Shown one piece after another: positions 1 to 64,000 of a stretch of 64,000 nucleotides of DNA. Made by a program: the position numbers and the translations under genes. The notes beneath the pieces are model-generated. The model did no database searches. It had not been told where the DNA came from and worked only from the letters and a program-made list of their open reading frames with translations. Source of the stretch: Bacteroidota bacterium (GTDB lineage: Bacteria; Bacteroidota; Bacteroidia; Bacteroidales; F082); assembly GCA_018816765.1 (NCBI GenBank), contig JAHIUX010000009.1:1-64000 (forward strand), given 5' to 3'. Numbering within the stretch: position 1 is the stretch's first letter; each line of letters starts with the position of its first letter.

Positions 1-49
1 CATCTCGCATGCGCCGCTGTAAGTCAGAAGTTTTCTGTTTTAGGCCCAT
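1..49 (-). CDS. Possible N-terminal start of an unidentified gene, cut by the window edge
   Basis: On the minus strand an ATG at position 49 opens a frame of 16 codons (MGLKQKTSDLQRRMRD) that stays open to the window edge. A TAnnTTTG-type -7 element lies about 115 bases upstream at 162-169. The product is too short to identify. The call rests only on an open frame plus a distant promoter-like motif, so it may be chance. Confidence 0.25.
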   Translation of the reverse strand, partial: MGLKQKTSDLQRRMRD

Positions 50-410
50 AAATGGTTGATTTTGGTTCTATTATCAGATAATAAAGATAAGCTTTTTAAG
101 ATGTTGTTGTATATCAAGTAATTACGACATTTCATAACTTGCACCACTTATCTGCTTAATGCAAAAATAAAGCTATTTGGAAAAATAGCAACATTTTAAA
201 TGGGCTCTTCCCTCCTACACCGCCTGCTTCATGACAATAAGCATATGCCAGGTTTTGGTAATTCATTATCATATTGGTAATTAATCATAAGGGACCTGCG
301 CGCTTTTGCGGCCAGAAAGTTATCAACCCCGGGGTTAAAAAGTCACTTCAGGCCATTAAAAAAGCGGGAACCGACAACCGAAACCCGCTTTTTCATTTAC
401 TAACCAAGTC
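50..410. other. Non-coding region at left edge with repeats and a palindrome
   Basis: No convincing gene was seen here. It holds a minus-strand TATTTTTG element (162-169) that matches the Bacteroidota -7 consensus. A 9-base direct repeat TTGGTAATT occurs at 255-263 and 274-282, with starts 19 bases apart (nearly two helical turns). A perfect 12-base palindrome AACCCCGGGGTT lies at 325-336, and the terminator listed separately is at 358-393. The direct repeat spacing would suit a dimeric regulator, but there is no direct evidence that one binds. Confidence 0.5.
358..393 (-). terminator. Rho-independent terminator after amt
   Basis: An A-tract and GCGGG (360-368) pair with CCCGC and a T-tract (384-392), giving a nine-pair stem with A/T runs on both sides. 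It lies 18 bases beyond the amt stop codon on the minus strand. The flanking A and T runs mean it could also work in the other direction. Confidence 0.7.
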
Positions 411-1622
411 TTATAGCGACCCTTCGTCATAGGCTTTTTCACCATGAATAGCGGCATCAATACCTGCATTCTCGTCACTTTCAGACACTTTCACAGGGGT
501 AATGAAGTTAATCAGTGCAAGCACCACATAGGTAAAGATGAAGGCATAAGCGGCCGCTCCGGCCACGGCTACCAACTCTTTAAAGAAGAAACTGCTGTCA
601 CCCTCGATTAAACCAGATTGCCCATTGATCGACTTCATGGCAAATACACCGAGCAGGATAGTTCCAAGTACGCCACCGATTCCATGCACGCCCCACACAT
701 CAAGCGCATCGTCCCAGCCAAGCTTATTCTTCAGGTGTACGGCCCAGTAACAGACAAATCCGGCTGCAATACCAATCACCATGGCTGCCCACAACGGCAC
801 ATAGCCAGCGGCAGGAGTAATGGTTGCCAAACCGGCAACTGCGCCGGTGAGCAAGCCCACAAATTTGGGCTTTCTAGCCCTCGACCATTCAATAAACAGC
901 CAGGTTACCGCTGCAAATGAAGCAGCAACATCGGTATTCAAGAATGCGAGGGTGGTAATTTTATCCACATCAAGCTCACTACCGGCATTGAATCCATACC
1001 AGCCAAACCAAAGCAAGCCGGTTCCGATGGCCACCAACGGGATGCTGTTAGGTGGCGAGAATTTATCGCGCCGGCTACCCACATAAATTACTGAAGCCAG
1101 AGCCGCAAAACCTGCAGTGGCATGTACGACGATGCCGCCAGCGAAATCAAGTACGCCCCACTCGGCAAGCAGTCCACCACCCCAGATCATGTGTACGAAG
1201 GGGTAGTAAACCAGCAACTGCCACACAACCAGGAAAATCAGGTAGGCTTTGAAGGTAACACGGTTCACAAAGGCGCCGGTGATAAGCGCAGGTGTGATGA
1301 TGGCGAACATCATCTGATAAGCAATAAAAATGTACACCGGATATTTGCCGTTTGAATAGGCCATGTCGAAAGGAATATCTTTCAGAAAGGCACTGTTGAA
1401 ATTTCCGATGATACCGCCTTCGCCTCCGCTGAAGCAGAGCGAATAGCCCACGGTAACCCATAGGACCGTTGTAAGTCCAAGTGAAACAAATGTTTGGATC
1501 ATGATGCCCAGAATATTGCGCTTTCCGGCCAGTCCTCCATAGAAGAATGCCAGGCCTGGTGTCATCAGCATGACAAGGCTAGTGCACAAAATCATAAATG
1601 TTGTTGAACCACTGTCGAACAT
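411..1622 (-). CDS. amt: Ammonium transporter, Amt family
   Basis: This is a 403-residue polytopic inner-membrane channel that conducts ammonia/ammonium. Features visible in the sequence are the early GGLAGKRN segment and two channel histidines at about residues 167 (GGIVVHATAG) and 313 (VWGVHGIGG), which correspond to the twin histidines of the Amt/Mep/Rh family. Length is normal for the family. It starts 33 bases after the stop codon of the TorF-like barrel gene, so the two are probably cotranscribed. No glnB (PII) gene is next to it, although amt is often paired with one. Family assignment is secure; ammonium as substrate follows from the family. Confidence 0.96.
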   Translation of the reverse strand: MFDSGSTTFMILCTSLVMLMTPGLAFFYGGLAGKRNILGIMIQTFVSLGLTTVLWVTVGYSLCFSGGEGGIIGNFNSAFLKDIPFDMAYSNGKYPVYIFIAYQMMFAIITPALITGAFVNRVTFKAYLIFLVVWQLLVYYPFVHMIWGGGLLAEWGVLDFAGGIVVHATAGFAALASVIYVGSRRDKFSPPNSIPLVAIGTGLLWFGWYGFNAGSELDVDKITTLAFLNTDVAASFAAVTWLFIEWSRARKPKFVGLLTGAVAGLATITPAAGYVPLWAAMVIGIAAGFVCYWAVHLKNKLGWDDALDVWGVHGIGGVLGTILLGVFAMKSINGQSGLIEGDSSFFFKELVAVAGAAAYAFIFTYVVLALINFITPVKVSESDENAGIDAAIHGEKAYDEGSL

Positions 1623-1655
1623 AATTGTAAGGATTAATGATGAATAGATAAAAAT

Positions 1656-2363
1656 TTAGAAGGTCAGGCCAAAAACAAAAAAGATATTCTGTGCCTGCGG
1701 ATTTGTGATGACAGAAACCTGAACAGGCAAGGCGAAGGTTTCAGAAATGGGGATAGACTTTGCCAGTTTCAAACCCATATTAACCACGCTGAAATTGTCG
1801 GATCCATCGGGTAGATAAATGCCCTTTCCTGTGGTGGCCCCAACGAACACATTGCATTGAACATGCTTTACCTCACGTCCATAGCCCATTTCAAGGTAAA
1901 CGGAGTTACTCTTGTCTGCTCCGTAGAAATTGTAGTTAACTGCAAATGATACCGGAAATCTGGCAACTCCTGAAAAGGCCAGTGTTCCCTCAAAAACATG
2001 TCCTGTTTCATCCTTACTATACTTGAAATAGCTGTTGTTTCCTACTATCCCTGAAGGAAAAAAGTAATCGGTAACTGTGATGGAAAGAACATTCTGGACA
2101 TTATAAGTAACATAAAGGTCCGTTTCCTGGTAATTTGTATTAAGTGCGTAAGATCCCCAGGCGCCCACAGACAAACCACCATAATTATAGCTTGCCGCTG
2201 GCTGGATTCCTGGTGCATTGCCGTAGTCAGTGCCGCGCCAGATATAACGACTGACCAGGTCAGCACCCAGTTTCCACTCGCCTTTTTGGCCAAAGGATTG
2301 ATGTGCTGCGGCAACAAACAGCAACAACATCAGTAAGGTTTTTAGTTGATAAACCTGTTTCAT
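1656..2363 (-). CDS. TorF-like (Gcw_chp) outer-membrane protein
   Basis: The 235-residue protein has a clear Sec signal peptide (hydrophobic residues 8-20, likely cleavage near SFG-Q) and then alternating aromatic and polar segments. It ends in a phenylalanine (FGLTF), as expected of an outer-membrane beta-barrel. The motif SRYIWRGTDYG just after the signal is characteristic of the TorF/Gcw_chp family of putative barrels. It is the first gene of a two-gene unit with amt, so it may be a porin or sensor for small nitrogen compounds; that role is inferred from context only. A strong inverted repeat sits directly upstream. Confidence 0.8.
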   Translation of the reverse strand: MKQVYQLKTLLMLLLFVAAAHQSFGQKGEWKLGADLVSRYIWRGTDYGNAPGIQPAASYNYGGLSVGAWGSYALNTNYQETDLYVTYNVQNVLSITVTDYFFPSGIVGNNSYFKYSKDETGHVFEGTLAFSGVARFPVSFAVNYNFYGADKSNSVYLEMGYGREVKHVQCNVFVGATTGKGIYLPDGSDNFSVVNMGLKLAKSIPISETFALPVQVSVITNPQAQNIFFVFGLTF

Positions 2364-2371
2364 AGATACAT

Positions 2372-2413
2372 TGATTAAATTGATAATTCATGTACAAAAT
2401 TTCAATTTAATCA
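2372..2413 (-). promoter_or_regulatory. Perfect 12-base inverted repeat flanking the promoter of the barrel-amt operon
   Basis: TGATTAAATTGA (2372-2383) and its exact reverse complement TCAATTTAATCA (2402-2413) are separated by 18 bases. Between them on the minus strand lies AATTTTGTAC, an imperfect -7-like element. A dimeric or looping regulator bound to both arms would cover the promoter of the TorF-like/amt operon. The bound protein is unknown. As an RNA structure the repeat would be A/U-rich and weak. Confidence 0.55.
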
Positions 2414-2507
2414 GCTGTAATACAATCGGTTTTACGCCGAATTTTTGTAAGCGACAAACGTAGAATAGCCTCCGTGAAACACGGAAATCAAGGCATAGGA
2501 AAAGTAT

Positions 2508-3167
2508 TCAGATTTCGATAATTTTGCTGCGGATGGCAAATTTTATCAGGTCAACGGTGGTCTTCAGCTCAAGCTTTTGCATGATGTGGTTCTTGTGCGA
2601 CTCGACTGTCCGCACGCTGATAAACAGCGCATCGGCAATTTCCGGATTTGTCTTACCCTCTGCAAACAAGCGTAGGATCTCCGTTTCGCGCTGGGTAAGC
2701 TTTTGTTGATCGCTATCAGAATCATTGCGCGATTGCCTGACGAAACTTTTCAAAATGATGTTGGAGATTGAAGGTGCGAAATATTCGTGCCCCTTGTGCA
2801 CCTGCCTCACCGCTTCGGTCAGTTCGGCGCGTGTGGTGGTTTTGGGCAGGTATCCCATAGCTCCGGCTTTCAGGGCGTTAAAAATATAGGCTTCACTATT
2901 ATACATCGATAATATCAGCACCCCGATCTTCGGATACTCTTCGCGAAGCCTTCGGGTAATCTCGATTCCCGAGATATCCGGGAGTCCGATATCGAGCAGA
3001 ATGATATCGGGCTGATGCTGCCGGAGCAAGTCAAACAACGCGGCCCCGGAGTCAGCTTCAGCAATGACTTCCGCTTCCTGGCAAGCCGAAAGCAGCGATT
3101 TTATTCCATCCCTTACAACCTGGTGGTCATCGACAAGGATAATGTGTATCTGGCTGTTTTTTTCCAC
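2508..3167 (-). CDS. NarL/LuxR-type response regulator
   Basis: This 219-residue transcription factor has an N-terminal receiver domain (acidic pair in LVDDHQ, phospho-acceptor Asp near residue 59 in IILLDIGLP, conserved Lys in YLPKTT). Its C-terminal LuxR helix-turn-helix spans roughly residues 150-215 (LTQRETEILRLFAEGKTNPEIA, then SVRTVESHK). It starts 9 bases after the stop of the HisKA_3 kinase gene, which is the classic arrangement of a NarL-type two-component pair. Target genes cannot be read from the sequence; the nearby barrel-amt operon is one candidate by proximity. Confidence 0.94.
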   Translation of the reverse strand: MEKNSQIHIILVDDHQVVRDGIKSLLSACQEAEVIAEADSGAALFDLLRQHQPDIILLDIGLPDISGIEITRRLREEYPKIGVLILSMYNSEAYIFNALKAGAMGYLPKTTTRAELTEAVRQVHKGHEYFAPSISNIILKSFVRQSRNDSDSDQQKLTQRETEILRLFAEGKTNPEIADALFISVRTVESHKNHIMQKLELKTTVDLIKFAIRSKIIEI

Positions 3168-3176
3168 AGGCCGAAA

Positions 3177-4982
3177 TTAGGTATTTTTATCCAGGTTGAG
3201 GATGAGATTCACCCGTGTTCCTGCTCCTTGGGAAGTTTCCACTTCCAATATTGCGTTGATCAATGATGCACGTTCACGCATATTTGCCAACCCGTTGCCA
3301 TGACAATGGGAAGCTTTGTCCGCATCAAACCCTTTTCCGTTATCCACGATACGGATAAGCATTTGCTTGTCCGCAGTATTAACAGTCAGGCTGATATTGG
3401 TGCAATCAGCATGCCTTACGGCATTATTCAAGGCTTCCTGCGCAATTCGAAACGCATACACCAAGGTTTTTCTGGCCAGGGTAGCGGTCTCACCCTGAAC
3501 AGCGAAAGCCACCGGTTTACCCGATTGCTCCTGCAGGTTGCTGCAAAGGTTTCGCAGGGCCGTTGGCAAGCCAAACTCCATCAAACCGCCTGGTGCCAGG
3601 TTATTCGAAATGCGGCGTGTTTCTTCAATGGTCTGATCAAGAAATTGTTTGGTCTTTTCAAGCTTATCGGTTGATTCAGGATCGCAACGGCCTTCCACAC
3701 CTTCAATCTGCATTCTGATGGCAACCAGCGACTGGCCTAACCCATCGTGCAGCTCTTTCGACAGCCGTTGACGTTCCTGCTCCTGCCCGTCGAGCATCGA
3801 TCTTAGCCGGCGTCGGCGTTCATTTGCGATCATTTCCTTTTGCTGACCCAGCTGACTGGCCATTTCATTGAATGAAGCTGTTAACTCCCCAATCTCATCA
3901 TTTGACGTCACCTCGAGGCTAAGGTTAAAGTGTCCGTCCTGAATGCTCTTTGCGGCCTTGTTTAACAGCAGAATCGGGCCGGTGATGCGCCTTGAGAACA
4001 GAAAGGCAAACACAAAAATTACAATGGTAACAATCAGACCAATTATGAGTTGGCTGTTGCGCAATGCATTCACAGGGGCCAGGGCCTCAGCATAATCCAT
4101 CTCAGCAATGATGATCCAGTTAAGGTCGGGCTGGCTGATCTTACCCCACGAACTCAACACCTTGATGTTGCGGTAATCAGCAATGGCTTCTGTTGATTCA
4201 TGCCCTTGCAATGCCTCTTCGACGGCCTTGGTGTTCACCATAATTGGAACACCTGGGTTGTTGCCAAACCTCGACTGTGTCCGCATCAGCCTGTCGCTGC
4301 CAACCAGGTAGGATTCACCACTCTCGCCCAGGCCATCGGCAGGATTCTTTTCAAGCATGATTTTGTTAAGCACATCATCATTGAGGCCAAGTAACACAAA
4401 AGCCTTCATGGTGGTGTTCAATTGGGCTGCGACAAATAACAACTGACGATACCCCGGACCAATACCCTTCACATCATGAATCCCCGACTGAGGGTTTCTA
4501 AAACCTTCTAACAGGAATTGTTTCGCTGCCACAGCAGATGTGGCTTCATCCATGTCAGACTGTTCATTCAATGAAATATAGGCTTGTAGTCCGGTTTCAT
4601 CAACAAGGGCAATCCAGCTGTAATATCCTGATGCCTTCAGGCTTGTGATCAGAAAATGTTTGGTGATATCCTGCTTTTCAGTGACTTCCGGTCGAAGTTC
4701 CAAATGAACAACCTCTGTATGAGTGGAACGGGCATTTGGCAGAAACAGGTCAGATCCGGCAATGAGACGTGCATCGAGCAGCCTGTCGTAAAAGTAGGTC
4801 TCCACCAGACTGGCCTTCACTTTTCTGACTGAGGTAAGCTGGTTAAAGGTACGGGTAAGCATGGCATCGCTGGCCTGCTGAAAAGCAAATATTTCGACCA
4901 GGATCATTCCGGCGATGCCAAAGAAAACAAAATAAACAATTAGTTTCTCGTTTAGTGAAAAACGCCTTTTTCTGTCAGCCAT
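3177..4982 (-). CDS. Membrane sensor histidine kinase, HisKA_3 (NarX/DesK type)
   Basis: The protein is 601 residues long when started at MADRKRR. Order: TM1 (about 14-34), a periplasmic Cache-like sensor region of about 270 residues, TM2 (about 311-331), HAMP (about 332-384), a HisKA_3 dimerisation helix with phospho-acceptor His near 412 (KELHDGLGQ), and a C-terminal HATPase_c domain with an N-box (NNAVRHA) and glycine-rich loops. An upstream in-frame ATG at 5024 exists, but a TATCTTTG -7 element lies between it and 4982, and GAGAGG precedes the ATG at 4982, so I chose the shorter start. It forms an operon with the downstream response regulator. Confidence 0.93.
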   Translation of the reverse strand: MADRKRRFSLNEKLIVYFVFFGIAGMILVEIFAFQQASDAMLTRTFNQLTSVRKVKASLVETYFYDRLLDARLIAGSDLFLPNARSTHTEVVHLELRPEVTEKQDITKHFLITSLKASGYYSWIALVDETGLQAYISLNEQSDMDEATSAVAAKQFLLEGFRNPQSGIHDVKGIGPGYRQLLFVAAQLNTTMKAFVLLGLNDDVLNKIMLEKNPADGLGESGESYLVGSDRLMRTQSRFGNNPGVPIMVNTKAVEEALQGHESTEAIADYRNIKVLSSWGKISQPDLNWIIIAEMDYAEALAPVNALRNSQLIIGLIVTIVIFVFAFLFSRRITGPILLLNKAAKSIQDGHFNLSLEVTSNDEIGELTASFNEMASQLGQQKEMIANERRRRLRSMLDGQEQERQRLSKELHDGLGQSLVAIRMQIEGVEGRCDPESTDKLEKTKQFLDQTIEETRRISNNLAPGGLMEFGLPTALRNLCSNLQEQSGKPVAFAVQGETATLARKTLVYAFRIAQEALNNAVRHADCTNISLTVNTADKQMLIRIVDNGKGFDADKASHCHGNGLANMRERASLINAILEVETSQGAGTRVNLILNLDKNT

Positions 4983-5003
4983 ATTGTGCCTCTCAATCGC
5001 AGT

Positions 5004-5011
5004 CAAAGATA
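5004..5011 (-). promoter_or_regulatory. -7 promoter element of the histidine kinase operon
   Basis: TATCTTTG on the minus strand matches the Bacteroidota -7 consensus TAnnTTTG exactly and lies 21 bases before the chosen start codon at 4982. No clean -33 TTTG is visible. The element argues against the longer open frame that starts at 5024. Confidence 0.55.
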
Positions 5012-5086
5012 CGTATTCGTGCATTATTCATGCCTGAGCAGATATTTTTCGCACAATTTGTCCAACTTTGTAATAAAAACTGAAAC

Positions 5087-5434
5087 ATGAATATTGAAGA
5101 AATCAGGGAATACTGCCTTGCCAAACCTTTTGTAACCGAAAGCTTGCCCTTTGGTGATGACACACTTGTGTTTAAGGTGGCTGATAAGATGTTTCTGCTG
5201 GCCAACCTAGATGGTCCGTTGACGCTCAATCTGAAAGCTGCGCCCGACGAGGTTGTCGAAAGACTGGAACGATACAGTGAGGTGCGGCCGGGATATCACA
5301 TGAACAAGAAACACTGGGTAACGGTTGAGATGGAATTGAGCGGCGATGACCAACGTATCCGTTCATGGATCGATACTTCGTACCGGCTAATCGTTGAAGG
5401 CCTGCCAGCCAAACTCAGAAAGCAGTTCGATTAA
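5087..5434 (+). CDS. MmcQ/YjbR family protein
   Basis: This 115-residue cytoplasmic protein has the YjbR/CyaY-like fold signature: N-terminal EEIREYCLAKP, then ESLPFGDDTLVFKV, a LANLDGPLTLNLKAAPDE segment, and GYHMNKKHWVTV near residue 70. Family members are small and have been linked to DNA binding, but their function is not established. It diverges from the histidine kinase operon, with the intervening 100 bases holding promoters for both. A CAACTTTG near 5063 resembles a -7 element. Length is complete for the family. Confidence 0.9.
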   Translation: MNIEEIREYCLAKPFVTESLPFGDDTLVFKVADKMFLLANLDGPLTLNLKAAPDEVVERLERYSEVRPGYHMNKKHWVTVEMELSGDDQRIRSWIDTSYRLIVEGLPAKLRKQFD

Positions 5435-5485
5435 TTGTTGCAGATGAATCGTGTATAGTCTGTGAGACATGCAGGATCAACAGGA

Positions 5486-5947
5486 TCAATACCCATATAC
5501 CCGTCCTTCAAACAACTCACCCACAACCTTGTACACACACACATTGTTCAGTGCAGGTGCATTGTAGGTGAAGGATTCACTGGTGTATTGGCGCATGATC
5601 ACGTCTAAAGCAGCGGCTTTCTCCTTCAGGTCAGCAATGAATTCGACCTTTCCATACACCAGAACTGATTTGTATTTCATGGAATAACTACAGGCCACAT
5701 CCACATCACGGTAACGCAGCTCAAGGTCGGCACTGAAGCCTACGCACACATCCGGATGTTGTTTCAAAATATCGATTTTCTTTCCCTCAGGTGCCGAATG
5801 CAGGTAAATTACCTTGTCGCTGTATCCAAAGTTCATCGGCAACACATAGGGCTTGCCTTCAGCATCAACCATGGCTAAACTGCAAAAAGTGCATTTACGG
5901 ATGATGTCGTCAATGTCAGGCTGAAAACTTAATGGGCGGCTTTTCAT
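5486..5947 (-). CDS. Pyridoxamine 5'-phosphate oxidase-fold flavoprotein, NimA-like
   Basis: The 153-residue protein has the split-barrel flavin-binding fold of the PNPOx-like superfamily: CTFCSLAMVDAEGKPYVLPMNFGY at the N-terminus, then YLHSAPEGKKIDIL. The central VCVGFSADLEL and YKSVLVYGKVEFI segments are typical of the NimA/nitroimidazole-resistance-like branch. Most members bind FMN and are uncharacterised reductases, so the name does not imply drug resistance. It starts 17 bases after the stop of the small membrane protein gene at 5965, so the two are probably cotranscribed. It converges with the YjbR gene with no visible terminator between them. Confidence 0.88.
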   Translation of the reverse strand: MKSRPLSFQPDIDDIIRKCTFCSLAMVDAEGKPYVLPMNFGYSDKVIYLHSAPEGKKIDILKQHPDVCVGFSADLELRYRDVDVACSYSMKYKSVLVYGKVEFIADLKEKAAALDVIMRQYTSESFTYNAPALNNVCVYKVVGELFEGRVYGY

Positions 5948-5964
5948 GGGAGGTATTCGTTAGT

Positions 5965-6315
5965 TTATACAGGTTTTTCCGGTTTCGTGCTTAATCCAAA
6001 AACAGATTGTGTCAGGCTCATAATCAAACTAAATGCAAGCGCCCACCAAAATCCGTTTACTTCAAATCCATCAACAACAAAGTCGGCAAGCATCACCATT
6101 CCCGCATTGATCACCAACAGAAACAACCCAAGACTGACGATCGTAATCGGAATGGTGAGGATCACCAAAACGGGTTTTATGAGGGCATTGATCAGTGCCA
6201 GCACAACGGCTACCACCACTGAGGCCCGGAAGCCTGAGACCTCAACGCCTGGAAGAATTGAAGCTGTTACCATTACAGCAAATGCAATAAGTATGATGTT
6301 AACAAGGATGCGCAT
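5965..6315 (-). CDS. Phage-holin-family-4-like membrane protein
   Basis: The product is 116 residues when started at MRILVN, with four hydrophobic helices. It carries the pattern of the PF04020 family (mycobacterial four-TMS holin superfamily): ASILPGVEVSGF, then ALINALIKPVLVILTIPITI, then a GFEVNGFWWAL segment. Despite the name this is a chromosomal membrane protein widespread outside phages, with no known function. An in-frame ATG at 6357 would add 14 non-hydrophobic residues; the shorter start gives the expected family N-terminus. It is upstream of, and likely cotranscribed with, the NimA-like gene. Confidence 0.85.
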   Translation of the reverse strand: MRILVNIILIAFAVMVTASILPGVEVSGFRASVVVAVVLALINALIKPVLVILTIPITIVSLGLFLLVINAGMVMLADFVVDGFEVNGFWWALAFSLIMSLTQSVFGLSTKPEKPV

Positions 6316-6423
6316 CTGTTTTTGCGATAAAATTACAAAAGCCTGCCAAGATAGCAAGCATACACCATCCGCATATGCTGATGGGTTCAGAAATTCACCC
6401 TGAGCTCGACCAGAAGTTCCTGA

Positions 6424-9246
6424 TCAATACAATGTTGACAGGTTGATTCCGAACAAAAACTCAATCACAGGATTGTCGGTACCGAAGGGCTGTGCCAGCC
6501 TGCCACCTAAAGTGACCGGGAAAGGCAGGTTCAGAAAGTGCCATTCGGTGAGCAACTCGAGTCCGGCTGAAGTATGTATGGCAGTATTGTGGGTCCCTTC
6601 GCCATATAGATAATCGCCAAACAGTCCTCCCCTGATTTGTTTCAGGTAGAACAATGTTGGCACAACCCAGTCAGGATACCAGACAGGAAAAACGTAATCG
6701 AGCTTCAATGCGGCTGTGGTGTTATAAAACAGGCTGTTGTAACCCCTCGGAAATTCGATCTGATCGCCATACGAAATCACCCTGTCACGCTGTGTTTCAT
6801 AAGCCGCATACAGCTTAATGCCATGATGGTTGCCAATACCCGGAAAATAGGCGTTCATGGCTGTGTAAAACTGATGCGATTTATTCTGATTAAAGGGGGT
6901 GTGGCGGTAGTTTAGCCTGAAGGTCTGTCCCCATTGCGGATAGATATCACGCAATGATGTGATTTGCCGGTGATAAGCTGACAACTCCCATGACAAGGAA
7001 GTGATTGTGGGCTCTTTGAAATTGAGCGGGATGTCCTTATCCATCTTACGGATCGTTTGCTGAAGGCTGATTCCGGCAGCAATTCCATTGAACCATTTCC
7101 CCTGATTGAAGTTCAGGGGCACATAAGCGCCTGCCGAAACCACCGTTTCCCACCATTTCAGTTTAACCAATGTGCTGTCATTCACGCTTAGTCCGCGCCT
7201 CATGCCATGCGTAAGGGAAACATTCATTACCGGATACCAGCCGTAATAGTCGAATCCTAGGCTGTATTTCCCGGTCTGCTCATTGGTGTTGTAACCAAAT
7301 CCAAGGCTTGTGACAGCAGTGCTGAGCGTATTTTGCGAAAGCAGGTTAATGCCCGGTTGAATATTCATTTTGTCAACATCAACAATGAACGGTGACCAGC
7401 TGTGGATGTCGAACAGCGAAGTTAGTTTATGGTATGGTTTTACCGCATAGGCCGAATCGGTGATCGTGGCATTATCAATATTGTAAACACTCATGCTGCT
7501 CAGATAATCGGCCAGTGGATAACCATTGTTTAACACCTTTTCCGAAGGGACAGATGACAGGTTTGTGTGCAATGCCTTCACAATCGCATCACCGCCAGCG
7601 TGATAATTTGCATATACAATGTCGCCATTATCCGAAACATAGGCAGCGTCTCTGGCGCCAAAAGGCGCTGATGTAAGCATGTTCACGCTGCCATCGCTGA
7701 TATCGACCGAATAAATATTGCTGATACCCGAATTGCCTGCGGCAATCAACACACTGTGTTCTGCGACATCGGAAAGTGAAATATCGTCGAACGTGAAAGG
7801 AATGAGTCTGCGGGCCGACATCATGTCAGCACTGATTAAAATCAGGCTTTTTCCTTGTTTTCCAACGACAACAACCACAATTTGTGCATTATCAGGGTGC
7901 CAGACAGGCGTCTGAAAAAACAAGGAATCGCACCCAAAACGACGCAGTTCACTGCCATTGTCCGAATTAACCACCACCACGGCATTATGCCCGTAAATAT
8001 CCGTTTCGGTGACGACAATTTTTTGGTTATCAGACGAAATATCAGGTGAAAAATACCTGCTTTTTCTGGTGAGTTGACTGATCTTACCTGTCTTGATATC
8101 CCCTTTCATCAGTACAGAAAAGTTCAGGTTCGACCATCGCCGGTCTGATTGATACTCATCCCAGACCACGAGGCTGTCGGTGGCCGATATATCGTCGCCG
8201 AGCATGGGCCCGGGCGTAAACAGCACTTTTTCATATCCGTCCTTTAATCGGACGATCCGGTCAATATCGTCGATGGAATTTCGCAAGGCGATCACCTCGT
8301 CATATTTAATTGGCACGGGCGATGAATAAGCAGTGTAGTCATTTACCGGCGGGCTGATCTGTATTGTTTCAGTGTAGCTCAGGCTGTCGTATTGTTTCTT
8401 CCAGATGTCATACAAATCGAACATGGTTTCGGTATAGAGTCGGTTTTTACCATAACCCGACACCGACTTGATTCCGCTGCTGAAAGGAACAAGCATCCAG
8501 GGTTTGGAGGCTACCCTATCGAAAGCCCTTTCCCAGATGGCAGGGCCATATTTGTATTTATTATGTCCGACAAGGTAATAACCCAGGGTATATACATCGG
8601 GCGTAAAGTCCTTATATGAGCCGAAATAAGCCTTGTCATAAAGGTAATATCCTACTTCAAGCAACTGTGCACGCAGGCCAGCTTCAAACAAGGGACTTCT
8701 TCCCCTGCCGCTGCGACTCATGGCTGTTTCACTCACGACAGCATCGCCCTCAACAAACCAGAATGGCACATAAAGTCCGAAAATTCCGGCTGTACCCTGC
8801 TGTCCGAAGAGTCCGAAAATCACTTTTCCAAAACCCTGGTTCACCCTACTAAGCTGGGCAACATGGCGCAATTCATGAAGAGCAAGTTGTGTGTACCAGT
8901 CCTGGGCATATCCATCTTGTGGGGGGGTATGAAACACTTCAAGCCGACGGGGTGCCCAGCCAACCATGGCGTTTGAAATGACAGAATAGTTGTGCAAAAC
9001 AATAGAAGTGTTGATGGCAGGGGCATTCAGATCGAAGCGCACATGCTTATAAGCCGATTGTGTCAAATTGGCAAGGCGCCTGGCATTCAAGGTGTCAGAA
9101 GATGGAAAAATCAGTTTGAAGTTATTCGTCCGCAGCTGACTCCACCTGATGGAAGAAGGGTCCTGACCGGTAAGGAAATACTGCGCTCGCGGCACCAGAG
9201 GCATTGCAAGCAGCAACAGCAAAAAGTATTTCAACAGCTTTCGCAT
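6424..9246 (-). CDS. Envelope protein: HExxH peptidase-like domain, beta-propeller and C-terminal outer-membrane barrel
   Basis: The protein is 940 residues with an N-terminal signal peptide (cleavage near PRAQ). The first ~270 residues carry a gluzincin-like zinc site: HELRH at about 124-128 and a candidate third ligand Glu166 in WFVEGDAVVSE. Residues about 290-600 contain TolB/PD40-like propeller repeats (for example SRYFSPDISSDNQKIVVTE). Residues about 620-940 alternate aromatic and polar strands and end in a terminal Tyr, as in a surface-antigen-like outer-membrane barrel. I infer a zinc peptidase or pseudo-peptidase anchored in the outer membrane. It may be read from its own promoter (TATCTTTA just upstream) or from the panB-rluA transcript 27 bases away. 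Confidence 0.75.
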   Translation of the reverse strand: MRKLLKYFLLLLLAMPLVPRAQYFLTGQDPSSIRWSQLRTNNFKLIFPSSDTLNARRLANLTQSAYKHVRFDLNAPAINTSIVLHNYSVISNAMVGWAPRRLEVFHTPPQDGYAQDWYTQLALHELRHVAQLSRVNQGFGKVIFGLFGQQGTAGIFGLYVPFWFVEGDAVVSETAMSRSGRGRSPLFEAGLRAQLLEVGYYLYDKAYFGSYKDFTPDVYTLGYYLVGHNKYKYGPAIWERAFDRVASKPWMLVPFSSGIKSVSGYGKNRLYTETMFDLYDIWKKQYDSLSYTETIQISPPVNDYTAYSSPVPIKYDEVIALRNSIDDIDRIVRLKDGYEKVLFTPGPMLGDDISATDSLVVWDEYQSDRRWSNLNFSVLMKGDIKTGKISQLTRKSRYFSPDISSDNQKIVVTETDIYGHNAVVVVNSDNGSELRRFGCDSLFFQTPVWHPDNAQIVVVVVGKQGKSLILISADMMSARRLIPFTFDDISLSDVAEHSVLIAAGNSGISNIYSVDISDGSVNMLTSAPFGARDAAYVSDNGDIVYANYHAGGDAIVKALHTNLSSVPSEKVLNNGYPLADYLSSMSVYNIDNATITDSAYAVKPYHKLTSLFDIHSWSPFIVDVDKMNIQPGINLLSQNTLSTAVTSLGFGYNTNEQTGKYSLGFDYYGWYPVMNVSLTHGMRRGLSVNDSTLVKLKWWETVVSAGAYVPLNFNQGKWFNGIAAGISLQQTIRKMDKDIPLNFKEPTITSLSWELSAYHRQITSLRDIYPQWGQTFRLNYRHTPFNQNKSHQFYTAMNAYFPGIGNHHGIKLYAAYETQRDRVISYGDQIEFPRGYNSLFYNTTAALKLDYVFPVWYPDWVVPTLFYLKQIRGGLFGDYLYGEGTHNTAIHTSAGLELLTEWHFLNLPFPVTLGGRLAQPFGTDNPVIEFLFGINLSTLY

Positions 9247-9273
9247 CCTGAGTAAAGATAAGTTTTGTGCATG

Positions 9274-9957
9274 CTATACAACAAACAAATTCCAGGGCAT
9301 TTTGTCCGGGAGCGGTGCAATTATTTCAACAGTTGTTTTGCGCACCGGATGCTCAAAGGCCAGTTTCCAGGCATGCAGGCAAATGGAACCATCGGAATTG
9401 GAGCGATCAGCGCCATACTTCAAATCGCCGGCAATCGGGCAACCGACGGCGGCCATCTGAGCCCTAATCTGGTGATGCCTTCCGGTAAGCAGGTCGATTT
9501 CAATGAGGTGAAAAGAAGTTGATGACGCGAGGTGGCGGTAGCTGAGCTGTGCCAACTTTGCCCCGGCAACAGTTTCACTGCACACATATGATTTATTTTG
9601 TTTTTCATTCTTCGCCAGAAAATGAGCAAGTTCGGCTTGCGGTTCAGCAGGAAGTGTTTTAACCAGCGCAAGATAGGTTTTTGAAAAATCACGTGATTTC
9701 ATCATGGCTGTCATCCGGCTGAGGGCCTTGCTTGTTCGGGCAAAGATCACTGCACCACTCACAGGCCTGTCGATGCGGTGAACCAATCCGGCAAATACAT
9801 TGCCTGGTTTGCCAGTGCTTTGCTGAATGTATTCCTTCACTGCATCAAGCAGGCATTTGTCGCCTGTTTTATCGCCCTGCACAATTTCCGAAGGCAACTT
9901 ATTCACCACAATGAGGTGATTGTCTTCGAACAAAATGCGCGCGTTCAATGGAGTCAT
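9274..9957 (-). CDS. RluA family pseudouridine synthase
   Basis: The 227-residue protein carries the RluA catalytic motif HRIDRPVSG with the nucleophilic Asp near residue 63. It also has the family motifs LTGRHHQIRAQMAAVG and LKYGA near the C-terminus. It lacks an N-terminal S4 domain, like the shorter RluA subgroup that modifies 23S rRNA or tRNA; the exact target uridine cannot be told. It starts 14 bases after the stop of panB, so the two form an operon. Confidence 0.93.
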   Translation of the reverse strand: MTPLNARILFEDNHLIVVNKLPSEIVQGDKTGDKCLLDAVKEYIQQSTGKPGNVFAGLVHRIDRPVSGAVIFARTSKALSRMTAMMKSRDFSKTYLALVKTLPAEPQAELAHFLAKNEKQNKSYVCSETVAGAKLAQLSYRHLASSTSFHLIEIDLLTGRHHQIRAQMAAVGCPIAGDLKYGADRSNSDGSICLHAWKLAFEHPVRKTTVEIIAPLPDKMPWNLFVV

Positions 9958-9971
9958 CAGGCGGAGTTTGG

Positions 9972-10787
9972 CTAGTATTGCTCTCTTTCGCTGGGGAAGT
10001 TAACTGTTTTTACGTCATTGATATAAGAAAATACCGAGCCCCTGATTTCCTCGTAGAGGTTATGGTACCGCCTGAGGAACCTGGGCGAAAACTTCTGGTT
10101 AATTCCCAGCATATCGTGCAGCACGAGCACCTGCCCGTCAACGCCTGCCCCGGCTCCGATGCCGATAGTAGGAATCCGCACGGTTTGTGTTACTTCAGAT
10201 GCCAGGTGAGCAGGAATTTTCTCCAGCACAATGCCAAAGCATCCGGCCTGTTCAAGTATTTTGGCGTCTTTGCGGAGTTTTTCAGCTTCTTTTTCTTCCG
10301 TTGCCCGCACCACATAGGTGCCGAATTTATTGATGCTCTGAGGGGTTAAACCAAGGTGCCCGAGAATCGGAATGCCCGCACTGAGGATGCGGTCTATGGA
10401 TTCCACAATCTCTTCGCCACCTTCCATTTTGATGGCGTTGGCGCCTGATTCCTTCATGATTCTGATGGCAGAACTCAAGGCCTCTTTTGAGTTGCCCTGA
10501 TACGTTCCGAAAGGCATGTCGACAACAACAAGGGCCCGGTTCACGGCACGCATGACCGACGATGCGTGGTAAATCATTTCATTCAGGGTGATGGGAAGGG
10601 TGGTTTTGTGGCCCGCCATCACGTTTGAAGCGCTGTCGCCAACCAAAATCACGTCAATACCAGCCTCATCCAGAATCTTGGCCATCGAAAAGTCATAAGC
10701 GGTAAGCATGGCAATTTTCTCCGACCTGAGCTTCATTTCCTGAAGCACATGTGTTGTAATCTTTGGAATATCTTTCGAGGTATACAT
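9972..10787 (-). CDS. panB: 3-methyl-2-oxobutanoate hydroxymethyltransferase
   Basis: PanB transfers a hydroxymethyl group from 5,10-methylenetetrahydrofolate to alpha-ketoisovalerate, the first committed step of pantothenate synthesis. The start at 10787 ([14 protein letters not shown]) gives 271 residues, the usual length. Family motifs present are [55 protein letters not shown] and [15 protein letters not shown]. An in-frame ATG at 10868 would put a TACTTTTG promoter element inside the gene, so it is rejected. No other pan genes are in the window; the downstream neighbour is the RluA-type synthase. Confidence 0.97.
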
Positions 10788-10824
10788 GTCTAAATGTTTT
10801 ATTGTTGCAATACGATGCAGCATG

Positions 10825-10832
10825 CAAAAGTA
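10825..10832 (-). promoter_or_regulatory. -7 promoter element of panB
   Basis: TACTTTTG on the minus strand matches TAnnTTTG and ends 37 bases before the panB start. A second TACTTTTG on the opposite strand (10915-10922) serves the divergent lipoprotein gene, so the two promoters are arranged back to back. Confidence 0.6.
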
Positions 10833-10914
10833 AGGTATTCTTTGCTGAATTGCTGACATTGCACACACCCAAACACATTGTTTAACCTAATAGGCCCTAT
10901 TGATAATATAATCG

Positions 10915-10922
10915 TACTTTTG
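10915..10922 (+). promoter_or_regulatory. -7 promoter element of the lipoprotein gene at 10940
   Basis: TACTTTTG matches the TAnnTTTG consensus 17 bases before the ATG, which predicts a very short 5' leader. No clear -33 TTTG at the usual distance is visible. Confidence 0.6.
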
Positions 10923-10939
10923 TGCGTTAGTTTCATCCT

Positions 10940-11920
10940 ATGAAGAAAATTGCTTTGTTACCCACGCTTTTCCTTGTTTTTACCCTGTTGATGACTTCGT
11001 GCAGCACCGAAGTGGATAATTATGCTGATTACAAAGACATCAGCATCGTTTATGGCATGGTTGAGCCGGGCGTGGACACCACCTGGATAAAAGTTACCAA
11101 GGCTTTCCTTGGACCCGGAAATGCCTTGTTGATTGCAAAAATTCCCGATTCGAGCAATTATCAGCTCTTCCCGAAAGTTGTGCTGAAGCGGCGCAAAAAC
11201 AATGTTGACCTACCCGATATCGTATTGGATACCATCACTATAAACAATAAGCTGGCAGGCGATTCGGTCTTCTATTTCCCCCAGCAGTTAATGTATTTTA
11301 CCACTGCTGCTGTTGATGCAGCAGCTGAGTACACCCTGCATATCGAAAAAGCCAATGGTGAAACAATTACTGCCACCACTCCGGTAGTGCAGTCATTTGA
11401 TGTAATTTACCCATCAAACAGGATCAATTTTCACTCGACAGCTACCGGAAGGATCAGTTTCATGACTGCCAAAGAAGGAAAACGCTACGAGGTCAACCTG
11501 TCATTTCACTATAAGGAATTAAGGCCGGGCAACCCCGACACCCTGTTTAAAACAATGAACTGGGGAATGGGCATGAAACGATCAGTAAGCCTTAGTGGTG
11601 GTGAGGAAATCGATATTTCCTATACCGGCGCCGATTTTTACTCAAGGCTTGGCCAGAGCCTCGAAAACATTGACAACGTGAAGCGTTGGGCTGGTAAGGT
11701 GGATGTGACCATTTCGTGTGGGGCAGATCAGCTCAGCACCTACATTGATGTGAACGCTCCCAGCAACAGCATCGTACAGGAAATACCTGAGTTTACGAAC
11801 ATCGAAAACGGTTATGGGATATTCTCATCGCGTCGTGATGCCGTTAGGACATACCAACTCGCGGTGGGCAGCGAGTTGAAACTCCTTGAATTTAACTGGG
11901 GGTTCGTTGTCAACAGATAA
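10940..11920 (+). CDS. Secreted lipoprotein, possibly DUF4249-like
   Basis: The 326-residue protein has a lipoprotein signal (hydrophobic segment, then LMTSC with Cys about residue 21). The mature part opens with a strand-rich segment (ISIVYGMVEPGVDTTWIKVTKAF) reminiscent of the DUF4249 group common in Bacteroidota, followed by about 280 residues of predicted beta structure. That family is often linked to TonB receptors, but none is adjacent here. No enzymatic motif was recognised. It diverges from panB and has its own promoter. Confidence 0.65.
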   Translation: MKKIALLPTLFLVFTLLMTSCSTEVDNYADYKDISIVYGMVEPGVDTTWIKVTKAFLGPGNALLIAKIPDSSNYQLFPKVVLKRRKNNVDLPDIVLDTITINNKLAGDSVFYFPQQLMYFTTAAVDAAAEYTLHIEKANGETITATTPVVQSFDVIYPSNRINFHSTATGRISFMTAKEGKRYEVNLSFHYKELRPGNPDTLFKTMNWGMGMKRSVSLSGGEEIDISYTGADFYSRLGQSLENIDNVKRWAGKVDVTISCGADQLSTYIDVNAPSNSIVQEIPEFTNIENGYGIFSSRRDAVRTYQLAVGSELKLLEFNWGFVVNR

Positions 11921-12200
11921 GTCATGCATGCCGGTGGCATCCGTGACCTAACCTCCTGCCGCTGCCTTTTTGTCATTGTTGCAGTGGCAGTAATTACCGA
12001 ACAGCTTATTCATAGCATTGCTTTTCTATCACGCTGATTTGTTTGATTTTACACATTTCAAGGTCATTGTGTTTTACATGAACCTCCTGAAATTCAGCCA
12101 TGGATGCTCCGACATATTCATTTTGGCATAATCATTGACACTTCAAGCACTGTTAAAAAAATCTGAAACTTAGACACATTATATTAAAGGAGGAAAACCG
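11921..12200. other. Intergenic region upstream of dnaK
   Basis: No gene was seen. Two hairpins follow the lipoprotein gene: ATGCC/GGCAT (11928-11940), and a nine-pair stem with one G-U pair, TGCCGCTGC (11957-11965) with GCAGTGGCA (11981-11989). Neither is followed by a strong T-run, so termination is uncertain. No CIRCE-type heat-shock inverted repeat (TTAGCACTC-N9-GAGTGCTAA) is present before dnaK. Confidence 0.5.
12186..12193 (+). promoter_or_regulatory. Strong Shine-Dalgarno sequence of dnaK
   Basis: AAAGGAGG lies seven bases before the dnaK ATG at 12201. Bacteroidota mRNAs usually lack recognisable Shine-Dalgarno sequences, and most starts in this window do too, so this near-perfect one stands out and fixes the start codon. 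Confidence 0.75.
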
Positions 12201-14120
12201 ATGGGAAAAATCATAGGAATTGACCTTGGAACTACCAACTCATGCGTTGCTGTAATGGAAGGAAACGAACCTGTTGTCATTCCAAACAGCGAAGGCAGGC
12301 GTACAACCCCTTCCATAGTTGGGTTTACCGAAAATGGTGAGCGCAAGGTTGGTGACCCGGCTAAACGTCAGGCCATTACAAATCCAAAAAAAACTGTTTA
12401 TTCGATTAAACGTTTCATGGGCGAGACTTTCGACCGCATCACAAGAGAAAAAGACCGTGTACCTTACGACGTGGTAAAAGGCGACAACAACACCCCCAGG
12501 GTAAAGATTGACGACCGCATGTATACGCCACAGGAAATTTCGGCCATTGTTTTGCAGAAAATGAAGAAGACAGCCGAAGATTATTTGGGTCAGACAGTTA
12601 CCGAAGCAGTGATCACTGTTCCGGCCTATTTCAGCGACTCACAGCGTCAGGCAACCAAGGAAGCCGGCGAAATTGCGGGTCTCACTGTAAAACGCATCAT
12701 CAACGAGCCAACTGCAGCAGCACTTGCTTATGGCCTCGACAAGAAAAAGAATGACATCAAAGTGGCTGTTTATGACCTTGGTGGAGGTACTTTTGATATT
12801 TCGATCCTTGAAATGGGCGATGGTGTCTTCGAAGTAAAGTCGACCAATGGAAACACACACCTTGGTGGCGACGATTTCGATGAAACCATCATCAACTGGC
12901 TTGCCGATGAGTTTAAATCAGACGAAGGACTCGACCTGAAGCGCGACCCCATGGCTTTGCAGCGCCTGAAAGAGGCAGCCGAAAAGGCCAAGATTGAACT
13001 GTCGAGCTCAACAGAAACAGAAATTAACCTGCCCTATATCATGCCTGTCGACGGTGTGCCAAAACACCTTGTACGCAAGCTTACCCGGTCGAAGTTCGAA
13101 CAACTGAACGACCACCTGATCAGGGCAACCATTGAACCTTGTCGCAAAGCCCTTCAGGATGCAGGACTTACCGCTCAGGACATCAACGAAGTAATCCTTG
13201 TAGGTGGCTCAACGCGTATTCCGGCCATCCAGCAAATTGTGAAGGATTTCTTCGGCAAAGAGCCTTCAAAAGGCGTGAACCCTGACGAAGTTGTGGCCGT
13301 TGGTGCAGCTATTCAGGGCGGCGTGCTCACAGGCGAAGTAAAGGATGTGTTGTTGCTCGATGTTACCCCGCTCTCACTGGGTATCGAAACCCTTGGCGGC
13401 GTGATGACCCGTTTGATCGAGTCGAACACCACCATCCCAACCCGTAAATCAGAAGTATTTTCGACAGCCTCTGACAACCAGCCTTCAGTTGAAATTCATA
13501 TCCTGCAAGGTGAACGCCCGATGGCTAACCAGAATAAGAGCATAGGCAGATTCCACCTCGATGGCCTGCCACCAGCACCCCGCGGTATCCCTCAAATCGA
13601 AGTGTCGTTTGATATCGACTCGAATGGCATCTTGCATGTGGCAGCCAAAGACAAGGCCACAGGGAAATCGCAAAGCATCCGCATCGAAGCCTCATCAGGA
13701 TTGACTGATGCCGACATCCAACGGATGAAAGACGAAGCTGCAGCCAACGCTGAAAGCGATCGCAAGGAAAAGGAAAGAGTTGATAAGCTCAACTCAGCTG
13801 ATGGTTTGATCTTTCAAACTGAGAAACAGTTGAAGGAGTATGGCGACAAGGTGCCGGCCGACAAAAAAGCCGAAATCGAAGGTGCGCTTGAACAACTGAA
13901 AACTGCCCACAAAAATCAGGACCTGAATGCCATTGATGCCGCGATGACCAAACTCAACAATATCTGGCAATCGGCAAGCGAGGAGATGTATAAAAACACA
14001 CAGGCACAGGGAGGTGAACAACAGCAACCCGGTCAGCAACAACAGCCAAAATCAGATAACACTGGTGGCAACGACGAAGTCACAGACGTTGATTTTGAAG
14101 AAGTTGACGACAAGAAATAA
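12201..14120 (+). CDS. dnaK: Molecular chaperone DnaK (Hsp70)
   Basis: The 639-residue protein is a full-length Hsp70 ATPase. The N-terminal ATPase domain (about 1-385) shows [14 protein letters not shown], the VPAYF and [10 protein letters not shown] phosphate loops and VGGSTRIPA. The interdomain linker is [19 protein letters not shown]. The substrate-binding domain follows, then a helical lid and a Q/G-rich tail ending in EEVDDKK, close to the EEVD-like tail common in bacteria. It is monocistronic: a strong terminator follows, and neither grpE nor dnaJ is adjacent. Regulation is not evident, as no CIRCE element is seen. Confidence 0.99.
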
Positions 14121-14143
14121 GCCTTGCAGCTTAAAACACATTG

Positions 14144-14175
14144 AAGACCCGTCCGTTTGGCCGGGTCTTTTTTTT
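14144..14175 (+). terminator. Rho-independent terminator after dnaK
   Basis: AAGACCCG (14144-14151) pairs perfectly with CGGGTCTT (14162-14169), with a 10-base loop, followed by an unbroken T-run to 14175. It lies 23 bases after the dnaK stop codon. Confidence 0.92.
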
Positions 14176-14339
14176 CGCCTGGTCTTTTGCAGGCTGATCC
14201 ACTGAATAAAACACCTTCCGGGAAAAGCGATAATTATCTTTTACTGCACAATAAAATAGGTTAATTTACCGTAACTTTATGGCCCGAACACTTGCGGGAT
14301 CAAGCACCGGGATTAAAGACAAAAGGAAACAACAGGAAC

Positions 14340-15914
14340 ATGAGGTTTGGGCTTAAACTCAACTTGCCTTCAATAGTTATCATGCTGTTATGCAGCATTT
14401 TCAATACTGGCATATCCCAAAACAAGGAAGTCGTCAGGGTTGAGTTCCCTTCAAAAACCATGGATCAGTCGTACCATACTGAAACCCTCGGCGAAAAGGG
14501 GGTTTTGGTCTTTTACGAAAGCAATGAAATCACAGAAGAAGGAGAACGGAAATGGTTTTTCAATCTGCTCAACAACAACCTCACCGAACAATGGCTGCAA
14601 TATGTTGCGCTGAAAGACGGGATGGTTTTCGAGAAAACAGTGCATACACCCCAGCAGGTTTTCTTACTGTTTACCATCAGAGACAACAAGAAATCGTTGC
14701 AAAGCGCGTTTCAGATTCTCACTTACAGTATTGACAAAGAGACATTTAATCTCCTTGGAGCACCAATGCCACCCGAGGCTGACTGCCGCACATTTGATGT
14801 GGTCGGAAGCCATGCCTTTATTGGACTAACCGTTCAGAAAAAGGAGGCACAGTTACTTGCCGTAGATATGCGCAACGCACAACTCACTTCGCTTTCTCCC
14901 TGCAGCAATGGGCAATGCATTATTCAGGAAACCTATCATTCAAGGCTGAGTAACGAACTGGTTATCGGTTTTAAAAAATACACAGGAAACCGCTTTGACG
15001 CTGACCTATTCGTTGTATACAATATGTTTGGAGCCGAGACTTACAGGTTTGAGTTTCGCGATGAGCAGCAAAGGTATTTGCATTCGTACACATTTTCGGA
15101 CGATGCCGGTGGAATAATCAGCGTGGTTGGCAGCTACGACCAGGCCGAGAAACGCAAGGCACGCCTGAAGGATGCAAATGATGAGCTGATGAATGAAGCT
15201 TATGGCTTTTTCTTCCTGAAATTCGACCCCACCGGCATCAAGCTAGCTCGCTTTGTTGAACTGAGTACCATCGATAATATTTACTCCTCCATGTCGTCGT
15301 ATGACCTCATTAGAAGCATGCAGCGGCAGAGCCGGAAACAGAATAAAGACGAAAAGCGGTCGGCTGTTGCGTTCCAGTTCTATAATCCACAACTTGTATT
15401 AAAAGACAACGAGTTAGTCTATGCTGTTGAAGCATTCCGGCCCCAATTCAGGACAGAAACAAGGATGGACTATGATTTCTATGGCAGGCCAATTCCGTAT
15501 ACCTATACCGTTTTCGACGGCTTTGCATTTTACGGCGCCCTTATTGCCGGATTCAATTCCGATGGACAACTGACGTGGAACAACAATTTCGAGATGCGTG
15601 ACCTGATCTCCTTCAACCTCGAGAAACACCTGCTGGTTCACGACGAACAGGATGGCCTATTGCTTGCCTATATCCTTAACGGAAAAATCATTTCAAAGAT
15701 GATTCAAAAGGACCAGGACATCGGTCAGGTTGAGCAGGTTAAAATTGAATCTGGTTATGAAACCGACAGGATGCTGGGTGAAGAACATGGCAATATAACG
15801 CATTGGTACAGTGATAGTTTCATCATCTCCGGTGTTCAGAAAATTATGAATAACCGCCTGCGCGACAACAACGAGAGGACTGTGTTTTATTTGAATAAAT
15901 TTCAACTCGAATAA
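14340..15914 (+). CDS. Exported protein of unknown function
   Basis: The 524-residue protein starts at MRFGLKLNLPS and has a signal peptide (hydrophobic IVIMLLCSIF, cleavage near GISQ-N). A longer frame beginning with TTG at 14292 exists, but it would bury the signal peptide. The mature part is a soluble, probably beta-propeller-like or multi-strand protein (repeated short strands, for example VLVFYESNE, HAFIGLTVQ, ELVIGFKKYTGN). I recognise no family or catalytic motif. A TAACTTTA element 66 bases upstream is a plausible promoter. It sits after the dnaK terminator and before a methyltransferase, and neither neighbour suggests a role. Confidence 0.7.
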   Translation: MRFGLKLNLPSIVIMLLCSIFNTGISQNKEVVRVEFPSKTMDQSYHTETLGEKGVLVFYESNEITEEGERKWFFNLLNNNLTEQWLQYVALKDGMVFEKTVHTPQQVFLLFTIRDNKKSLQSAFQILTYSIDKETFNLLGAPMPPEADCRTFDVVGSHAFIGLTVQKKEAQLLAVDMRNAQLTSLSPCSNGQCIIQETYHSRLSNELVIGFKKYTGNRFDADLFVVYNMFGAETYRFEFRDEQQRYLHSYTFSDDAGGIISVVGSYDQAEKRKARLKDANDELMNEAYGFFFLKFDPTGIKLARFVELSTIDNIYSSMSSYDLIRSMQRQSRKQNKDEKRSAVAFQFYNPQLVLKDNELVYAVEAFRPQFRTETRMDYDFYGRPIPYTYTVFDGFAFYGALIAGFNSDGQLTWNNNFEMRDLISFNLEKHLLVHDEQDGLLLAYILNGKIISKMIQKDQDIGQVEQVKIESGYETDRMLGEEHGNITHWYSDSFIISGVQKIMNNRLRDNNERTVFYLNKFQLE

Positions 15915-16028
15915 GGATATAAGGAAATTAAAAACGCTATCGGATATTCGGCAAATGCAACAAAATGAAGGTTTGAATTGTCTGTAATGCGAAACCACTG
16001 TTTCAAACAATTTCGATACCAAAAACAA

Positions 16029-16817
16029 ATGAAAATCAAACCGGCAATCAGTTATCTGAATTATCTGTTAAAAAGCAAAGGAAAGCACAGCCTGCACTCT
16101 CCCTTTGTTTTCGATTTTACAACCAAGGTTATCAATGATCATCAGGTGTACAATGATTACAATATAATCGCTGAAATCAACAGTGACTTACTTAAAAACC
16201 GCAACGTAATCGAAACAGATGATTTTGGCTCAGGGGCTGGAAACAAGCCCTTTGCCACCTACCGTATTGCCATAAACAAGCTGGCCAAAAAACGCAATAA
16301 CAGCCAGAAGATGTGCAGGTTATTGTACCGGACTGTTAAGTATTTCAGGCCTGAGCACATGCTTGAGCTTGGCACATCATTCGGTGTCAGCACCCTGGCA
16401 CTATCCCTTGGAAATCCAAAAGCCGGCATCACTACTGTGGAAGGCTGCGCAACAGTTGCTTCCACAGCTGAAGGTGTATTCAGCAAGGCCGGCCTGCAGA
16501 ATATTAACATTGTTATTGGAAATTTCGATAAGGTCCTTGCCAATACAATCGAAAAGTTGCCACGCCTTGACCTGGTCTTTTTTGATGGAAATCACAGGAA
16601 AGCCCCTACCCTCGATTATTTTAATCAGTGCCTGGTGAAAGCTGTCGACCAATCAGTATTCATTTTCGATGATATTCACTGGTCGGCCGAAATGGAAGAA
16701 GCCTGGGAAATAATTAAACAACACCCCTCAGTGAGTATCAGCCTTGACTGCTACCACCTGGGTTTTGTGTTTTTCAGAAAAGGGATTGAAAAACAGCATT
16801 TTGTTTTGAAAACCTAA
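16029..16817 (+). CDS. Class I SAM-dependent methyltransferase
   Basis: The 262-residue protein starts at MKIKPAISYLNYLLKSKGKHSLHSPFVFDF, a start pattern I associate with a Bacteroidota methyltransferase group. The SAM-binding motif is MLELGTSFGVSTLALSLG near residue 110, followed by the acidic loop TTVEGC. A motif II/III region is VFFDGNHRKAPTLDYF, similar to O-methyltransferase-like proteins (Methyltransf_24). A conserved DDIHWS follows. The substrate is unknown. An in-frame ATG at 15978 would add a 17-residue unstructured extension and is not favoured. Confidence 0.85.
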   Translation: MKIKPAISYLNYLLKSKGKHSLHSPFVFDFTTKVINDHQVYNDYNIIAEINSDLLKNRNVIETDDFGSGAGNKPFATYRIAINKLAKKRNNSQKMCRLLYRTVKYFRPEHMLELGTSFGVSTLALSLGNPKAGITTVEGCATVASTAEGVFSKAGLQNINIVIGNFDKVLANTIEKLPRLDLVFFDGNHRKAPTLDYFNQCLVKAVDQSVFIFDDIHWSAEMEEAWEIIKQHPSVSISLDCYHLGFVFFRKGIEKQHFVLKT

Positions 16818-16854
16818 AAATCGTTAAGGCACCTACAATTTCGGCAGGCTTCCC

Positions 16855-16883
16855 TTGCGTTTAGCGGATAAACAGTAACTTTG
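16855..16883 (+). promoter_or_regulatory. Complete Bacteroidota-type promoter of the ABC ATPase gene
   Basis: A -33 TTG (16855-16857) and a -7 TAACTTTG (16876-16883) are separated by 18 bases, close to the phylum consensus TTTG-N19-TAnnTTTG. The start codon of the ATPase gene follows 23 bases later. Confidence 0.7.
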
Positions 16884-16906
16884 TACATTAGCAAATAACA
16901 ACGCCC

Positions 16907-17650
16907 ATGGAAGAACAAGTCATCAAACTGAATGATATCAGCCGTCATTTCAGGGTTGGATCTGAGACAGTTAAAGCGCTAAGAACCATTAATATGGTGA
17001 TAAAGCGCAATGAGTATGTAGCCCTGATGGGTCCTTCTGGCTCAGGGAAATCAACCCTGATGAATATTTTGGGATGCCTCGACACCCCAACTTCAGGACA
17101 ATATTTCCTGAACGGTCAGGATGTAAGCCGCATGGACGACAACAAACTTGCTGAAATCAGGAACAAGGAAATTGGCTTTATCTTTCAAACATTCAATCTG
17201 TTGCCCCGGTCAACTGCCCTTGAGAATGTGATGCTTCCGCTGGTGTATGCCGGCATCAACAAGGCAAAGAGGCTCGAAATGGCTGAAAAGGTCATGGAAG
17301 ATGTGCAGCTTTCTGACCGCATCAAACACAAGCCGAACGAGCTGTCAGGTGGTCAGCGCCAGCGCGTGGCCATCGCAAGGGCTTTGGTAAACAAGCCATC
17401 GATCCTGCTGGCCGATGAGCCTACCGGAAACCTCGATTCAAAAACTTCGATCGAAATCATGGGTTTGCTCGAAGAAATTCACAAAGCAGGCAACACCATC
17501 ATTGTAGTCACACATGAAGAAGACATTGCCAAGCACGCGCACCGCATCATCAGGCTGAAGGATGGCCTGATTGAATCGGATGAAATCAACGATAAAATCC
17601 TGATGGTTGCCGATCATCTCTCGAAAAACGAGAGCATAAAGAACAAATAA
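16907..17650 (+). CDS. ABC transporter ATP-binding protein, MacB/LolD type
   Basis: The 247-residue ATPase has all motifs: Walker [10 protein letters not shown] (42-50), the Q-loop in [24 protein letters not shown], signature [15 protein letters not shown], Walker [13 protein letters not shown] and the H-switch VVTHEED. The sequence is characteristic of the MacB/LolD/FtsE group, whose partners are FtsX-like permeases for mechanotransmission rather than transport through the membrane. No permease gene is adjacent, so the partner must be elsewhere. The cobalamin adenosyltransferase gene follows 36 bases later and may be cotranscribed. Confidence 0.93.
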
Positions 17651-17686
17651 GGCAATAAGCTTGTTAAACCATAATTAAAACAACTG

Positions 17687-18259
17687 ATGGTGATGAGCGA
17701 TGAAATGAAAATATACACCCGGACCGGTGATAAGGGTCAGACAGCCTTAATTGGAGGAACAAGGGTTCCGAAGTATCATGAACGGATTGAAGCCTACGGC
17801 ACTGTCGACGAACTGAATGCATTCATTGGCCTGGTAAGGGACAACCCTGAAACAGATGCAAACAGCAGGAAAATTCTGCTTGAAGTACAGGATCGCCTGT
17901 TTACCCTCGAGTCGCACCTCGCCGAGGACCCAAAGGGTGTGTTAACCCGTCCGATGCCCAAGCTGAACCAGGACGATGTGAATTTGCTCGAAAATGAAAT
18001 CGATGCAATGAACGAAAGGCTGAAACCACTTACCAGTTTTATTCTCCCAACCGGGCACCAACTGGTATCACTTTGCCATGTTGCACGAACAGTTTGTCGC
18101 AGGGCCGAGCGCATTTGCATCCACCTTTCCGTATCACATCCCGTCGACCCACTCGACCTGATGTACCTCAACCGGCTTTCCGATTATCTTTTTGTGTTGG
18201 CAAGGCACTTCAGCCGACTGACGAAAACTGATGAAATCCCCTGGAAGCCGCGCTATTAA
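17687..18259 (+). CDS. Cob(I)alamin adenosyltransferase, PduO type
   Basis: The enzyme transfers adenosyl from ATP to cob(I)alamin to make adenosylcobalamin. The 190-residue protein has the ATP-binding N-terminal motif TRTGDKGQTALIGGTRVPK and the family helices YGTVDELNAFIGL, CHVARTVCRRAERICIHL and YLNRLSDYLFVLAR. Length is normal. The start may be at 17687 (MVMSDEM) or 17693 (MSDEM), a two-residue difference. No cobalamin-dependent enzyme or corrinoid transporter gene is in the window, so it presumably supplies a distant mutase or reductase. Confidence 0.95.
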   Translation: MVMSDEMKIYTRTGDKGQTALIGGTRVPKYHERIEAYGTVDELNAFIGLVRDNPETDANSRKILLEVQDRLFTLESHLAEDPKGVLTRPMPKLNQDDVNLLENEIDAMNERLKPLTSFILPTGHQLVSLCHVARTVCRRAERICIHLSVSHPVDPLDLMYLNRLSDYLFVLARHFSRLTKTDEIPWKPRY

Positions 18260-18285
18260 GCAACTTCAGCCATTTCATTTTTTAC

Positions 18286-18315
18286 TTGACTTCAAGCGAA
18301 AAACAATTACTTTTG
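18286..18315 (+). promoter_or_regulatory. Complete promoter of the DUF2795 gene
   Basis: A -33 TTG (18286-18288) and -7 TACTTTTG (18308-18315) are spaced 19 bases apart, matching the Bacteroidota consensus. The ATG follows at 18344. Confidence 0.75.
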
Positions 18316-18343
18316 CAAAAAAATAAACCTTAACGCGAATACA

Positions 18344-18565
18344 ATGTATTGGACATTAGAATTAGCCTCAAAGTTGGAAGATGCCCCCTGGCCGGCAACC
18401 CGCGACGAATTGTTGGAGTGGGCCATCAGGTCTGGAGCTCCACAGGAAGTTATTGAAAATTTCCAGGAGATGGAGGATGAAGGTGAGATCTATGAACGGA
18501 TCGAAGACATCTGGCCAGATTATCCTACGAAAGAAGACTTTTTCTTTCATGAGGATGAGTATTAA
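18344..18565 (+). CDS. DUF2795 family small acidic protein
   Basis: This 73-residue, strongly acidic cytoplasmic protein has the DUF2795 pattern: MYWTLELASKLEDAPWPATRDELLEWAIRSGAP, then VIENFQEMEDEGE and an ED-rich tail ending in HEDEY. The family is nearly universal in Bacteroidota and its function is unknown. It has its own promoter and terminator, so it is transcribed alone and probably at a high level. Confidence 0.92.
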   Translation: MYWTLELASKLEDAPWPATRDELLEWAIRSGAPQEVIENFQEMEDEGEIYERIEDIWPDYPTKEDFFFHEDEY

Positions 18566-18585
18566 ACATACATAGAAACATTAAT

Positions 18586-18617
18586 AAAAGCTGCCAGAAA
18601 TCTGACAGCTTTTTTTA
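18586..18617. terminator. Bidirectional terminator between DUF2795 and rsmD
   Basis: AAAAGCTG-C-CAGA (18586-18598) pairs with TCTG-A-CAGCTTTT (18601-18613), 12 pairs around one internal mismatch, with A-runs before and T-runs after. It lies between convergent genes and can terminate both; the rsmD stop codon (18615-18617) falls in its T-run. Confidence 0.85.
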
Positions 18618-19166
18618 TTGCGAAATTTCCACTGGCTGTCGGAAAAAACTAAAGTTAACCTTGCCGTATTTGCGGTGTTCGAGGAAACCCTTCACTGCTG
18701 AAAAATCGTGCCCCCTGGAGTGCTCCAGCACAAACAAGCCATCAGGGTTAAGCAGATTTCCTGACAGAACGAGCTCAGGCAACAATGCCGTTTCAGTCAT
18801 CTCATAAGGAGGGTCCGCAAACACAAGGTCGAAACGCTGATAAGGCGAACTTAAAAAGCGAAAAACATCGGTCCTGACAACCTGCAACTGAACCAGCTTC
18901 AGACTTGAGGCTGTGTCTCCTATGAACTTCACACAACGTGAGTTGCTGTCGACGGCCAGCACCTGGCTGCACCCCCGCGAGGCCATCTCGTAGGAAATAT
19001 TTCCAGTGCCGGCAAACAGGTCGAGCGCTTTTAACCCTTCAAAATCAATGTAATTCTCAAGCACATTAAACAGGCTTTCTTTGGCCATATCGGTTGTAGG
19101 CCTGACAGGCAAACCGGCCGGTGGATGGATGAGCCGGCGCTGGTGCGTTCCCCTTATAATTCGCAT
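18615..19166 (-). CDS. rsmD: 16S rRNA (guanine(966)-N(2))-methyltransferase
   Basis: RsmD methylates G966 of 16S rRNA in the assembled 30S subunit. The 183-residue protein has the family N-terminus MRIIRGTHQRRLIHPP, RPTTDMAKESLFNVLENYIDF, the SAM site DLFAGTGNISYEMASRG and the catalytic FADPPYE (DPPY variant of NPPY). Its start overlaps the end of the DUF3822 gene by 13 bases, indicating translational coupling; this pairing is typical of Bacteroidota. Confidence 0.96.
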   Translation of the reverse strand: MRIIRGTHQRRLIHPPAGLPVRPTTDMAKESLFNVLENYIDFEGLKALDLFAGTGNISYEMASRGCSQVLAVDSNSRCVKFIGDTASSLKLVQLQVVRTDVFRFLSSPYQRFDLVFADPPYEMTETALLPELVLSGNLLNPDGLFVLEHSRGHDFSAVKGFLEHRKYGKVNFSFFRQPVEISQ

Positions 19167-20026
19167 TGAAGGGTATTGTATAACACATAATGGTAGTGTC
19201 CAGGCAGTTCCTCGAGTACATAGCTGTAATCGAACAACTTATTGCGCTCGATGAATCCGATATTCCGGATATACTTCCATGCTATTTCATAAATGTCGGC
19301 ATTCTTATATACCATGCCCATCATTTTAACCTGCACTGTTTCAGGGTTCAGGCGCAGTTGTTCCATTGTAAACAACAGGAAGTAAATGAAATCTTCGCGT
19401 GTTTGATAGCGAAAGTTGTTGTAGAAAAACAATTTTTCATTCCGTATGACCACAATGTCGAACACCTTGTTGCGTACATTGACAAACATCACATCGTCAG
19501 TGGGCTTATTTTTATGCTGAATGAGCAGACTTTCAATGAGCGCTGATGAAAAATGCACTATTCTGGCATTGGCCCAGAGGTCCTTTATTTTCTCGACCAG
19601 TGGATTCGACAGGTAATACACATTAAAGGCCCCTGCGTTCACAAGGTGGTCGGCAATGATCCTTGAATTATCCTTATACAACTGATTAAAGGCAAGAAAA
19701 CTACCCTTTTCCTTTTCGTCATATAAAGGAGATGGCACCAGTGTTGAATGGGTATGATCCATCAGGACAGTGACCGACTGAAATGGATAGGCAATCCACT
19801 GGTTTTGCATGATCACCTGGTCAAGGGCGGCTGCCAGCCTGATGTCATCATCCACACTCAAAAACTGATAGGCTTCGACCCCCAGATAGCGTTGTTTCTC
19901 GGGAGAATAGATCACAAAAGAAAAACCATCCAGCGAAAGCTGAATGGTCAGGTTAAAACTTCGCGAATAGTCATCCTTGAATGCCTTATCGATTCTGCTG
20001 ATATGTGGTTTTGCCGAGGCTGCCAT
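19154..20026 (-). CDS. DUF3822 family protein
   Basis: The 290-residue protein belongs to the DUF3822 family, recognised by its place directly upstream of rsmD and by its motifs: LSLDGFSFVIYSPEKQRYLGVE, then FNVYYLSNPL, a VNVRNKVFDIVVIRNEKLFFYNNF segment, and a C-terminal FDYSYVLEELPGHYHYVLYNTL. The spacing of strand-Asp-Gly segments hints at an actin/ASKHA-like fold, but that is only an impression. Its function is unknown. It overlaps rsmD by 13 bases and follows the membrane protein gene by 12 bases, so the three form one unit. Confidence 0.85.
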   Translation of the reverse strand: MAASAKPHISRIDKAFKDDYSRSFNLTIQLSLDGFSFVIYSPEKQRYLGVEAYQFLSVDDDIRLAAALDQVIMQNQWIAYPFQSVTVLMDHTHSTLVPSPLYDEKEKGSFLAFNQLYKDNSRIIADHLVNAGAFNVYYLSNPLVEKIKDLWANARIVHFSSALIESLLIQHKNKPTDDVMFVNVRNKVFDIVVIRNEKLFFYNNFRYQTREDFIYFLLFTMEQLRLNPETVQVKMMGMVYKNADIYEIAWKYIRNIGFIERNKLFDYSYVLEELPGHYHYVLYNTLQCEL

Positions 20027-20038
20027 GGCTACAGCAGA

Positions 20039-20638
20039 TCACTCCCAGTTGCCGTCGGTGGAAGGTTCTTCCATTGAGCCAACCTTTAATCCGGGAAATT
20101 TGTCAATATCAGTTCTGCTTGCAATCAGGTTGTTAATCCTTTGCTCATCCATACCTTTCAGGTATACATCAAAAGGTGCTTTGGCTTCAAAAACGCCCAC
20201 TTTAACCCCTCCTTTATCGATTTCACCGGCCGACAATTCGAAGGCAGCGCCATCACTGAAAGGAACAATTTTCAGGTCTCTGATGTTGAAATTCTTTCTT
20301 TTCCTGAACAATGAGTCAGAAACTTTGATGTATCCAAGGGTGTCAGATATGGTCTTGGTAAAAGTCGTATCATTGGGATCAGGCACAAGCTTAACAACAG
20401 GAATTTCTCCTATTTGCAGGAAAGTGAGGAGTGAATCAAAATTTCCTGAGTACTTTCCGTTAGCCATTCTGTAAAAAACCTGCGAGCTCCGGATATCTTT
20501 CAACCGCTGAATCACTTCAACTTCTCTGGCCAATTTTTCCTCGTTGAATTTAACCGGTTGCATAATGCTGTTGTATACAAGGAAGGATAATACCAGGATC
20601 ACGACCAACAGCGCTAGTTTGATGATAAGACTTTTCAT
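20039..20638 (-). CDS. Membrane-anchored protein of unknown function
   Basis: The 199-residue protein has one N-terminal transmembrane helix (about 5-24) and a soluble, probably periplasmic, domain. The pattern MQPVKFNEEKLAREVEVIQRLKDIRSSQVFYR followed by NGKYSGNFDSLLTFL resembles the core of pilin-like/type II pseudopilin proteins, where a helix leads into a small sheet; this is weak and the pre-pilin cleavage site is absent. It is the first gene of the operon with DUF3822 and rsmD. No enzymatic motif was seen. Confidence 0.75.
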   Translation of the reverse strand: MKSLIIKLALLVVILVLSFLVYNSIMQPVKFNEEKLAREVEVIQRLKDIRSSQVFYRMANGKYSGNFDSLLTFLQIGEIPVVKLVPDPNDTTFTKTISDTLGYIKVSDSLFRKRKNFNIRDLKIVPFSDGAAFELSAGEIDKGGVKVGVFEAKAPFDVYLKGMDEQRINNLIASRTDIDKFPGLKVGSMEEPSTDGNWE

Positions 20639-20660
20639 GATGGTTACAATTTTTCTAATG

Positions 20661-20668
20661 CAAAAGTA
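20661..20668 (-). promoter_or_regulatory. -7 promoter element of the 20638-DUF3822-rsmD operon
   Basis: TACTTTTG on the minus strand lies 22 bases before the start at 20638. A TTTG on the same strand at 20692-20695 could be the -33 box, but the 23-base spacing is longer than usual. Confidence 0.55.
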
Positions 20669-20735
20669 AGTTTTTTTTGTAATTAACAGTGCAAATATCC
20701 CAAATCAGAAAAATTCAGGAAGAACTTCTAAGCAA

Positions 20736-21128
20736 TTATTCCGCCTTAATTTCCTGGGCTATTGTGACGACATAACCATTCAGGTCAGCAAACGAAAACT
20801 CCTTCATATTGTAAAAGGTCGTGTGCAGGTCTTTTACTACATCAACCTGGCTTTTAATGCGGTTGTATACCTCGTCGATGTCATCCACCTCAATGAACAA
20901 AGTGAACGAATGACCATGCGCAACATGCTGCATATACGGCAGTTCCTTTTCGATGCTTTCTTTGTCCTGAAACATCAGGCTTAGGTTATCAGCACTAAGC
21001 ATTGCCCAGTGTAGCGGGCCTTTCTCAGGTACCGCATGCACAAGCGAAAAGCCCAGAATATGCTGGTAATAATCAATGGCTTCGCTAACGTCGTCCACCA
21101 AAATGTTTGGTGTAATAGATTTATACAT
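20736..21128 (-). CDS. VOC (glyoxalase/dioxygenase fold) family protein
   Basis: The 130-residue protein is a single vicinal-oxygen-chelate module pair: ITPNILVDDVSEAIDYYQHILGFSLVH at the start, SLMFQDKESIEKELP in the middle, and the C-terminal FTLFIEVDDIDEVYNRIK plus FSFADLNGYVVTIAQE. Metal-binding positions typical of glyoxalase I are not clearly conserved, so it may bind a small ligand rather than catalyse. It starts only 2 bases after the stop of the hybrid sensor kinase gene, so the two are cotranscribed, which is unusual. Confidence 0.88.
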   Translation of the reverse strand: MYKSITPNILVDDVSEAIDYYQHILGFSLVHAVPEKGPLHWAMLSADNLSLMFQDKESIEKELPYMQHVAHGHSFTLFIEVDDIDEVYNRIKSQVDVVKDLHTTFYNMKEFSFADLNGYVVTIAQEIKAE

Positions 21129-21130
21129 AG

Positions 21131-24064
21131 TTATGGTTTTGGTTTCAGGTCAATCAGTTCATCGATTACCGGCAGCAAGAAGCTCGACCGGATCGGCTTG
21201 GCAATATATCCATCACATCCTGCTGTAAAGCAGGCTTCTTTTTCTTCAACAAGCGCATAGGCGGTCTGTGCAATTATGGGCAAAAATGGATTTTTCTCTT
21301 TGATCAGCCTGGTGGCTTCGTAACCATCGATTACCGGTAGCTGGATATCCATCAACACAAGGTCAATCGAAGGATCTGACATGCAAATATCGACGGCCTG
21401 CTGCCCATCGACAGCCCTCATGATTTTTGCCGACGTTGGCTCAATCAGGACCTTGAGCAACTCAAAGTTCGACTCCACATCTTCCACAATCAGGATGCAT
21501 TTTCCCGAAAAGTCATACGTGACTTTCCTCTGGCCTCTGACAGGCTCTTCATTTTCTTCAGTTGGGCTTATCACAGGAAGTGTGATGTGGAAAACCGTTC
21601 CCACTGCAGCCTTGCTGTCAAACCAGACCAAGCCACCCATCAGGCGCACAAATTGACCAACAATACTAAGTCCCAGGCCAGTTCCGGGATATACCCGCCT
21701 TGAGTCATCATTTAATTTGACAAACCGTTTAAAGATCACATCTCTTTTATCTTCAGGAATCCCTATTCCGGTATCCTTTACCCACATATGCAGCTTTTCG
21801 CGTTGCAACTCATATCCGAATTCAACCTCGCCCTTGTCGGTAAATTTAAAAGCGTTGTTTAACAAGTTGGTTATGATTTGCTTTAGCCGAAGCTCATCAA
21901 TCTGGAGGTGAATGCCTTTTTCGGGGATCTGCAGTTTAAAATTTACTGTTGATTTTTTTTCGCCGAATAGCAATGTTGAATAATTGTTATACACCTCACT
22001 GAAGACGTTGTTCAGGTTTTTCTGTTCGAAATTAAGCTTCATTTCGCCGGCTTCAATGCGCGACAGATCGAGTATGTCGCCAATAAGGCGAAGCAGGGAA
22101 TGGCCGTTTTCGTTGATGAGTTTGACGAAATGATCATGCTCTTCGTCATTGATTTCCGGATCGTTAAGCAAATCACTAAAGCCGATAATGGCGTTAAGGG
22201 GAGTCCTGATTTCATGCGACATATTTGTCAGAAACGCCGATTTGAGTCTGTCCGATTCTTCGGCCTTTGTCAGGGCCTTTCCAAGGGCCTCCTCGGTTTT
22301 TTTTCGTTCGGTAATGTCCCTTCCCAGAACGATCAGGCCATCTCGTTCTCCCTGCTCATTAAACACTGGTACCTTGATGACGTCGAACACCCGCGAGGGA
22401 CCGTCGGGTTGTGGAATAACCTCGTCGCCCCTTGAAACCGTTCTTTTCTGCCAGGTAATTTCGTCTGTTATCAGGCAGGTTTCCATGGCTTCCTTGAAAA
22501 ATGGTGTATAGACAGCCAGCTCAGCATCAGTTTTATAGCGATAATCAACGCCAGTCAGCCTGAACAATTCAATATCTGCATGGTTTGCTTCGAGCCAGCG
22601 GCCATACCCATCTTTGAAACAAATGATGTCAGGTGTTGAGTTGATCAGGGTTAACAGGAGGTTTTTCTGCTCAGACAAGGCAGTATTGGCCAGGCTGAGC
22701 TGTTCCTTTGCCTGCTTATTTTGGTCATTTTGATGGGCAAGGTCCCAGCCTGATTTCTTGAGTCGCTTGTTTAGCCTGAAAACGATTGCCAGTAGCACCA
22801 GCAAGAGTGTTGCTGCGAGCAGACTAAGGTGAAGAAAAGCCCGCTGGCTCTTTATTTGCCTGAGCTGGCCTTCCATCAGTTTGTCATTAATAAGCCGTTC
22901 TTTTTTCAGGTCTTCTATTTCTGCCAGTTTTTTATCAACCAGAAAGCGGGCCTGCAGGTTTTGAATGGCCGTTGAATCAAACAGTGTTCTGATTGACTGG
23001 AACAAATCGTGGTACTGGATAAGGTAGCCGAAGGCCTGATCAGTCTGATTCAATTTACTGTATGTCTCAAACAGGTTATGCAATACCTTTAGCTTGAGCT
23101 GATCGTCATTTGCTTTCCCGGCTGCTTTGAGGGCCAGCCTGAAAAACTCAGTAGCTCTCTGAAACTGACCCAGCTCAAAATACACCTGTCCTTTGCCATT
23201 GTAAGTCTTGCCTGCCATTTTTTCGCTGACAACATACCCGCTAAGCGCACAGTCGAAATAATACAAGGCACTATCGTAAGCCTTTTGGGCCAGGTGAATG
23301 TTTCCGATATTGTGCATTGAATTTGCTTTGCCACCCACATCCCTGATGGAATCGGCAATAACAATACTTGCCCTGAAAGAAGCGAGGGCTTTGGGCAGTG
23401 AATCAAGGTCCATTTCAATGAGTCCGATGTTGTTGATGGCACTGAGCATGCCCTCAAAATCGTTTAGATCAGATGCAATGCTGAAGGCTTTTTTGAAATA
23501 GGCCAATGCATCGCCCAATGAGTTCATTTCGTAATACAAGGCCCCAATATTGTTGGTGCAATGTCCCATGCCAATGCTATCCTTAATGCTGTCTTTTAGT
23601 TGCATGGCAACCAAAAAATAATCAATTGCCTTGGTGTGTTGCCCCAAATCGCCATAAAGAATACCAAGGTTATTGAACACATTGCTCAATTCCTGTTTGT
23701 TGCTGAGCTTTTTCATGAGTACCATGGCCGAATCGAAATAAAGGATGGCATCGCTTTGCTCGGTGAGGTAGTAGTGGATGACGCCCTTGTTTTTATAGGC
23801 ACTTGCCAGCAAGGTGTCATTGTGTGCTTTTCGGGCCAGTATGATCGCAGTATTGCTATGCTCCAGCGCTTTTTCTGTCGATCTTTTCAGGTAAATCTTC
23901 GAGAGTGCAATATAATCATCCACTGATTCGGCCAGTTCGTTTTCCGGCTGGGGTGTTTGCGCACACGAATACTGTGGGATGAGCTGGAGGCTTAATACAG
24001 CCATCAATATGCCATACAGATAATAATGCACTAAACGTCGGTTGACGTGGGTTATCAATGACAT
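21131..24064 (-). CDS. Hybrid sensor histidine kinase with TPR sensor and PAS domain
   Basis: The 977-residue protein is arranged as: signal peptide or N-terminal TM (about 15-35), about seven TPR-like repeats (50-350) outside the cytoplasm, a coiled stretch, TM (409-429), coiled coil, PAS (465-590), HisKA with His617 (NMSHEIRTPLNAIIGFSDLL), HATPase_c (about 715-830; GTGLGLSIV) and a C-terminal receiver (about 855-970) with phospho-acceptor Asp906 (LVLMDIQLP). Periplasmic TPR-kinase architectures are typical of Bacteroidota. No HPt protein or response regulator with an output domain is adjacent, so the phosphate must pass to a distant partner or the receiver is autoregulatory. Confidence 0.93.
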   Translation of the reverse strand: MSLITHVNRRLVHYYLYGILMAVLSLQLIPQYSCAQTPQPENELAESVDDYIALSKIYLKRSTEKALEHSNTAIILARKAHNDTLLASAYKNKGVIHYYLTEQSDAILYFDSAMVLMKKLSNKQELSNVFNNLGILYGDLGQHTKAIDYFLVAMQLKDSIKDSIGMGHCTNNIGALYYEMNSLGDALAYFKKAFSIASDLNDFEGMLSAINNIGLIEMDLDSLPKALASFRASIVIADSIRDVGGKANSMHNIGNIHLAQKAYDSALYYFDCALSGYVVSEKMAGKTYNGKGQVYFELGQFQRATEFFRLALKAAGKANDDQLKLKVLHNLFETYSKLNQTDQAFGYLIQYHDLFQSIRTLFDSTAIQNLQARFLVDKKLAEIEDLKKERLINDKLMEGQLRQIKSQRAFLHLSLLAATLLLVLLAIVFRLNKRLKKSGWDLAHQNDQNKQAKEQLSLANTALSEQKNLLLTLINSTPDIICFKDGYGRWLEANHADIELFRLTGVDYRYKTDAELAVYTPFFKEAMETCLITDEITWQKRTVSRGDEVIPQPDGPSRVFDVIKVPVFNEQGERDGLIVLGRDITERKKTEEALGKALTKAEESDRLKSAFLTNMSHEIRTPLNAIIGFSDLLNDPEINDEEHDHFVKLINENGHSLLRLIGDILDLSRIEAGEMKLNFEQKNLNNVFSEVYNNYSTLLFGEKKSTVNFKLQIPEKGIHLQIDELRLKQIITNLLNNAFKFTDKGEVEFGYELQREKLHMWVKDTGIGIPEDKRDVIFKRFVKLNDDSRRVYPGTGLGLSIVGQFVRLMGGLVWFDSKAAVGTVFHITLPVISPTEENEEPVRGQRKVTYDFSGKCILIVEDVESNFELLKVLIEPTSAKIMRAVDGQQAVDICMSDPSIDLVLMDIQLPVIDGYEATRLIKEKNPFLPIIAQTAYALVEEKEACFTAGCDGYIAKPIRSSFLLPVIDELIDLKPKP

Positions 24065-24140
24065 AATTCAGATTTTCTGTGAGCAAATATAACAAAAAGT
24101 GCTTACAGGGCTCAGCTGAAATGCATGCAGTCAAAAACCC

Positions 24141-24635
24141 TTAAGAAAGTGCACGGTGATCACTGTCATTGCTTCCATTGCAGGTCATCTCTTCATACGT
24201 GGGAATATGGTCCATAAAATGAGTCGACCGGGTGTCGAAATCCACCTTGTAGCAATAATGTTGCTGTCCGTTTGTGATGAGTAAAAACCTGACTTTCAGC
24301 TTCAGGTTATAGGCCGATGCCTGTTCAACAACTTTTTGACTGACAGCGACATGACCTGCTTTGCACTCGACAATCATCAGCGGTTCTAATGCAGGCGAAA
24401 ACACAACAATGTCGCAGCGCTTAGCCATTTTGTGCACCCTGATCGCGTATTCAACCGCAATAATCCCCGGCGGGACGGCAGCCTGCTCAACAAGGTAACG
24501 CAGCGTGATCTGCCTGATTTCTTCTTCTGGTGTAAGTTTCACATATTTCTTCCGGATGGGATCAAACACTTCTTTCCTTTCGCTTACAGTCCTTGTTTTG
24601 AACCAGATCAGGTCATTCTTCATCATCACGGTCAT
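24141..24635 (-). CDS. HsdR-N-like PD-(D/E)XK domain protein
   Basis: The 164-residue protein consists only of a type I restriction HsdR N-terminal-like nuclease domain (HSDR_N_2): VKLTPEEEIRQITLRYLVEQ, then a catalytic-type CDIVVFSP and MIVECKAGH (D...ECK). It has no helicase or methylase partner, so it is not a restriction system. Such stand-alone proteins are widespread in Bacteroidota and often sit next to holA; here amn-holA is divergent. Start at 24635 (MTVMMKN) is preferred over 24701, which would overlap the amn promoter. The C-terminus after YEEM is short and polar. Confidence 0.82.
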   Translation of the reverse strand: MTVMMKNDLIWFKTRTVSERKEVFDPIRKKYVKLTPEEEIRQITLRYLVEQAAVPPGIIAVEYAIRVHKMAKRCDIVVFSPALEPLMIVECKAGHVAVSQKVVEQASAYNLKLKVRFLLITNGQQHYCYKVDFDTRSTHFMDHIPTYEEMTCNGSNDSDHRALS

Positions 24636-24664
24636 TTCGGTAAAATTACAAAAAACAAATTCAG

Positions 24665-24672
24665 TATATTTG
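24665..24672 (+). promoter_or_regulatory. -7 promoter element of amn-holA
   Basis: TATATTTG matches TAnnTTTG 18 bases before the amn start at 24691. The divergent PD-(D/E)XK gene starts 29 bases to the left, so the two promoters overlap. Confidence 0.65.
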
Positions 24673-24690
24673 TTCGATAAATCGCAACCG

Positions 24691-25461
24691 ATGAAAGACA
24701 AAAGAGCTATCGTTGAAAACTGGCTTCCACGCTATACCGGGCAACAGCTGGAGGATTTTGGCGAATACATCATCCTTACCAACTTTAATCAATACCTCGA
24801 GCTCTTTGCCGAGTGGCACAATGTTCCGGTTGTGGGTCACGAGCATCCTATGCCATCAGCCACCTCAGGCAATATTTCAATCATTAACTTCAGCATGGGG
24901 AGCGCCAATGCAGCTACCATTATGGACCTGCTCAGTTCCATCAGCCCTAAGGCCGTTCTTTTTCTTGGAAAATGTGGTGGTTTGAAGAAAAAAAACAATG
25001 TGGGCGATTTCATCCTGCCTATTGCTGCCATCAGGGGCGAAGGAACTTCGAATGATTATCTTCCGGAAGAGGTGCCCGCACTCCCGGCATTCAGCCTCCA
25101 GAAAGCCATTTCGACAGCCATCAGGGATCATGGCCGCGATTATTGGACCGGGACCGTGTATACCACCAACCGCAGGGTTTGGGAACATGATGATGAATTT
25201 AAGGAATACCTCATAAAAACCCGTAGCATGGCGATTGACATGGAAACCGCCACAATTTTTGTTGTGGGTTTTGCCAATGAAATTCCTACAGGCGCCCTCT
25301 TGCTGGTTTCTGACCAGCCCATGATTTCAGATGGCATTAAAACCTCCGAAAGCGACCGGAAAGTGAACCAGCGGTTTGTTGCCGAACACCTGAAAATTGG
25401 CATTGATTCATTGCAGCAACTGATGAATCAAGGGCTTACTGTTAAACACCTTCGCTTTTAG
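24691..25461 (+). CDS. amn: AMP nucleosidase (short form)
   Basis: The enzyme hydrolyses AMP to adenine and ribose 5-phosphate. The 256-residue protein starts at MKDKRAIVENWLPRYTG, where its own promoter ends. It has the nucleoside-phosphorylase-fold motifs of the family: NFSMGSANAATIMDLL, LFLGKCGGLKKKNNVGDFILPIAAIRGEGTS, TTNRRVWEHDDEF, the catalytic-type MAIDMETATIF and LLVSDQPM. It lacks the N-terminal extension of the enterobacterial enzyme; the roughly 260-residue form is usual in Bacteroidota. The longer open frame to 24505 is spurious. holA follows after 8 bases. Confidence 0.92.
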   Translation: MKDKRAIVENWLPRYTGQQLEDFGEYIILTNFNQYLELFAEWHNVPVVGHEHPMPSATSGNISIINFSMGSANAATIMDLLSSISPKAVLFLGKCGGLKKKNNVGDFILPIAAIRGEGTSNDYLPEEVPALPAFSLQKAISTAIRDHGRDYWTGTVYTTNRRVWEHDDEFKEYLIKTRSMAIDMETATIFVVGFANEIPTGALLLVSDQPMISDGIKTSESDRKVNQRFVAEHLKIGIDSLQQLMNQGLTVKHLRF

Positions 25462-25469
25462 TCCTGCCC

Positions 25470-26468
25470 GTGAATTTCGAACAAATTATCAGCGATATCC
25501 GCAACAAGGTTTACTATCCTGTCTATTTTCTGATGGGTGAAGAACCATATTTTATCGACAGCATTTCCGACCTACTTGAAGACAGTGTGCTCGAGGAACA
25601 GTACCAGGAATTTAACCGGATGATTGTTTATGGCCGCGATGTGGATGCAAGGATGATTGCATCGCAGGCAAAAAGCTATCCCATGTCGGGGAACTACCAG
25701 TTGCTCATTGTAAAGGAAGCACAGGATATCAGGGATATTGAGCAATTGGAGGCCTATGTGTCCAACCCGCTCGACAGCACCATCCTCGTGCTGAACTATA
25801 AGTACAAAAAGCTCGATAAGCGGAAGGCTTTTGCCAAAAGCATCGAAAAGAAAGGCGTGCTTTTTGAATCTAAGAAGTTGTACGACAACAATATTCCAGA
25901 CTGGATTATCAGGTACCTCGAGCAGAAGGGCTATCAGATAACGCCAAAAGCCTGTCAGATGCTTGCCGACTACCTGGGCACCGACCTCCATAAAATCAGG
26001 AATGAACTCGAAAAACTCATCATCAGTATACCTGCTAAAACCCGGATCGATGATGAGATGGTCGAGCAGAATATCGGAATATCAAAGGAATTCAACTTTT
26101 TTGAATTGCAAAAAGCCATCGGTAATCTTGATATACTTAAAGCGAACCAGATTGTAAACTATTTTGGTTCGAACAGCAAGGATAATCCATTGCTACTTTC
26201 GGTAGTGCTGCTGTTTGGTTTTTTTGTCAAGCTGCTGAAATGCCATCATGTGGCCGATAAATCGCGAAATAACCTTGCGTCAGTGCTTGGGGTGAATCCC
26301 TTTTTTGTGAATGACTATCAAATAGCCATGAAGAATTTCACGGACGCGAAAATCAGGCGCAACATAGCTATTTTGCGCGAATATGATTTACGTGCAAAGG
26401 GCTTCGGCAACCAATCAACTGACGAAAGTGATTTATACAAAGAGCTTATATACAAGCTTATGCATTAA
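25470..26468 (+). CDS. holA: DNA polymerase III delta subunit
   Basis: The clamp-loader delta subunit opens the beta sliding clamp. The 332-residue protein starts with GTG and has the family pattern: VYFLMGEEPYFIDSISD at the N-terminus, LIVKEAQDIRDIEQLEAYV, LVLNYKYKKLDKRKAF, and a helical C-terminal collar (KACQMLADYLGTDLHKIRNELEKL, then FNFFELQKAIG). It begins 8 bases after the amn stop. No ATPase motif is present, as expected for delta. Length is normal. Confidence 0.93.
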   Translation: MNFEQIISDIRNKVYYPVYFLMGEEPYFIDSISDLLEDSVLEEQYQEFNRMIVYGRDVDARMIASQAKSYPMSGNYQLLIVKEAQDIRDIEQLEAYVSNPLDSTILVLNYKYKKLDKRKAFAKSIEKKGVLFESKKLYDNNIPDWIIRYLEQKGYQITPKACQMLADYLGTDLHKIRNELEKLIISIPAKTRIDDEMVEQNIGISKEFNFFELQKAIGNLDILKANQIVNYFGSNSKDNPLLLSVVLLFGFFVKLLKCHHVADKSRNNLASVLGVNPFFVNDYQIAMKNFTDAKIRRNIAILREYDLRAKGFGNQSTDESDLYKELIYKLMH

Positions 26469-26470
26469 TC

Positions 26471-28240
26471 TTATACCGTGTAGATTTGCTCAATCAGCTG
26501 GGCATATTTCCGACTGAGGAACTTCCGCTTTAGCTTCATTGTTGGTGACAATTCACCGGTTTCGATGGTCCATGCATCGGCCACAAGCTTAAACTTCTTT
26601 ATCTGTTCAACCTGATCGAGCTGCTTGTTGATGCCAGTGATCTCGCGCTGAATACGGTTCACAATTAATTCCATCTTTATCACTTCTTTTGCTCCAGGGT
26701 AGGTTAATCCCTTGACAGCGCAATAAGACTGAAGGTGATTGAAATTGGGTAAAATAATGGCTGCGGTGTAGTTCTTTCCTTCGCCAACCACAATGGCGTT
26801 TTCGATAAAAGAGGACTCTTTCAAGTGATTTTCAACTTGTTGTGGAGCCACATACTTACCACCTGAAGTTTTGAATATTTCCTTTTTTCTGTCTGTAATC
26901 CGCAGAAACTTGCCTTCCATATGGCCAATATCGCCCGTATGAAGCCATCCCTGTTCATCAATGATTTCAGCAGTAAGATCAGGGCGTTTGTAATAGCCCA
27001 GCATCACATTTGGTCCCTTGCACAGGATTTCACCGTCTTCAGCAATTTTCACTTCAACACCTGCCAGCACCGGACCAACGGTGCCCACCTTGACACCGCC
27101 CGGCAAAAAGTTGCCTACTGCAATCACCGGAGCAGTTTCTGTCAGCCCATAACCTTCGATTACCTTAAATCCGGCAGCCCAGAAAACCCTGGCCAGGCGT
27201 TCCTGCAAGCTGGCTCCACCACTGATCATGGCATTAAGTTTACCCCCAAACGCTTCGTGCCATTTGCTGAAAACGAGTTTGCGGGCAATGTCCAGCTTAA
27301 ACAGGTACCACCAACCCATTTTCCCCCAGGGATCGTATTGTTCACCGAGGTTAAGTGCCCAGAAAAAGATTCCCTTTTTAATACCGGTAAGGGCACGTCC
27401 TTTGGCCACAATTTTCTCATAGGTTTTTTCGAGCACCCTTGGAACTGCGGCAAACATTTCGGGTTTGCTTTCACGGATATAATCACCAATCAGTTCAAGG
27501 TTATCGCAATAAGCAATGGTTGCGCCATGGCGCTGATAGGTGTAGTTCATGATGCGTTCGAGCACATGGCATAGTGGCAAAAAGCTCAGGGTGCGGCTCA
27601 CCGGATTCTGGCTCAGGATTTCGATGGTGGCATCAGAATTCGAAACCAGGTTTTTATGTGAAAGCATTACCCCCTTTGGTGCACCTGTTGTGCCTGAAGT
27701 GTAGATAAGCGTAGCCATATCATCTTCGCCAACACTGCCGGCCAGTGCTTCAACCTCACCCATTCGCTTCGAAACGGCTCCATGGCTGAGCAGTTCATCC
27801 CATGTGCGGAGTCCGGGTACTTTTTCAATACTAAACACCTCAGTCAGGGTGGGCACTTCTTCGATCACATCCTTGATGCGTGCGTAAATACTTTCATCAG
27901 AAACAATGATCAGCTTTACCTCGGCGTCATTAAAAATGAACGAATAGCTTGAATCACTGATAGTTGGATATACAGGAACCTGTACAGCGCCAATCTGCAT
28001 CAGGGCCATATCAATGAAATTCCATTCAGGGCAGTTTTTTAAAATCGTTGCCACCTTACTTCCTTTACCAATGCCCAGCTCAAGAAACGACAAGCTGAGA
28101 ATGTTCACTGTTTCAAGATATTCCTTTCCGCTATAATCAATCCATTGTCCGTTCTTTTTAGCAGAAAAGGCTGCCCGTTTTAGGCGTTCTGTTGATTTGT
28201 AGTCTTCAAGAATGTCAAAAATCCGTGTGATTGTTGTCAT
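26471..28240 (-). CDS. Long-chain fatty acid-CoA ligase (copy 2)
   Basis: This 589-residue adenylate-forming enzyme activates long-chain fatty acids via acyl-AMP to acyl-CoA. Motifs are the P-loop ATLIYTSGTTGAPKGVMLSH, the GYGLTETAPVI region, GWLHTGDIGHMEG, and the C-terminal KKEIFKTSGGKYVAPQQVE. Length and motifs match the FadD15-like group. The frame is open to 28351, but the true start at 28240 (MTTITRIFDILEDY) aligns with that of the upstream paralogue. It is 11 bases downstream of that gene and is the second of a tandem pair. It converges with holA. Confidence 0.94.
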   Translation of the reverse strand: MTTITRIFDILEDYKSTERLKRAAFSAKKNGQWIDYSGKEYLETVNILSLSFLELGIGKGSKVATILKNCPEWNFIDMALMQIGAVQVPVYPTISDSSYSFIFNDAEVKLIIVSDESIYARIKDVIEEVPTLTEVFSIEKVPGLRTWDELLSHGAVSKRMGEVEALAGSVGEDDMATLIYTSGTTGAPKGVMLSHKNLVSNSDATIEILSQNPVSRTLSFLPLCHVLERIMNYTYQRHGATIAYCDNLELIGDYIRESKPEMFAAVPRVLEKTYEKIVAKGRALTGIKKGIFFWALNLGEQYDPWGKMGWWYLFKLDIARKLVFSKWHEAFGGKLNAMISGGASLQERLARVFWAAGFKVIEGYGLTETAPVIAVGNFLPGGVKVGTVGPVLAGVEVKIAEDGEILCKGPNVMLGYYKRPDLTAEIIDEQGWLHTGDIGHMEGKFLRITDRKKEIFKTSGGKYVAPQQVENHLKESSFIENAIVVGEGKNYTAAIILPNFNHLQSYCAVKGLTYPGAKEVIKMELIVNRIQREITGINKQLDQVEQIKKFKLVADAWTIETGELSPTMKLKRKFLSRKYAQLIEQIYTV

Positions 28241-28251
28241 GGTGTTTTGTT

Positions 28252-30030
28252 TTATTGATATAGTCGCTCGATTTTTTCCCTGTATTTTCCTACTATGGTG
28301 GCGCGTTTTATTTTCAGGTTGGCTGTGAGTTCGCCATTCTGAACATTCCACTCATGGTCAGTGAGTTCGAATTTTTTAATTTGTTCGTAATCACCGAAGA
28401 AAGAATTGTAGTGATCAACTTCCTTGCGAAACCTCAACACAATTTCCTTGTGCGTAATCATGTCACTGTCAGATGTAAACGGAATGTTCTTGATCCGGCA
28501 CCAGGAACGAAGATGCTCAAAGTTAGGCACAATCAGCGCTGCTGCAAATTTTTGGTTTTCACCAATGACCATTATCCCGTCAATGAAAGGTGATTCTTTA
28601 AACTTATTTTCGATCAGTGCCGGACTAATGTATTTACCCATGGAGGTTTTAAAAATTTCTTTGATTCGTCCGGTAATCCGCAGGTGACCATCGGGCTCGA
28701 TATTGCCCACATCGCCGGTATGGAACCAGCCTTCCTGATCAATGGCCGCGGCAGTCATCGCATCATCCTTGAAATACCCTTTCATTACATTTGGTCCCTT
28801 AACCAGGATTTCGCTATTGTCGCCAATTTTCACACGTACGTTCCTCAGCAGCCTGCCTACAGTGCCAAATCGCAAGCCCCCCGGCTCAAGGTTATTCACT
28901 GCGATCACCGGAGAAGTCTCGGTAAGGCCGTAACCTTCGAGGATTGGAATAGCGGCCGCGGTAAACACCTTGCTTAAACGCGGTTGCAAGGCGGCCCCGC
29001 CAGAAACTATTACCCTCATTTTACCTCCAAGGGCTTCGCGCCATTTGCTGAAAACAAGCTTATTGGCAATGTGTAATTGAAGTTTATAGAATACACCCGT
29101 TTTTTCAGGGATGTCGTAGCAATGGCCCAGGTTTAACGCCCAGAAAAAGAGCTGACGCCGTATCCCTTTCAGTTTCATTCCCTTGGAGATGATTTTATCA
29201 TACACTTTTTCGAGAAGTCGGGGAACGGTAGTAAGTATCTCGGGCTGAATCTCACGGATATTATCAGCAATAGTACCCATGTTTTCAGCATAATACACTG
29301 AAACTCCCAGGTACAGATAGGTGTAAATATTCATCCGCTCGTAGACGTGACAGAGCGGAAGATAGCTCAGTGCACGGCAACTGTCATCTACCGGAAAAAA
29401 CGTATAAACTGCAGCCACATTGCTAAGCAGGTTGGCGTGCGACAACATCACTCCTTTAGGGTAGCCGGTAGTTCCTGAAGTATAAATCAGCGTGGCAAGG
29501 TCATCAGGCTTGACCGAGGCTTTCAATGAGCTGAGTTCCTGTGGCCTGGCCTGTTGTTTTCCGGACTCAATCAGTTCGCTGAGTAAGGTAAATCCCTCAA
29601 CCGGACGGAAAGTAAAAACGGATTTTATTGAATCAATTTCAGGCAAAATATGCTGTACTTTCCGCATCAGGTCAGGGCTCCCTACAAAGACAAACTTGAC
29701 CTCAGCGTGGTTTAAAATATAGGTGTAATCGGTTTCGCTGATTGTTGGATAAACGGGCACGTGGACAGCACCAAGCTGCAAAATGGCCATATCGATGAAA
29801 TTCCACTCCGGGCAGTTTGAGGCAATCGTTGCAATACGGTCTCCTTTTACCACACCCAGATTCATCAGCGCAAAGCTCAATTCATCGGCCAGGTTGCGAA
29901 AAGTCTGAATATCGTATTTAACCCATTGCCCGTTTTCCTTGCCAGCAAGGGCATCGTCTTTTGGCCTGTACGTGTTTGCATAATACGGCAGCAGATCAAA
30001 TATCCGGGTAATGCTGGCATCCATAGTCAT
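28252..30030 (-). CDS. Long-chain fatty acid-CoA ligase (copy 1)
   Basis: The 592-residue enzyme is a paralogue of the downstream gene, with the same start pattern (SITRIFDLLPYY), P-loop TLIYTSGTTGYPKGVMLSH, EGYGLTETSPVIAVNN, GWFHTGDVGNIEPDGH and the RIKEIFKTSMGKYISPALIE C-terminal motif. The two starts, MTM at 30030 or MDAS two residues later, differ trivially. The duplicate genes may act on different chain lengths or in different conditions. Membrane association is expected for this family. It may use a promoter in the AT-rich stretch from 30031. Confidence 0.94.
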   Translation of the reverse strand: MTMDASITRIFDLLPYYANTYRPKDDALAGKENGQWVKYDIQTFRNLADELSFALMNLGVVKGDRIATIASNCPEWNFIDMAILQLGAVHVPVYPTISETDYTYILNHAEVKFVFVGSPDLMRKVQHILPEIDSIKSVFTFRPVEGFTLLSELIESGKQQARPQELSSLKASVKPDDLATLIYTSGTTGYPKGVMLSHANLLSNVAAVYTFFPVDDSCRALSYLPLCHVYERMNIYTYLYLGVSVYYAENMGTIADNIREIQPEILTTVPRLLEKVYDKIISKGMKLKGIRRQLFFWALNLGHCYDIPEKTGVFYKLQLHIANKLVFSKWREALGGKMRVIVSGGAALQPRLSKVFTAAAIPILEGYGLTETSPVIAVNNLEPGGLRFGTVGRLLRNVRVKIGDNSEILVKGPNVMKGYFKDDAMTAAAIDQEGWFHTGDVGNIEPDGHLRITGRIKEIFKTSMGKYISPALIENKFKESPFIDGIMVIGENQKFAAALIVPNFEHLRSWCRIKNIPFTSDSDMITHKEIVLRFRKEVDHYNSFFGDYEQIKKFELTDHEWNVQNGELTANLKIKRATIVGKYREKIERLYQ

Positions 30031-30209
30031 TGCGTCAATTGAAAGAAATTGATTGTTTGGTTTTGGTTATGTTGGTTTTTGCCCTACAATAATAGGAAAA
30101 TAATCTCATTATACAATATCTGCCATTGTACACTACAAAAATTCACCGAGCAGTTTATCGGTCTTTACTTATGAAAGCATAAGATACTAAGCTTGTTTGC
30201 CCTATACGC

Positions 30210-30234
30210 TTTGACCTTGCAAAATCAAGTCAAA
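30210..30234. promoter_or_regulatory. Inverted repeat between acyl-CoA synthetase and zinc-ribbon genes
   Basis: TTTGAC-C-TTG (30210-30219) and CAAGTCAAA (30226-30234) form an inverted repeat of nine pairs, with one extra C bulged in the left arm and a six-base spacer. It lies in the 287-base AT-rich gap between divergent genes, 84 bases before the zinc-ribbon gene. It is a candidate operator or an RNA hairpin of unknown function. Confidence 0.4.
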
Positions 30235-30317
30235 ATTCGTTTCCCACACAGTAAAATTACCTTTCATGACAGAAATAATTAAAATTATTATACCTTAGCA
30301 AACTTATTATAGTTTTC

Positions 30318-30740
30318 ATGCAATGTCCAAAATGCCAATCCAATCTTATCACCAAAGCAGGTTTTGTTGCTTCTAATCAAAGATATAGATGTAAACCTTG
30401 TGATCATCATTTTACCATACATCCACCACGCACCTCAGCTGAGTTAAAGCGAATAGCCATCCACCTTTATCTCGAAGGACTCAGTTTAAAAAAAATCAGC
30501 CAGGTAACCGAAATCAGTGATGTAGCCATTGGAAACTGGATAAGGCCATTGAAACCGGGCCTGACTTCCATACGTAAAACAAACTGTAAGACAAAGCAAT
30601 TGCATAAAATTGAACATTTTATGATCAGCAGGAACCTGTTCAATGAGTTTGGATGGCTTATTGTAGGTTTCGAAAAAAATACCGGAATTAATCTCCTGGG
30701 AAGCCAGCAGACGGGCAATTGCAAGCTCGAATCAGAATAA
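30318..30740 (+). CDS. IS1-InsA-like zinc-ribbon and helix-turn-helix protein
   Basis: The 140-residue protein has an N-terminal zinc ribbon (Cys3, Cys6, Cys25, Cys28; pattern MQCPKCQSN then RYRCKPCDHHF) followed by a helix-turn-helix (about residues 53-76; LSLKKISQVTEISDVAIGNWI). This is the organisation of the InsA-like N-terminal region of IS1-family transposases. The remaining 60 residues do not contain a DDE core, and no inverted terminal repeats or transposase second frame were seen, so it is not an active element. It may be a domesticated DNA-binding protein controlling the following operon, or a degraded transposase remnant. Confidence 0.65.
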   Translation: MQCPKCQSNLITKAGFVASNQRYRCKPCDHHFTIHPPRTSAELKRIAIHLYLEGLSLKKISQVTEISDVAIGNWIRPLKPGLTSIRKTNCKTKQLHKIEHFMISRNLFNEFGWLIVGFEKNTGINLLGSQQTGNCKLESE

Positions 30741-30768
30741 CGATATTTTCTTTGCTATTTTGTATTGT

Positions 30769-30800
30769 TTATTGTTTTAAAATTGCCCTCAAAACAATAA
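30769..30800 (+). promoter_or_regulatory. Perfect 10-base inverted repeat before the binding-protein gene
   Basis: TTATTGTTTT (30769-30778) and AAAACAATAA (30791-30800) are exact reverse complements separated by 12 bases. They end 10 bases before the ATG of the binding-protein gene, and a TATTTTG element occurs slightly upstream, so a protein bound here would overlap the start region of the operon. The preceding zinc-ribbon/HTH protein is a candidate binder. An RNA hairpin would consist only of A-U and a few G-U/A pairs and would be weak. Confidence 0.5.
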
Positions 30801-30810
30801 GCACCTGATC

Positions 30811-31938
30811 ATGAAATCACATTTCTGGTGGTCGGCCATCGTTCTTTGTTGCACAATAACGCTATTTTCCTGCTCCAATAAAACTTCAAAGCAAGGTGCA
30901 GGAAGCCAGACAGAACATTATTCTATTGGGGTAAACCTGCCGCTATCAGGGAATGCCGCTTATTTTGGCAGTGAATTATATAAAGGGCTTGCCCTTTCCT
31001 TTGCAGAAGCCGAAAAGCAATATGGTTGCCGTTTCGAAATCCTGGCAGAGGATAATCGCTTTCTTCCACAGGAAGCGGTGGGTATTGCCAAAAAGTTCAT
31101 TCATATTGCCAAGCCAAATGTGATTGTTTCAGGGTATTCAAACGTACTTCAGGCAACCATACCCCTTGTAGAAGAGTCGGGCATTCCGATGATCGCTTCA
31201 CTTTCGAGCGTTGCTGATATCGCAAAAAACAAACAATGGGTCATCCGTGATTTCAGCCTCGAGAGTCAGTTAATGCCAATGCTGGCCGAATATGTTTTTC
31301 ATACGGCGAATCTGAAAACAGGTAGTTTCCTTGTGGTAAACGATGACTTTGGTCAGGATTCGCGGAACTACTTCACCCAGGCATTCGAAACACTGGGAGG
31401 TCACATAACTGAAGGCGCTGTTTATTGTGAAGACGACCTTGATTTCAGAAACCTGGTCCAGAAAATACTGGTCAATAAACCCCAGTTTATGCTAGTAATC
31501 GGTAGAGGCGCCGGAATGGCCAATGCCATCAGGCGAATCCGCGAAGCGGATCCAAACGTATTGATTTGTGGTTCGAGCAGTTTCGACAACGACAAAATCA
31601 TGGCTTCGCTTGGGCATGATGCAGAGAACCTGGTTTTTACCAACTTCCACTGCAACACATCAAGTCAGGCATACCTGTCCGCAAATAATCTTTTCACTGA
31701 ACGGTATCAGCAAGGCATGAACTGGGTAAATGTGCTCGGATATACGATTGGAGAATATACTGCCGAAGCCCTGGTAAAATGCAAAGGCGATGGCAATAAA
31801 ATTATGGATTACCTGAGGTCAAATGAGTTCAACACCATCCGTGGAAAACTTACTGTGAACGGGAACAATGATATGCTTTCCGGCCTCAGTGTGTTTATCA
31901 GAGAAAACGCAAAAAACATTGAAATTGTAAACAATTAA
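30811..31938 (+). CDS. Periplasmic binding protein type 1 lipoprotein (LIV-binding-like)
   Basis: The 375-residue lipoprotein has signal residues 1-20 and the lipidated Cys21 in FSCSN. The mature protein is a type 1 periplasmic binding fold of the branched-chain amino acid/amide-binding branch (Peripla_BP_6): IGVNLPLSGNAAYFGSELYKGLALSFAEAE, then VGIAKKFIHIAKPNVIVSGYSNVLQA, and YTAEALVKCKGDGNKIMDYL at the end. No ABC permease or ATPase genes are adjacent. It is followed by a TonB-dependent receptor 18 bases later, so it may capture a ligand for or after outer-membrane uptake, or serve as a sensor. The ligand is unknown. Confidence 0.87.
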   Translation: MKSHFWWSAIVLCCTITLFSCSNKTSKQGAGSQTEHYSIGVNLPLSGNAAYFGSELYKGLALSFAEAEKQYGCRFEILAEDNRFLPQEAVGIAKKFIHIAKPNVIVSGYSNVLQATIPLVEESGIPMIASLSSVADIAKNKQWVIRDFSLESQLMPMLAEYVFHTANLKTGSFLVVNDDFGQDSRNYFTQAFETLGGHITEGAVYCEDDLDFRNLVQKILVNKPQFMLVIGRGAGMANAIRRIREADPNVLICGSSSFDNDKIMASLGHDAENLVFTNFHCNTSSQAYLSANNLFTERYQQGMNWVNVLGYTIGEYTAEALVKCKGDGNKIMDYLRSNEFNTIRGKLTVNGNNDMLSGLSVFIRENAKNIEIVNN

Positions 31939-31956
31939 CCAAAAACCAATCTGACT

Positions 31957-34668
31957 ATGAAAAAAGTGTTACCATTTTGGATCGTTATGATCCTTAGCGT
32001 ACTGTTTGTTCTACCAACCCAACTAAGTGCCCAGGAATTGAAAATGATCAGGGGCATCGTACGGGATAAACAAACAAAAGAAGTCCTTCCCGGAACGAAT
32101 ATTCAGATAAAAGGCACGACAACCGGCACAGTCAGTGGTATCGACGGTACTTTTGAACTGGCGGCTCCTGCAAAAGGGACAGCGGTGCTCATGTTTTCAT
32201 ACATAGGCTATGCAAGCCAGGCTATCGTTTGGCATAAAGAAGCGAAGCTTGAAGTTATGCTTGAATCGGCATCACTGCCAGGGACAGAGGTTGTGATAAG
32301 TGCCTCGCGCCTCAACCAGGAAATTCGTCAGGCCCCGATTGCAATTCAAAAACTTAATGCGCAACAGATCAACAATTCCGCTTCAGGCGATTATTTCAAC
32401 AGCCTTTCCAACCTGCGCGATGTTGAAATCATTAGCAACAGCATTGGTTTTGGCGCCTTCAACACCCGCGGGTTTAATTCAACCTCTCCTTTACGGGTGG
32501 TTCAACTGATTGATGGTGTTGATAATCAGCTGCCCACAATCAATATTGCCACAGGCAATATGTTTGGCATTTCCGATATTGATATCGAGAACCTCGAAAT
32601 TATTTCAGGACCTGCTTCCGCGCTTTATGGTGCCAATGCCATGCAGGGCGTGATCAGCTACACCAGCAAGTCTGCCTATACCAAGCAAGGTGTTTCAGCC
32701 GAAATCAAAGGCGGTAGCCGCGATTATATGTCGGGACAGTTTCGTTTTGCCGATACCTATGGCAAGCAAAAAAGGCTGGGAATTAAATTGACAGCTTCAC
32801 ATATGAATGCAAGCGACTGGGTCGCCGATGATCCTGTTGCCAATCGCTATGGCAAACAACCATCACCGCCACAAAACCTGACCCAGTTGATCGAAAGCAA
32901 ATCACAGGCAGGCAATGTGTTTGAGCAATTTATGAGTTATTCGCTCAATAACTCGTTGGTACTGCCAGGCAAGAAACAATTCCTCATGCCCGGATTTATG
33001 GAGTCCACATTGTGGGATGGCAAGGTAAACAACACCAAGTTCTCGGGCACCCTGAACTACAAGCTCACCGAAGACCTTACTGCAACATACAATTACCGCT
33101 ATTCAGAGGGTAAAAGTGTGTATATGGGCAACAACCGCGCTCCCCTTGACGGGTTTAACCAACAGTTGCATTACATTGGCCTGAACAGCAAACATTATCA
33201 GTTCAAGGCCTACCGGTCAAGCGACGACACAAAAAACACCTATGCCATGAACGCCACCGGCACCTTGCTCGGATTTGCCAGTCTGCCATCGGTCACCGGC
33301 TATTGGTCTGATGCTTACGTAAATGAGCTGAATACCTTGACCAATAATTTTGCCCTTGAGGCAACTCAAGCAATGGTTGATCAGGCAAACCAGGCGGCTT
33401 TAACAGAAAGCAACAACGGTTGGCTTGTGCCGGGAACAGCGGCCTTTAACACTGCCATCGAGAAAATCAAATCACAATCACCTCCTGTTGGCTCGCGTTT
33501 TGCCAGCAAAACTGTACTTTATCACACCGAATTTGATTATAACCGTTCTTACCGGATGTATGATTTCAATTTTGGCGTTTCCTATCGCTATATGTCGCCT
33601 GAGTCAAAAGGAACAACCTTCATGGACACCCTACAACAAGACGGCAGTTACCGTAAAATCAAGATGAATGAGTATGCAGGCTATTTGCAGGGCATTGCCA
33701 ACTTACCCGGAAACCACTGGAAGGTCCTGGCATCGGTGCGTCTCGATAAGAACGAGTATTATGCTGCACAGTTCTCACCCAGGCTTGCACTCACCTATCA
33801 GACCGGCGAACAGCATTTCAGGCTTTCGGCACAGTCGGCATTCCGCAGCCCGACGCTCACCGATTTATTTCAATACCTGAATAAAGGCACTGAGATTACC
33901 CTTGGCAATGCAAACGGCGTTGGAAATTTGTACACCTATAGCTCAGTGGTCGCTTTCCAAAATGGCGGATCGGCCGATCCCGGCTTATTGAAAACAACCT
34001 ACGTTGATGCGGTTAAACCTGAGCAATTGCAAAGCCTTGAACTCGGTTACAGCGGAACATGGTTCAAAAGCCTGATCACTGACTTCAGTATTTACTACAA
34101 TAATTACCGCAATTTCATCGTCTATCAGCAGGTTGTTCAGCCAAAATCGGGCACAGCTGGCGAAGCAAGCGGCGTAGCCGATATCGCCTCGCGCAATTAT
34201 CAGCGTTATGCCGTTGCCACAAACAGCAAAACTGATGTCAGCAGCCTTGGATTCAGCGCAGGACTGGGTTATTATGTTACGCCTAAAATAAAGGCATATT
34301 TCAACTATACCTATGCCAGCATTGATTCCAGCGGAATAGCCAAGGATCAGATTCCAGGCTTCAATACACCAAAGCACAAGGTTAACCTTGGCGTGGGCGG
34401 GCAGGAAGTGATTAAACAGCTTGGTTTCAATGTGAATTTCAGGTATGTCGACAGCTATTACTGGGAAAGTGTTTTTGCCAGCGGTCCTGTTCCATCCTAC
34501 AACACACTTGATGTACAGCTGAATTATGTTTTCCCGAAACTCTATTCAACCTTGAAAGTTGGCGGGGCAAATGTGTTCAACAACAAGTATATTCAGGCTT
34601 ACGGCATGCCGCAGATCGGCGCATTTTATTATGCCAGCTGGACTTTTGACCTTGACTTTAAGCACTAG
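31957..34668 (+). CDS. TonB-dependent receptor with carboxypeptidase-like N-terminal domain
   Basis: The 903-residue outer-membrane receptor has a signal peptide (cleavage near LSAQ). Next comes a carboxypeptidase-regulatory-like domain (about 30-110; IRGIVRDKQTKEVLPGTNIQIKG), then a plug domain (about 125-240; NSIGFGAFNTRGF and GPASALYGANAMQGVI), and a 22-strand barrel to the aromatic-rich end (FYYASWTFDLDFKH). It lacks a SusD-like partner, so it is a Cir/FhuA-type rather than SusC-type receptor. It is cotranscribed with the preceding type 1 binding lipoprotein. It ends two bases from the convergent acyltransferase gene. Confidence 0.94.
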   Translation: MKKVLPFWIVMILSVLFVLPTQLSAQELKMIRGIVRDKQTKEVLPGTNIQIKGTTTGTVSGIDGTFELAAPAKGTAVLMFSYIGYASQAIVWHKEAKLEVMLESASLPGTEVVISASRLNQEIRQAPIAIQKLNAQQINNSASGDYFNSLSNLRDVEIISNSIGFGAFNTRGFNSTSPLRVVQLIDGVDNQLPTINIATGNMFGISDIDIENLEIISGPASALYGANAMQGVISYTSKSAYTKQGVSAEIKGGSRDYMSGQFRFADTYGKQKRLGIKLTASHMNASDWVADDPVANRYGKQPSPPQNLTQLIESKSQAGNVFEQFMSYSLNNSLVLPGKKQFLMPGFMESTLWDGKVNNTKFSGTLNYKLTEDLTATYNYRYSEGKSVYMGNNRAPLDGFNQQLHYIGLNSKHYQFKAYRSSDDTKNTYAMNATGTLLGFASLPSVTGYWSDAYVNELNTLTNNFALEATQAMVDQANQAALTESNNGWLVPGTAAFNTAIEKIKSQSPPVGSRFASKTVLYHTEFDYNRSYRMYDFNFGVSYRYMSPESKGTTFMDTLQQDGSYRKIKMNEYAGYLQGIANLPGNHWKVLASVRLDKNEYYAAQFSPRLALTYQTGEQHFRLSAQSAFRSPTLTDLFQYLNKGTEITLGNANGVGNLYTYSSVVAFQNGGSADPGLLKTTYVDAVKPEQLQSLELGYSGTWFKSLITDFSIYYNNYRNFIVYQQVVQPKSGTAGEASGVADIASRNYQRYAVATNSKTDVSSLGFSAGLGYYVTPKIKAYFNYTYASIDSSGIAKDQIPGFNTPKHKVNLGVGGQEVIKQLGFNVNFRYVDSYYWESVFASGPVPSYNTLDVQLNYVFPKLYSTLKVGGANVFNNKYIQAYGMPQIGAFYYASWTFDLDFKH

Positions 34669-34669
34669 T

Positions 34670-35614
34670 CTAATCGTCTTCTTCCGGCGTTTCTGCTGAA
34701 ACGACCATTTGTCGGATAAACTTTTCAGTGAAACCCCAGTTCAAATGCTGGGGTTCATTTTTCCATAACATTGACAGCATCTCAATATACTGGCTGAGCA
34801 GCAGCATGACACGGTCCTGGTGATTCATGGCTTCGTCGCCTGAATTGAGCGGAGGGTAAATTTCGACACGGATATTTCCTTTCACATCAAGCCTGGCGAT
34901 CATAGGAACCACCGCAGCTCCCGTACTCAGTGCAAGTTCGGCAAAGCTTGGTCTGAATCCCCTGACCTTACCAACAAACTCGAAATTGATGCTCGATTTG
35001 CCATGATAGCCATCTCCCAAAAGATGCACAATGCCACCGTCCTTGAGTGATTGACGTGCCTTGAACAGCAGGCGGATTAACTCTTCGTTCGATTGGTCTT
35101 TAAACTTCAGCAAGGCAGGCTCATGTTCCTTTTTAATGCCTTTTACCTTAATTGAGTTAGCGCCCTTTTCGCGCACCACGGTGGCGATTTCAGGATATTT
35201 CATGCGCGAAAACACCGTAAGTGCGATTTCTGAAAAACCAAAATGGCTGTTCAGCAAAACCACACCCTTCTTTGCTGCAAGGGCATCATCGAGGTGTTGT
35301 TTTCCGACCACTTTCACACGCCTGAAGAACGCCTTGTCGGACAGGTAGGACAAGCTTGCTGAGCGCCATCCCTTTTGAAAGTTAAGTGTAAATGTTTCAG
35401 GAAATATGCGGTCAATATCTGTGATATCTGCTTGTTGGGCAAATTCGCGCAATACGAGCTCGCGGTGCCTGAAATATTCATTCCTGGCAAAATCAGTCCG
35501 GGTAAACCACCTGATCAGTCTGCTACCGACCGAATAGGGTATTATGAGGCTACCTTTTTCCGTTTCAAAGAAACTCCCAATCCGATCGACCCTGTTTTTA
35601 GTCAGTATTTTCAT
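34670..35614 (-). CDS. LpxL/HtrB-like acyltransferase
   Basis: The 314-residue protein belongs to the lysophospholipid/lipid A late acyltransferase superfamily. The catalytic dyad H-x4-E is seen in NSHFGFSE (His124, Glu129). The second conserved block is GGIVHLLGDG, and a later block is LALSTGAAVVPMIARL. Family members transfer acyl chains from acyl-ACP to glycolipids. It is the last gene of the seven-gene operon and follows the adenylation-carrier protein after one base, which suggests that the loaded carrier is its donor. N-terminal hydrophobicity is weak, so membrane association would be peripheral. Confidence 0.85.
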   Translation of the reverse strand: MKILTKNRVDRIGSFFETEKGSLIIPYSVGSRLIRWFTRTDFARNEYFRHRELVLREFAQQADITDIDRIFPETFTLNFQKGWRSASLSYLSDKAFFRRVKVVGKQHLDDALAAKKGVVLLNSHFGFSEIALTVFSRMKYPEIATVVREKGANSIKVKGIKKEHEPALLKFKDQSNEELIRLLFKARQSLKDGGIVHLLGDGYHGKSSINFEFVGKVRGFRPSFAELALSTGAAVVPMIARLDVKGNIRVEIYPPLNSGDEAMNHQDRVMLLLSQYIEMLSMLWKNEPQHLNWGFTEKFIRQMVVSAETPEEDD

Positions 35615-35615
35615 T

Positions 35616-37397
35616 TTAGTTCTCGTCTAGCCAGGCAGCAATCCGTTTTATAGTCGGTGCCGCCAGGATCAGGTCAATATTGAGTTTTTTACCAAATGAC
35701 TTTTCAACTTCATCAAGGGCTACAAACAGCTTAAGCGAGTCTTTGGCCAGTTGAATGATGCTGTGGTCACAACCAACCGGGTACACATCGAGGATCCGGC
35801 TGATGATTTCGGCAAGTTTAATTTCAGTAGGGCTCACAGGAGCTATCAGCTCATTCACTTTCTCAATGGCATTCCAGTCAGGATCAGGGATTTGTTTGAA
35901 ATCAATTTTGCCGTTGTAGGACTTGGGTAAGGCTTCAAGCTGCACAACGAAAGACGGAACCATATAATCCGGCAACATCCGTAATACGGCAATTTTTATC
36001 CTGGCTTCATCAAACTTATGTCCTTCGTTAATGACAACATAAGCTACCAGGTGCTTGCTGCCCATCGAATTTTCTTTTGGCAGTACGGCCACTTCGCGGG
36101 TTTCCGGGAGTTCCAGCAGCACACTTTCGATCTCACGCAAATCAATGCGGTAACCGCGCAATTTGACCATATTGTCTTTCCGTCCTACCATAATGAGTGC
36201 GCCATCGGGCTGCCTGTAACCCATATCACTGCTGCGAAAAACAGCTAGCTCTGGCTCCCCTTCGGCAGCCATGAACGCCCCGTTTCCCTGATTCGACTCG
36301 CCCCAATAGCCACCCGCCATATAGGCGGATTTGAGCCACAGTTCACCAATTTTTCCTTGCTGGCAAGGGTTTCCCGATTCATCCATCACCATCGTCTGCA
36401 CGCCTTCTACATCCCAGCCAATCGGAATGCTGTTTGAAACCAGCAAGTCGCCTTTTTTTATCGGGAATGCACAGGTCAGGTAGGCTTCCGTTGAGGCCAG
36501 CATATGATACACAATAGATTGATCAGTAAGGTGTGGTAACAGCTTTTCAACATCAGCCCTGAACAGGCTTTCACCGCCCGACATGACAACCCTTAAATCG
36601 GGGAAACTGTGGCTGTTATTCAGGGTAGCGGTAAAATTTCTCAGTATTGAAGGGATCATCAGCGCCACCGAAATCTTCTGTGAGGTCAACCAGTTTCGGA
36701 AGGCCGAAAGCGATTCCCTTTTAAGGTTAAAGAGCACTAAAGCCGCACCATTCATCAGGGCGCCCAGCATGGGCATGCCGTGGGCCGAAAAGCTGATCGA
36801 TACAAAATAACCTACGCGATCATGGTGATCAATGGAAGCGAGTTTGCTGAAACGCCAGGCAAAATGACTCAGCGAACGATGGGTGTACCAGCTTCCTTTA
36901 GGCAAGCCGGTAGAACCTGAGGTGTAGATGATGGCACACAGGTCATTGGCGTCCGGAATTAATAACTGTTTAACTGTCTGATTTTCTATAACTTCAGCAT
37001 TGATGACCGGGATTTCGCTATTCAGCACTTTCGCCTGTGCCAGGTTTTTTGTGTTTGAAACAATGGCCGAAACGCCGGCATCATTAAGGATATACAAAAG
37101 CCTGTCAGCGGGATAGGCGGTATCGAGTGCAACGTAAGCACATCCCGCCTTGATGATGCCAAATATACCGACAAACTGCATGATGCTATGTTCGATGAAA
37201 AGGGCTATTCTGGTACCTTTCTTTGGCTGTAGTCCGGCAATCTGTCCGGCGACCTGATCTGAGAGCCGGTTAAATTCAGCATAGCTGAGCTGGTCGTTAT
37301 GGTCAATTATAGCTGGCCGGTAAGGAAAATCGGAAGCCATTTTATGCAACTGTTGCACCAATGTTGGTCCGGGCCATGCGTTAAAATCTTGATACAT
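35616..37397 (-). CDS. NRPS-like adenylation domain fused to an acyl carrier domain
   Basis: The 593-residue protein has an adenylation domain (about 1-505): A2 KAGCAYVALDTAYPADR, A3 CAIIYTSGSTGLPKGSW, a GGES segment, A7 FRSSDMGYRQPDG, A8 GRKDNMVKLRGYRIDLREIE and A10 NGKID. A carrier domain (about 520-593) follows, with phosphopantetheine Ser554 in KDSLKLF. By eye the A4 FDxS is FSAH here, so the Asp that holds an alpha-amino group in amino-acid-activating domains is Ser; the substrate may be a non-amino acid. No condensation or thioesterase domain is present. Start at 37397 follows the upstream stop by 16 bases. Next comes the LpxL-like gene. Confidence 0.88.
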   Translation of the reverse strand: MYQDFNAWPGPTLVQQLHKMASDFPYRPAIIDHNDQLSYAEFNRLSDQVAGQIAGLQPKKGTRIALFIEHSIMQFVGIFGIIKAGCAYVALDTAYPADRLLYILNDAGVSAIVSNTKNLAQAKVLNSEIPVINAEVIENQTVKQLLIPDANDLCAIIYTSGSTGLPKGSWYTHRSLSHFAWRFSKLASIDHHDRVGYFVSISFSAHGMPMLGALMNGAALVLFNLKRESLSAFRNWLTSQKISVALMIPSILRNFTATLNNSHSFPDLRVVMSGGESLFRADVEKLLPHLTDQSIVYHMLASTEAYLTCAFPIKKGDLLVSNSIPIGWDVEGVQTMVMDESGNPCQQGKIGELWLKSAYMAGGYWGESNQGNGAFMAAEGEPELAVFRSSDMGYRQPDGALIMVGRKDNMVKLRGYRIDLREIESVLLELPETREVAVLPKENSMGSKHLVAYVVINEGHKFDEARIKIAVLRMLPDYMVPSFVVQLEALPKSYNGKIDFKQIPDPDWNAIEKVNELIAPVSPTEIKLAEIISRILDVYPVGCDHSIIQLAKDSLKLFVALDEVEKSFGKKLNIDLILAAPTIKRIAAWLDEN

Positions 37398-37413
37398 ATA
37401 GGGGTGCTTCTTT

Positions 37414-39561
37414 CTATTCGTTACTGGATGAGATGACTTTTTCATAAACCTGCAACGTTTCAATGGCGGCTTTGCGCCACGAAAAGTCAAGCGATCGCTT
37501 CAATGCTTTGCGACCAAGCGATTCACGCAAGGCAGGGTTTGCATAAATCTGTTCAAATTTCGTCATTATTTCCTCAATATCGTCCGGGTTAGCCGATAAA
37601 CCACCATCAGCAATAATTTCGGGCAATGATGACCTGTTGCTGTAAATTACCGGTGTTCCGCAGCTCATCGCTTCAAGCGGTGGAAGTCCAAATCCTTCAT
37701 AAAAGGAAAGGTAGGTCAATGCAAGTGCCTCAGAATAAAGGGCAGCAAGGTCACCATCATCTATAAAGCCTGTAAAAAACACCCTGTCGGTAAACAGTTT
37801 ATTCTGAACAAAAAGTTTGTTGGTCATCCAGCCTTTTTTTCCGGCAATGACGAGGTTGAGGTGAAGCCCTTCATGTTTTGTTGCCAGCCTGAGAAAGGCC
37901 TGAATGGTGTTTCCAAGGTTTTTTCGTGGCTCAATTGTCGACAGGCTCAACAAATATGGAATTCCGTCGGGAATGCCATATTTCTCTTTTATTTTCCGTG
38001 TTTCATCGCGGTTAATCCGAAAGCTGAACTTCTCCCTGTCGGCGGCTTCATGCACCATATGCACATGGTATTCGGGCAGCTTGAGTTCTTTTTGGGTATC
38101 GTGCAGGGTTGAAGCGGAAACTGCCAGCACATGGGCCTTACGCTGACTGATAAATTTCAGGCCCTGTTCAGCATTAGAGATATTGATGGCAGTGTGATGC
38201 TCAGGAAAAAGCCGGTGTGTAAAATCGTGTATGGTCACCAGAAGGGGTCGCGCTGTTTTGCGAAATGAGAAGAAATGTTGCTGCAATGGCAGGTGAATCA
38301 GGTCATACCGGTTAAACTGTAACGTGAGCCTGTTCAGCCTTTTGTTGTCGCGCATCCTGAAAAGGAGGCGAAGAATAAAGGCACTGATTTTTTTAACCGT
38401 GTCAATCACAAAGTCGATCAGGCCAAAGGCTGCTTTCTTTATGCCGTCATATAGCTTATGGAATACGAGGATGTTGTGGCTGATCAGGTAGCTGACCCAG
38501 CGGTCTGGAATCATTTCAAGCAAGGCAAACTCGAAGCGCTGAAAAAGGCTGCGCTTTTCGGCAGGTGTCTGGCTGCCCTTTGCTGTTTGCTCCGGCATTG
38601 AAAAATCATGATTCAGGGCTTGGTTAAACTCCTTAAGCGGAACTAATCTTCCTGACATAAACAGGTCAAAATGCCATCGGGCATCCGGATTTTGTTCAAT
38701 TTTATTGAATTGCTTTAACAATTCCGACTGATACCTTTTGACGCCATCATTGTCGTGGTGAACCATTTTTTCAGCTTCCAGCAACACCTTCATCTTTCGC
38801 TCATGACTGGGGAGTTTCTGTCCAAGTTTTAGCGCCACATCAAAATCGAAGTCGGGGTTCAGCGAGATAATATTGCCATCGCGGCCATACCCCAGGTGTT
38901 CCATCACTTCGCCGTGATAGCTCCAGAAGAGGTCGTGCATTTCGTCTGACATTTCGTCTCTCCAGCCTCCTGCTTTCCCTTTTCTGAAATTTTTCGCTGA
39001 TAAGGCGAGCATTTCTTCTTCGCTCAGTCCGCGTCCTTTTCCGCTTCCATACTCTGCAACGCCTGCTTTCATTTTATTGAAACCCGGCAGCTTGCTGGCG
39101 TCAGGCGCGGGCAGATGCATGATGGCGCGCAGCCGTTCAGCGCATGCAAGGGGGTCGGCCAGCAGGTCCTCGTATCGGATGATGATGTCGGCCCTATCGA
39201 TCCATTCGAGCACATTGCGCGACCATCCACCGAAAAAGCTCCCTTTTTCAGCAATAATGGCAGCTTTAAGGTTTTCGTGAAAATCGGAACCCGGAGCCAC
39301 AATATCCTTGCGGTGATGTGCCAGCGAAACCATAGTATCTCTTCCATCCCTGATAATATACACTGCCTTGATGTCAGGATCGGCCGGAACCAGTTGTGAC
39401 GGCAATAAATGGGTTTTTACACAGGGAAAAGCTGCATAATCCTTGTCGAGGAAATAATCTGCATCCTGATGATAGGTGCTCGATTTCAAGCCATACACTT
39501 CGTAAAGTATGTTCCTGAAAAAGGTATTACCCGAACGTGGAAATGAGGCTAACCAAATCAT
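37414..39561 (-). CDS. Fusion of sulfotransferase and GT4 glycosyltransferase
   Basis: The 715-residue protein has an N-terminal sulfotransferase domain (about 1-235) with PAPS 5'-phosphosulfate loop SFPRSGNTF (6-14) and 3'-phosphate motif IRDGRDTMVS (about 71-80). A predicted-helical linker (about 235-350) follows. The C-terminal GT4 domain (about 390-715) has SLSTIEPRKNLGNTIQAF, VIAGKKGW and the E-x7-E motif YEGFGLPPLEAMSCGTPVI. The start ATG overlaps the upstream stop as ATGA. Together the domains suggest coupled sugar transfer and sulfation of the same glycan. A sequencing frameshift cannot explain the fusion, since one frame covers both domains. Confidence 0.9.
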   Translation of the reverse strand: MIWLASFPRSGNTFFRNILYEVYGLKSSTYHQDADYFLDKDYAAFPCVKTHLLPSQLVPADPDIKAVYIIRDGRDTMVSLAHHRKDIVAPGSDFHENLKAAIIAEKGSFFGGWSRNVLEWIDRADIIIRYEDLLADPLACAERLRAIMHLPAPDASKLPGFNKMKAGVAEYGSGKGRGLSEEEMLALSAKNFRKGKAGGWRDEMSDEMHDLFWSYHGEVMEHLGYGRDGNIISLNPDFDFDVALKLGQKLPSHERKMKVLLEAEKMVHHDNDGVKRYQSELLKQFNKIEQNPDARWHFDLFMSGRLVPLKEFNQALNHDFSMPEQTAKGSQTPAEKRSLFQRFEFALLEMIPDRWVSYLISHNILVFHKLYDGIKKAAFGLIDFVIDTVKKISAFILRLLFRMRDNKRLNRLTLQFNRYDLIHLPLQQHFFSFRKTARPLLVTIHDFTHRLFPEHHTAINISNAEQGLKFISQRKAHVLAVSASTLHDTQKELKLPEYHVHMVHEAADREKFSFRINRDETRKIKEKYGIPDGIPYLLSLSTIEPRKNLGNTIQAFLRLATKHEGLHLNLVIAGKKGWMTNKLFVQNKLFTDRVFFTGFIDDGDLAALYSEALALTYLSFYEGFGLPPLEAMSCGTPVIYSNRSSLPEIIADGGLSANPDDIEEIMTKFEQIYANPALRESLGRKALKRSLDFSWRKAAIETLQVYEKVISSSNE

Positions 39562-40268
39562 ATGGCTGCAATGTTTAAGTTTCGGGTGCGCCATTCAATG
39601 GCTTCTGCATATAGCCTGTAATCGTCGCTGTTAAGCTCCCTGATTTCGGCAAGTACTTCAGGATCGACCATCGGACGGGCTGATGTTACATTGTGTTTAA
39701 GGTTCGGATAGCTGTTCCAACCTAAGATGCCGGCAAGCCGTTTAAGGTCTGCTTCATAAGTTTCCTGTAACCCAATAAATGCAAATTGGTTAAGGTCCAT
39801 CCCGGCCAGGAACTTACTCATTCGGTTCCGGTTGATTTCATCGCGCGAAAATTCGATCAGCGAGCGCTGCATCTTGGCCAGGATATTGAGGCCTTTGCGC
39901 TCCTCATCCAGCTCTTCGCGCAGGCGTTCCGACAAATAGAAATAATTTGAAAGGACCCGCTGCGAGGGCTCTCTGAGCCAGGTTATCCATTTTGCCGAGG
40001 GTGGAACATTGACCTGCTCTACCAGGTCGAGGTAATGAAAATGTCCGTGAATGCCTTTGATGTTTTCGGGGAGCCTGTCCCTTTCGAAAGGCTTGCTTTC
40101 GATGTCGATCTTCCTGGTTTTAATTTTTATGTCGAAGCGCACGATATTTTCTTGGCCATACACAGCCTTAAGGATGTTACGAAAAGAGGTGCCCGCTGTT
40201 TTTGGTATGTGGAGTGATACCAACTCCAGGTTGCCGGCTTTTACGCGTTTATCTTTTGAAAATAGCAT
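39558..40268 (-). CDS. Sulfotransferase (family 2-like)
   Basis: The 236-residue protein carries the PAPS-binding motifs of the heparan/chondroitin-type sulfotransferase family: 5'-PSB LHIPKTAGTSFRNIL near residue 20 and 3'-PB WLREPSQRVLSNYFYL near 97. It ends in a helical segment typical of the family. It has no signal peptide or TM, so it acts in the cytoplasm on a precursor. It is the second of three sulfotransferase modules in this operon; its end overlaps the next gene by four bases (ATGA). Confidence 0.92.
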   Translation of the reverse strand: MLFSKDKRVKAGNLELVSLHIPKTAGTSFRNILKAVYGQENIVRFDIKIKTRKIDIESKPFERDRLPENIKGIHGHFHYLDLVEQVNVPPSAKWITWLREPSQRVLSNYFYLSERLREELDEERKGLNILAKMQRSLIEFSRDEINRNRMSKFLAGMDLNQFAFIGLQETYEADLKRLAGILGWNSYPNLKHNVTSARPMVDPEVLAEIRELNSDDYRLYAEAIEWRTRNLNIAAI

Positions 40269-40272
40269 GGTC

Positions 40273-40959
40273 TTATTTTAATGATTTTTGTTCCCAGTAG
40301 CCTTTCCTTTTTAACTCCTCAGCCTCAGCAAAAAGCGCCATGTCCAGTGCGTTGATCCGCGCTATCTCAGACCGCATTTCCTGTGTGATCTGCCCGAATG
40401 ATGTAGGATAGAATATGTTATCGTTTTCATAGCTACGTTGATTTACCGCTTCAATCAGCAATGGTTTCTCCCAGTTTAACAGCTTCGCCAAGGCAATGAC
40501 ATCTTGTTGAAAATTTTCCTGAAACCCAACAAAATCAAGCTTTTCAAGAGATATCCCTTCGAGATAAGTGCACATTTTATTGTGGATGCTGTCTTCAGCA
40601 TAGTCCATCAGGCTGTAGTTTTTTTTGAAGGCATGCGGATGATCCGGCCGGCCATTGATGGCGCGATGCATAAAGTAATAATTCGAAATCACCCTGTCGA
40701 CAGGTTGCCGCAGCCAGCAAATCAGCCTTGGCTGATTTTGCTGATATATCCTGCTGATATGGCTGAAGTAAAGATGTCCGTGAACAACAGTCGTTTCACT
40801 TGCAAAGTCGGCAGAATCAAGTTGTCGCTCGATGCCATCAGGAAAATAATGGATGCGCTTGAACCTGTGATCAAGCTGGGATCCATATTCCCGGCCAAGC
40901 AAGCCAAAAAAGGCAGTGCCTGCAGTTTTGGCAATATGCAGTGAAATCAGTTTGATCAT
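40273..40959 (-). CDS. Sulfotransferase (family 2-like)
   Basis: The 228-residue protein has 5'-PSB LHIAKTAGTAFFGLL (about 7-21) and 3'-PB WLRQPVDRVISNYYFM (about 85-100). It is clearly paralogous to the next gene in motif spacing and in shared segments such as GHLYFSHI and a C-terminal EIARINALDMALFAEA. It starts 6 bases after the ATPase stop and ends 4 bases before the next gene. Three PAPS-dependent modules in one operon suggest several sulfated positions on one product. Cytoplasmic. Confidence 0.92.
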   Translation of the reverse strand: MIKLISLHIAKTAGTAFFGLLGREYGSQLDHRFKRIHYFPDGIERQLDSADFASETTVVHGHLYFSHISRIYQQNQPRLICWLRQPVDRVISNYYFMHRAINGRPDHPHAFKKNYSLMDYAEDSIHNKMCTYLEGISLEKLDFVGFQENFQQDVIALAKLLNWEKPLLIEAVNQRSYENDNIFYPTSFGQITQEMRSEIARINALDMALFAEAEELKRKGYWEQKSLK

Positions 40960-40965
40960 AATCGG

Positions 40966-41757
40966 CTAAAACGACTGGTCATCATCTACGTAATCCCGGA
41001 GATTCAGTTTGTCGACCCTGATTTTGTTTTTATACATCTCAAACACCTCATCGGGTGTTCCCATGCCAACGAGTTCGCCTTTATGCATAAGGATCACCCT
41101 TGTGGCATAATGCCTGATGGTGCTCAGGTTGTGGCTTACATGCACAATGGTGCGGCCTTTCAGCACACTTTCCTTGAAGACCTTGTCGGATTTGACCTTG
41201 AATTTTTCATCACCCACACCACCAAAAAATTCATCCATAAGCAGGATTTCGGCATTGGCGTGGATTGCCACTGCAAATGAAAGTCTGGCTTTCATTCCGC
41301 GTGAATAGAACTTGATTTTGGTATCAACATATTCCTCAAGCTCGGCGAAGGCGATCATCTCATCGAATTTCTCATTGATTTCGCGCAGCGTGAGCCCCAT
41401 AACCGAGCCGTTGAGGTAAATATTCTCCCTTGCAGTAAGTTCCTGGTTGAATCCCAATCCCAAACTCAAGCGGATGAAGTTTCCGCTAATTTCGGCCTTA
41501 CCTCCCTTTTCGGGTTTGTAAAACCCGGTCATCAGGTGAATCAGCGTGCTTTTACCACTACCGTTTTCACCCACGATTCCAAGGAATTCTCCTTTTTTTA
41601 CTTCCAGGTTAATGTTTTTCAGTGCTTCAATCCTGCGGATATTTTTCCCGGTGAACACCCAACCCAATTGGGTGAAAAAAGAAGCCACTTTCTTGTCGCG
41701 AAACACAAATGTCTTGCTGACGTTCTCAAGCCTGATTACCGTTTCCTTGTTTTCCAT
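40966..41757 (-). CDS. ABC-2 type exporter ATPase for polysaccharide (TagH/Wzt-like)
   Basis: The 263-residue ATPase has Walker A GENGSGKST (63-71), the export-specific SLGLGFNQELTARENIYLNGSVMG block, signature YSRGMKARLSFAVAI, and a modified Walker B LLMDEFFGGVGDEKF. These are features of the KpsT/TagH/Wzt group. It lacks the C-terminal carbohydrate-binding domain of O-antigen Wzt proteins, so chain selection must rely on something else. It starts one base after the permease stop. Confidence 0.94.
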   Translation of the reverse strand: MENKETVIRLENVSKTFVFRDKKVASFFTQLGWVFTGKNIRRIEALKNINLEVKKGEFLGIVGENGSGKSTLIHLMTGFYKPEKGGKAEISGNFIRLSLGLGFNQELTARENIYLNGSVMGLTLREINEKFDEMIAFAELEEYVDTKIKFYSRGMKARLSFAVAIHANAEILLMDEFFGGVGDEKFKVKSDKVFKESVLKGRTIVHVSHNLSTIRHYATRVILMHKGELVGMGTPDEVFEMYKNKIRVDKLNLRDYVDDDQSF

Positions 41758-41758
41758 C

Positions 41759-42556
41759 CTATAATTTCTCCATGGCTTTGTGAAAATACCGGTTAAAAAT
41801 CAACATCCCAATCACAAGCAGCACAAGGGCATACAGCCAGTCGAATGCCATCATCGTCATGTCGGGGGCTTTTGCATACATCAGCGCATCCCTCAGGTTG
41901 ACAATGATACCGGCAATGGGGTTGATATACATCAGCGAAGGAAAGGTTTCGAAGATCAGTGCCTTGGCATAAAAAATCGGGTTGATCCAAAACATCCCCA
42001 GCAAAAACACATCCCATACCTGGCTGATGTCCTTCAGGAAGCTGTTCAGAATAACCAATATCAGGCTGATGGCGAAAACCAGCACAGCAAGGTTTAGCAT
42101 CAGCGGAAACATCCACAGGATATGAAACGAATAGGATATATTGAAGAAAGGACTGATGGCGATAAACACAAAGATATTGAATGCCAGTCCGATAACCGTA
42201 CTCAGGATAGAGGAGGTGAAGCCATCGTATAGGTTCATCTTGATGTTTTCGTAGAGGTAGCGTTTGCTGCGCAGGATCATCAATCCCTTGCGGGTGGCTT
42301 CCTGAAAATACATCCAGACGATGAGCCCCGAAAAGATATACATCCCGTAATTCGGAATATTCTGATTAAGGATATAGGAGAAAATAACCCAGTAAATGAT
42401 CATTCGGATCAAGGGATGCAAAAATGCCCAGATTAAGCCAAGGGTAGTTTCGTAGTAGCGCAGCTTGAAATCGGTTTTTGCCAGGATCCAAATCCGCTCG
42501 AGTTGGTTGTTCTCGGGGATGTATTTGCTTAGAAGATTAGTAAGGCTGATGGGCAT
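41759..42556 (-). CDS. ABC-2 type exporter permease (TagG/Wzm-like)
   Basis: The 265-residue inner-membrane protein has about six transmembrane segments. Its family pattern is NQLERIWILAKTDFKLRYYETTLGLIWAFLHPLIRMIIYWVIFSYIL, then GLIVWMYFQEATRKG, and FYAKALIFETFPSLMYINPIAGIIVNLRDALMY, all typical of TagG/KpsM/Wzm. With the next gene it forms a complete exporter for an undecaprenol-linked or phosphatidyl-linked glycan. It is the first gene of the operon. Confidence 0.95.
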   Translation of the reverse strand: MPISLTNLLSKYIPENNQLERIWILAKTDFKLRYYETTLGLIWAFLHPLIRMIIYWVIFSYILNQNIPNYGMYIFSGLIVWMYFQEATRKGLMILRSKRYLYENIKMNLYDGFTSSILSTVIGLAFNIFVFIAISPFFNISYSFHILWMFPLMLNLAVLVFAISLILVILNSFLKDISQVWDVFLLGMFWINPIFYAKALIFETFPSLMYINPIAGIIVNLRDALMYAKAPDMTMMAFDWLYALVLLVIGMLIFNRYFHKAMEKL

Positions 42557-42578
42557 ATAATTTATTTACACAGACCTG

Positions 42579-42586
42579 CAAATCTA
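42579..42586 (-). promoter_or_regulatory. -7 promoter element of the sulfo-glycan operon
   Basis: TAGATTTG on the minus strand matches TAnnTTTG, 22 bases before the permease start. The 116-base divergent gap to the TMTC-like gene holds both promoters. A TTG at 42603-42605 could be the -33 element, but the 16-base spacing is short. Confidence 0.55.
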
Positions 42587-42672
42587 AGGAATTATTCCCG
42601 CTCAATTTTGTTTATTGTCTGGGATGAATTATCAACGTAATTTTACACTCTGTTCCTCAGTGCAACCAACCT

Positions 42673-44505
42673 ATGAAACGTTTAAAAGATTTATTCCTTG
42701 TTTATGACAAAATAGTTGTGATTCTTGCTTTGATAGCCGGGATTACAGCAGTGTATTATGCTAGCCTAAGTGTTGATTTTCAATTCGATGATTTGTTAAG
42801 TATCGTCTACAACCGCCGGCTGCATAGCTTGTCGGGTTTTGCTGATTTGCACTACTGGCTCAACCCCAACAACAGGGCATTGGGTTACTTCACTTTTGCG
42901 CTAAACTATCAGGCCGGACAACTCAATCCCACAGGTTATCATGTGGTTAATATGGTTTTACACCTGTTGACCAGTTATATGGTTTATGCGTTTAGCCTGT
43001 TGTTGCTCAACCTAAAGGCTCCTGAAGGATATTCAGACAATAGAAAAAAGATGCTGGCTTTCGTCGCAGCAGTCATTTTTGCACTGCATCCCGTGCAAAC
43101 AATGGCCGTAACCTATGTGGTTCAACGCCTTACACTGCTGGTAAGCTTGTTTTATCTCACTTCGGCTTTTTGCTATGTGAAAGCGCGCATGGCGATGATA
43201 GAAAACAAGGGCAAAAAAGCCAGGTACTACTTTGGTTTCGCTTTTTTATCATTTGTACTGGGCATTTTGTCAAAGCAAAATATTTTCACGCTCGTCCCGA
43301 TGCTACTCATGATCGAATGGATGGTGTTCGTTAAGCCTGGTGAAAAAACACCCATGTGGCTGAAGTTCAGTTTTTTTGGTGGGCTGATGATGATAACGGC
43401 CTTACTTGCAACGGGTTTAATGCCCGCCGAAACATCTTCCATCAGCCGCACCGATTATCTGCTTACGCAAGCTGTTGTTTTAATCGAATATATAAAGTTG
43501 ATCTTCTGGCCTTTAAACCTGAACATTGATCATTTTATTGCTGTGCAGCATACATTATTTAATGTGGCTGTGATCGGCGGGTTAATCCTGTTTCTACTGA
43601 TGGCAGGCCTGGCAATATTTATGCGTAATGGCAGGTTCCGCCTCACAGGCATCAGTATCCTGTGGTTTTTTATTGCGCTCAGTGTTGAGTCCTCGCTGAT
43701 TCCCATCAGCGATGTGATGTTCGAACACAGGCTTTATCTTCCGCTTGCAGGCCTGATCACGGGCATCGTATTTGGCGTTGATGCCCTTTGGGGCAAGGGA
43801 AGAAATTTCATGCCGCTGCTGTTGTTTGCCGTACTTGCCGGTCTGGCGGTTGTCACCTATCAGCGGAACCTGGTCTGGCAGGACGAATATGCGCTGTGGT
43901 CTGACAGCATGAAACAATACCCCGACAACCCAAGGGCCGTGAATAATGTGGGACTGGCCCTTAAAAAGCGGGGAAATATTGAACAGGCATTGGAGTTTTA
44001 CAACAAAGCGCTTGCTTTGAAACCGGATATGGTAGAAGCCCTGTATAATAAAGGCCTGGTATATTTTGACCAGGGCAATTACCCGCTCGCCATCGAGCAG
44101 TTTGACCGTGTGCTCGCGCAATCACCGAAAAAAATTGATGTGCTGGGCTTCAGGGGAGTCAGCTATGGTCACCTGAAAAACTATGATAAGGCCTTGGCTG
44201 ACCTGGATGCCTATATAGCTGTGGACAGCTTATCAGGTGCTATTTTCATGAATAGGGGCATCCTCTTCAGCATGGCCAATAAACAGCAGGAAGCCGTCCG
44301 GGATTTTACCAAAGCCATGAAACTCGATCCAACAAATACTGCTTTGCTCATCAATCGCTCACAATCGTATTATCTTATGGGCATGATGAAAGCAGCTTAC
44401 GACGACATAGTGGCAGCGAAAGCAGCCGGACATTCAACTGACCAACGCTATATCAACGATTTAAATGCCTTGTTGAATGGCGCCGAACCGAAGGGCAATC
44501 AATAA
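42673..44505 (+). CDS. TMTC-like membrane glycosyltransferase with TPR repeats
   Basis: The 610-residue protein begins with about ten transmembrane helices (1-400). The first outer loop has FDDLLSIVYN, then NPNNRALGYFTFALNYQAGQLNPTGYHVVNMVLHLLTSYM, the signature of the TMTC/PMT-like group of GT-C O-mannosyltransferases. Four to five TPR repeats (about 410-600; AVNNVGLALKKRGNIEQALEFYNKAL and VEALYNKGLVYFDQGNYPLAIEQF) face the periplasm. In eukaryotes TMTC proteins mannosylate cadherins; the bacterial substrate is unknown. It is divergent from the sulfo-glycan operon and leads the GT2-DUF2304 pair. Confidence 0.85.
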   Translation: MKRLKDLFLVYDKIVVILALIAGITAVYYASLSVDFQFDDLLSIVYNRRLHSLSGFADLHYWLNPNNRALGYFTFALNYQAGQLNPTGYHVVNMVLHLLTSYMVYAFSLLLLNLKAPEGYSDNRKKMLAFVAAVIFALHPVQTMAVTYVVQRLTLLVSLFYLTSAFCYVKARMAMIENKGKKARYYFGFAFLSFVLGILSKQNIFTLVPMLLMIEWMVFVKPGEKTPMWLKFSFFGGLMMITALLATGLMPAETSSISRTDYLLTQAVVLIEYIKLIFWPLNLNIDHFIAVQHTLFNVAVIGGLILFLLMAGLAIFMRNGRFRLTGISILWFFIALSVESSLIPISDVMFEHRLYLPLAGLITGIVFGVDALWGKGRNFMPLLLFAVLAGLAVVTYQRNLVWQDEYALWSDSMKQYPDNPRAVNNVGLALKKRGNIEQALEFYNKALALKPDMVEALYNKGLVYFDQGNYPLAIEQFDRVLAQSPKKIDVLGFRGVSYGHLKNYDKALADLDAYIAVDSLSGAIFMNRGILFSMANKQQEAVRDFTKAMKLDPTNTALLINRSQSYYLMGMMKAAYDDIVAAKAAGHSTDQRYINDLNALLNGAEPKGNQ

Positions 44506-44509
44506 ACCA

Positions 44510-45250
44510 ATGAAACAAAAAACAACCAATAAAATCCTGATCATCATTCCAGCCTATAATGAAGCTGAAACTATCTCGGCCTTGCTTCAGGCTGTTCACA
44601 AGGAAAATTCAACCTGGGATATCCTTGTGATCAATGATGCGTCTACCGATGCAACCGAGGAGTTGGCCAGGGCCAGCATGATAGCCCGTGTGATTACACT
44701 ACCAATTAACCTTGGCATCGGCGGTGCTGTGCAAACAGGCTTTAAATATGCCGTGCGCAACGGGTATCAGGTAGCGCTTCAGCTCGACGGTGACGGGCAA
44801 CACCCTGTCAGCGAAATCAACAAACTGATCACCATGGTCCTAGAAGACGAAGCTGATGTGGTAATTGGATCAAGGTTTAACAAAAAGAAAAATGGGGTGA
44901 AAACGCATTTCCTGCGCCGCACGGGCATTAAGCTGTTTGAATGGTTTAGCTTTATGTTGATCCGGCAGCAAATTACGGATCACACCTCCGGCTTCAGGGC
45001 GTATAACAGTCGCGCACTGGCATTCTTAGCCGAGAATTATCCCACTGATTTTCCAGAACCTGAGGTAGTTATCCTTTTGGGTAAAAACAACTTCAGGATG
45101 AAAGAAACCTTTACGCAGATGCTGGAACGTCAGGGAGGTGTATCCTCTATTCCCATTGCGAAAGGGCCATATTATATGTTTAAGGTATTGTTGGCCATGT
45201 TTATGGCAGCCATCCGTTCACGCATTATTCACAATGAAACAGCATCATGA
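44510..45250 (+). CDS. GT2 glycosyltransferase, polyprenyl-phosphate sugar synthase-like
   Basis: The 246-residue protein has the GT-A fold: IIIPAYNEAETISALL at the start, the DXD-type LDGDGQHP, then DHTSGFRAYNSRAL. The pattern LGIGGAVQTGFKYA is typical of dolichol/polyprenyl-phosphate mannose or glucose synthases. It starts 4 bases after the TMTC-like stop, and its stop overlaps the next gene as ATGA. A lipid-linked sugar made here could feed the adjacent TMTC-like GT-C enzyme, which uses such donors. Confidence 0.93.
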   Translation: MKQKTTNKILIIIPAYNEAETISALLQAVHKENSTWDILVINDASTDATEELARASMIARVITLPINLGIGGAVQTGFKYAVRNGYQVALQLDGDGQHPVSEINKLITMVLEDEADVVIGSRFNKKKNGVKTHFLRRTGIKLFEWFSFMLIRQQITDHTSGFRAYNSRALAFLAENYPTDFPEPEVVILLGKNNFRMKETFTQMLERQGGVSSIPIAKGPYYMFKVLLAMFMAAIRSRIIHNETAS

Positions 45251-45687
45251 CATCCGCATTTAATCCCAATCAGGTTCAATATATTGCCATCGCATTCAGC
45301 TGGTTGTTGTTTGTGGTTATTCTTTACCTGATCAGAAAAAGAAGAATAAAAGAAGAGTATTCGCTCATGTGGCTCTTATTCAGCTTGTTGTTTATAGGTT
45401 TTTCGTTTTGGCGTCGAGGACTGGATATAATTTCCTCCTTTTTGGGCATCGCCTACCCTCCTGCTGCCTTGTTTATGATTTTACTCATGGCCGTGTTTCT
45501 AATCATGATCGAATTCTCGATGATCATCTCAAAATTATCGGACAGAAATAAGGTGTTGGCGCAGGAAATCGGCTTGCTTCATTTTGAGCTGAATAAGTTA
45601 AAACGAAAATTACATAAGCCCGGGAAAGAGAAAAAACAAGGTACAAAACCACAAAGCGGGAATTCCGGAGCAGGAGTAAAAAAATAA
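45247..45687 (+). CDS. DUF2304 membrane protein
   Basis: The 146-residue protein has three hydrophobic segments (about 5-25, 35-55, 67-90), then a coiled, lysine-rich tail. The pattern LYLIRKRRIKEEYSLMWLL and a following FWRRGLDIIS are the DUF2304 signature. These proteins are usually encoded right after a GT2 gene, as here, and are thought to act with it at the membrane. The start overlaps the GT2 stop by four bases (ATGA). Confidence 0.9.
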   Translation: MTSAFNPNQVQYIAIAFSWLLFVVILYLIRKRRIKEEYSLMWLLFSLLFIGFSFWRRGLDIISSFLGIAYPPAALFMILLMAVFLIMIEFSMIISKLSDRNKVLAQEIGLLHFELNKLKRKLHKPGKEKKQGTKPQSGNSGAGVKK

Positions 45688-45904
45688 CTGGAGAGTCATT
45701 GTGTTGAATTACTGATTATTAGGTATTGAAAAAAAGTAATCAGCAGCAATGGCCTTGTTTACTCCCAAATTACTTTGCTAACTTTACTGTCAGTGTCCAG
45801 GTAACAACATCAGGAACATTGTTTGATTGATTGATTGACAAACGGGTAAATGATCAGGTTGCTCAAAGGCAATTTCACAATTTATGCGATATCAATTGCA
45901 AGAT

Positions 45905-46813
45905 ATGAAGCATCTCCGATTTCAACGTTTTCTGATAAGCCTTGTGCTTTGCCATTGCCTGGTGTCATCGTGCCGAAAAGAAAACCCCATACAAGTAATG
46001 AATATGCCCGAAGTACAATATGCCGAAATCTCCGGCGCCACCATTGCATATAAGGTTTACGGAAAGGGTGAACCTTTGCTTCTTTGTACAGGATACGCCA
46101 CCAATATGGATTTATGGAGTGGGGATGTGATCGATATCCTGCAACAGCGCTACCAGGTGATTGTTTTTGATTATCGGGGAATGGGTTTTAGTACAAATGC
46201 TGACAGCAGTTTTACCATTGAATGCCTTGGCGAGGACGTCAATGCACTGATGACAGTCCTGAACATCAGTAAAGCGCATCTGATGGGATGGTCAATGGGT
46301 GGTTTTGTCGCACAGATGTTTGCCCTCAATCACCCGGAAAAAGTAGCTAAACTGGTGCTCTACGCAACAAACTGCGGCGACACCATCACCATGAATCCAT
46401 CGCAGGAAATTATTGACATCCTTGAAAATCCGGCTTCGACACCATTGGAGATGCTCAGCACCCTGTTTCCGGACGACTGGATGGCTGCTCATGCTGAGCC
46501 ATGGACTTTTCTGCCTGAAGCGAAGGAGCCATATAATGGCGAAACCATTGGTATGCAGTATGGTGCTATACAGCAATGGCTTAGTCCCGGAGGTGGTTCT
46601 GCGGGCCGCCTGCACAGCTTGACCATGCCGGTATTGCTCATCTGTGGTAAAGAGGATAAAGTTGTTCCCTGTATCAATTCTTCCATCCTTGCTGATTCTA
46701 TTCCGGGCGCGACCATCATTCAGGTGGAAGCAACTGGTCATGGGATGATGTATCAGATGCCTCAAACGTTCGGGCATTATGTTGCCACATTTTTGGAATC
46801 TGAATCTAACTAG
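45905..46813 (+). CDS. Alpha/beta hydrolase lipoprotein
   Basis: The 302-residue protein starts at MKHLRFQRF and has a lipoprotein-type signal ending in LVSSC (Cys23). The mature part is a complete alpha/beta hydrolase: oxyanion region LLCTGYATNMDLW, nucleophile elbow GWSMGGFVA, acid in LLICGKEDKVVP, and C-terminal His in ATGHGMMYQ. The substrate cannot be predicted. A start at 45884 adds seven polar residues before the signal. Location would be the periplasmic face of a membrane or the cell surface. Confidence 0.87.
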   Translation: MKHLRFQRFLISLVLCHCLVSSCRKENPIQVMNMPEVQYAEISGATIAYKVYGKGEPLLLCTGYATNMDLWSGDVIDILQQRYQVIVFDYRGMGFSTNADSSFTIECLGEDVNALMTVLNISKAHLMGWSMGGFVAQMFALNHPEKVAKLVLYATNCGDTITMNPSQEIIDILENPASTPLEMLSTLFPDDWMAAHAEPWTFLPEAKEPYNGETIGMQYGAIQQWLSPGGGSAGRLHSLTMPVLLICGKEDKVVPCINSSILADSIPGATIIQVEATGHGMMYQMPQTFGHYVATFLESESN

Positions 46814-46883
46814 CAGATAATAGTTTATTATGACATAATGACATTGATTTATTGCAATAATTCATTGATTAAAACACCTCGAA

Positions 46884-47528
46884 ATGAACATGCCCTTTTC
46901 TTCAGATCAGTTTTTTCATGTTTTTGAACTGTATAACAAGGCGCTTTTCCCTATTCAGATCTTGTTGGTTTTGATTGGCTTTGCCGGATTATTATTGTTA
47001 CACACGCGCCTTGAAAGCCGTCACAAATTGCTTGGTGCAATGCTGGGAGGATTGTGGATCTGGTCGGGTTTGGTTTATCATATCCTGTATTTTTCGAGCA
47101 TCAACAAGGCGGCTTTCGTCTTTGGTGGTTTGTTTATTGTTCAGGGAATACTTATGCTGATCAGTGTGTTTAAGAAGGGCAACTTGGTTTTCTCTGTTGC
47201 TGGTAATCACACGCGGGTATTTTTGGCCTACTTCCTGATCCTGTTTGGTTTGGCTATATATCCGGTCATCGGTTATGTGGTACAGCCAGGTATATTAAGG
47301 ATCATCTCGCTGGGATTACCCTGTCCGACAACAATTTTCACTTTTGGATTTTTCCTTTTAGCCTTCAAGGGATTTCCCCGTCATTTGCTCATTATTCCCG
47401 CTATCTGGTCATTGATCGGGACTAGTGCAGCAATAAACTTCGGCGTTTATCAGGACGTGATGCTGCTAATTTCTGCAGTAATTGGCTTGTTTTATCTTGT
47501 CAGGAAATCGCATGAAATTGTGGAATAG
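46884..47528 (+). CDS. DUF6064 membrane protein
   Basis: The 214-residue protein has six to seven transmembrane helices. It shows the DUF6064 signature at the N-terminus (FSSDQFFHVFELYNKALFPIQ) and SLGLPCPTTIFTFGFFLLA, then AIWSLIGTSAAINFGVYQD. The family has no assigned function; most members are found singly. It follows the hydrolase by 70 bases and converges with the UbiA-like gene. Confidence 0.88.
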   Translation: MNMPFSSDQFFHVFELYNKALFPIQILLVLIGFAGLLLLHTRLESRHKLLGAMLGGLWIWSGLVYHILYFSSINKAAFVFGGLFIVQGILMLISVFKKGNLVFSVAGNHTRVFLAYFLILFGLAIYPVIGYVVQPGILRIISLGLPCPTTIFTFGFFLLAFKGFPRHLLIIPAIWSLIGTSAAINFGVYQDVMLLISAVIGLFYLVRKSHEIVE

Positions 47529-47538
47529 GGAATGCTCA

Positions 47539-48390
47539 TTAAAACAGCAACAACAAGGCCGGGAGGAAAAAAATCAGCTCCCCGATGAGGTGATACATGC
47601 CATTCCGGACAAAGGGTTTCGGGAAAATCAATAATCCAAGTAAGGTCCCATTCATCAGGCCAAGGATCAGTACAGCCGGCACGCTGATTTCTGTAACCAC
47701 AAGCAGGAATAAAACCAACAATAACAGCTGTGCAAAAAAATACACCAACAACCAGGGTCGTAACTTACTCATTCCTAAACGCGTTGCTATTGATGCTTGG
47801 CCATCAGCGGCATCCATCTGCAACTCGAAAGCGGCTACCAGCATGCCTTCGCCCCAGACCGTCAATAGAAAACTGACCATCACCGTAATTACGGCCACCG
47901 ACGGAACATCATTTGTCCAGACGAGTGGTCCCATCCAGCTGCCTCCCGTATAAATGAGCGCCACCATTAGTTCTTTCTGAACCCACTGAGATCGACCCCT
48001 TGATGTGAAATTCACCATGAGCATATGAACCAGTGAAAGCAGAAATAAACCAATCCCGGCCAGCATCAACGGTAACGACGCCTGGCTAAATACCATCACC
48101 AGCACACCAATTCCAACCAGGCACACACTTGCAACAAGTTTACAGAAATGCAGTTGGTGAAAGCGGTGTCGCGGGTTCAGGGCAATTTTGTTCAACACCC
48201 TTGCATCGATCAGGTGATCAGTGGTATACAACACCCAAACTGCAAAAGGGAAGGCAATGTACCACCAACCCTGCACCTCAGCTTCGAGTATTTCTGCCGC
48301 AAAGGCAAGGGAACACACCGAAGCCGCAACAACCTCAATACTCAGGTTCTGAATGGCATTAAGTAAACGGAAAGGTGCCGGAGTCTTCAT
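47539..48390 (-). CDS. UbiA-like membrane prenyltransferase family protein
   Basis: The 283-residue protein has eight or so transmembrane helices and two aspartate-rich loops at the positions used by UbiA-type intramembrane prenyltransferases: TTDHLIDA (Asp58, Asp62) and ELQMDAADGQASIATRLG (about 190-207). The first is a shortened form of the classic NDxxD motif, so activity may differ. These proteins attach prenyl chains to aromatic or sugar acceptors, but no menaquinone or heme gene is adjacent to fix the role. Confidence 0.75.
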   Translation of the reverse strand: MKTPAPFRLLNAIQNLSIEVVAASVCSLAFAAEILEAEVQGWWYIAFPFAVWVLYTTDHLIDARVLNKIALNPRHRFHQLHFCKLVASVCLVGIGVLVMVFSQASLPLMLAGIGLFLLSLVHMLMVNFTSRGRSQWVQKELMVALIYTGGSWMGPLVWTNDVPSVAVITVMVSFLLTVWGEGMLVAAFELQMDAADGQASIATRLGMSKLRPWLLVYFFAQLLLLVLFLLVVTEISVPAVLILGLMNGTLLGLLIFPKPFVRNGMYHLIGELIFFLPALLLLF

Positions 48391-48395
48391 CGTTG

Positions 48396-48403
48396 CAAAA
48401 ATA
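48396..48403 (-). promoter_or_regulatory. -7 element close to the UbiA-like start
   Basis: TATTTTTG on the minus strand lies only 5 bases before the ATG at 48390. If used, the mRNA would be nearly leaderless. A TTTG at 48426-48429 could serve as the -33 box with a 22-base spacer. Confidence 0.45.
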
Positions 48404-48546
48404 CTTGCATCATTTTATAGACCCTCAAAGATCGGCACATATTGGCTGGATGTTACCAGGAATAACAATTTGTTTGTAACACTGTATTTTGTTGCCTGAA
48501 TGGTTAATTCCCTCAGGTCCGCACAACAATTCGCCCCATCAAGGCA

Positions 48547-50079
48547 TTACTGAATCGGTTGGACAGACCTTTTCCGTCGTCCGTACCAGGCATCATCGGG
48601 ATGACAAGCGCCGGTTTTCCGGCCGAACAGGCAATGCCCGCGTTCAAGAAACAGCTGTATTGAAGCATACACATCAAGACCTGTAAGGTTTGATATTCCA
48701 AGGTAATTGCTGATTCTTTCCGTACCAATGGTCAGGAACCCAAAGCGCACGGCAGCACCGATGCGTGGAATCCGGTAATCATACAAACTCAATGGCAATG
48801 AGAATTCCAGGTAGGGTGTTTCGTATCGTGGCACAATGTAAATCTGTGCGGGCCTTAGTAAGGTGTATTTGTTGGTTTTTACCGGCAGAAATGCCATTGT
48901 GTTAACAAATACCTTTTTAGTCAGGGCATAATCAAATTGCAGGCTGATTGCCATGGGTAGTCCAAGGCGGAAATGATTACCCCGGTAGCTCGCTTCACTG
49001 TCGCCGAGCATGATTTTACTGGCATCAGCAATCATTTGCTGCACACTGGTGTACCTGATCGTATCGAGCTGATCGAGGTATTTATCGTTAACCATGAATG
49101 AATGCAGTTGCGATCGGGCGGCAAACCCTATCGATCCGGCATCGAGCAATGAAACACCAATGCGCCAGACATAAGGCTCTGCCTCCTTTTCGCATATCTT
49201 TTTTCTGAAATTATTGTTGTAACCATATCTCCTCCGGGTGTAATTAACACCAACATCAAGCCCCCAGCCTTTTCCGTTTATGTGCGAAGGCGCGTTGCTG
49301 AAATACTTGTCGTTTAAATCAATGCTGGTAGCAATTCCAAAGTCAAAGTCCATTTTCCTGATGTCCATGGATTCTGCTGACACCACCGTATAATCTGCAA
49401 AATTACCCTTCATAAAAAACGCGCTGATTCCGTACAAGCGCCTGACGGTAAAACCAACCGACAAATCACTATAGGTGTCCCTGATCAAGGTATGGGCAAG
49501 GCTGGCGCCAACTTCAGCCCAGTTCATCATGGCAATATTGGCATTTTCATCCACAAAACGGATGTTGTGCAAGGGTTTAAAGTTGATGTCTTCCATAACA
49601 AATACCGGAATTTCATAGGGCAGGTTTGTTATCGATGCATAGCTTCGGACCGCAGTGTAAGTGCCGAACGCCCACCTTCCTGTGTGCAGCATAAATCCCG
49701 GGCCAATTACCCCGGCTGCCATGCTCATCGATTTCAATGAGGTATTCTGATAATACGTCAGTGTTTCCTTCAGATGAGTGAAATATTCTTTTGCGGCATC
49801 GCGGTCATTCAGGACGTCGGGAATGCGCATATCGGATTGCTGCCAATAGACAAAATTATTTTGAAAAAAGCTGGAAGAACTCACCAAGTTGAGTTGAAGA
49901 TAAGCACCTGATTGCATCATGTGAGCAGGATTGACTCTCAGGACAGAAATCCCTCCATAATTGCCAGAACTCAGTCCAACGGCCTCCTGTCCCCTAGCAA
50001 AAGCAATAAGCATGAGCATATGTACAGCCACCAACACCAATGCTGTATGTATGTTTTGCCAATGCCCACTTCGCCCCAT
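48547..50079 (-). CDS. DUF5723 outer-membrane protein
   Basis: The 510-residue protein has a signal peptide (hydrophobic VLVAVHMLMLIAFA, cleavage near ARGQ) and the DUF5723 pattern: GLSSGNYGGISVLRVNPAHMMQSGAYLQLNLVS near the start. Multiple predicted amphipathic strands follow, and it is probably a beta-barrel or barrel-associated protein of the PorV-like superfamily. DUF5723 proteins are often encoded with large surface proteins or gliding components, but none is adjacent here. Confidence 0.82.
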   Translation of the reverse strand: MGRSGHWQNIHTALVLVAVHMLMLIAFARGQEAVGLSSGNYGGISVLRVNPAHMMQSGAYLQLNLVSSSSFFQNNFVYWQQSDMRIPDVLNDRDAAKEYFTHLKETLTYYQNTSLKSMSMAAGVIGPGFMLHTGRWAFGTYTAVRSYASITNLPYEIPVFVMEDINFKPLHNIRFVDENANIAMMNWAEVGASLAHTLIRDTYSDLSVGFTVRRLYGISAFFMKGNFADYTVVSAESMDIRKMDFDFGIATSIDLNDKYFSNAPSHINGKGWGLDVGVNYTRRRYGYNNNFRKKICEKEAEPYVWRIGVSLLDAGSIGFAARSQLHSFMVNDKYLDQLDTIRYTSVQQMIADASKIMLGDSEASYRGNHFRLGLPMAISLQFDYALTKKVFVNTMAFLPVKTNKYTLLRPAQIYIVPRYETPYLEFSLPLSLYDYRIPRIGAAVRFGFLTIGTERISNYLGISNLTGLDVYASIQLFLERGHCLFGRKTGACHPDDAWYGRRKRSVQPIQ

Positions 50080-50108
50080 GAATTTGAAATTTCCTTAATC
50101 CAAGCGGG

Positions 50109-50116
50109 CAAAATTA
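50109..50116 (-). promoter_or_regulatory. -7 promoter element of the DUF5723 gene
   Basis: TAATTTTG on the minus strand matches TAnnTTTG and ends 29 bases before the ATG at 50079. Confidence 0.55.
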
Positions 50117-50260
50117 GGCAATAAAGCCCTTAAACACCCGGATTTTCTACGCACAGGGCAAGAGATGACTCAAAATGAGCCATTTACATTAAAACTTCAA
50201 GCAGGTCATTTCGTGTAATCGTTTTGTGAAGAAGTGTGGAATTCAGTAATATAATGTTGA

Positions 50261-51070
50261 TTATCCCAACGCAACATCAAGCACCATCATCGTGGCAAAT
50301 CCGAACATGGCCCCAATGGTTGACAAATCAGACTCGTTTCCCGACTGTGACTCAGGAATTAATTCCTCAACAACCACAAAAATCATGGCACCAGCCGCAA
50401 ACGACAAGGCATAGGGAAGCAAAGGCGTAATAGTTAACACAAGGTATGCCCCGATCACCCCGGCAATGGGTTCAACGACACCTGAAAGTTGGCCATAGTT
50501 AAACGCCTTTAAGCGCGAAAAACCTTCGCGTCGCAACGGAATGGACACAGCGGCACCTTCGGGGAAATTCTGTAAACCAATCCCGACGGCCAAAGCAACG
50601 GCACCTGCCAGGGCACCTGCATCAGGATTGCTGGCCAGGGCCCCGAAAGCAACACCAACAGCGAGTCCTTCAGGGATGTTGTGTAAGGTAATGGCCAGTA
50701 TCAACAAAACACTTCTTTGCCAGGAAGTCTTGATACCTTCAGCCTTATCAATTTCCAAACCAAGGTGAAGATGTGGTAGCAGCCTATCAACCAGGTACAG
50801 GAATGCGCCACCTGAAAGAAAACCGATGACTGCCGGCACCCAGCCTGGCTCACCTTGCGCACTGGCCATATCGATGGCAGGGCTCAACAAGGACCAAAAA
50901 CTGGCAGCAATCATCACACCGGCAGCAAAACCCAGCATTGAATTCAGGACCTTTCGGTTGATGTTCTTAAAGAAAAACACCATCGCTGAGCCCAAGGCAG
51001 TAAGTCCCCAGGTAAACAAAGTGGCCATAAGTGCCAACAGTACAGGATTATAATCGAGTAACCAGTTCAT
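50261..51070 (-). CDS. ZIP family metal transporter (GufA-like)
   Basis: The 269-residue inner-membrane protein has eight predicted transmembrane segments. The metal-site motifs are HNIPEG (His130) in TM4 and QNFPEG (Gln167) in TM5, the second His being Gln as in the GufA/ZIP11 subgroup. A cytoplasmic loop with a His-rich stretch (LPHLHLGLE) precedes TM4. Substrate is probably zinc or iron, by family. The upstream 130 bases contain repeated sites that may bind a metal regulator. Confidence 0.92.
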
Positions 51071-51115
51071 TGATTTTGTCTTAGTTAGTAGTATGTTTTA
51101 GCACAAACAGTTCAG

Positions 51116-51202
51116 TTTGCAATAATACTATCTTCTTTAATAAGTATGATAAGACAAACGTCACAAGCCGGAAAGTTATCATTTTTTTGCAATCATACTT
51201 AT
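51116..51202 (-). promoter_or_regulatory. Three copies of a CATACTTAT-like site upstream of the ZIP gene
   Basis: TTTGCAATAATACTAT (51116-51131) and TTTGCAATCATACTTAT (51186-51202) are direct repeats, with 13 of the first 14 bases identical. ATAAGTATGAT (51140-51150) is the exact reverse complement of ATCATACTTAT (51192-51202). The repeats lie 46-132 bases before the ZIP start, where operators and the promoter are expected. The binding protein is unknown. They do not match a canonical Fur or Zur box by eye. Confidence 0.5.
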
Positions 51203-51252
51203 AATCTACACTCCTGAGAATAATCAGACCAATCGTTCAGTCGCTGCTGAAG

Positions 51253-51290
51253 GCAATCACTTTTCAGCACGAACAAGCCTATGTGATTGC
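51253..51290 (-). other. Hairpin between the GT4 stop and the ZIP promoter
   Basis: GCAATCAC (51253-51260) and GTGATTGC (51283-51290) are exact reverse complements with a 22-base loop, located 17 bases beyond the GT4 stop codon (51307). On the plus strand GGGTTTTT follows, but no plus-strand gene ends here; on the minus strand the T-run precedes rather than follows the stem. It may be an mRNA 3' stabilising hairpin or a weak terminator. Confidence 0.4.
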
Positions 51291-51306
51291 GGGTTTTTCG
51301 CCAACA

Positions 51307-52404
51307 TTACAACACTTCATTATACAATTTCAGGTAGGCTTCGATGGTTTCGTTAAGGTGAAAATGCCTGACATCAGTTTGCGCCCACTGCTTTTGGCTG
51401 GCTTTTACAAGGGCATCAACAAGTCCGGCCACCGAATGCTGCTCCAATTGTATGTACCGCCCTGAAACCACTTCAGGGAGCGCCCCTTTGCCTGAGCTGA
51501 TTACTGGAATTTCCATGGCTATGGTTTCAGCAGCGGCAAAGCAAAATCCTTCACTGTAACTTGGAATCACAACGCAATGGCCTGCGCTGATGGTTTCCAG
51601 TAACGACTTGCGGTCGAGGTTGTAGTATACCTTAAGTTGCGCCTTTGCTTCGAATTTGTCAATCAGGCGTTTCACAGCACAAAATGCCTTGGTGTTATCT
51701 TCTGGCATAATAAGCTGAAAAACAGCTTCGGGATGATGCTTCAAAAACTTTTCTGCTGCGGGCAATAACAGGTCGAGCCCCTTGGAACTTCCTGCCCTTC
51801 CAAAAAAGCTAAAGGTGAAGGCCCGGGCCTGATCAGGAGCCTTTGCCGGAGAAAACGAAGCATAGTCGAGGCCGTTGTATATGCGCACCACTTTTTGGCT
51901 GGTCTGTTTTTTCAAGGCCTCGACCGTAAAATCAGAAACACCTACAACGCAATCGAACCTTAGTTTTACGATCAGTTTTTCGAATAATGCATACCCAAGC
52001 CGCTGGATTTGATTCATGTATGGCAAGGTGAACCAGAGCTTTCCCCAAAACTCGTGAAACGTAATGACAATGGGCTTATGGCAAATACGTGCTGCAACAT
52101 ATGCAGGCAGCGCTGCATTGTAAGAAGTTGTGTGCACCAGGTCGGCAACGCGAACCTGTTTTACCGCCTCCAGAAAAGCATATACAGTGAACCAAAACCG
52201 GTTACGCCCAACACGGATAATGGTCAAGCCATGGTTCTTTATTTCGTTGACGGGAAGATCTTTACGATATCTTGAGGTGACCACCACAACCTGGGTCGTG
52301 CGCTGTGGGCTGCCAGCAATTAATGCATTGGCGAGGCACGAGAACAACTGCTCAACTCCGCCGATATGCGGCTCATAATATTCCAAAATGAATACAATCC
52401 TCAT
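51307..52404 (-). CDS. GT4 family glycosyltransferase
   Basis: The 365-residue protein has the GT-B fold of the GT4 family: N-terminal LEYYEPHIGGVEQLFSCLANAL, a C-terminal nucleotide-sugar domain with FSFFGRAGSSKGLDLLLPAAEKF and the E-x7-E-type motif SYSEGFCFAAAETIAMEIPVISS. The donor and acceptor cannot be told. Its start overlaps the end of the following GT gene by four bases (ATGA), so the two are translationally coupled and likely act on the same glycan. Confidence 0.94.
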   Translation of the reverse strand: MRIVFILEYYEPHIGGVEQLFSCLANALIAGSPQRTTQVVVVTSRYRKDLPVNEIKNHGLTIIRVGRNRFWFTVYAFLEAVKQVRVADLVHTTSYNAALPAYVAARICHKPIVITFHEFWGKLWFTLPYMNQIQRLGYALFEKLIVKLRFDCVVGVSDFTVEALKKQTSQKVVRIYNGLDYASFSPAKAPDQARAFTFSFFGRAGSSKGLDLLLPAAEKFLKHHPEAVFQLIMPEDNTKAFCAVKRLIDKFEAKAQLKVYYNLDRKSLLETISAGHCVVIPSYSEGFCFAAAETIAMEIPVISSGKGALPEVVSGRYIQLEQHSVAGLVDALVKASQKQWAQTDVRHFHLNETIEAYLKLYNEVL

Positions 52405-53513
52405 GGCTGTGATTCAAGGTGATTCATTGCACCGTCGAACTGTTTTGCAGCGGCTTCCCACGAAAAAGCCTTTTCACGCGCACAACCCCTTTGTATAAGG
52501 TCGTTCCTGAGCGATACATCTCCTGCAATTGCCTTCATCTGCTTCAGCAATTCCAGTGGCTTATCCGGATTGAAAAACAGGCAGGCATCGCCTCCAACTT
52601 CACTCAGACTTCCCCTGTTTGAGCTGATAACCGCTGTCTGGCAGCGCATCGCTTCGAGCAGGGGCAAGCCAAAACCTTCGTACCTGCTCGGAAAAATTAA
52701 TGCAAGCGACATGGAATACAAGGCCCTGAGATGCTGCTTTGATACGAATCCGGTTAAAACAATATCATCCCTGTATGGGTGGTTCTGCAACTTTTGATAG
52801 AATGACTTGGTTTTCCACCCTTTTCCTCCGGCAATCACCAATTGATGCCTGTTTCCTTCTTCCTGCCGGTAATTGGCAAAGGCTTCCAACACAACATCCA
52901 GGTTTTTCCGCGGCTCGATGGTTCCTGTGCAAAGAAAATATGGCTGTGAAATAGTGTATTGTTTCAGAATGTCGGGCGCCTGATGAGGCTCAAAAAAGTG
53001 GTCATTTCCTGGATATATCCAGTTGCATTTTCCGGAAAGAAACGGAAACCTGCTGATGACATCAGCATTTGTGGTTGCAGAATTCGTGATTACAATGGCG
53101 GCCTTTTTCAGTATCCCTTTCAGCATCACGCGTTGCAGCATCTGGCTGTGCCAGCGGTGCCATTCCGGAAACAACAATGGTGTGAGGTCATGAATGATGG
53201 TAACCCGTTTCACTTTTTGAGGCAGGCAGAACGGGCCAAAGTGTGCCGGTTCGACGACAACATCGGCATGCAATGCCATTGCCTTTTCCGGCAATTGCCT
53301 GAACAGCCTGTTTGCCCTTCCACCCTTCCAAAGGGCAGGCATTTTCAGCGGAACCTCAATGAGTTGTTGAAATTGATTGGTTTGTTGCAACCTGATAACA
53401 AAATAGGTGTGTTTACTATTGGTTGCATCCAATGCCTTCAGCAGTTGGTCGGTAAACACATGTATCCCCGCCTGTTGGTTATCGAGTGGATCTGCAAGAA
53501 TGGCAATACGCAT
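52401..53513 (-). CDS. GT4 family glycosyltransferase
   Basis: The 370-residue protein has the mannosyltransferase-like GT4 layout: ILADPLDNQQAGIHVFTDQLL at the N-terminus, ITIIHDLTPLLFPEWHRWH-like segment, then FLCTGTIEPRKNLDVVLEAF, VIAGGKGWKTKSFY and SRYEGFGLPLLEAMRCQTAVISSNRGSLSEV. These C-terminal motifs are very similar to those of the GT4 half of the sulfotransferase fusion at 37.4-39.6 kb. It is the first gene of the pair. A TATCTTTA element 24 bases upstream is a plausible promoter. Confidence 0.94.
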   Translation of the reverse strand: MRIAILADPLDNQQAGIHVFTDQLLKALDATNSKHTYFVIRLQQTNQFQQLIEVPLKMPALWKGGRANRLFRQLPEKAMALHADVVVEPAHFGPFCLPQKVKRVTIIHDLTPLLFPEWHRWHSQMLQRVMLKGILKKAAIVITNSATTNADVISRFPFLSGKCNWIYPGNDHFFEPHQAPDILKQYTISQPYFLCTGTIEPRKNLDVVLEAFANYRQEEGNRHQLVIAGGKGWKTKSFYQKLQNHPYRDDIVLTGFVSKQHLRALYSMSLALIFPSRYEGFGLPLLEAMRCQTAVISSNRGSLSEVGGDACLFFNPDKPLELLKQMKAIAGDVSLRNDLIQRGCAREKAFSWEAAAKQFDGAMNHLESQP

Positions 53514-53579
53514 GAAACCTGGTTGATCCTGTAAAGATAGTACTAAGTATTTAATTCAAAACAAATGGCAGCAAATAGC

Positions 53580-53837
53580 CTATTTGGAATCATCGATGGC
53601 AATGATGCGGATCACTTCAGCCAGAATGAGGGCCAGCAAAGCACCCCACAGCGCACTCATAAAAGGGTTTGAAATAATGGCGCACCCTTCGATGTTGCAT
53701 CCGATGAAAAAATAATACACCAGTCCGCCTACTCCACCTGCCACCATGCCAAGCAACGACCAGGGCGAGAACAAGCCAAAAATGAGTTTTGGTTTGTCTT
53801 TTTTGTGCACCTTTTTCCCCTGATGTTTTAATTTCAT
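53580..53837 (-). CDS. Small membrane protein, DUF6132-like
   Basis: The 85-residue protein has a basic N-terminus (KHQGKKVHKKDKPK) and two transmembrane helices (about 23-45, 58-78). The pattern GGVGGLVYYFFIGCNIEGCAIISNPFMSALWGALLA is the DUF6132 type, with two cysteines in the loop. It begins 2 bases after the thioredoxin stop, so a redox link between the two is plausible, the loop cysteines being candidate targets. Confidence 0.78.
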   Translation of the reverse strand: MKLKHQGKKVHKKDKPKLIFGLFSPWSLLGMVAGGVGGLVYYFFIGCNIEGCAIISNPFMSALWGALLALILAEVIRIIAIDDSK

Positions 53838-53839
53838 GG

Positions 53840-54262
53840 CTAAGAGAACTCCTTAATCATTTTGGCGAGCGCTGCCTTTGATTTTACACCAACGACTTGT
53901 TTTACAGGTTTGCCATCCTTAAACAGGATCAGGGTAGGAATTGATCTGATGCCAAACTGTCCGGCTTTATTTTTGTGCTTGTCCACATCAAGTTTTCCCA
54001 CTTTTGCCTTGCCTTCCAGTTCATCGGCCAATTCACTGATCACAGGGGCCATCATCCGGCAGGGGCCGCACCACGCTGCCCAAAAATCGACCAGGGTAAG
54101 CCCTTTGGCAATGGTCTTGTCGAAATTGGCATCGGTCATTGTAATCAGGTTTTCACTTTCGGCTTCCGGGTTGTAGTTCTTAAACTGCCTGAAACGGCGA
54201 TAAGTGCTGTATACCAGATAAACAACAGTAGCTGCTATGATGATCCAGATAATATAATTCAT
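53840..54262 (-). CDS. Membrane-anchored thioredoxin
   Basis: The 140-residue protein has an N-terminal transmembrane helix (about 2-18) followed by a thioredoxin domain with active-site WCGPC (Cys65, Cys68), VDFWAAWC before it, and the cis-Pro in RSIPTLILF. It lacks the cleavage site of a signal peptide, so it is anchored; the thioredoxin domain follows a short basic segment (YRRFRQF), which by the positive-inside rule places it in the cytoplasm. It leads the pair with the DUF6132-like gene. Confidence 0.93.
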   Translation of the reverse strand: MNYIIWIIIAATVVYLVYSTYRRFRQFKNYNPEAESENLITMTDANFDKTIAKGLTLVDFWAAWCGPCRMMAPVISELADELEGKAKVGKLDVDKHKNKAGQFGIRSIPTLILFKDGKPVKQVVGVKSKAALAKMIKEFS

Positions 54263-54306
54263 GCGACGGCCTGATTAATTGCTTTCAATTGAAACACAAA
54301 ATTACG

Positions 54307-54314
54307 CAAAATTA
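54307..54314 (-). promoter_or_regulatory. -7 promoter element of the thioredoxin gene
   Basis: TAATTTTG on the minus strand matches TAnnTTTG 44 bases before the start at 54262. A near copy TAATTTTTG with one extra T lies 11 bases closer to the gene. Confidence 0.5.
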
Positions 54315-54333
54315 GCTGAGCGAATATCGCTCC

Positions 54334-55437
54334 CTAGAGCCACTTTCTCTTCCTGAACATAAACAACATGGCCAACACTACTGCCAGCATAACCAACCAA
54401 ACCAGTGGATAACCGTATTTCCAGTGAAGTTCAGGTAAGTATTCGAAATTCATTCCATAAATTCCAACAATGAAGGTGAGCGGAATGAAAATGGTGGCAA
54501 TGATGGTAAGCAACTGCATGACCTTATTCATCCTGTTGCTCTGTGTCGATAGGAAAATGTCGCGGATGCCTGCATTGAGTTCCCGGTAGGTTTCGATGAT
54601 TTCGACCATTTGCAGCACATGGTCATACACATCATTGAAATATTTGATATTCAAACCATTGATCAGGCTGTTTTCAAATTTCATCAGTGAGTTAATGGCC
54701 TCCCTCACCGGAAAAACAGATTTTTTCACATACAACAAGTCGCGTCTGTTTTGTTGAATCAGGTCGAGAACTTCATGGTCAGGCAGTTCGAAAAGTTGCT
54801 CCTCAAGCTTGTCGATGGCATCGCCAAGGTTTTCGATGACCTTAAAATACTGGTCAACAACAATGTCAATTACCGCATAAAACAAATAATCCGGGTTGTT
54901 GAGGCGAATACGTCCGTCCGGAAATTTGATTCGTTCATCCAGGGCATCGAACAGGCTGAGTTCGCTCTCATGAAAGGTGACTAGCAGCTTATCCTTCAGT
55001 ACAAGGCTGATCTGATCTGAGTTGATATCAGTGCCCGCCGCCTCCTGAAACAAGGTACGGAAGGTAAAGAAAACATGATCGTTTCCGAACTCAACCTTTG
55101 GCCGTTGCCCTGTGTTCAGGATATCTTCAAGCAAGAGGTTGTCGAGGTTAAGCATATTGCCAATAGTACCAATAAGCTCGGTATCGTGAAGACCGGTGAT
55201 TTTGATCCACCTGTTAAAGCCATCATAGGATTTCTCTAGTGCCTCCTGCAATGTGATGTCTTTCTTTTCTTCGACAACCTCACTGTTATACAAGATCATG
55301 TCGATGCTAATCTGGTGGGTCTTTTTTTCACCGATGTGAATGAGGCTCCCTGGTGGCAGTCCGCTTTTTTGCGATAAACCAGCTTTTCCAAGTTTGCTGG
55401 CGGTCTTACGGCTCTTTTTGGTTTTCGAAGCTTTCAT
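54334..55437 (-). CDS. corA: CorA family magnesium/cobalt transporter
   Basis: The 367-residue protein is a full-length CorA channel: a large cytoplasmic N-terminal domain (about 60-305) with the long stalk helix, then two C-terminal transmembrane helices with the signature YGMNFEYLPE (GMN 328-330) in the pore loop and a basic RKRKWL tail. It has a lysine-rich N-terminal extension (SKTKKSRKTASKLGK). A pentameric inner-membrane Mg2+/Co2+ channel is expected. Confidence 0.95.
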   Translation of the reverse strand: MKASKTKKSRKTASKLGKAGLSQKSGLPPGSLIHIGEKKTHQISIDMILYNSEVVEEKKDITLQEALEKSYDGFNRWIKITGLHDTELIGTIGNMLNLDNLLLEDILNTGQRPKVEFGNDHVFFTFRTLFQEAAGTDINSDQISLVLKDKLLVTFHESELSLFDALDERIKFPDGRIRLNNPDYLFYAVIDIVVDQYFKVIENLGDAIDKLEEQLFELPDHEVLDLIQQNRRDLLYVKKSVFPVREAINSLMKFENSLINGLNIKYFNDVYDHVLQMVEIIETYRELNAGIRDIFLSTQSNRMNKVMQLLTIIATIFIPLTFIVGIYGMNFEYLPELHWKYGYPLVWLVMLAVVLAMLFMFRKRKWL

Positions 55438-55470
55438 GGTTGGCAGTCAATTGATTCAGTTTGCATTTTC

Positions 55471-55478
55471 CAAAGGTA
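55471..55478 (-). promoter_or_regulatory. -7 promoter element of corA
   Basis: TACCTTTG on the minus strand matches TAnnTTTG and lies 33 bases before the corA start codon. No riboswitch-like structure is apparent in the short leader. Confidence 0.5.
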
Positions 55479-55633
55479 TACAAATTTGCCCTGATGCTTC
55501 CTTCATCCATTTTCCAGGCTCCAATATTTTTGCTGGTTATTGTTATTGTGGCCAATAATTCGTACCTTTCCGTCATAATAGGGAAACTACCGGGACAGGT
55601 GATTGAGCATTTGTTCCTTAAAACAATATATTT

Positions 55634-57850
55634 ATGAAAGTCATCTGCATCGGAAATTACCCACCGCGTCAATGTGGTATCGCAACATTTACCGAAAACT
55701 TAGTTCAGGCTATTATTCAGGCAGCAGGAATTCACACCACGCCTTTAAATCTCGAGGTGATTGCTATGAATGATCCGGAACAATCCTACCCCTATCCTTA
55801 CATCGTTAGTCACAGCATCAACGACCAGGCGAAACAGAAATATGTGGAAATGGCTGACTACATCAATGCTTCCGGAGCTGATATCTGCCTTTTGCAGCAT
55901 GAATTTGGCATTTATGGTGGCGAAAGCGGCCTGCTCATCCTGTCCTTACTGCGCAGGCTGCGCGTTCCAATCGTAACCACTTTTCATACTGTGCTCGAAA
56001 AGCCGGGATTTCACCAGCTCGAAGTGATGAAGAAAATTGCCGGATATTCGTCGCGAATCGTAATAATGAATGGTCTTGCCATCAGGCTTTTAACAGATGT
56101 GTACCAGGTTCCTGTGGCAAAAATTATCCGTATCCAGCATGGAGTGCCTGACTTCGAAGCAGCGGTTAGTAAGCTGTCACCACGCCCCGAAGCCTGGGTA
56201 AACAGGAAGATCATGTTAACCTTCGGTCTGATCGGACGCAGCAAAGGCATCGAAACAGTGATCAGGGCAATGCCTCAAATTGCTGAAAAACATCCTGAAA
56301 TACTGTATGTTGTGCTAGGGAAAACGCATCCGCATGTGGTGCGTTATGCCGGAGAAGAATACCGTGAATATTTGATGAAGCTGACTAATGACCTGGGAAT
56401 GACAGATCATGTTCAGTTTATGGACCAGTATACCAGCGAAATTGAACTGATGTCGCTGCTGAAAGCCGCCGATCTTTATGTAACGCCATACCTCAACAAA
56501 GCACAAATCACCAGTGGAACACTCAGTTACGCCGTTAGCGGAGGCTGCGCTGTGCTGTCGACGCCTTATTGGCATGCCGAAGAATTGCTGGCCGAAAACA
56601 GGGGCGTTTTGTTTGGGTTTGGAAACAGCCCCGAATTGGCAACACATGTGATTCATTTGCTTGACAATCCAAAGGAGCTTAATAAGTTACAGCAGAATGC
56701 CTTCAACTACGGAAAAACAATTACATGGCCTTTAATTGGTTATGCATACGTATCCTTGTTCAGCCAGGTGATTGCACTGCAAAAACTTCCACCAACAACC
56801 CCTTTGAAGGATCAGCAACGGCAATACCCGGAGATTGATCTGAGCCACCTGAAACGGATGACCGATGATACCGGATTGCTGCAGCATGCCCGCAGCTGTG
56901 TGCCGCATTACAAAACTGGTTATTGCCTCGACGACAATGCCAGGGCACTTATTGTTTCATTGATGGAATGGAACAGGACACACGACAGAAAACTAATCAG
57001 ACAAATCAACAAATACCTGGCCTACATCAACTTCATGCAGCAAAAGGATGGAAGCTATAAAAACTACCTGACCTTTTCGCGCCTGGCCTTCGAGGATGAT
57101 CACTCTGACGACACCCTCGGCCGCACCATCTGGGCCCTGGGCTACCTTGTGCGGCATGCACCTGTCGACGCATTGTTTTACGCAGGCCTTGAGCTATTTA
57201 ACCAATCGCTACCTCAGCTTGAGAAATTGCGGTATGCCAGGGGATATGCCAATAGCATTTTGGGATTGTACCATTACTCCAAGCGATTCCCCGACCAGGA
57301 AAAGATGTTGCATCTCTCAAACCAGCTTGCAACACATCTTTGTGAACAATTTAAGCGGATTTCACACGGAAACTGGCACTGGTTCGAAGAAACAATTACC
57401 TACGACAACGGCATGATTCCTGCATCGCTTTATAAGGCGTATCAATTGACAGGAAACCGGGAGTTCTTTGAAGTGGCCGAAAAGAGCCGTGAGTTTCTCG
57501 AACTGAAGTGTTTCCCCAACGCCTGGTTAAGCCTTGTCGGAAACCGACGCTGGCTGATGATGGATGCTGATTACGAATTGTTTGCGCAACAGCCCATCGA
57601 TGCCATGGCCATGGTGTATATGTACGCTTCGGCCTACGATGCCACCGGCAATATTGCACACATACAAAAATTAATCACCGCTTTTGACTGGTTCTTTGGC
57701 GAGAACGACCTTAACTTACCCCTCTACGACCCCACAACTGGAGGTTGCATGGATGGCATTGAGGAATTCTGCATCAACCGCAACCAGGGCGCTGAAAGCA
57801 CGATTTCCTATCTCCTGGCAAGGCTGCTGGCCGAGCCTTTTCTTCCCTGA
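55634..57850 (+). CDS. GT4 glycosyltransferase fused to an (alpha/alpha)6-like domain
   Basis: The 738-residue protein has an N-terminal GT4 domain (about 1-390): GNYPPRQCGIATFTENLVQA, FGLIGRSKGIETVIRAMPQI and a C-terminal SGTLSYAVSGGCAVLSTPYWHAEELL. Residues about 400-738 resemble an (alpha/alpha)6 toroid of glycosidase-like proteins (TGYCLDDNARALIVSLMEW, DDHSDDTLGRTIWALGYL, CINRNQGAESTISYLLARLLAEP). Such two-domain proteins are commonly encoded next to GH130 phosphorylases, as here (the genes converge with a 4-base gap). The pair suggests synthesis and turnover of a mannose-type glycan, which is inference. Confidence 0.85.
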   Translation: MKVICIGNYPPRQCGIATFTENLVQAIIQAAGIHTTPLNLEVIAMNDPEQSYPYPYIVSHSINDQAKQKYVEMADYINASGADICLLQHEFGIYGGESGLLILSLLRRLRVPIVTTFHTVLEKPGFHQLEVMKKIAGYSSRIVIMNGLAIRLLTDVYQVPVAKIIRIQHGVPDFEAAVSKLSPRPEAWVNRKIMLTFGLIGRSKGIETVIRAMPQIAEKHPEILYVVLGKTHPHVVRYAGEEYREYLMKLTNDLGMTDHVQFMDQYTSEIELMSLLKAADLYVTPYLNKAQITSGTLSYAVSGGCAVLSTPYWHAEELLAENRGVLFGFGNSPELATHVIHLLDNPKELNKLQQNAFNYGKTITWPLIGYAYVSLFSQVIALQKLPPTTPLKDQQRQYPEIDLSHLKRMTDDTGLLQHARSCVPHYKTGYCLDDNARALIVSLMEWNRTHDRKLIRQINKYLAYINFMQQKDGSYKNYLTFSRLAFEDDHSDDTLGRTIWALGYLVRHAPVDALFYAGLELFNQSLPQLEKLRYARGYANSILGLYHYSKRFPDQEKMLHLSNQLATHLCEQFKRISHGNWHWFEETITYDNGMIPASLYKAYQLTGNREFFEVAEKSREFLELKCFPNAWLSLVGNRRWLMMDADYELFAQQPIDAMAMVYMYASAYDATGNIAHIQKLITAFDWFFGENDLNLPLYDPTTGGCMDGIEEFCINRNQGAESTISYLLARLLAEPFLP

Positions 57851-57854
57851 GGGT

Positions 57855-59711
57855 TTACTTCAGGATTTTCTCGAGCCTGAGCAACAACAGGTTTCTGTCG
57901 ATGGGCTTTTTAATGTAGTCGGCTGCACCCAGACGCAATCCCTTTGCTTCGTCGTCGGGACTCGTATGGCCTGACAGGAAAATCACCGGAATGTCAATCT
58001 TGTTCTCTTTCAGGTATTCGAGCAACTGATAACCATCAAAATTCGGCATTGCAATATCCGACAGGATCACATCAAAGTTTACTTTACCAATCTGCATGAG
58101 CGCGATAATGCCATCGGGCGCAATCTCAACATCGTAACCTTCAGCCTTCAGGATTCCCGCGATGACCTTTTGGTTAATCACCTCATCCTCAACAACAAGA
58201 ACCCTTGCCTTTGATTTTTCCTGGGTGGGTCTGCCGCGTTTCAGGTCTGATGGCAACAGATTGGTCAACAGCTCCTTCAATGGAACAGTGGCATAGGTTG
58301 AGGCGGTATCGGACATGGCATAAGGAATAACTACCTCATCATTACTGACGATGGAGCCGCAGGAATAAACCACATTGGGCACATAGCCTTCGCGTTCTTC
58401 CTCATTCGGGCTTAGGATTGGTTCACTCAGCTGTCCGATTACCCTGGTTGGATCATCGAGGTCGAGCAGCAAGGCTCCCAGCACGTATTTGCGCATGGTA
58501 CCCACCCCATGGGTGATTACAAGCCATCCCACTTCTGTTTCGATGGGCGACCCACAATTGCCCACCTGAATGAATTCCCAGGGGAAATTGGGTTCCTGCA
58601 GCCTTATTGCTTCACCCCAATGATTTATGTTATCCGAAAACATGATGTAGTTATTCACCCCATCGATGCGCGACAGCATCACATATTTTCCATTGATCTT
58701 ACGTGGAAACAAGGCCATGCCTTTGTTCTGAGCATTTTCGCCGTGGATGGGCATGACCTTAAAATTGTAGAAATCTTTGGTTTCGATCAGTTTTGGCATG
58801 ATGGAATAGCCATTGTAGGCAGTATAGGTGGCGTAATACCTGACCCTGCCATCATCATCGGTGAATTTCACGAAGCGGGCATCCTCAATGCCATTGCTTT
58901 CGGCAGCTGCAATCGGAAAGATTACCCTGTCGGAAATGCCTGTATCAAGCGAAAATGAAATCTCGTAGTGTGAATCACCCAACCAGGTGATGGTCTGCAG
59001 GATGCGTCGCTGGGCCTCATCGGGGTTAAGCTCTCGCTTGGTCTCATCAATAGCCCTGTACAGTTCATTGTAGTCAAACTCATCCCTGAGTTTATTCATC
59101 ACATGCATCAGAATGCCATCATCCGCATGCATCTCGGAGAGTTTTTTGCAAAAACTCGCTTTCGAATAAATGTAGTTTTTAACACCTTCAGCCTCATCGA
59201 TAAGGCGTCCTGTAGGAATCAGCTGCAGGTTATTGTCGGCATCAAGCACGCCTCCACGAAAAACAATGCTCGAAATATGTCCTTCGCCGGTAGCCCTGAA
59301 GCTGATAATGACCCGTTTTTGCCCTTCCTGCAGTCCGGTCTGGTCGGGGTCCTCAACCATTGATGGGTTAAAGAAAGCAGCTGATTCGATGGAATATTCC
59401 GATGTGAAATAAGCCCCTATGAGCAGCTTTTTATGTTCACTCAATATGTTCAGGTCGCCGCTACGCCCGTTCATGATTTCTTTCACCCGATCGAAATGCC
59501 TTTGATAAATTTTTGAGATGTTCCGGTGCCTTGCCGAAAAATCGCGCAGGCTTTGGTTCAGGCTCAGGCGTGCCGCCTCTTCAGGCATATTGATTACTTT
59601 TTGAATAATCGATTGCACCCTAGTTTCGGGCCCGGGAAAGAAAAACCGGACAATAACGCGTTTTGGATCGCTGTAAAACCTGATTGGTTTTCGGTTTATT
59701 GTAGTGCTCAT
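57855..59711 (-). CDS. GH130 glycoside phosphorylase fused to a response-regulator receiver domain
   Basis: The 618-residue protein has residues about 100-490 of a GH130/PH1107-like five-bladed propeller: FNPSMVEDPD, the catalytic-type GIEDARFVKF (Asp277), AQNKGMALFPRKINGKYVMLSRID, NCGSPIETEVGWLVITHGVG and YSCGSIVSNDEVVIPY. GH130 enzymes phosphorolyse or hydrolyse beta-mannosides. Residues 502-618 are a complete receiver domain: VVEDE, phospho-acceptor Asp552 (LSDIAMP), Ser580 and Lys602 (KKP). No stop separates them. The start at 59711 (MSTTINRK) follows a TATATTTA -7-like element; the frame extends to 59771. No kinase is adjacent. Confidence 0.88.
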   Translation of the reverse strand: MSTTINRKPIRFYSDPKRVIVRFFFPGPETRVQSIIQKVINMPEEAARLSLNQSLRDFSARHRNISKIYQRHFDRVKEIMNGRSGDLNILSEHKKLLIGAYFTSEYSIESAAFFNPSMVEDPDQTGLQEGQKRVIISFRATGEGHISSIVFRGGVLDADNNLQLIPTGRLIDEAEGVKNYIYSKASFCKKLSEMHADDGILMHVMNKLRDEFDYNELYRAIDETKRELNPDEAQRRILQTITWLGDSHYEISFSLDTGISDRVIFPIAAAESNGIEDARFVKFTDDDGRVRYYATYTAYNGYSIMPKLIETKDFYNFKVMPIHGENAQNKGMALFPRKINGKYVMLSRIDGVNNYIMFSDNINHWGEAIRLQEPNFPWEFIQVGNCGSPIETEVGWLVITHGVGTMRKYVLGALLLDLDDPTRVIGQLSEPILSPNEEEREGYVPNVVYSCGSIVSNDEVVIPYAMSDTASTYATVPLKELLTNLLPSDLKRGRPTQEKSKARVLVVEDEVINQKVIAGILKAEGYDVEIAPDGIIALMQIGKVNFDVILSDIAMPNFDGYQLLEYLKENKIDIPVIFLSGHTSPDDEAKGLRLGAADYIKKPIDRNLLLLRLEKILK

Positions 59712-59929
59712 AGAAATTGAATTGAAGCATAAATATAGTTCAATATTACGCCACAAGTACTTACAGCACAATTTTTTTTGAATGCCAACCTGAACTCCCG
59801 CAAACTTTGGCCATTCAAATGTGATTTACACACAATCCATAATCGGTGTCATGAGCTTGCACGTTTTTATACAACGGGCTTAGGTACAGCTTATAACAGC
59901 ATTTTACAACTTGCGGAAATTAACCTTTT

Positions 59930-61558
59930 TTAATTGTCAGAAACCTCGACAACGGGTTTCATGTGTTCATCCAGTTCACGCAGGCCATTCTTCGTCATCA
60001 CCCAGGTTTTTCCAGCATAAGGCTTCCTTCGCCAATAACCGTTTGGGTTATTGCGAAACAATTCGTTCAGCCCATTGTCAAAATAGATTTTTTGTCCTTC
60101 AGCTACATTGATGATCAACTTAACACGCTGGTTGCGTATTTTGTACTTCGCATCATAGCTGTAAAAAGTTGGCAATGTAACTACTGAATCGTTCACTTCA
60201 AGGGTATATTGGATTGCTTCGGCCCTCATGACAGCTTCTTCATCATTGATGCCCGAGGCTATGGGAATTGATTCAACAAGCACGCCGGTTTCTTCCAATG
60301 GCCTGATTTGCAGTTCAGGATAATTAAACAACAACTTTTCGTCGCCATCGCTCACCATATGCAAGGCATCAGCCATCAGGTGAATGGTATTCCGCTTGCC
60401 ACCGAAACGCGGATCGGTGAAAGCGCTGATTGTGAGTGTTTTTCCTTCAGAAACAAGGGCACGTCTGGTGTCAAGCTGTTGGGTGGCGGTATGCCTGAAA
60501 TCAGTAACGGTGTCGTAGGCAATGACTCCTAAGCCAAGTAACGCGCTCAAACCGAGGGCAAAAACGGTGATCACAAAATAGGGAATTGTGAAGCGGTGAC
60601 CAATAAGAAGTTTTAATCCCAGGTAAATGATCAATGCCAGTGGACTAAGCAATAAAATGACGGCCAGTAAAAGCACCATTGACGACGCTGTTGAACCCAC
60701 CAGTATCAGGTCAAGAAACGCGCTGGGGGAAATATTGATGATGGAGTCCTGTAACAGAAACGAAAATGAATGCCATCCAGCCAGCAACACACCCAGGCTG
60801 ACGAGGAAAGTGAGTCCCATCAGGAGCAAAACCAGCCCGATAAGCATGCCCAATCCGCGCAAGGCAAATTTCAGGAGGGTGCCCAGCACTTCGAGGAGGC
60901 TGTCGAAGGCTGTTTTTCCATTCCTGCCGGTACGTTTGATGGTATCCCTGGCCTCATTGGCATACTCGTTCACTGTACCTTTCACCGCATTAAACTCTTC
61001 TTTCACTGTTTTCTGAATATTGGCAATATTGGCCGGTTCGCCCTTCATCTGCAGCTTTTCGTAAGTGGTAAGCGCTTCGGGCAGGGCGATCCACAAGGCA
61101 AGGTAAATAACCAAACCAGATCCGGTTACAAAAATCAGGAACACAAACAGCAGCCTGATCCAGATGACATCAATTGAGAGGTAGGCAGCCAAACCAGCAG
61201 CCACTCCGCCAATTTTGCGGTTCTCTGTGTCGCGAAACATCCTCTTCGGCTTGCTGGTCTGATTAGCCGAAAATTCAGCATGGCCGTCCGATTGCTCATC
61301 ATCCATTTCGTTGGGTTGTCCCATCAGACCAATGAGTTCCTTCACATCTTCCAGAGTGATCACCTGTTTGGTGCTGTCAATCTTCTGCTGGAGCAACTCC
61401 GCTATCCTGCCTTCGATGTCGGAAATGATTTCGCCAGCTCCTTCGGTGTTTCCAAAGTGCCGTTTAAGTTTATCGAGGTATTGCCCCAGAAGCTCGTAAG
61501 CATCTTCATCAATATGAAAGATGATTCCGCTGATATTGATCGTAAATGTCTTTTTCAT
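59930..61558 (-). CDS. PspC domain membrane protein
   Basis: The 542-residue protein has an N-terminal cytoplasmic segment (1-95; FTINISGIIFHIDEDAYELLGQYLDKLKRHF), a PspC domain (about 105-165; DTENRKIGGVAAGLAAYLSIDVIWIRLLFV), several further transmembrane helices (about 230-345) and a C-terminal soluble beta-rich domain (about 370-540). This arrangement with a preceding PadR-type regulator is typical of Bacteroidota. PspC proteins respond to envelope stress. It starts 11 bases after the PadR stop. Confidence 0.93.
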   Translation of the reverse strand: MKKTFTINISGIIFHIDEDAYELLGQYLDKLKRHFGNTEGAGEIISDIEGRIAELLQQKIDSTKQVITLEDVKELIGLMGQPNEMDDEQSDGHAEFSANQTSKPKRMFRDTENRKIGGVAAGLAAYLSIDVIWIRLLFVFLIFVTGSGLVIYLALWIALPEALTTYEKLQMKGEPANIANIQKTVKEEFNAVKGTVNEYANEARDTIKRTGRNGKTAFDSLLEVLGTLLKFALRGLGMLIGLVLLLMGLTFLVSLGVLLAGWHSFSFLLQDSIINISPSAFLDLILVGSTASSMVLLLAVILLLSPLALIIYLGLKLLIGHRFTIPYFVITVFALGLSALLGLGVIAYDTVTDFRHTATQQLDTRRALVSEGKTLTISAFTDPRFGGKRNTIHLMADALHMVSDGDEKLLFNYPELQIRPLEETGVLVESIPIASGINDEEAVMRAEAIQYTLEVNDSVVTLPTFYSYDAKYKIRNQRVKLIINVAEGQKIYFDNGLNELFRNNPNGYWRRKPYAGKTWVMTKNGLRELDEHMKPVVEVSDN

Positions 61559-61569
61559 AAAGCCTTAGT

Positions 61570-61914
61570 TCATTTGTTTGGGTTAACATCCTGTGTAAGC
61601 GAAGCAACGGCATCAACCAGCTCATTCCATCCCGGAATAAGCTCGCTGAGCATCTGTGTGCCTGCAGTGGTAATCTGAAAGTACTTCCTCGGAGGTCCGG
61701 ATTTTGACTCCTCCCAGCGGTAACTGAGCAAGCCTTCGTTTTTTAATCGGGTAAGCAAGGGATACAAGGTGCCCTCTACCACAATCAATTGTGATTCCTT
61801 CAGCCTTGCCAGAATATCGGAGGCATAAGCATCGCCCATTCCTGAGATAATCGAAAGGATGCACAACTCTAGTACCCCCTTTCGCATTTGTGATAATGAT
61901 TTTTCTGTATTCAT
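61570..61914 (-). CDS. PadR family transcriptional regulator
   Basis: The 114-residue protein has the PadR winged-helix: MRKGVLELCILSIISGMGDAYASDILARL, the wing VVEGTLYPLLTRLKNEGLLSYRWEESKSGPPRKYFQIT, and a short C-terminal dimerisation helix. The frame runs to 61953, but a TATATTTG -7 element at 61919-61926 lies between that and the ATG at 61914, which I chose. It is cotranscribed with the PspC gene, and inverted repeats upstream suggest it represses its own operon. Confidence 0.94.
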   Translation of the reverse strand: MNTEKSLSQMRKGVLELCILSIISGMGDAYASDILARLKESQLIVVEGTLYPLLTRLKNEGLLSYRWEESKSGPPRKYFQITTAGTQMLSELIPGWNELVDAVASLTQDVNPNK

Positions 61915-61918
61915 GTCG

Positions 61919-61991
61919 CAAATATATATCATTTTCAGTACTATGTTATACATATTACTAAAATTATTTTAATTCCTTTTTAAACATAGTA
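61919..61991 (-). promoter_or_regulatory. PadR-pspC promoter with a 9-base inverted repeat
   Basis: TATATTTG (61919-61926, minus strand) matches TAnnTTTG 4 bases before the padR-like start, so the transcript may be leaderless. TACTATGTT (61939-61947) and its exact reverse complement AACATAGTA (61983-61991) bracket the region where the -33 element should lie. ATGT/ACAT half-sites are known for PadR operators, which fits autoregulation. Binding is not shown. Confidence 0.55.
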
Positions 61992-62128
61992 TTTAAAATG
62001 TTTATATTCATTTGTTATTCATTATATTATCACAATAGGTCAATAAGAAATAAATTTCTACAAACGTGCATTTCGATGAAATCAGGCTGGTAATTTCCTA
62101 TGCAAACACACCATGTTTCACAAAAAAT

Positions 62129-62136
62129 TACCTTTG
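62129..62136 (+). promoter_or_regulatory. -7 promoter element of the isochorismatase-family gene
   Basis: TACCTTTG matches TAnnTTTG and lies 34 bases before the ATG at 62171. It supports that start over the frame that opens at 62066. Confidence 0.6.
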
Positions 62137-62170
62137 TTCATACATTCTTTTCCATCACATGCTGTACCAC

Positions 62171-62734
62171 ATGAACAATAGCGAGGCCCTTTTACTCATC
62201 GATATTCAGGATTTTTATTTCCCGGGAGGACAGCTGGCGCTGGTAGCTCCAGAGGCCGCAGCAGCCAAAGCCGCCAGTCTCCTAGCCTATTTCCGCAGGG
62301 AGAAAAAAACTGTTGTCCACATCAGGCACAATATTGAGCCCGGTGGCGGCATTCACCACAGCGTGATGCCTTTGGGAACAGAGAAGCAACTGTTGAAACA
62401 AAGCATCAACGCATTCATTGGCACCGATTTGCACAAATACCTGACCGAAAAAGGCATCAACAAACTGGTGATTGCCGGCATGCAAACACAATTATGTGTC
62501 GAAGCAGCTGCTAGGGCAGGTCACGATTTTGGTTATTCAATTCGAGTTATCGCTGATGCCTGCGCCACCCGCGACCTTATTTTTAATGACAGACGGGTTT
62601 GTGCAGCTGATGTGCACGCTGCAGCGTTGGCAAGCTTAAGCGGAAATTATGCCGAAGTTATTGGACTGAACGAATACCTTACATCAGTTAACAATGAAGA
62701 AAGACAACCAAATTTCGGGAATAATCAGGCCTGA
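62171..62734 (+). CDS. Cysteine hydrolase of the isochorismatase family
   Basis: The 187-residue protein starts at MNNSEALLLIDIQDF with the catalytic Asp11. The catalytic Cys is in GMQTQLCVEAAARAGHDFG, and a cis-peptide-type segment precedes it. It groups with nicotinamidase-like/isochorismatase-like hydrolases of unassigned substrate. The frame is open to 62066, but those residues are unrelated to the family and lie upstream of the promoter element. It converges with mutS2. Confidence 0.93.
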   Translation: MNNSEALLLIDIQDFYFPGGQLALVAPEAAAAKAASLLAYFRREKKTVVHIRHNIEPGGGIHHSVMPLGTEKQLLKQSINAFIGTDLHKYLTEKGINKLVIAGMQTQLCVEAAARAGHDFGYSIRVIADACATRDLIFNDRRVCAADVHAAALASLSGNYAEVIGLNEYLTSVNNEERQPNFGNNQA

Positions 62735-62747
62735 AAATACTGTTAAT

Positions 62748-64000
62748 TTATTTCAGTACCACACGGGTAATGCCAGTTCCGCCTGTTTCGGCCGAGGCAT
62801 CTTCAAATGAAGCTACATTTCGCTGCTTGCTCAGGTAATCCCGCACTACCCGGCGCAGTATGCCATTTCCTTTGCCATGCAGAATGCTAACCTCCTTCAT
62901 GCTGAGCAACATGGCCTCATCGAGGTATTTTGCTATCAGCTCCAGGGTTTCCTCCACCCTTTTCCCCCTCACATCAATGGTCAGCCTGAACTGTGTTGAT
63001 TTTTCATTGAGGTCGTCCATGATGCTTTGACGGCCATATTTTCTGTTCTCCCTGACCAGGTTACGGCTGTCGGCACGGCTTAATTTTCGGAGTTTCTCGG
63101 GCGAGGTGCGCAGTTTCATCGAGTGGAAACTGATGACTGCTTCATGCTCATTGATGGAAATCAGCTCGCCTGTAATTTCCAGTTCGTCGATACTGACCAT
63201 ATCACCAACTTTAAGGTCTGTTACAACAACCTCATTTTCTGCGGGTTCAACAGCCAGCGACTGAGCAATTTCTTCGGCCTGTGCAACAAGCTCCGTTTTC
63301 GACAATTGCAGCGATTCGCGCAACTGCTTTGTTTTTTCCTTGTCGGCTTGCGATTCCCGTATCTCTTTTATGGTAAGTTCGATTTGCCGGTTTGCCTTGT
63401 CAATCAGGGTTTGTGCTTCCCGGCCTGCCTCACTCAGGAGTGTTTTTTTCCGTTCTTCAAGTTGTTTGAGCAGCCGCTTGTACTTCTCAATCACCTCATT
63501 GAGCAAGATATCGGCCAGCCTTAGTTCTGTCTGTTTTTTGGCCACTTCCTTTTTCTCAATCTCGAGTTGCTGCAGTTGCTGGTCGAAATTCAGCTGCGAT
63601 TGTCCGCTGATGCTTCCGGCCATGGCCAGTGTTTCTTCCGGGAAGCCGATTTTCCGTGCAATTTCGAAGGCGAATGAACTTCCGGGATGGCCTGTCTGAA
63701 GCATATAAAGTGGCTGTAACCTTCGGGTATCGAACAGCATGGCACCATTGATAATGCCGGTTGATTTATCAGCCAGCAGCTTAAGGTTGGCATAATGCGT
63801 GGTCACAATGCCGAATGATTTTTTCTCGTTCAGCTGATGCAGCACCGATTCAGCTATTGCTCCACCAAGCTGTGGCTCGGTGCCTGTGCCAAATTCATCG
63901 ATCATGAACAAGGTAGAAGGACCAGCGTGTTCCAGGAAATACTTCATGCTGATCAGGTGTGAACTGTACGTACTGAGGTCGTTTTCGAGCGACTGCTCAT
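62748..64000 (-). CDS. mutS2: MutS2 family endonuclease (3' part; cut by the window edge)
   Basis: The frame remains open to the end of the window (the last codons read EQSLENDLSTYSSHLIS), so this is the C-terminal 417 residues of MutS2. Visible are the Walker B FMIDEFGTGTEPQLGG, the signature VTTHYANLK, a long coiled-coil arm (ELQKLEIEKKE-like, residues about 130-240 of the visible part), a KOW-like segment and the C-terminal Smr nuclease domain (IDVRGKRVEETLELIAKYL, ILHGKGNGILRRVVRDYL). MutS2 limits recombination and acts on stalled ribosomes in some bacteria. The N-terminal clamp and Walker A lie outside the window. Confidence 0.96.
   Translation of the reverse strand, partial: EQSLENDLSTYSSHLISMKYFLEHAGPSTLFMIDEFGTGTEPQLGGAIAESVLHQLNEKKSFGIVTTHYANLKLLADKSTGIINGAMLFDTRRLQPLYMLQTGHPGSSFAFEIARKIGFPEETLAMAGSISGQSQLNFDQQLQQLEIEKKEVAKKQTELRLADILLNEVIEKYKRLLKQLEERKKTLLSEAGREAQTLIDKANRQIELTIKEIRESQADKEKTKQLRESLQLSKTELVAQAEEIAQSLAVEPAENEVVVTDLKVGDMVSIDELEITGELISINEHEAVISFHSMKLRTSPEKLRKLSRADSRNLVRENRKYGRQSIMDDLNEKSTQFRLTIDVRGKRVEETLELIAKYLDEAMLLSMKEVSILHGKGNGILRRVVRDYLSKQRNVASFEDASAETGGTGITRVVLK

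Follow-up and report, generated by a model that had tools for sequence, protein, structure and literature searches.

A sulfotransferase-rich ABC-exporter operon in Bacteroidales that appears to specify a sulfated surface glycan

What is made by an operon in which an ABC exporter is encoded together with three sulfotransferase domains, a glycosyltransferase, an adenylation-carrier protein and an LpxL-like acyltransferase? Such a cluster occupies positions 34670-42556 of the window, the whole 64,000-nucleotide stretch of Bacteroidales DNA analysed here. The gene order is conserved and the parts are of known families. The operon appears to make a surface sugar chain, sulfate it, decorate it with an acid and export it. 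The combination of genes, and the enzyme in which a sulfotransferase is joined to a GT4 glycosyltransferase, look unstudied.

Gene content of the operon

The first-pass annotation had described seven genes on one strand with gaps of 1-16 bases or an ATGA overlap. Coordinates and gaps were borne out: every ORF was found on the minus strand. Each product reached its Pfam cut-off. The order is permease, ATPase, sulfotransferase ST1, sulfotransferase ST2, sulfotransferase-GT4 fusion, adenylation-carrier protein and LpxL-like acyltransferase, with junctions of 1, 6, 4, -4 (the ATGA overlap), 16 and 1 bases. The ORF-finder starts of the fusion and the adenylation protein are too long, and ATG codons at 39561 and 37397, respectively, are more likely. 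Promoter scans (16 hits; shuffled-sequence mean 12.3, sd 4.0) and terminator scans (11; mean 9.6, sd 3.3) gave approximately the level of shuffled sequence; co-transcription is therefore inferred from spacing and synteny only.

The first gene encodes a Wzm-like ABC-2 permease (41759..42556, minus strand; PF01061, ABC2_membrane, 45.1 bits, cut-off 26.9). After a single base it is followed by a Wzt-like ATPase of 263 residues (40966..41757, minus strand; PF00005, ABC_tran, 78.7 bits, cut-off 25), and the two form the ABC2_membrane/ABC_tran pair of a Wzm/Wzt-type exporter. The ATPase has no space for a long C-terminal glycan-binding domain. Both proteins fell below NCBIfam cut-offs. The best model for the permease was the galactan Wzm/RfbD equivalog (45.9 bits against 380); those for the ATPase were teichoic-acid and galactan exporter ATPases (galactan Wzt, 148.2 against 400).

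ST1 (40273..40959, minus strand; 26.5 bits) and ST2 (39558..40268, minus strand; 37.2 bits) both match Sulfotransfer_2 (PF03567, cut-off 22). ST1 is the weakest Pfam match among the seven genes, and at genome-wide scale it falls below the PF03567 threshold. In the ST1/ST2 family alignment the PSB lysine, the second histidine of HGH and the arginine and serine of the 3' site are invariant (54/54). ST1 and ST2 are thus classed by sequence as PF03567 carbohydrate sulfotransferases with PAPS-binding residues, and sugar sulfation is predicted. They fall into separate clades (A and B, respectively) and by sequence are old paralogs. Both clades are represented at 22 loci, as separate genes at 20 and as a single fused protein at 2. 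In one cassette genome (G001) the ST1 frame carries an in-frame stop, which may mean that sulfation by ST1 is not essential or that the MAG is in error.

The fusion (37414..39561, minus strand; 715 residues) has a PF00685 domain at about residues 1-250 (Sulfotransfer_1, 59.1 bits, cut-off 22) and a GT-B fold at 254-715 (Glycos_transf_1, 111.5 bits, cut-off 26.4). Among 40 aligned fusions, that of the window included, the PAPS motifs SxPRSGNT and RxGRDxxxS are present in 40/40, the glutamate of EPRKN in 40/40, and the two glutamates of E-x7-E in 39/40 and 40/40. An AF2 model (pLDDT 86.1) was superposed on GlgM (6tvp_A) over 346 residues of the glycosyltransferase half (Z 34.5, rmsd 3.4), and the C-terminus is predicted to be a complete GT-B fold of GT4 type.

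The adenylation-carrier protein (35616..37397, minus strand; 593 residues) contains AMP-binding (PF00501, 212.4 bits), AMP-binding_C (PF13193, 44.4 bits) and PP-binding (PF00550, 26.5 bits) domains. In its pocket a serine replaces the aspartate that binds the alpha-amino group in 7/7 aligned sequences (window included); the serine also occurs in three further proteins (L084-L086), and two LgrA modules show aspartate. This position corresponds to position 235 of GrsA, an aspartate in alpha-amino-acid adenylation domains. That signature is absent from the window protein, and the acid activated is, from the pocket sequence, probably a carboxylic acid other than an alpha-amino acid.

The last gene encodes the LpxL-like acyltransferase (34670..35614, minus strand; PF03279, Lip_A_acyltrans, 63.1 bits, cut-off 22.3), which is presumed to take its acyl group from the adjoining carrier. 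It scored below the NCBIfam lipid A equivalog cut-offs (best 37.3 bits against 248). LpxL/LABLAT acyltransferases have an H-x4-D/E motif, which reads HFGFSE in the window; within the subfamily the histidine is kept in 10/10 and the acid in 7/10, H-x4-E being absent from two stand-alone copies and from the G372 cassette copy. The adenylation-carrier gene directly precedes the acyltransferase gene at 6/6 LpxL-subfamily loci in the order sample (window included).

Recurrence and extent of the locus

The seven-gene set was found in eight Bacteroidales genomes: that of the window, G001, G002, G456, G518, L018, G372 and G070, with the cassette divided over two contigs in each of the last two and ST1 broken in G001. 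Recurrence of the content and order in two congeneric genomes and further families counters a chance assembly; a gene-order search in other genomes was the check proposed in the first-pass annotation. A wider core of the fusion and other sulfotransferases, often with an ABC exporter, is spread across Bacteroidota, and the fusion was also found in two Halieaceae. The fusion was examined at 24 distinct loci flanked by 5 kb or more on each side, the window not being among them. Another sulfotransferase lay within 8 kb at 20/24 (4/24 were without one), and an ABC permease and ATPase at 14/24, with none detected at the other 10/24.

The seven genes had been taken as the whole unit, and this view was revised: the locus is probably wider, including a divergent trio (42673-45687) and two GT4 genes (51307-53513). 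The trio consists of a polytopic membrane protein with nine hydrophobic segments and C-terminal TPRs (42673..44505, plus strand; TPR families), a GT2 of polyprenyl-phosphate-sugar synthase type (44477..45250, plus strand; PF00535, 90.3 bits; NCBIfam PpgS, 107.4, cut-off 370) and a DUF2304 membrane protein resembling GacJ as partner of the GT2 (45247..45687, plus strand; PF10066, 83.2 bits). The last two correspond to two parts of a three-component periplasmic glycosylation system. The TPR membrane protein is a conserved divergent neighbour of the cassette in other genomes and is presumed to be a putative periplasmic glycosyltransferase. A GT-C fold was unsupported by Pfam, PDB sequence search and fold search; the fold search was dominated by the TPRs, and the N-terminal part gave no Pfam or convincing PDB match.

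The GT4 genes, both identified by Pfam, lie further off. GT4a (52401..53513, minus strand) matches ORFs at 21 other distinct loci with 38-48% identity, the aligned part covering 93% or more of its length, and is the probable counterpart of the GT4 often found directly beside the fusion elsewhere. GT4b (51307..52404, minus strand) matches ORFs at 14 other distinct loci with 37-46% identity and the same minimum coverage (93%) and is the probable counterpart of GT4 genes at other fusion loci. On the other side, a convergent TonB-dependent receptor gene (31957..34668, plus strand; Plug and CarboxypepD_reg) is a conserved neighbour; a homolog (48-71% identity) follows the acyltransferase gene in 5/5 of the other cassette genomes in which the contig extends to this point. 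Beside it is a gene for a Peripla_BP_6 binding protein (30811..31938, plus strand; PF13458, 119.6 bits), whose homolog (38-57% identity) adjoins the TonB gene in G001, G002, G070 and G372.

Assembly of the product and competing explanations

With moderate confidence we propose that the operon, together with its divergent and more distant partners, assembles, decorates and exports one sulfated surface glycan. In the cytoplasm, the GT4 enzymes (the fusion, GT4a and GT4b) would make a sugar chain linked to a lipid. Sulfate from PAPS would be placed at different positions by ST1, by ST2 and by the sulfotransferase domain of the fusion, and the fusion would pair a sulfation step with the transfer of a sugar. 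The adenylation domain would charge its own carrier with a carboxylic acid, probably of another kind than an alpha-amino acid, and the LpxL-like enzyme would pass this acid to a hydroxyl on the glycan or on its lipid part. The product would then be exported by the Wzm/Wzt-like transporter, and the GT2/DUF2304/TPR trio would add a further sugar outside. An O-antigen-like or other lipid-anchored glycan would, on gene content, be the likeliest final product. The host genome has three Wzy_C matches and none to PF05159 (KpsC/KpsS).

PAPS genes were not found among those genes of the window tested by Pfam. In the host genome an APS kinase gene stands beside a CysD-like gene with a PAPS_reduct domain and a CysQ-like gene of the Inositol_P family on contig C9, a different contig from the operon; sugar-nucleotide genes next to them may serve another polysaccharide. 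At the related locus L027, the genes for a methyltransferase, the exporter and the fusion are closely preceded by cysC/D/N-like genes, which encode an APS kinase, a protein with a PAPS_reduct domain and an EF-Tu-like GTPase.

The single glycosyltransferase inside the operon, the acyltransferase sharing it with a dedicated carrier and the short ATPase would also suit a small sulfated lipo-oligosaccharide or glycolipid, by the logic of Nod factors or mycobacterial sulfolipids: few sugars, one carrier-derived acyl group and several sulfates, exported finished. We regard this as unlikely. The counterparts GT4a and GT4b and the GT2 trio would bring the glycosyl transfers to at least four, Pfam detected no ketosynthase in the seven genes, and related loci encode a Wzy_C protein (L024) or a long ATPase (L027).

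Given equal weight, and likewise improbable, is a passenger role for the adenylation-carrier/LpxL-like pair, which would acylate or otherwise modify a membrane lipid or lipid A independently of the sulfated glycan. PF03279 enzymes typically act on lipids, and the pair occurs in stand-alone copies away from sulfotransferases (L084, L085). Moreover, a genome of the window's family (G010) has the exporter, the sulfotransferases and the fusion and no adenylation or acyltransferase gene within the 20 kb examined, which places acylation outside the core. Against this, the pair directly follows the fusion gene in 7/7 tree rows that have it, and for lipid A the host genome has another PF03279 enzyme, with a higher score. 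The LpxL subfamily occurs in 4/393 genomes of the order, all within the 7/393 that have a fusion-type sulfotransferase domain (Fisher p 3.6e-8, assuming the same genomes in both samples and uncorrected for kinship). An MBOAT O-acyltransferase lies beside or near the fusion gene at L024, L027 and L028, so acylation recurs among fusion loci. Sulfation at several sites, with an acid bound to a carrier and export by the ABC transporter, stands as the best-supported reading, and the gene order recurs in relatives. The genes for the adenylation-carrier protein and the acyltransferase form a module of two that is separable from the rest and missing at many related loci.

A bolder form of the sulfated-glycan reading is improbable. 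The conserved sulfotransferase trio, two paralogs resembling heparan 2-O-sulfotransferase and one enzyme fused to its glycosyltransferase, would write a fixed sulfation pattern during chain building, in the style of a glycosaminoglycan, the fusion sulfating each added sugar; one lineage would add a carrier-loaded non-amino acid through an LpxL-type enzyme acting on sugars and not on lipid A. If true, Bacteroidota would have a widespread and hitherto undescribed pathway for sulfated glycans.

It is very improbable that the sulfotransferases have small molecules or other lipids as substrates and are linked to the exporter by nothing more than a common operon. The nearest PDB sequences to the PF00685 domain are SULT-type sulfotransferases (E about 1e-6 or weaker), but a GT4 is fused to it in all 40 aligned sequences, linkage to other sulfotransferases and exporters is recurrent, and ST2 weakly resembles heparan sulfate 2-O-sulfotransferase (4ndz, E=0.03, HGH aligned). 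A Kdo-linked group 2/3-type capsule, as in Vibrio KMM 8419 and Cobetia KMM 1449, is scarcely credible despite similar parts (ABC exporter, sulfotransferases and, in Vibrio, an acyl group; PMC11641403, PMC11766843), because PF05159 (KpsC/KpsS) gave 0 matches in the host genome, which is 96.8% complete, in a search that matched 2/14 control genomes (E. coli and B. subtilis).

As a conserved signature enzyme, the fusion is a sequence handle for locating producers throughout Bacteroidota. With its two predicted activities it would also serve to probe whether sulfation can be coupled to sugar transfer. The separable pair suggests a route by which exported glycans could be acylated from a dedicated carrier. 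Related fusion loci occur in strain-named records (Phaeodactylibacter xiamenensis, Neolewinella aurantiaca, Pseudohalioglobus sediminis and Mangrovimicrobium sediminis), and chemistry on a cultured strain therefore looks possible; the adenylation/acyltransferase module was not found in the stretches examined at these four loci.

Comparison with known systems

The first-pass statement that no described pathway combines these parts was too strong, since two relevant loci have been published (PMC11641403, PMC11766843). Vibrio sp. KMM 8419 makes a sulfated, O-acylated capsule of solved structure from an ABC-transporter locus with several sulfotransferases, PAPS genes and a proposed acyltransferase (PMC11641403), and the window resembles it in exporter, sulfotransferases and acyltransferase. 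The Vibrio system differs in being a Kps-type group 3 capsule whose proposed sugar-adding enzyme is a GT1+GT4 protein with an SQD2 domain; the sulfotransferase-GT4 fusion and the adenylation-carrier/LpxL pair are features of the window that the available text does not describe for Vibrio (PMC11641403). Cobetia marina KMM 1449 has a sulfated, ABC-exported capsule, and a single locus holds its sulfotransferase and PAPS genes; its KpsSC and KpsETMD genes set it apart from the window's genome, which has no PF05159 match (PMC11766843). PAPS genes are in-locus in these capsule loci, as described, and in L027, whereas those of the window's genome are on contig C9.

Sulfated glycans have been described as scarce among bacteria other than cyanobacteria (PMC8205485), a claim tempered by these marine Vibrio and Cobetia capsules (PMC11641403, PMC11766843). 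The synechan xss cluster of Synechocystis has two sulfotransferases of distinct subfamilies and several glycosyltransferases, and ABC-type cyanobacterial clusters also contain sulfotransferases; xss differs from the window in Wzx/Wzy export and, in the gene groups described there, in lacking an acyl module (PMC8205485). The same source mentions Nod factor and mycobacterial sulfation (PMC8205485).

In GacI/GacJ (PMC8327497) and Gtr-type systems (PMC11127046) a GT2 charging polyprenyl phosphate is combined with a small membrane partner, DUF2304 or another, and a polytopic transferase, and in Klebsiella such a three-component system modifies an ABC-exported O-antigen (PMC11127046). The window has the GT2 and DUF2304 partner, as in GacI/GacJ (PMC8327497). 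Its membrane protein differs from the transferases described for both in bearing TPRs and in the lack of search support for a GT-C fold.

The Nod factor pathway comprises the NodIJ ABC-2 exporter, the NodH sulfotransferase, the NodF acyl carrier and the NodA acyltransferase. An ABC-2 exporter, sulfotransferase, dedicated acyl carrier and acyltransferase are likewise encoded in the window; in contrast, Pfam detected no chitin-oligosaccharide synthase or NodA-type enzyme in the seven genes, and the sulfotransferases number three, of which one is joined to a GT4.

AlmE adenylates, and AlmG is a relative of LpxL. The AlmEFG system, responsible for lipid A glycylation in Vibrio cholerae, has been likened to D-alanylation machinery, its three proteins, one of them a carrier, taking part in a single esterification (PMC4790380). 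Adenylation, carrier and LpxL-superfamily transferase functions are encoded together in the window. The window differs in having adenylation and carrier domains in one protein and a pocket serine in place of aspartate, which argues against an alpha-amino acid, and its operon also holds a glycan exporter and sulfotransferases.

Operon layout and spread of the cassette

Seven open reading frames, all on the minus strand, were recovered where the first-pass annotation had placed an operon (34670-42556), encoding an ABC-2 permease, its ATPase, two PF03567 sulfotransferases (ST1 and ST2), a 715-aa PF00685 sulfotransferase-GT4 fusion, an adenylation-carrier protein and an LpxL-like acyltransferase. 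The Pfam cut-off was passed by 7/7, and the tight packing also held (junction gaps of 1, 6, 4, -4, 16 and 1 bases). The more likely starts of the fusion and of the adenylation protein were the ATG codons at 39561 and 37397. The window is part of contig C33 of a 3.57 Mb genome estimated as 96.8% complete. A foreign base composition was rejected: the 1-kb GC of the operon (0.418-0.495) lay inside the window range (0.373-0.503). Elsewhere in the window (57855-59771), a 638-aa protein carried a GH130 domain and, after it, a receiver domain of the response-regulator type.

The gene order, previously put forward as a possible dedicated pathway, recurred in relatives. In the congeneric genomes G001 and G002, all seven genes occurred in an unchanged order, and the divergent and convergent neighbours were also conserved. 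The exception to an intact cassette was an in-frame stop in the ST1 gene of G001 (locus L013, 8330-9075), which would be due to gene decay or to an error in the MAG. The full cassette, including the adenylation-carrier and acyltransferase genes, was found in eight genomes, on one contig each in the window, G001, G002, G456, G518 and L018, and split over two contigs each in G372 and G070.

The fusion-type sulfotransferase domain (E up to 1e-20) was detected in 5/173 family, 7/393 order and 3/395 phylum genomes, the window's genome being one of those counted at every level; in G257, one of the order-level seven, it formed a separate protein. Scanning of named records with two peptide patterns identified at least 46 distinct fusion-type loci, from Bacteroidales MAGs, Saprospiraceae, Lewinellaceae, Phaeodactylibacter, Cryomorphaceae, Flavobacteriaceae with Dokdonia, and two Halieaceae gammaproteobacteria. 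Genome G010, a member of the window's family, carried the exporter and the fusion together with three ST1/ST2-family enzymes (by profile), one more Sulfotransfer_3 gene and two GT4-like genes; across the 20 kb examined, neither an adenylation nor an acyltransferase gene was seen. Recent plasmid spread of the fusion was rejected, as 0/72,556 plasmid records covered 80% of it; three records matched, the best place in each being the GT half only.

Sulfotransferases and the sulfotransferase-GT4 fusion

Fusion sequences (40 including that of the window) were aligned over 807 columns. The motifs SxPRSGNT and RxGRDxxxS, together with the R and G of RKG, were invariant in all 40. In the GT half, the E of EPRKN was conserved in 40/40 and the two Glu residues of E-x7-E in 39/40 and 40/40. 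An AlphaFold2 model of the fusion (pLDDT 86.1, pTM 0.83) contained a complete GT-B fold at residues 254-715, with Z scores of 34.5 to GlgM and 34.4 to MshA, rows within Z 1 counting as tied; the fold search informed the GT half only, since GT rows filled the list. The fusion tree was a quick IQ-TREE run without bootstraps, in which the fusions of the two Halieaceae loci (L021 and L022) were nested among Bacteroidales rows; this position suggests transfer between phyla. Both Halieaceae loci also carried GT2 and DUF2304 genes within 8 kb of the fusion gene. Locus L028 (7140-12169) contained two sulfotransferase-GT4 fusion genes, separated by an ST1/ST2-family gene.

ST1 and ST2 shared 27% identity (59/215 aligned positions). 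A family tree, made with FastTree without bootstraps from ORFs of 200-280 aa only, comprised two clades of 25 and 29 sequences, with ST1 in clade A and ST2 in clade B. Both clades were represented at 20 loci, clade A only at one and clade B only at six, the last including L013, whose broken ST1 frame fell below the lower size bound. In two Lewinella relatives, a clade B half was followed by a clade A half in one protein of 476 or 482 aa (L039, 7827-9257; L058, 4478-5926). These double sulfotransferases, like the truncated L013 ST1, were absent from the tree because of the length limit.

All 54/54 aligned ST1/ST2 members shared four residues: the PSB Lys, the second HGH His, and both the Arg and the Ser at the 3' PAPS site. 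The first His of the HGH motif was present in 52/54. The His residues of this motif are presumably catalytic. In PDB, ST2 had matches up to E=1 to two constructs only, both of heparan sulfate 2-O-sulfotransferase (E=0.03); the HGH motifs aligned. ST2 was the one PF03567 match in the whole genome, ST1 falling below the genome-wide threshold, and no PF03567 match was obtained in 14 control genomes. PF00685 matched two proteins in the whole genome, the fusion and a Sulfotransfer_3 protein encoded near a ketosynthase-III gene on contig C82.

The adenylation-carrier and acyltransferase module

The acyltransferase subfamily was found in 4/393 order genomes, each of them one of the seven that encode the fusion-type domain. 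Fisher p values for this co-occurrence (3.6e-8; 2.0e-6 without the window's genome) serve as a guide only, since three of the four genomes share a family and both samples were assumed to comprise the same genomes. An adenylation-carrier gene lay directly upstream of the acyltransferase gene at 6/6 subfamily loci. On the fusion tree, the seven module-bearing rows fell within one set of eight, L023 being the member without the module. This distribution required two changes, compared with 6.6 on average after shuffling, with the module scored as absent even where the contig ended less than 1.5 kb past the fusion gene (L016, L019, L025, L035, L043 and L050). G372 was outside the tree, its fusion gene being cut by the contig end. 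At L024, L027 and L028, an MBOAT O-acyltransferase gene adjoined or lay near the fusion gene instead of the module.

Core motifs of the adenylation domain were intact by eye, and the carrier-site Ser (DSL) was present in 7/7 aligned sequences. In the pocket, Ser occupied in all seven the position (GrsA 235) at which two LgrA modules have Asp, the residue that binds the alpha-amino group of amino-acid substrates. Glycine or another alpha-amino acid was therefore not supported as the activated acid. Nor was late acylation of lipid A supported as the obvious role of the acyltransferase, because it scored far below the cut-off of the lipid A equivalog models and the genome encodes a second, better-scoring PF03279 enzyme.

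Two of the six gene pairs, at L084 (5192-7924) and L085 (7405-10139), stood alone at a distance from sulfotransferases, in genomes that also carry the cassette. The stand-alone pair of G372 had NSL at the carrier site, not DSL. The acid of H-x4-D/E was missing in both stand-alone acyltransferases and in the cassette copy of G372.

Neighbouring genes, sulfate supply and known systems

Neighbourhoods were tabulated for 24 loci. Those excluded were 11 loci lacking a complete fused ORF and 14/38 fusion loci with less than 5 kb of flank; duplicates (L017, L020, L030, L032, L063, L065, L066 and L067) and L070 were omitted. A divergent trio encoding a TPR membrane protein, a GT2 and a DUF2304 protein (42673-45687, plus strand) starts 116 bases from the permease gene. 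The first two genes were present in 8/8 cassette genomes, and DUF2304 in all except G070, whose contig ended inside GT2. A fold search with the TPR membrane protein matched TPR proteins, the aligned rows lying mostly at 404-610, outside the membrane half. Two minus-strand GT4 genes, GT4a (52401-53513) and GT4b (51307-52404), lie at least 5.6 kb from DUF2304; matching genes occurred in 21 and 14 other loci, respectively, several directly beside the fusion gene. From sequence, the trio, GT4a and GT4b were counted as neighbours that would belong with the cassette.

A TonB receptor gene was convergent with the operon, after the acyltransferase gene, in 6/6 cassette genomes with a long enough contig (window, G001, G002, L018, G070 and G372), with a methyltransferase gene intervening in G372. 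A Peripla_BP_6-like binding-protein homolog stood beside it in 5/6; in L018, the contig stopped inside the receptor gene. These neighbours (window 30811-34668; loci L013, L014, L018, L047 and L086) were confirmed by BLAST; an uptake-type neighbour is kept beside an export operon. In Saprospiraceae-type and Phaeodactylibacter loci, a membrane protein of 1,050-1,150 aa with many hydrophobic segments was encoded close to the fusion gene (L029, 7763-11206; L034, 11083-14499; L026, 13224; L046, 12058), in several loci between GT4a and GT2. It had no match in PDB or Pfam (one member searched) or NCBIfam (three members). At L024 (5386-7683), a 765-aa protein with Wzy_C (O-antigen ligase/polymerase) and GT4 domains was encoded beside the exporter and fusion genes.

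An APS kinase was encoded on contig C9 of the window's genome, adjoining genes for a PAPS_reduct-domain protein and an Inositol_P protein (by eye, CysD and CysQ), a GFO_IDH oxidoreductase and a UDP-sugar dehydrogenase. At L027, sulfate-activation genes lay just upstream of the exporter and fusion genes. A Kdo-linked capsule was not supported, PF05159 having no match in the genome. Three Wzy_C proteins in the genome make a ligase for an O-antigen-like product possible.

The case for the cassette as a dedicated pathway is convincing; its product is unproven. In the portion of the open-access literature that was searched, neither the sulfotransferase-GT4 fusion nor this cassette was found described, and the gene combination looks unstudied. 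The pairing of GT2 with DUF2304 is the GacI/GacJ arrangement (PMC8327497), three-component systems in Klebsiella modify ABC-exported O-antigen (PMC11127046), and other sulfated-glycan clusters include that for Synechan (PMC8205485) and a putative Pontiella cluster (PMC7356697). In chemistry, the nearest counterparts are two sulfated capsules, that of Vibrio KMM 8419, which carries an O-acyl group as well (PMC11641403), and that of Cobetia KMM 1449 (PMC11766843).
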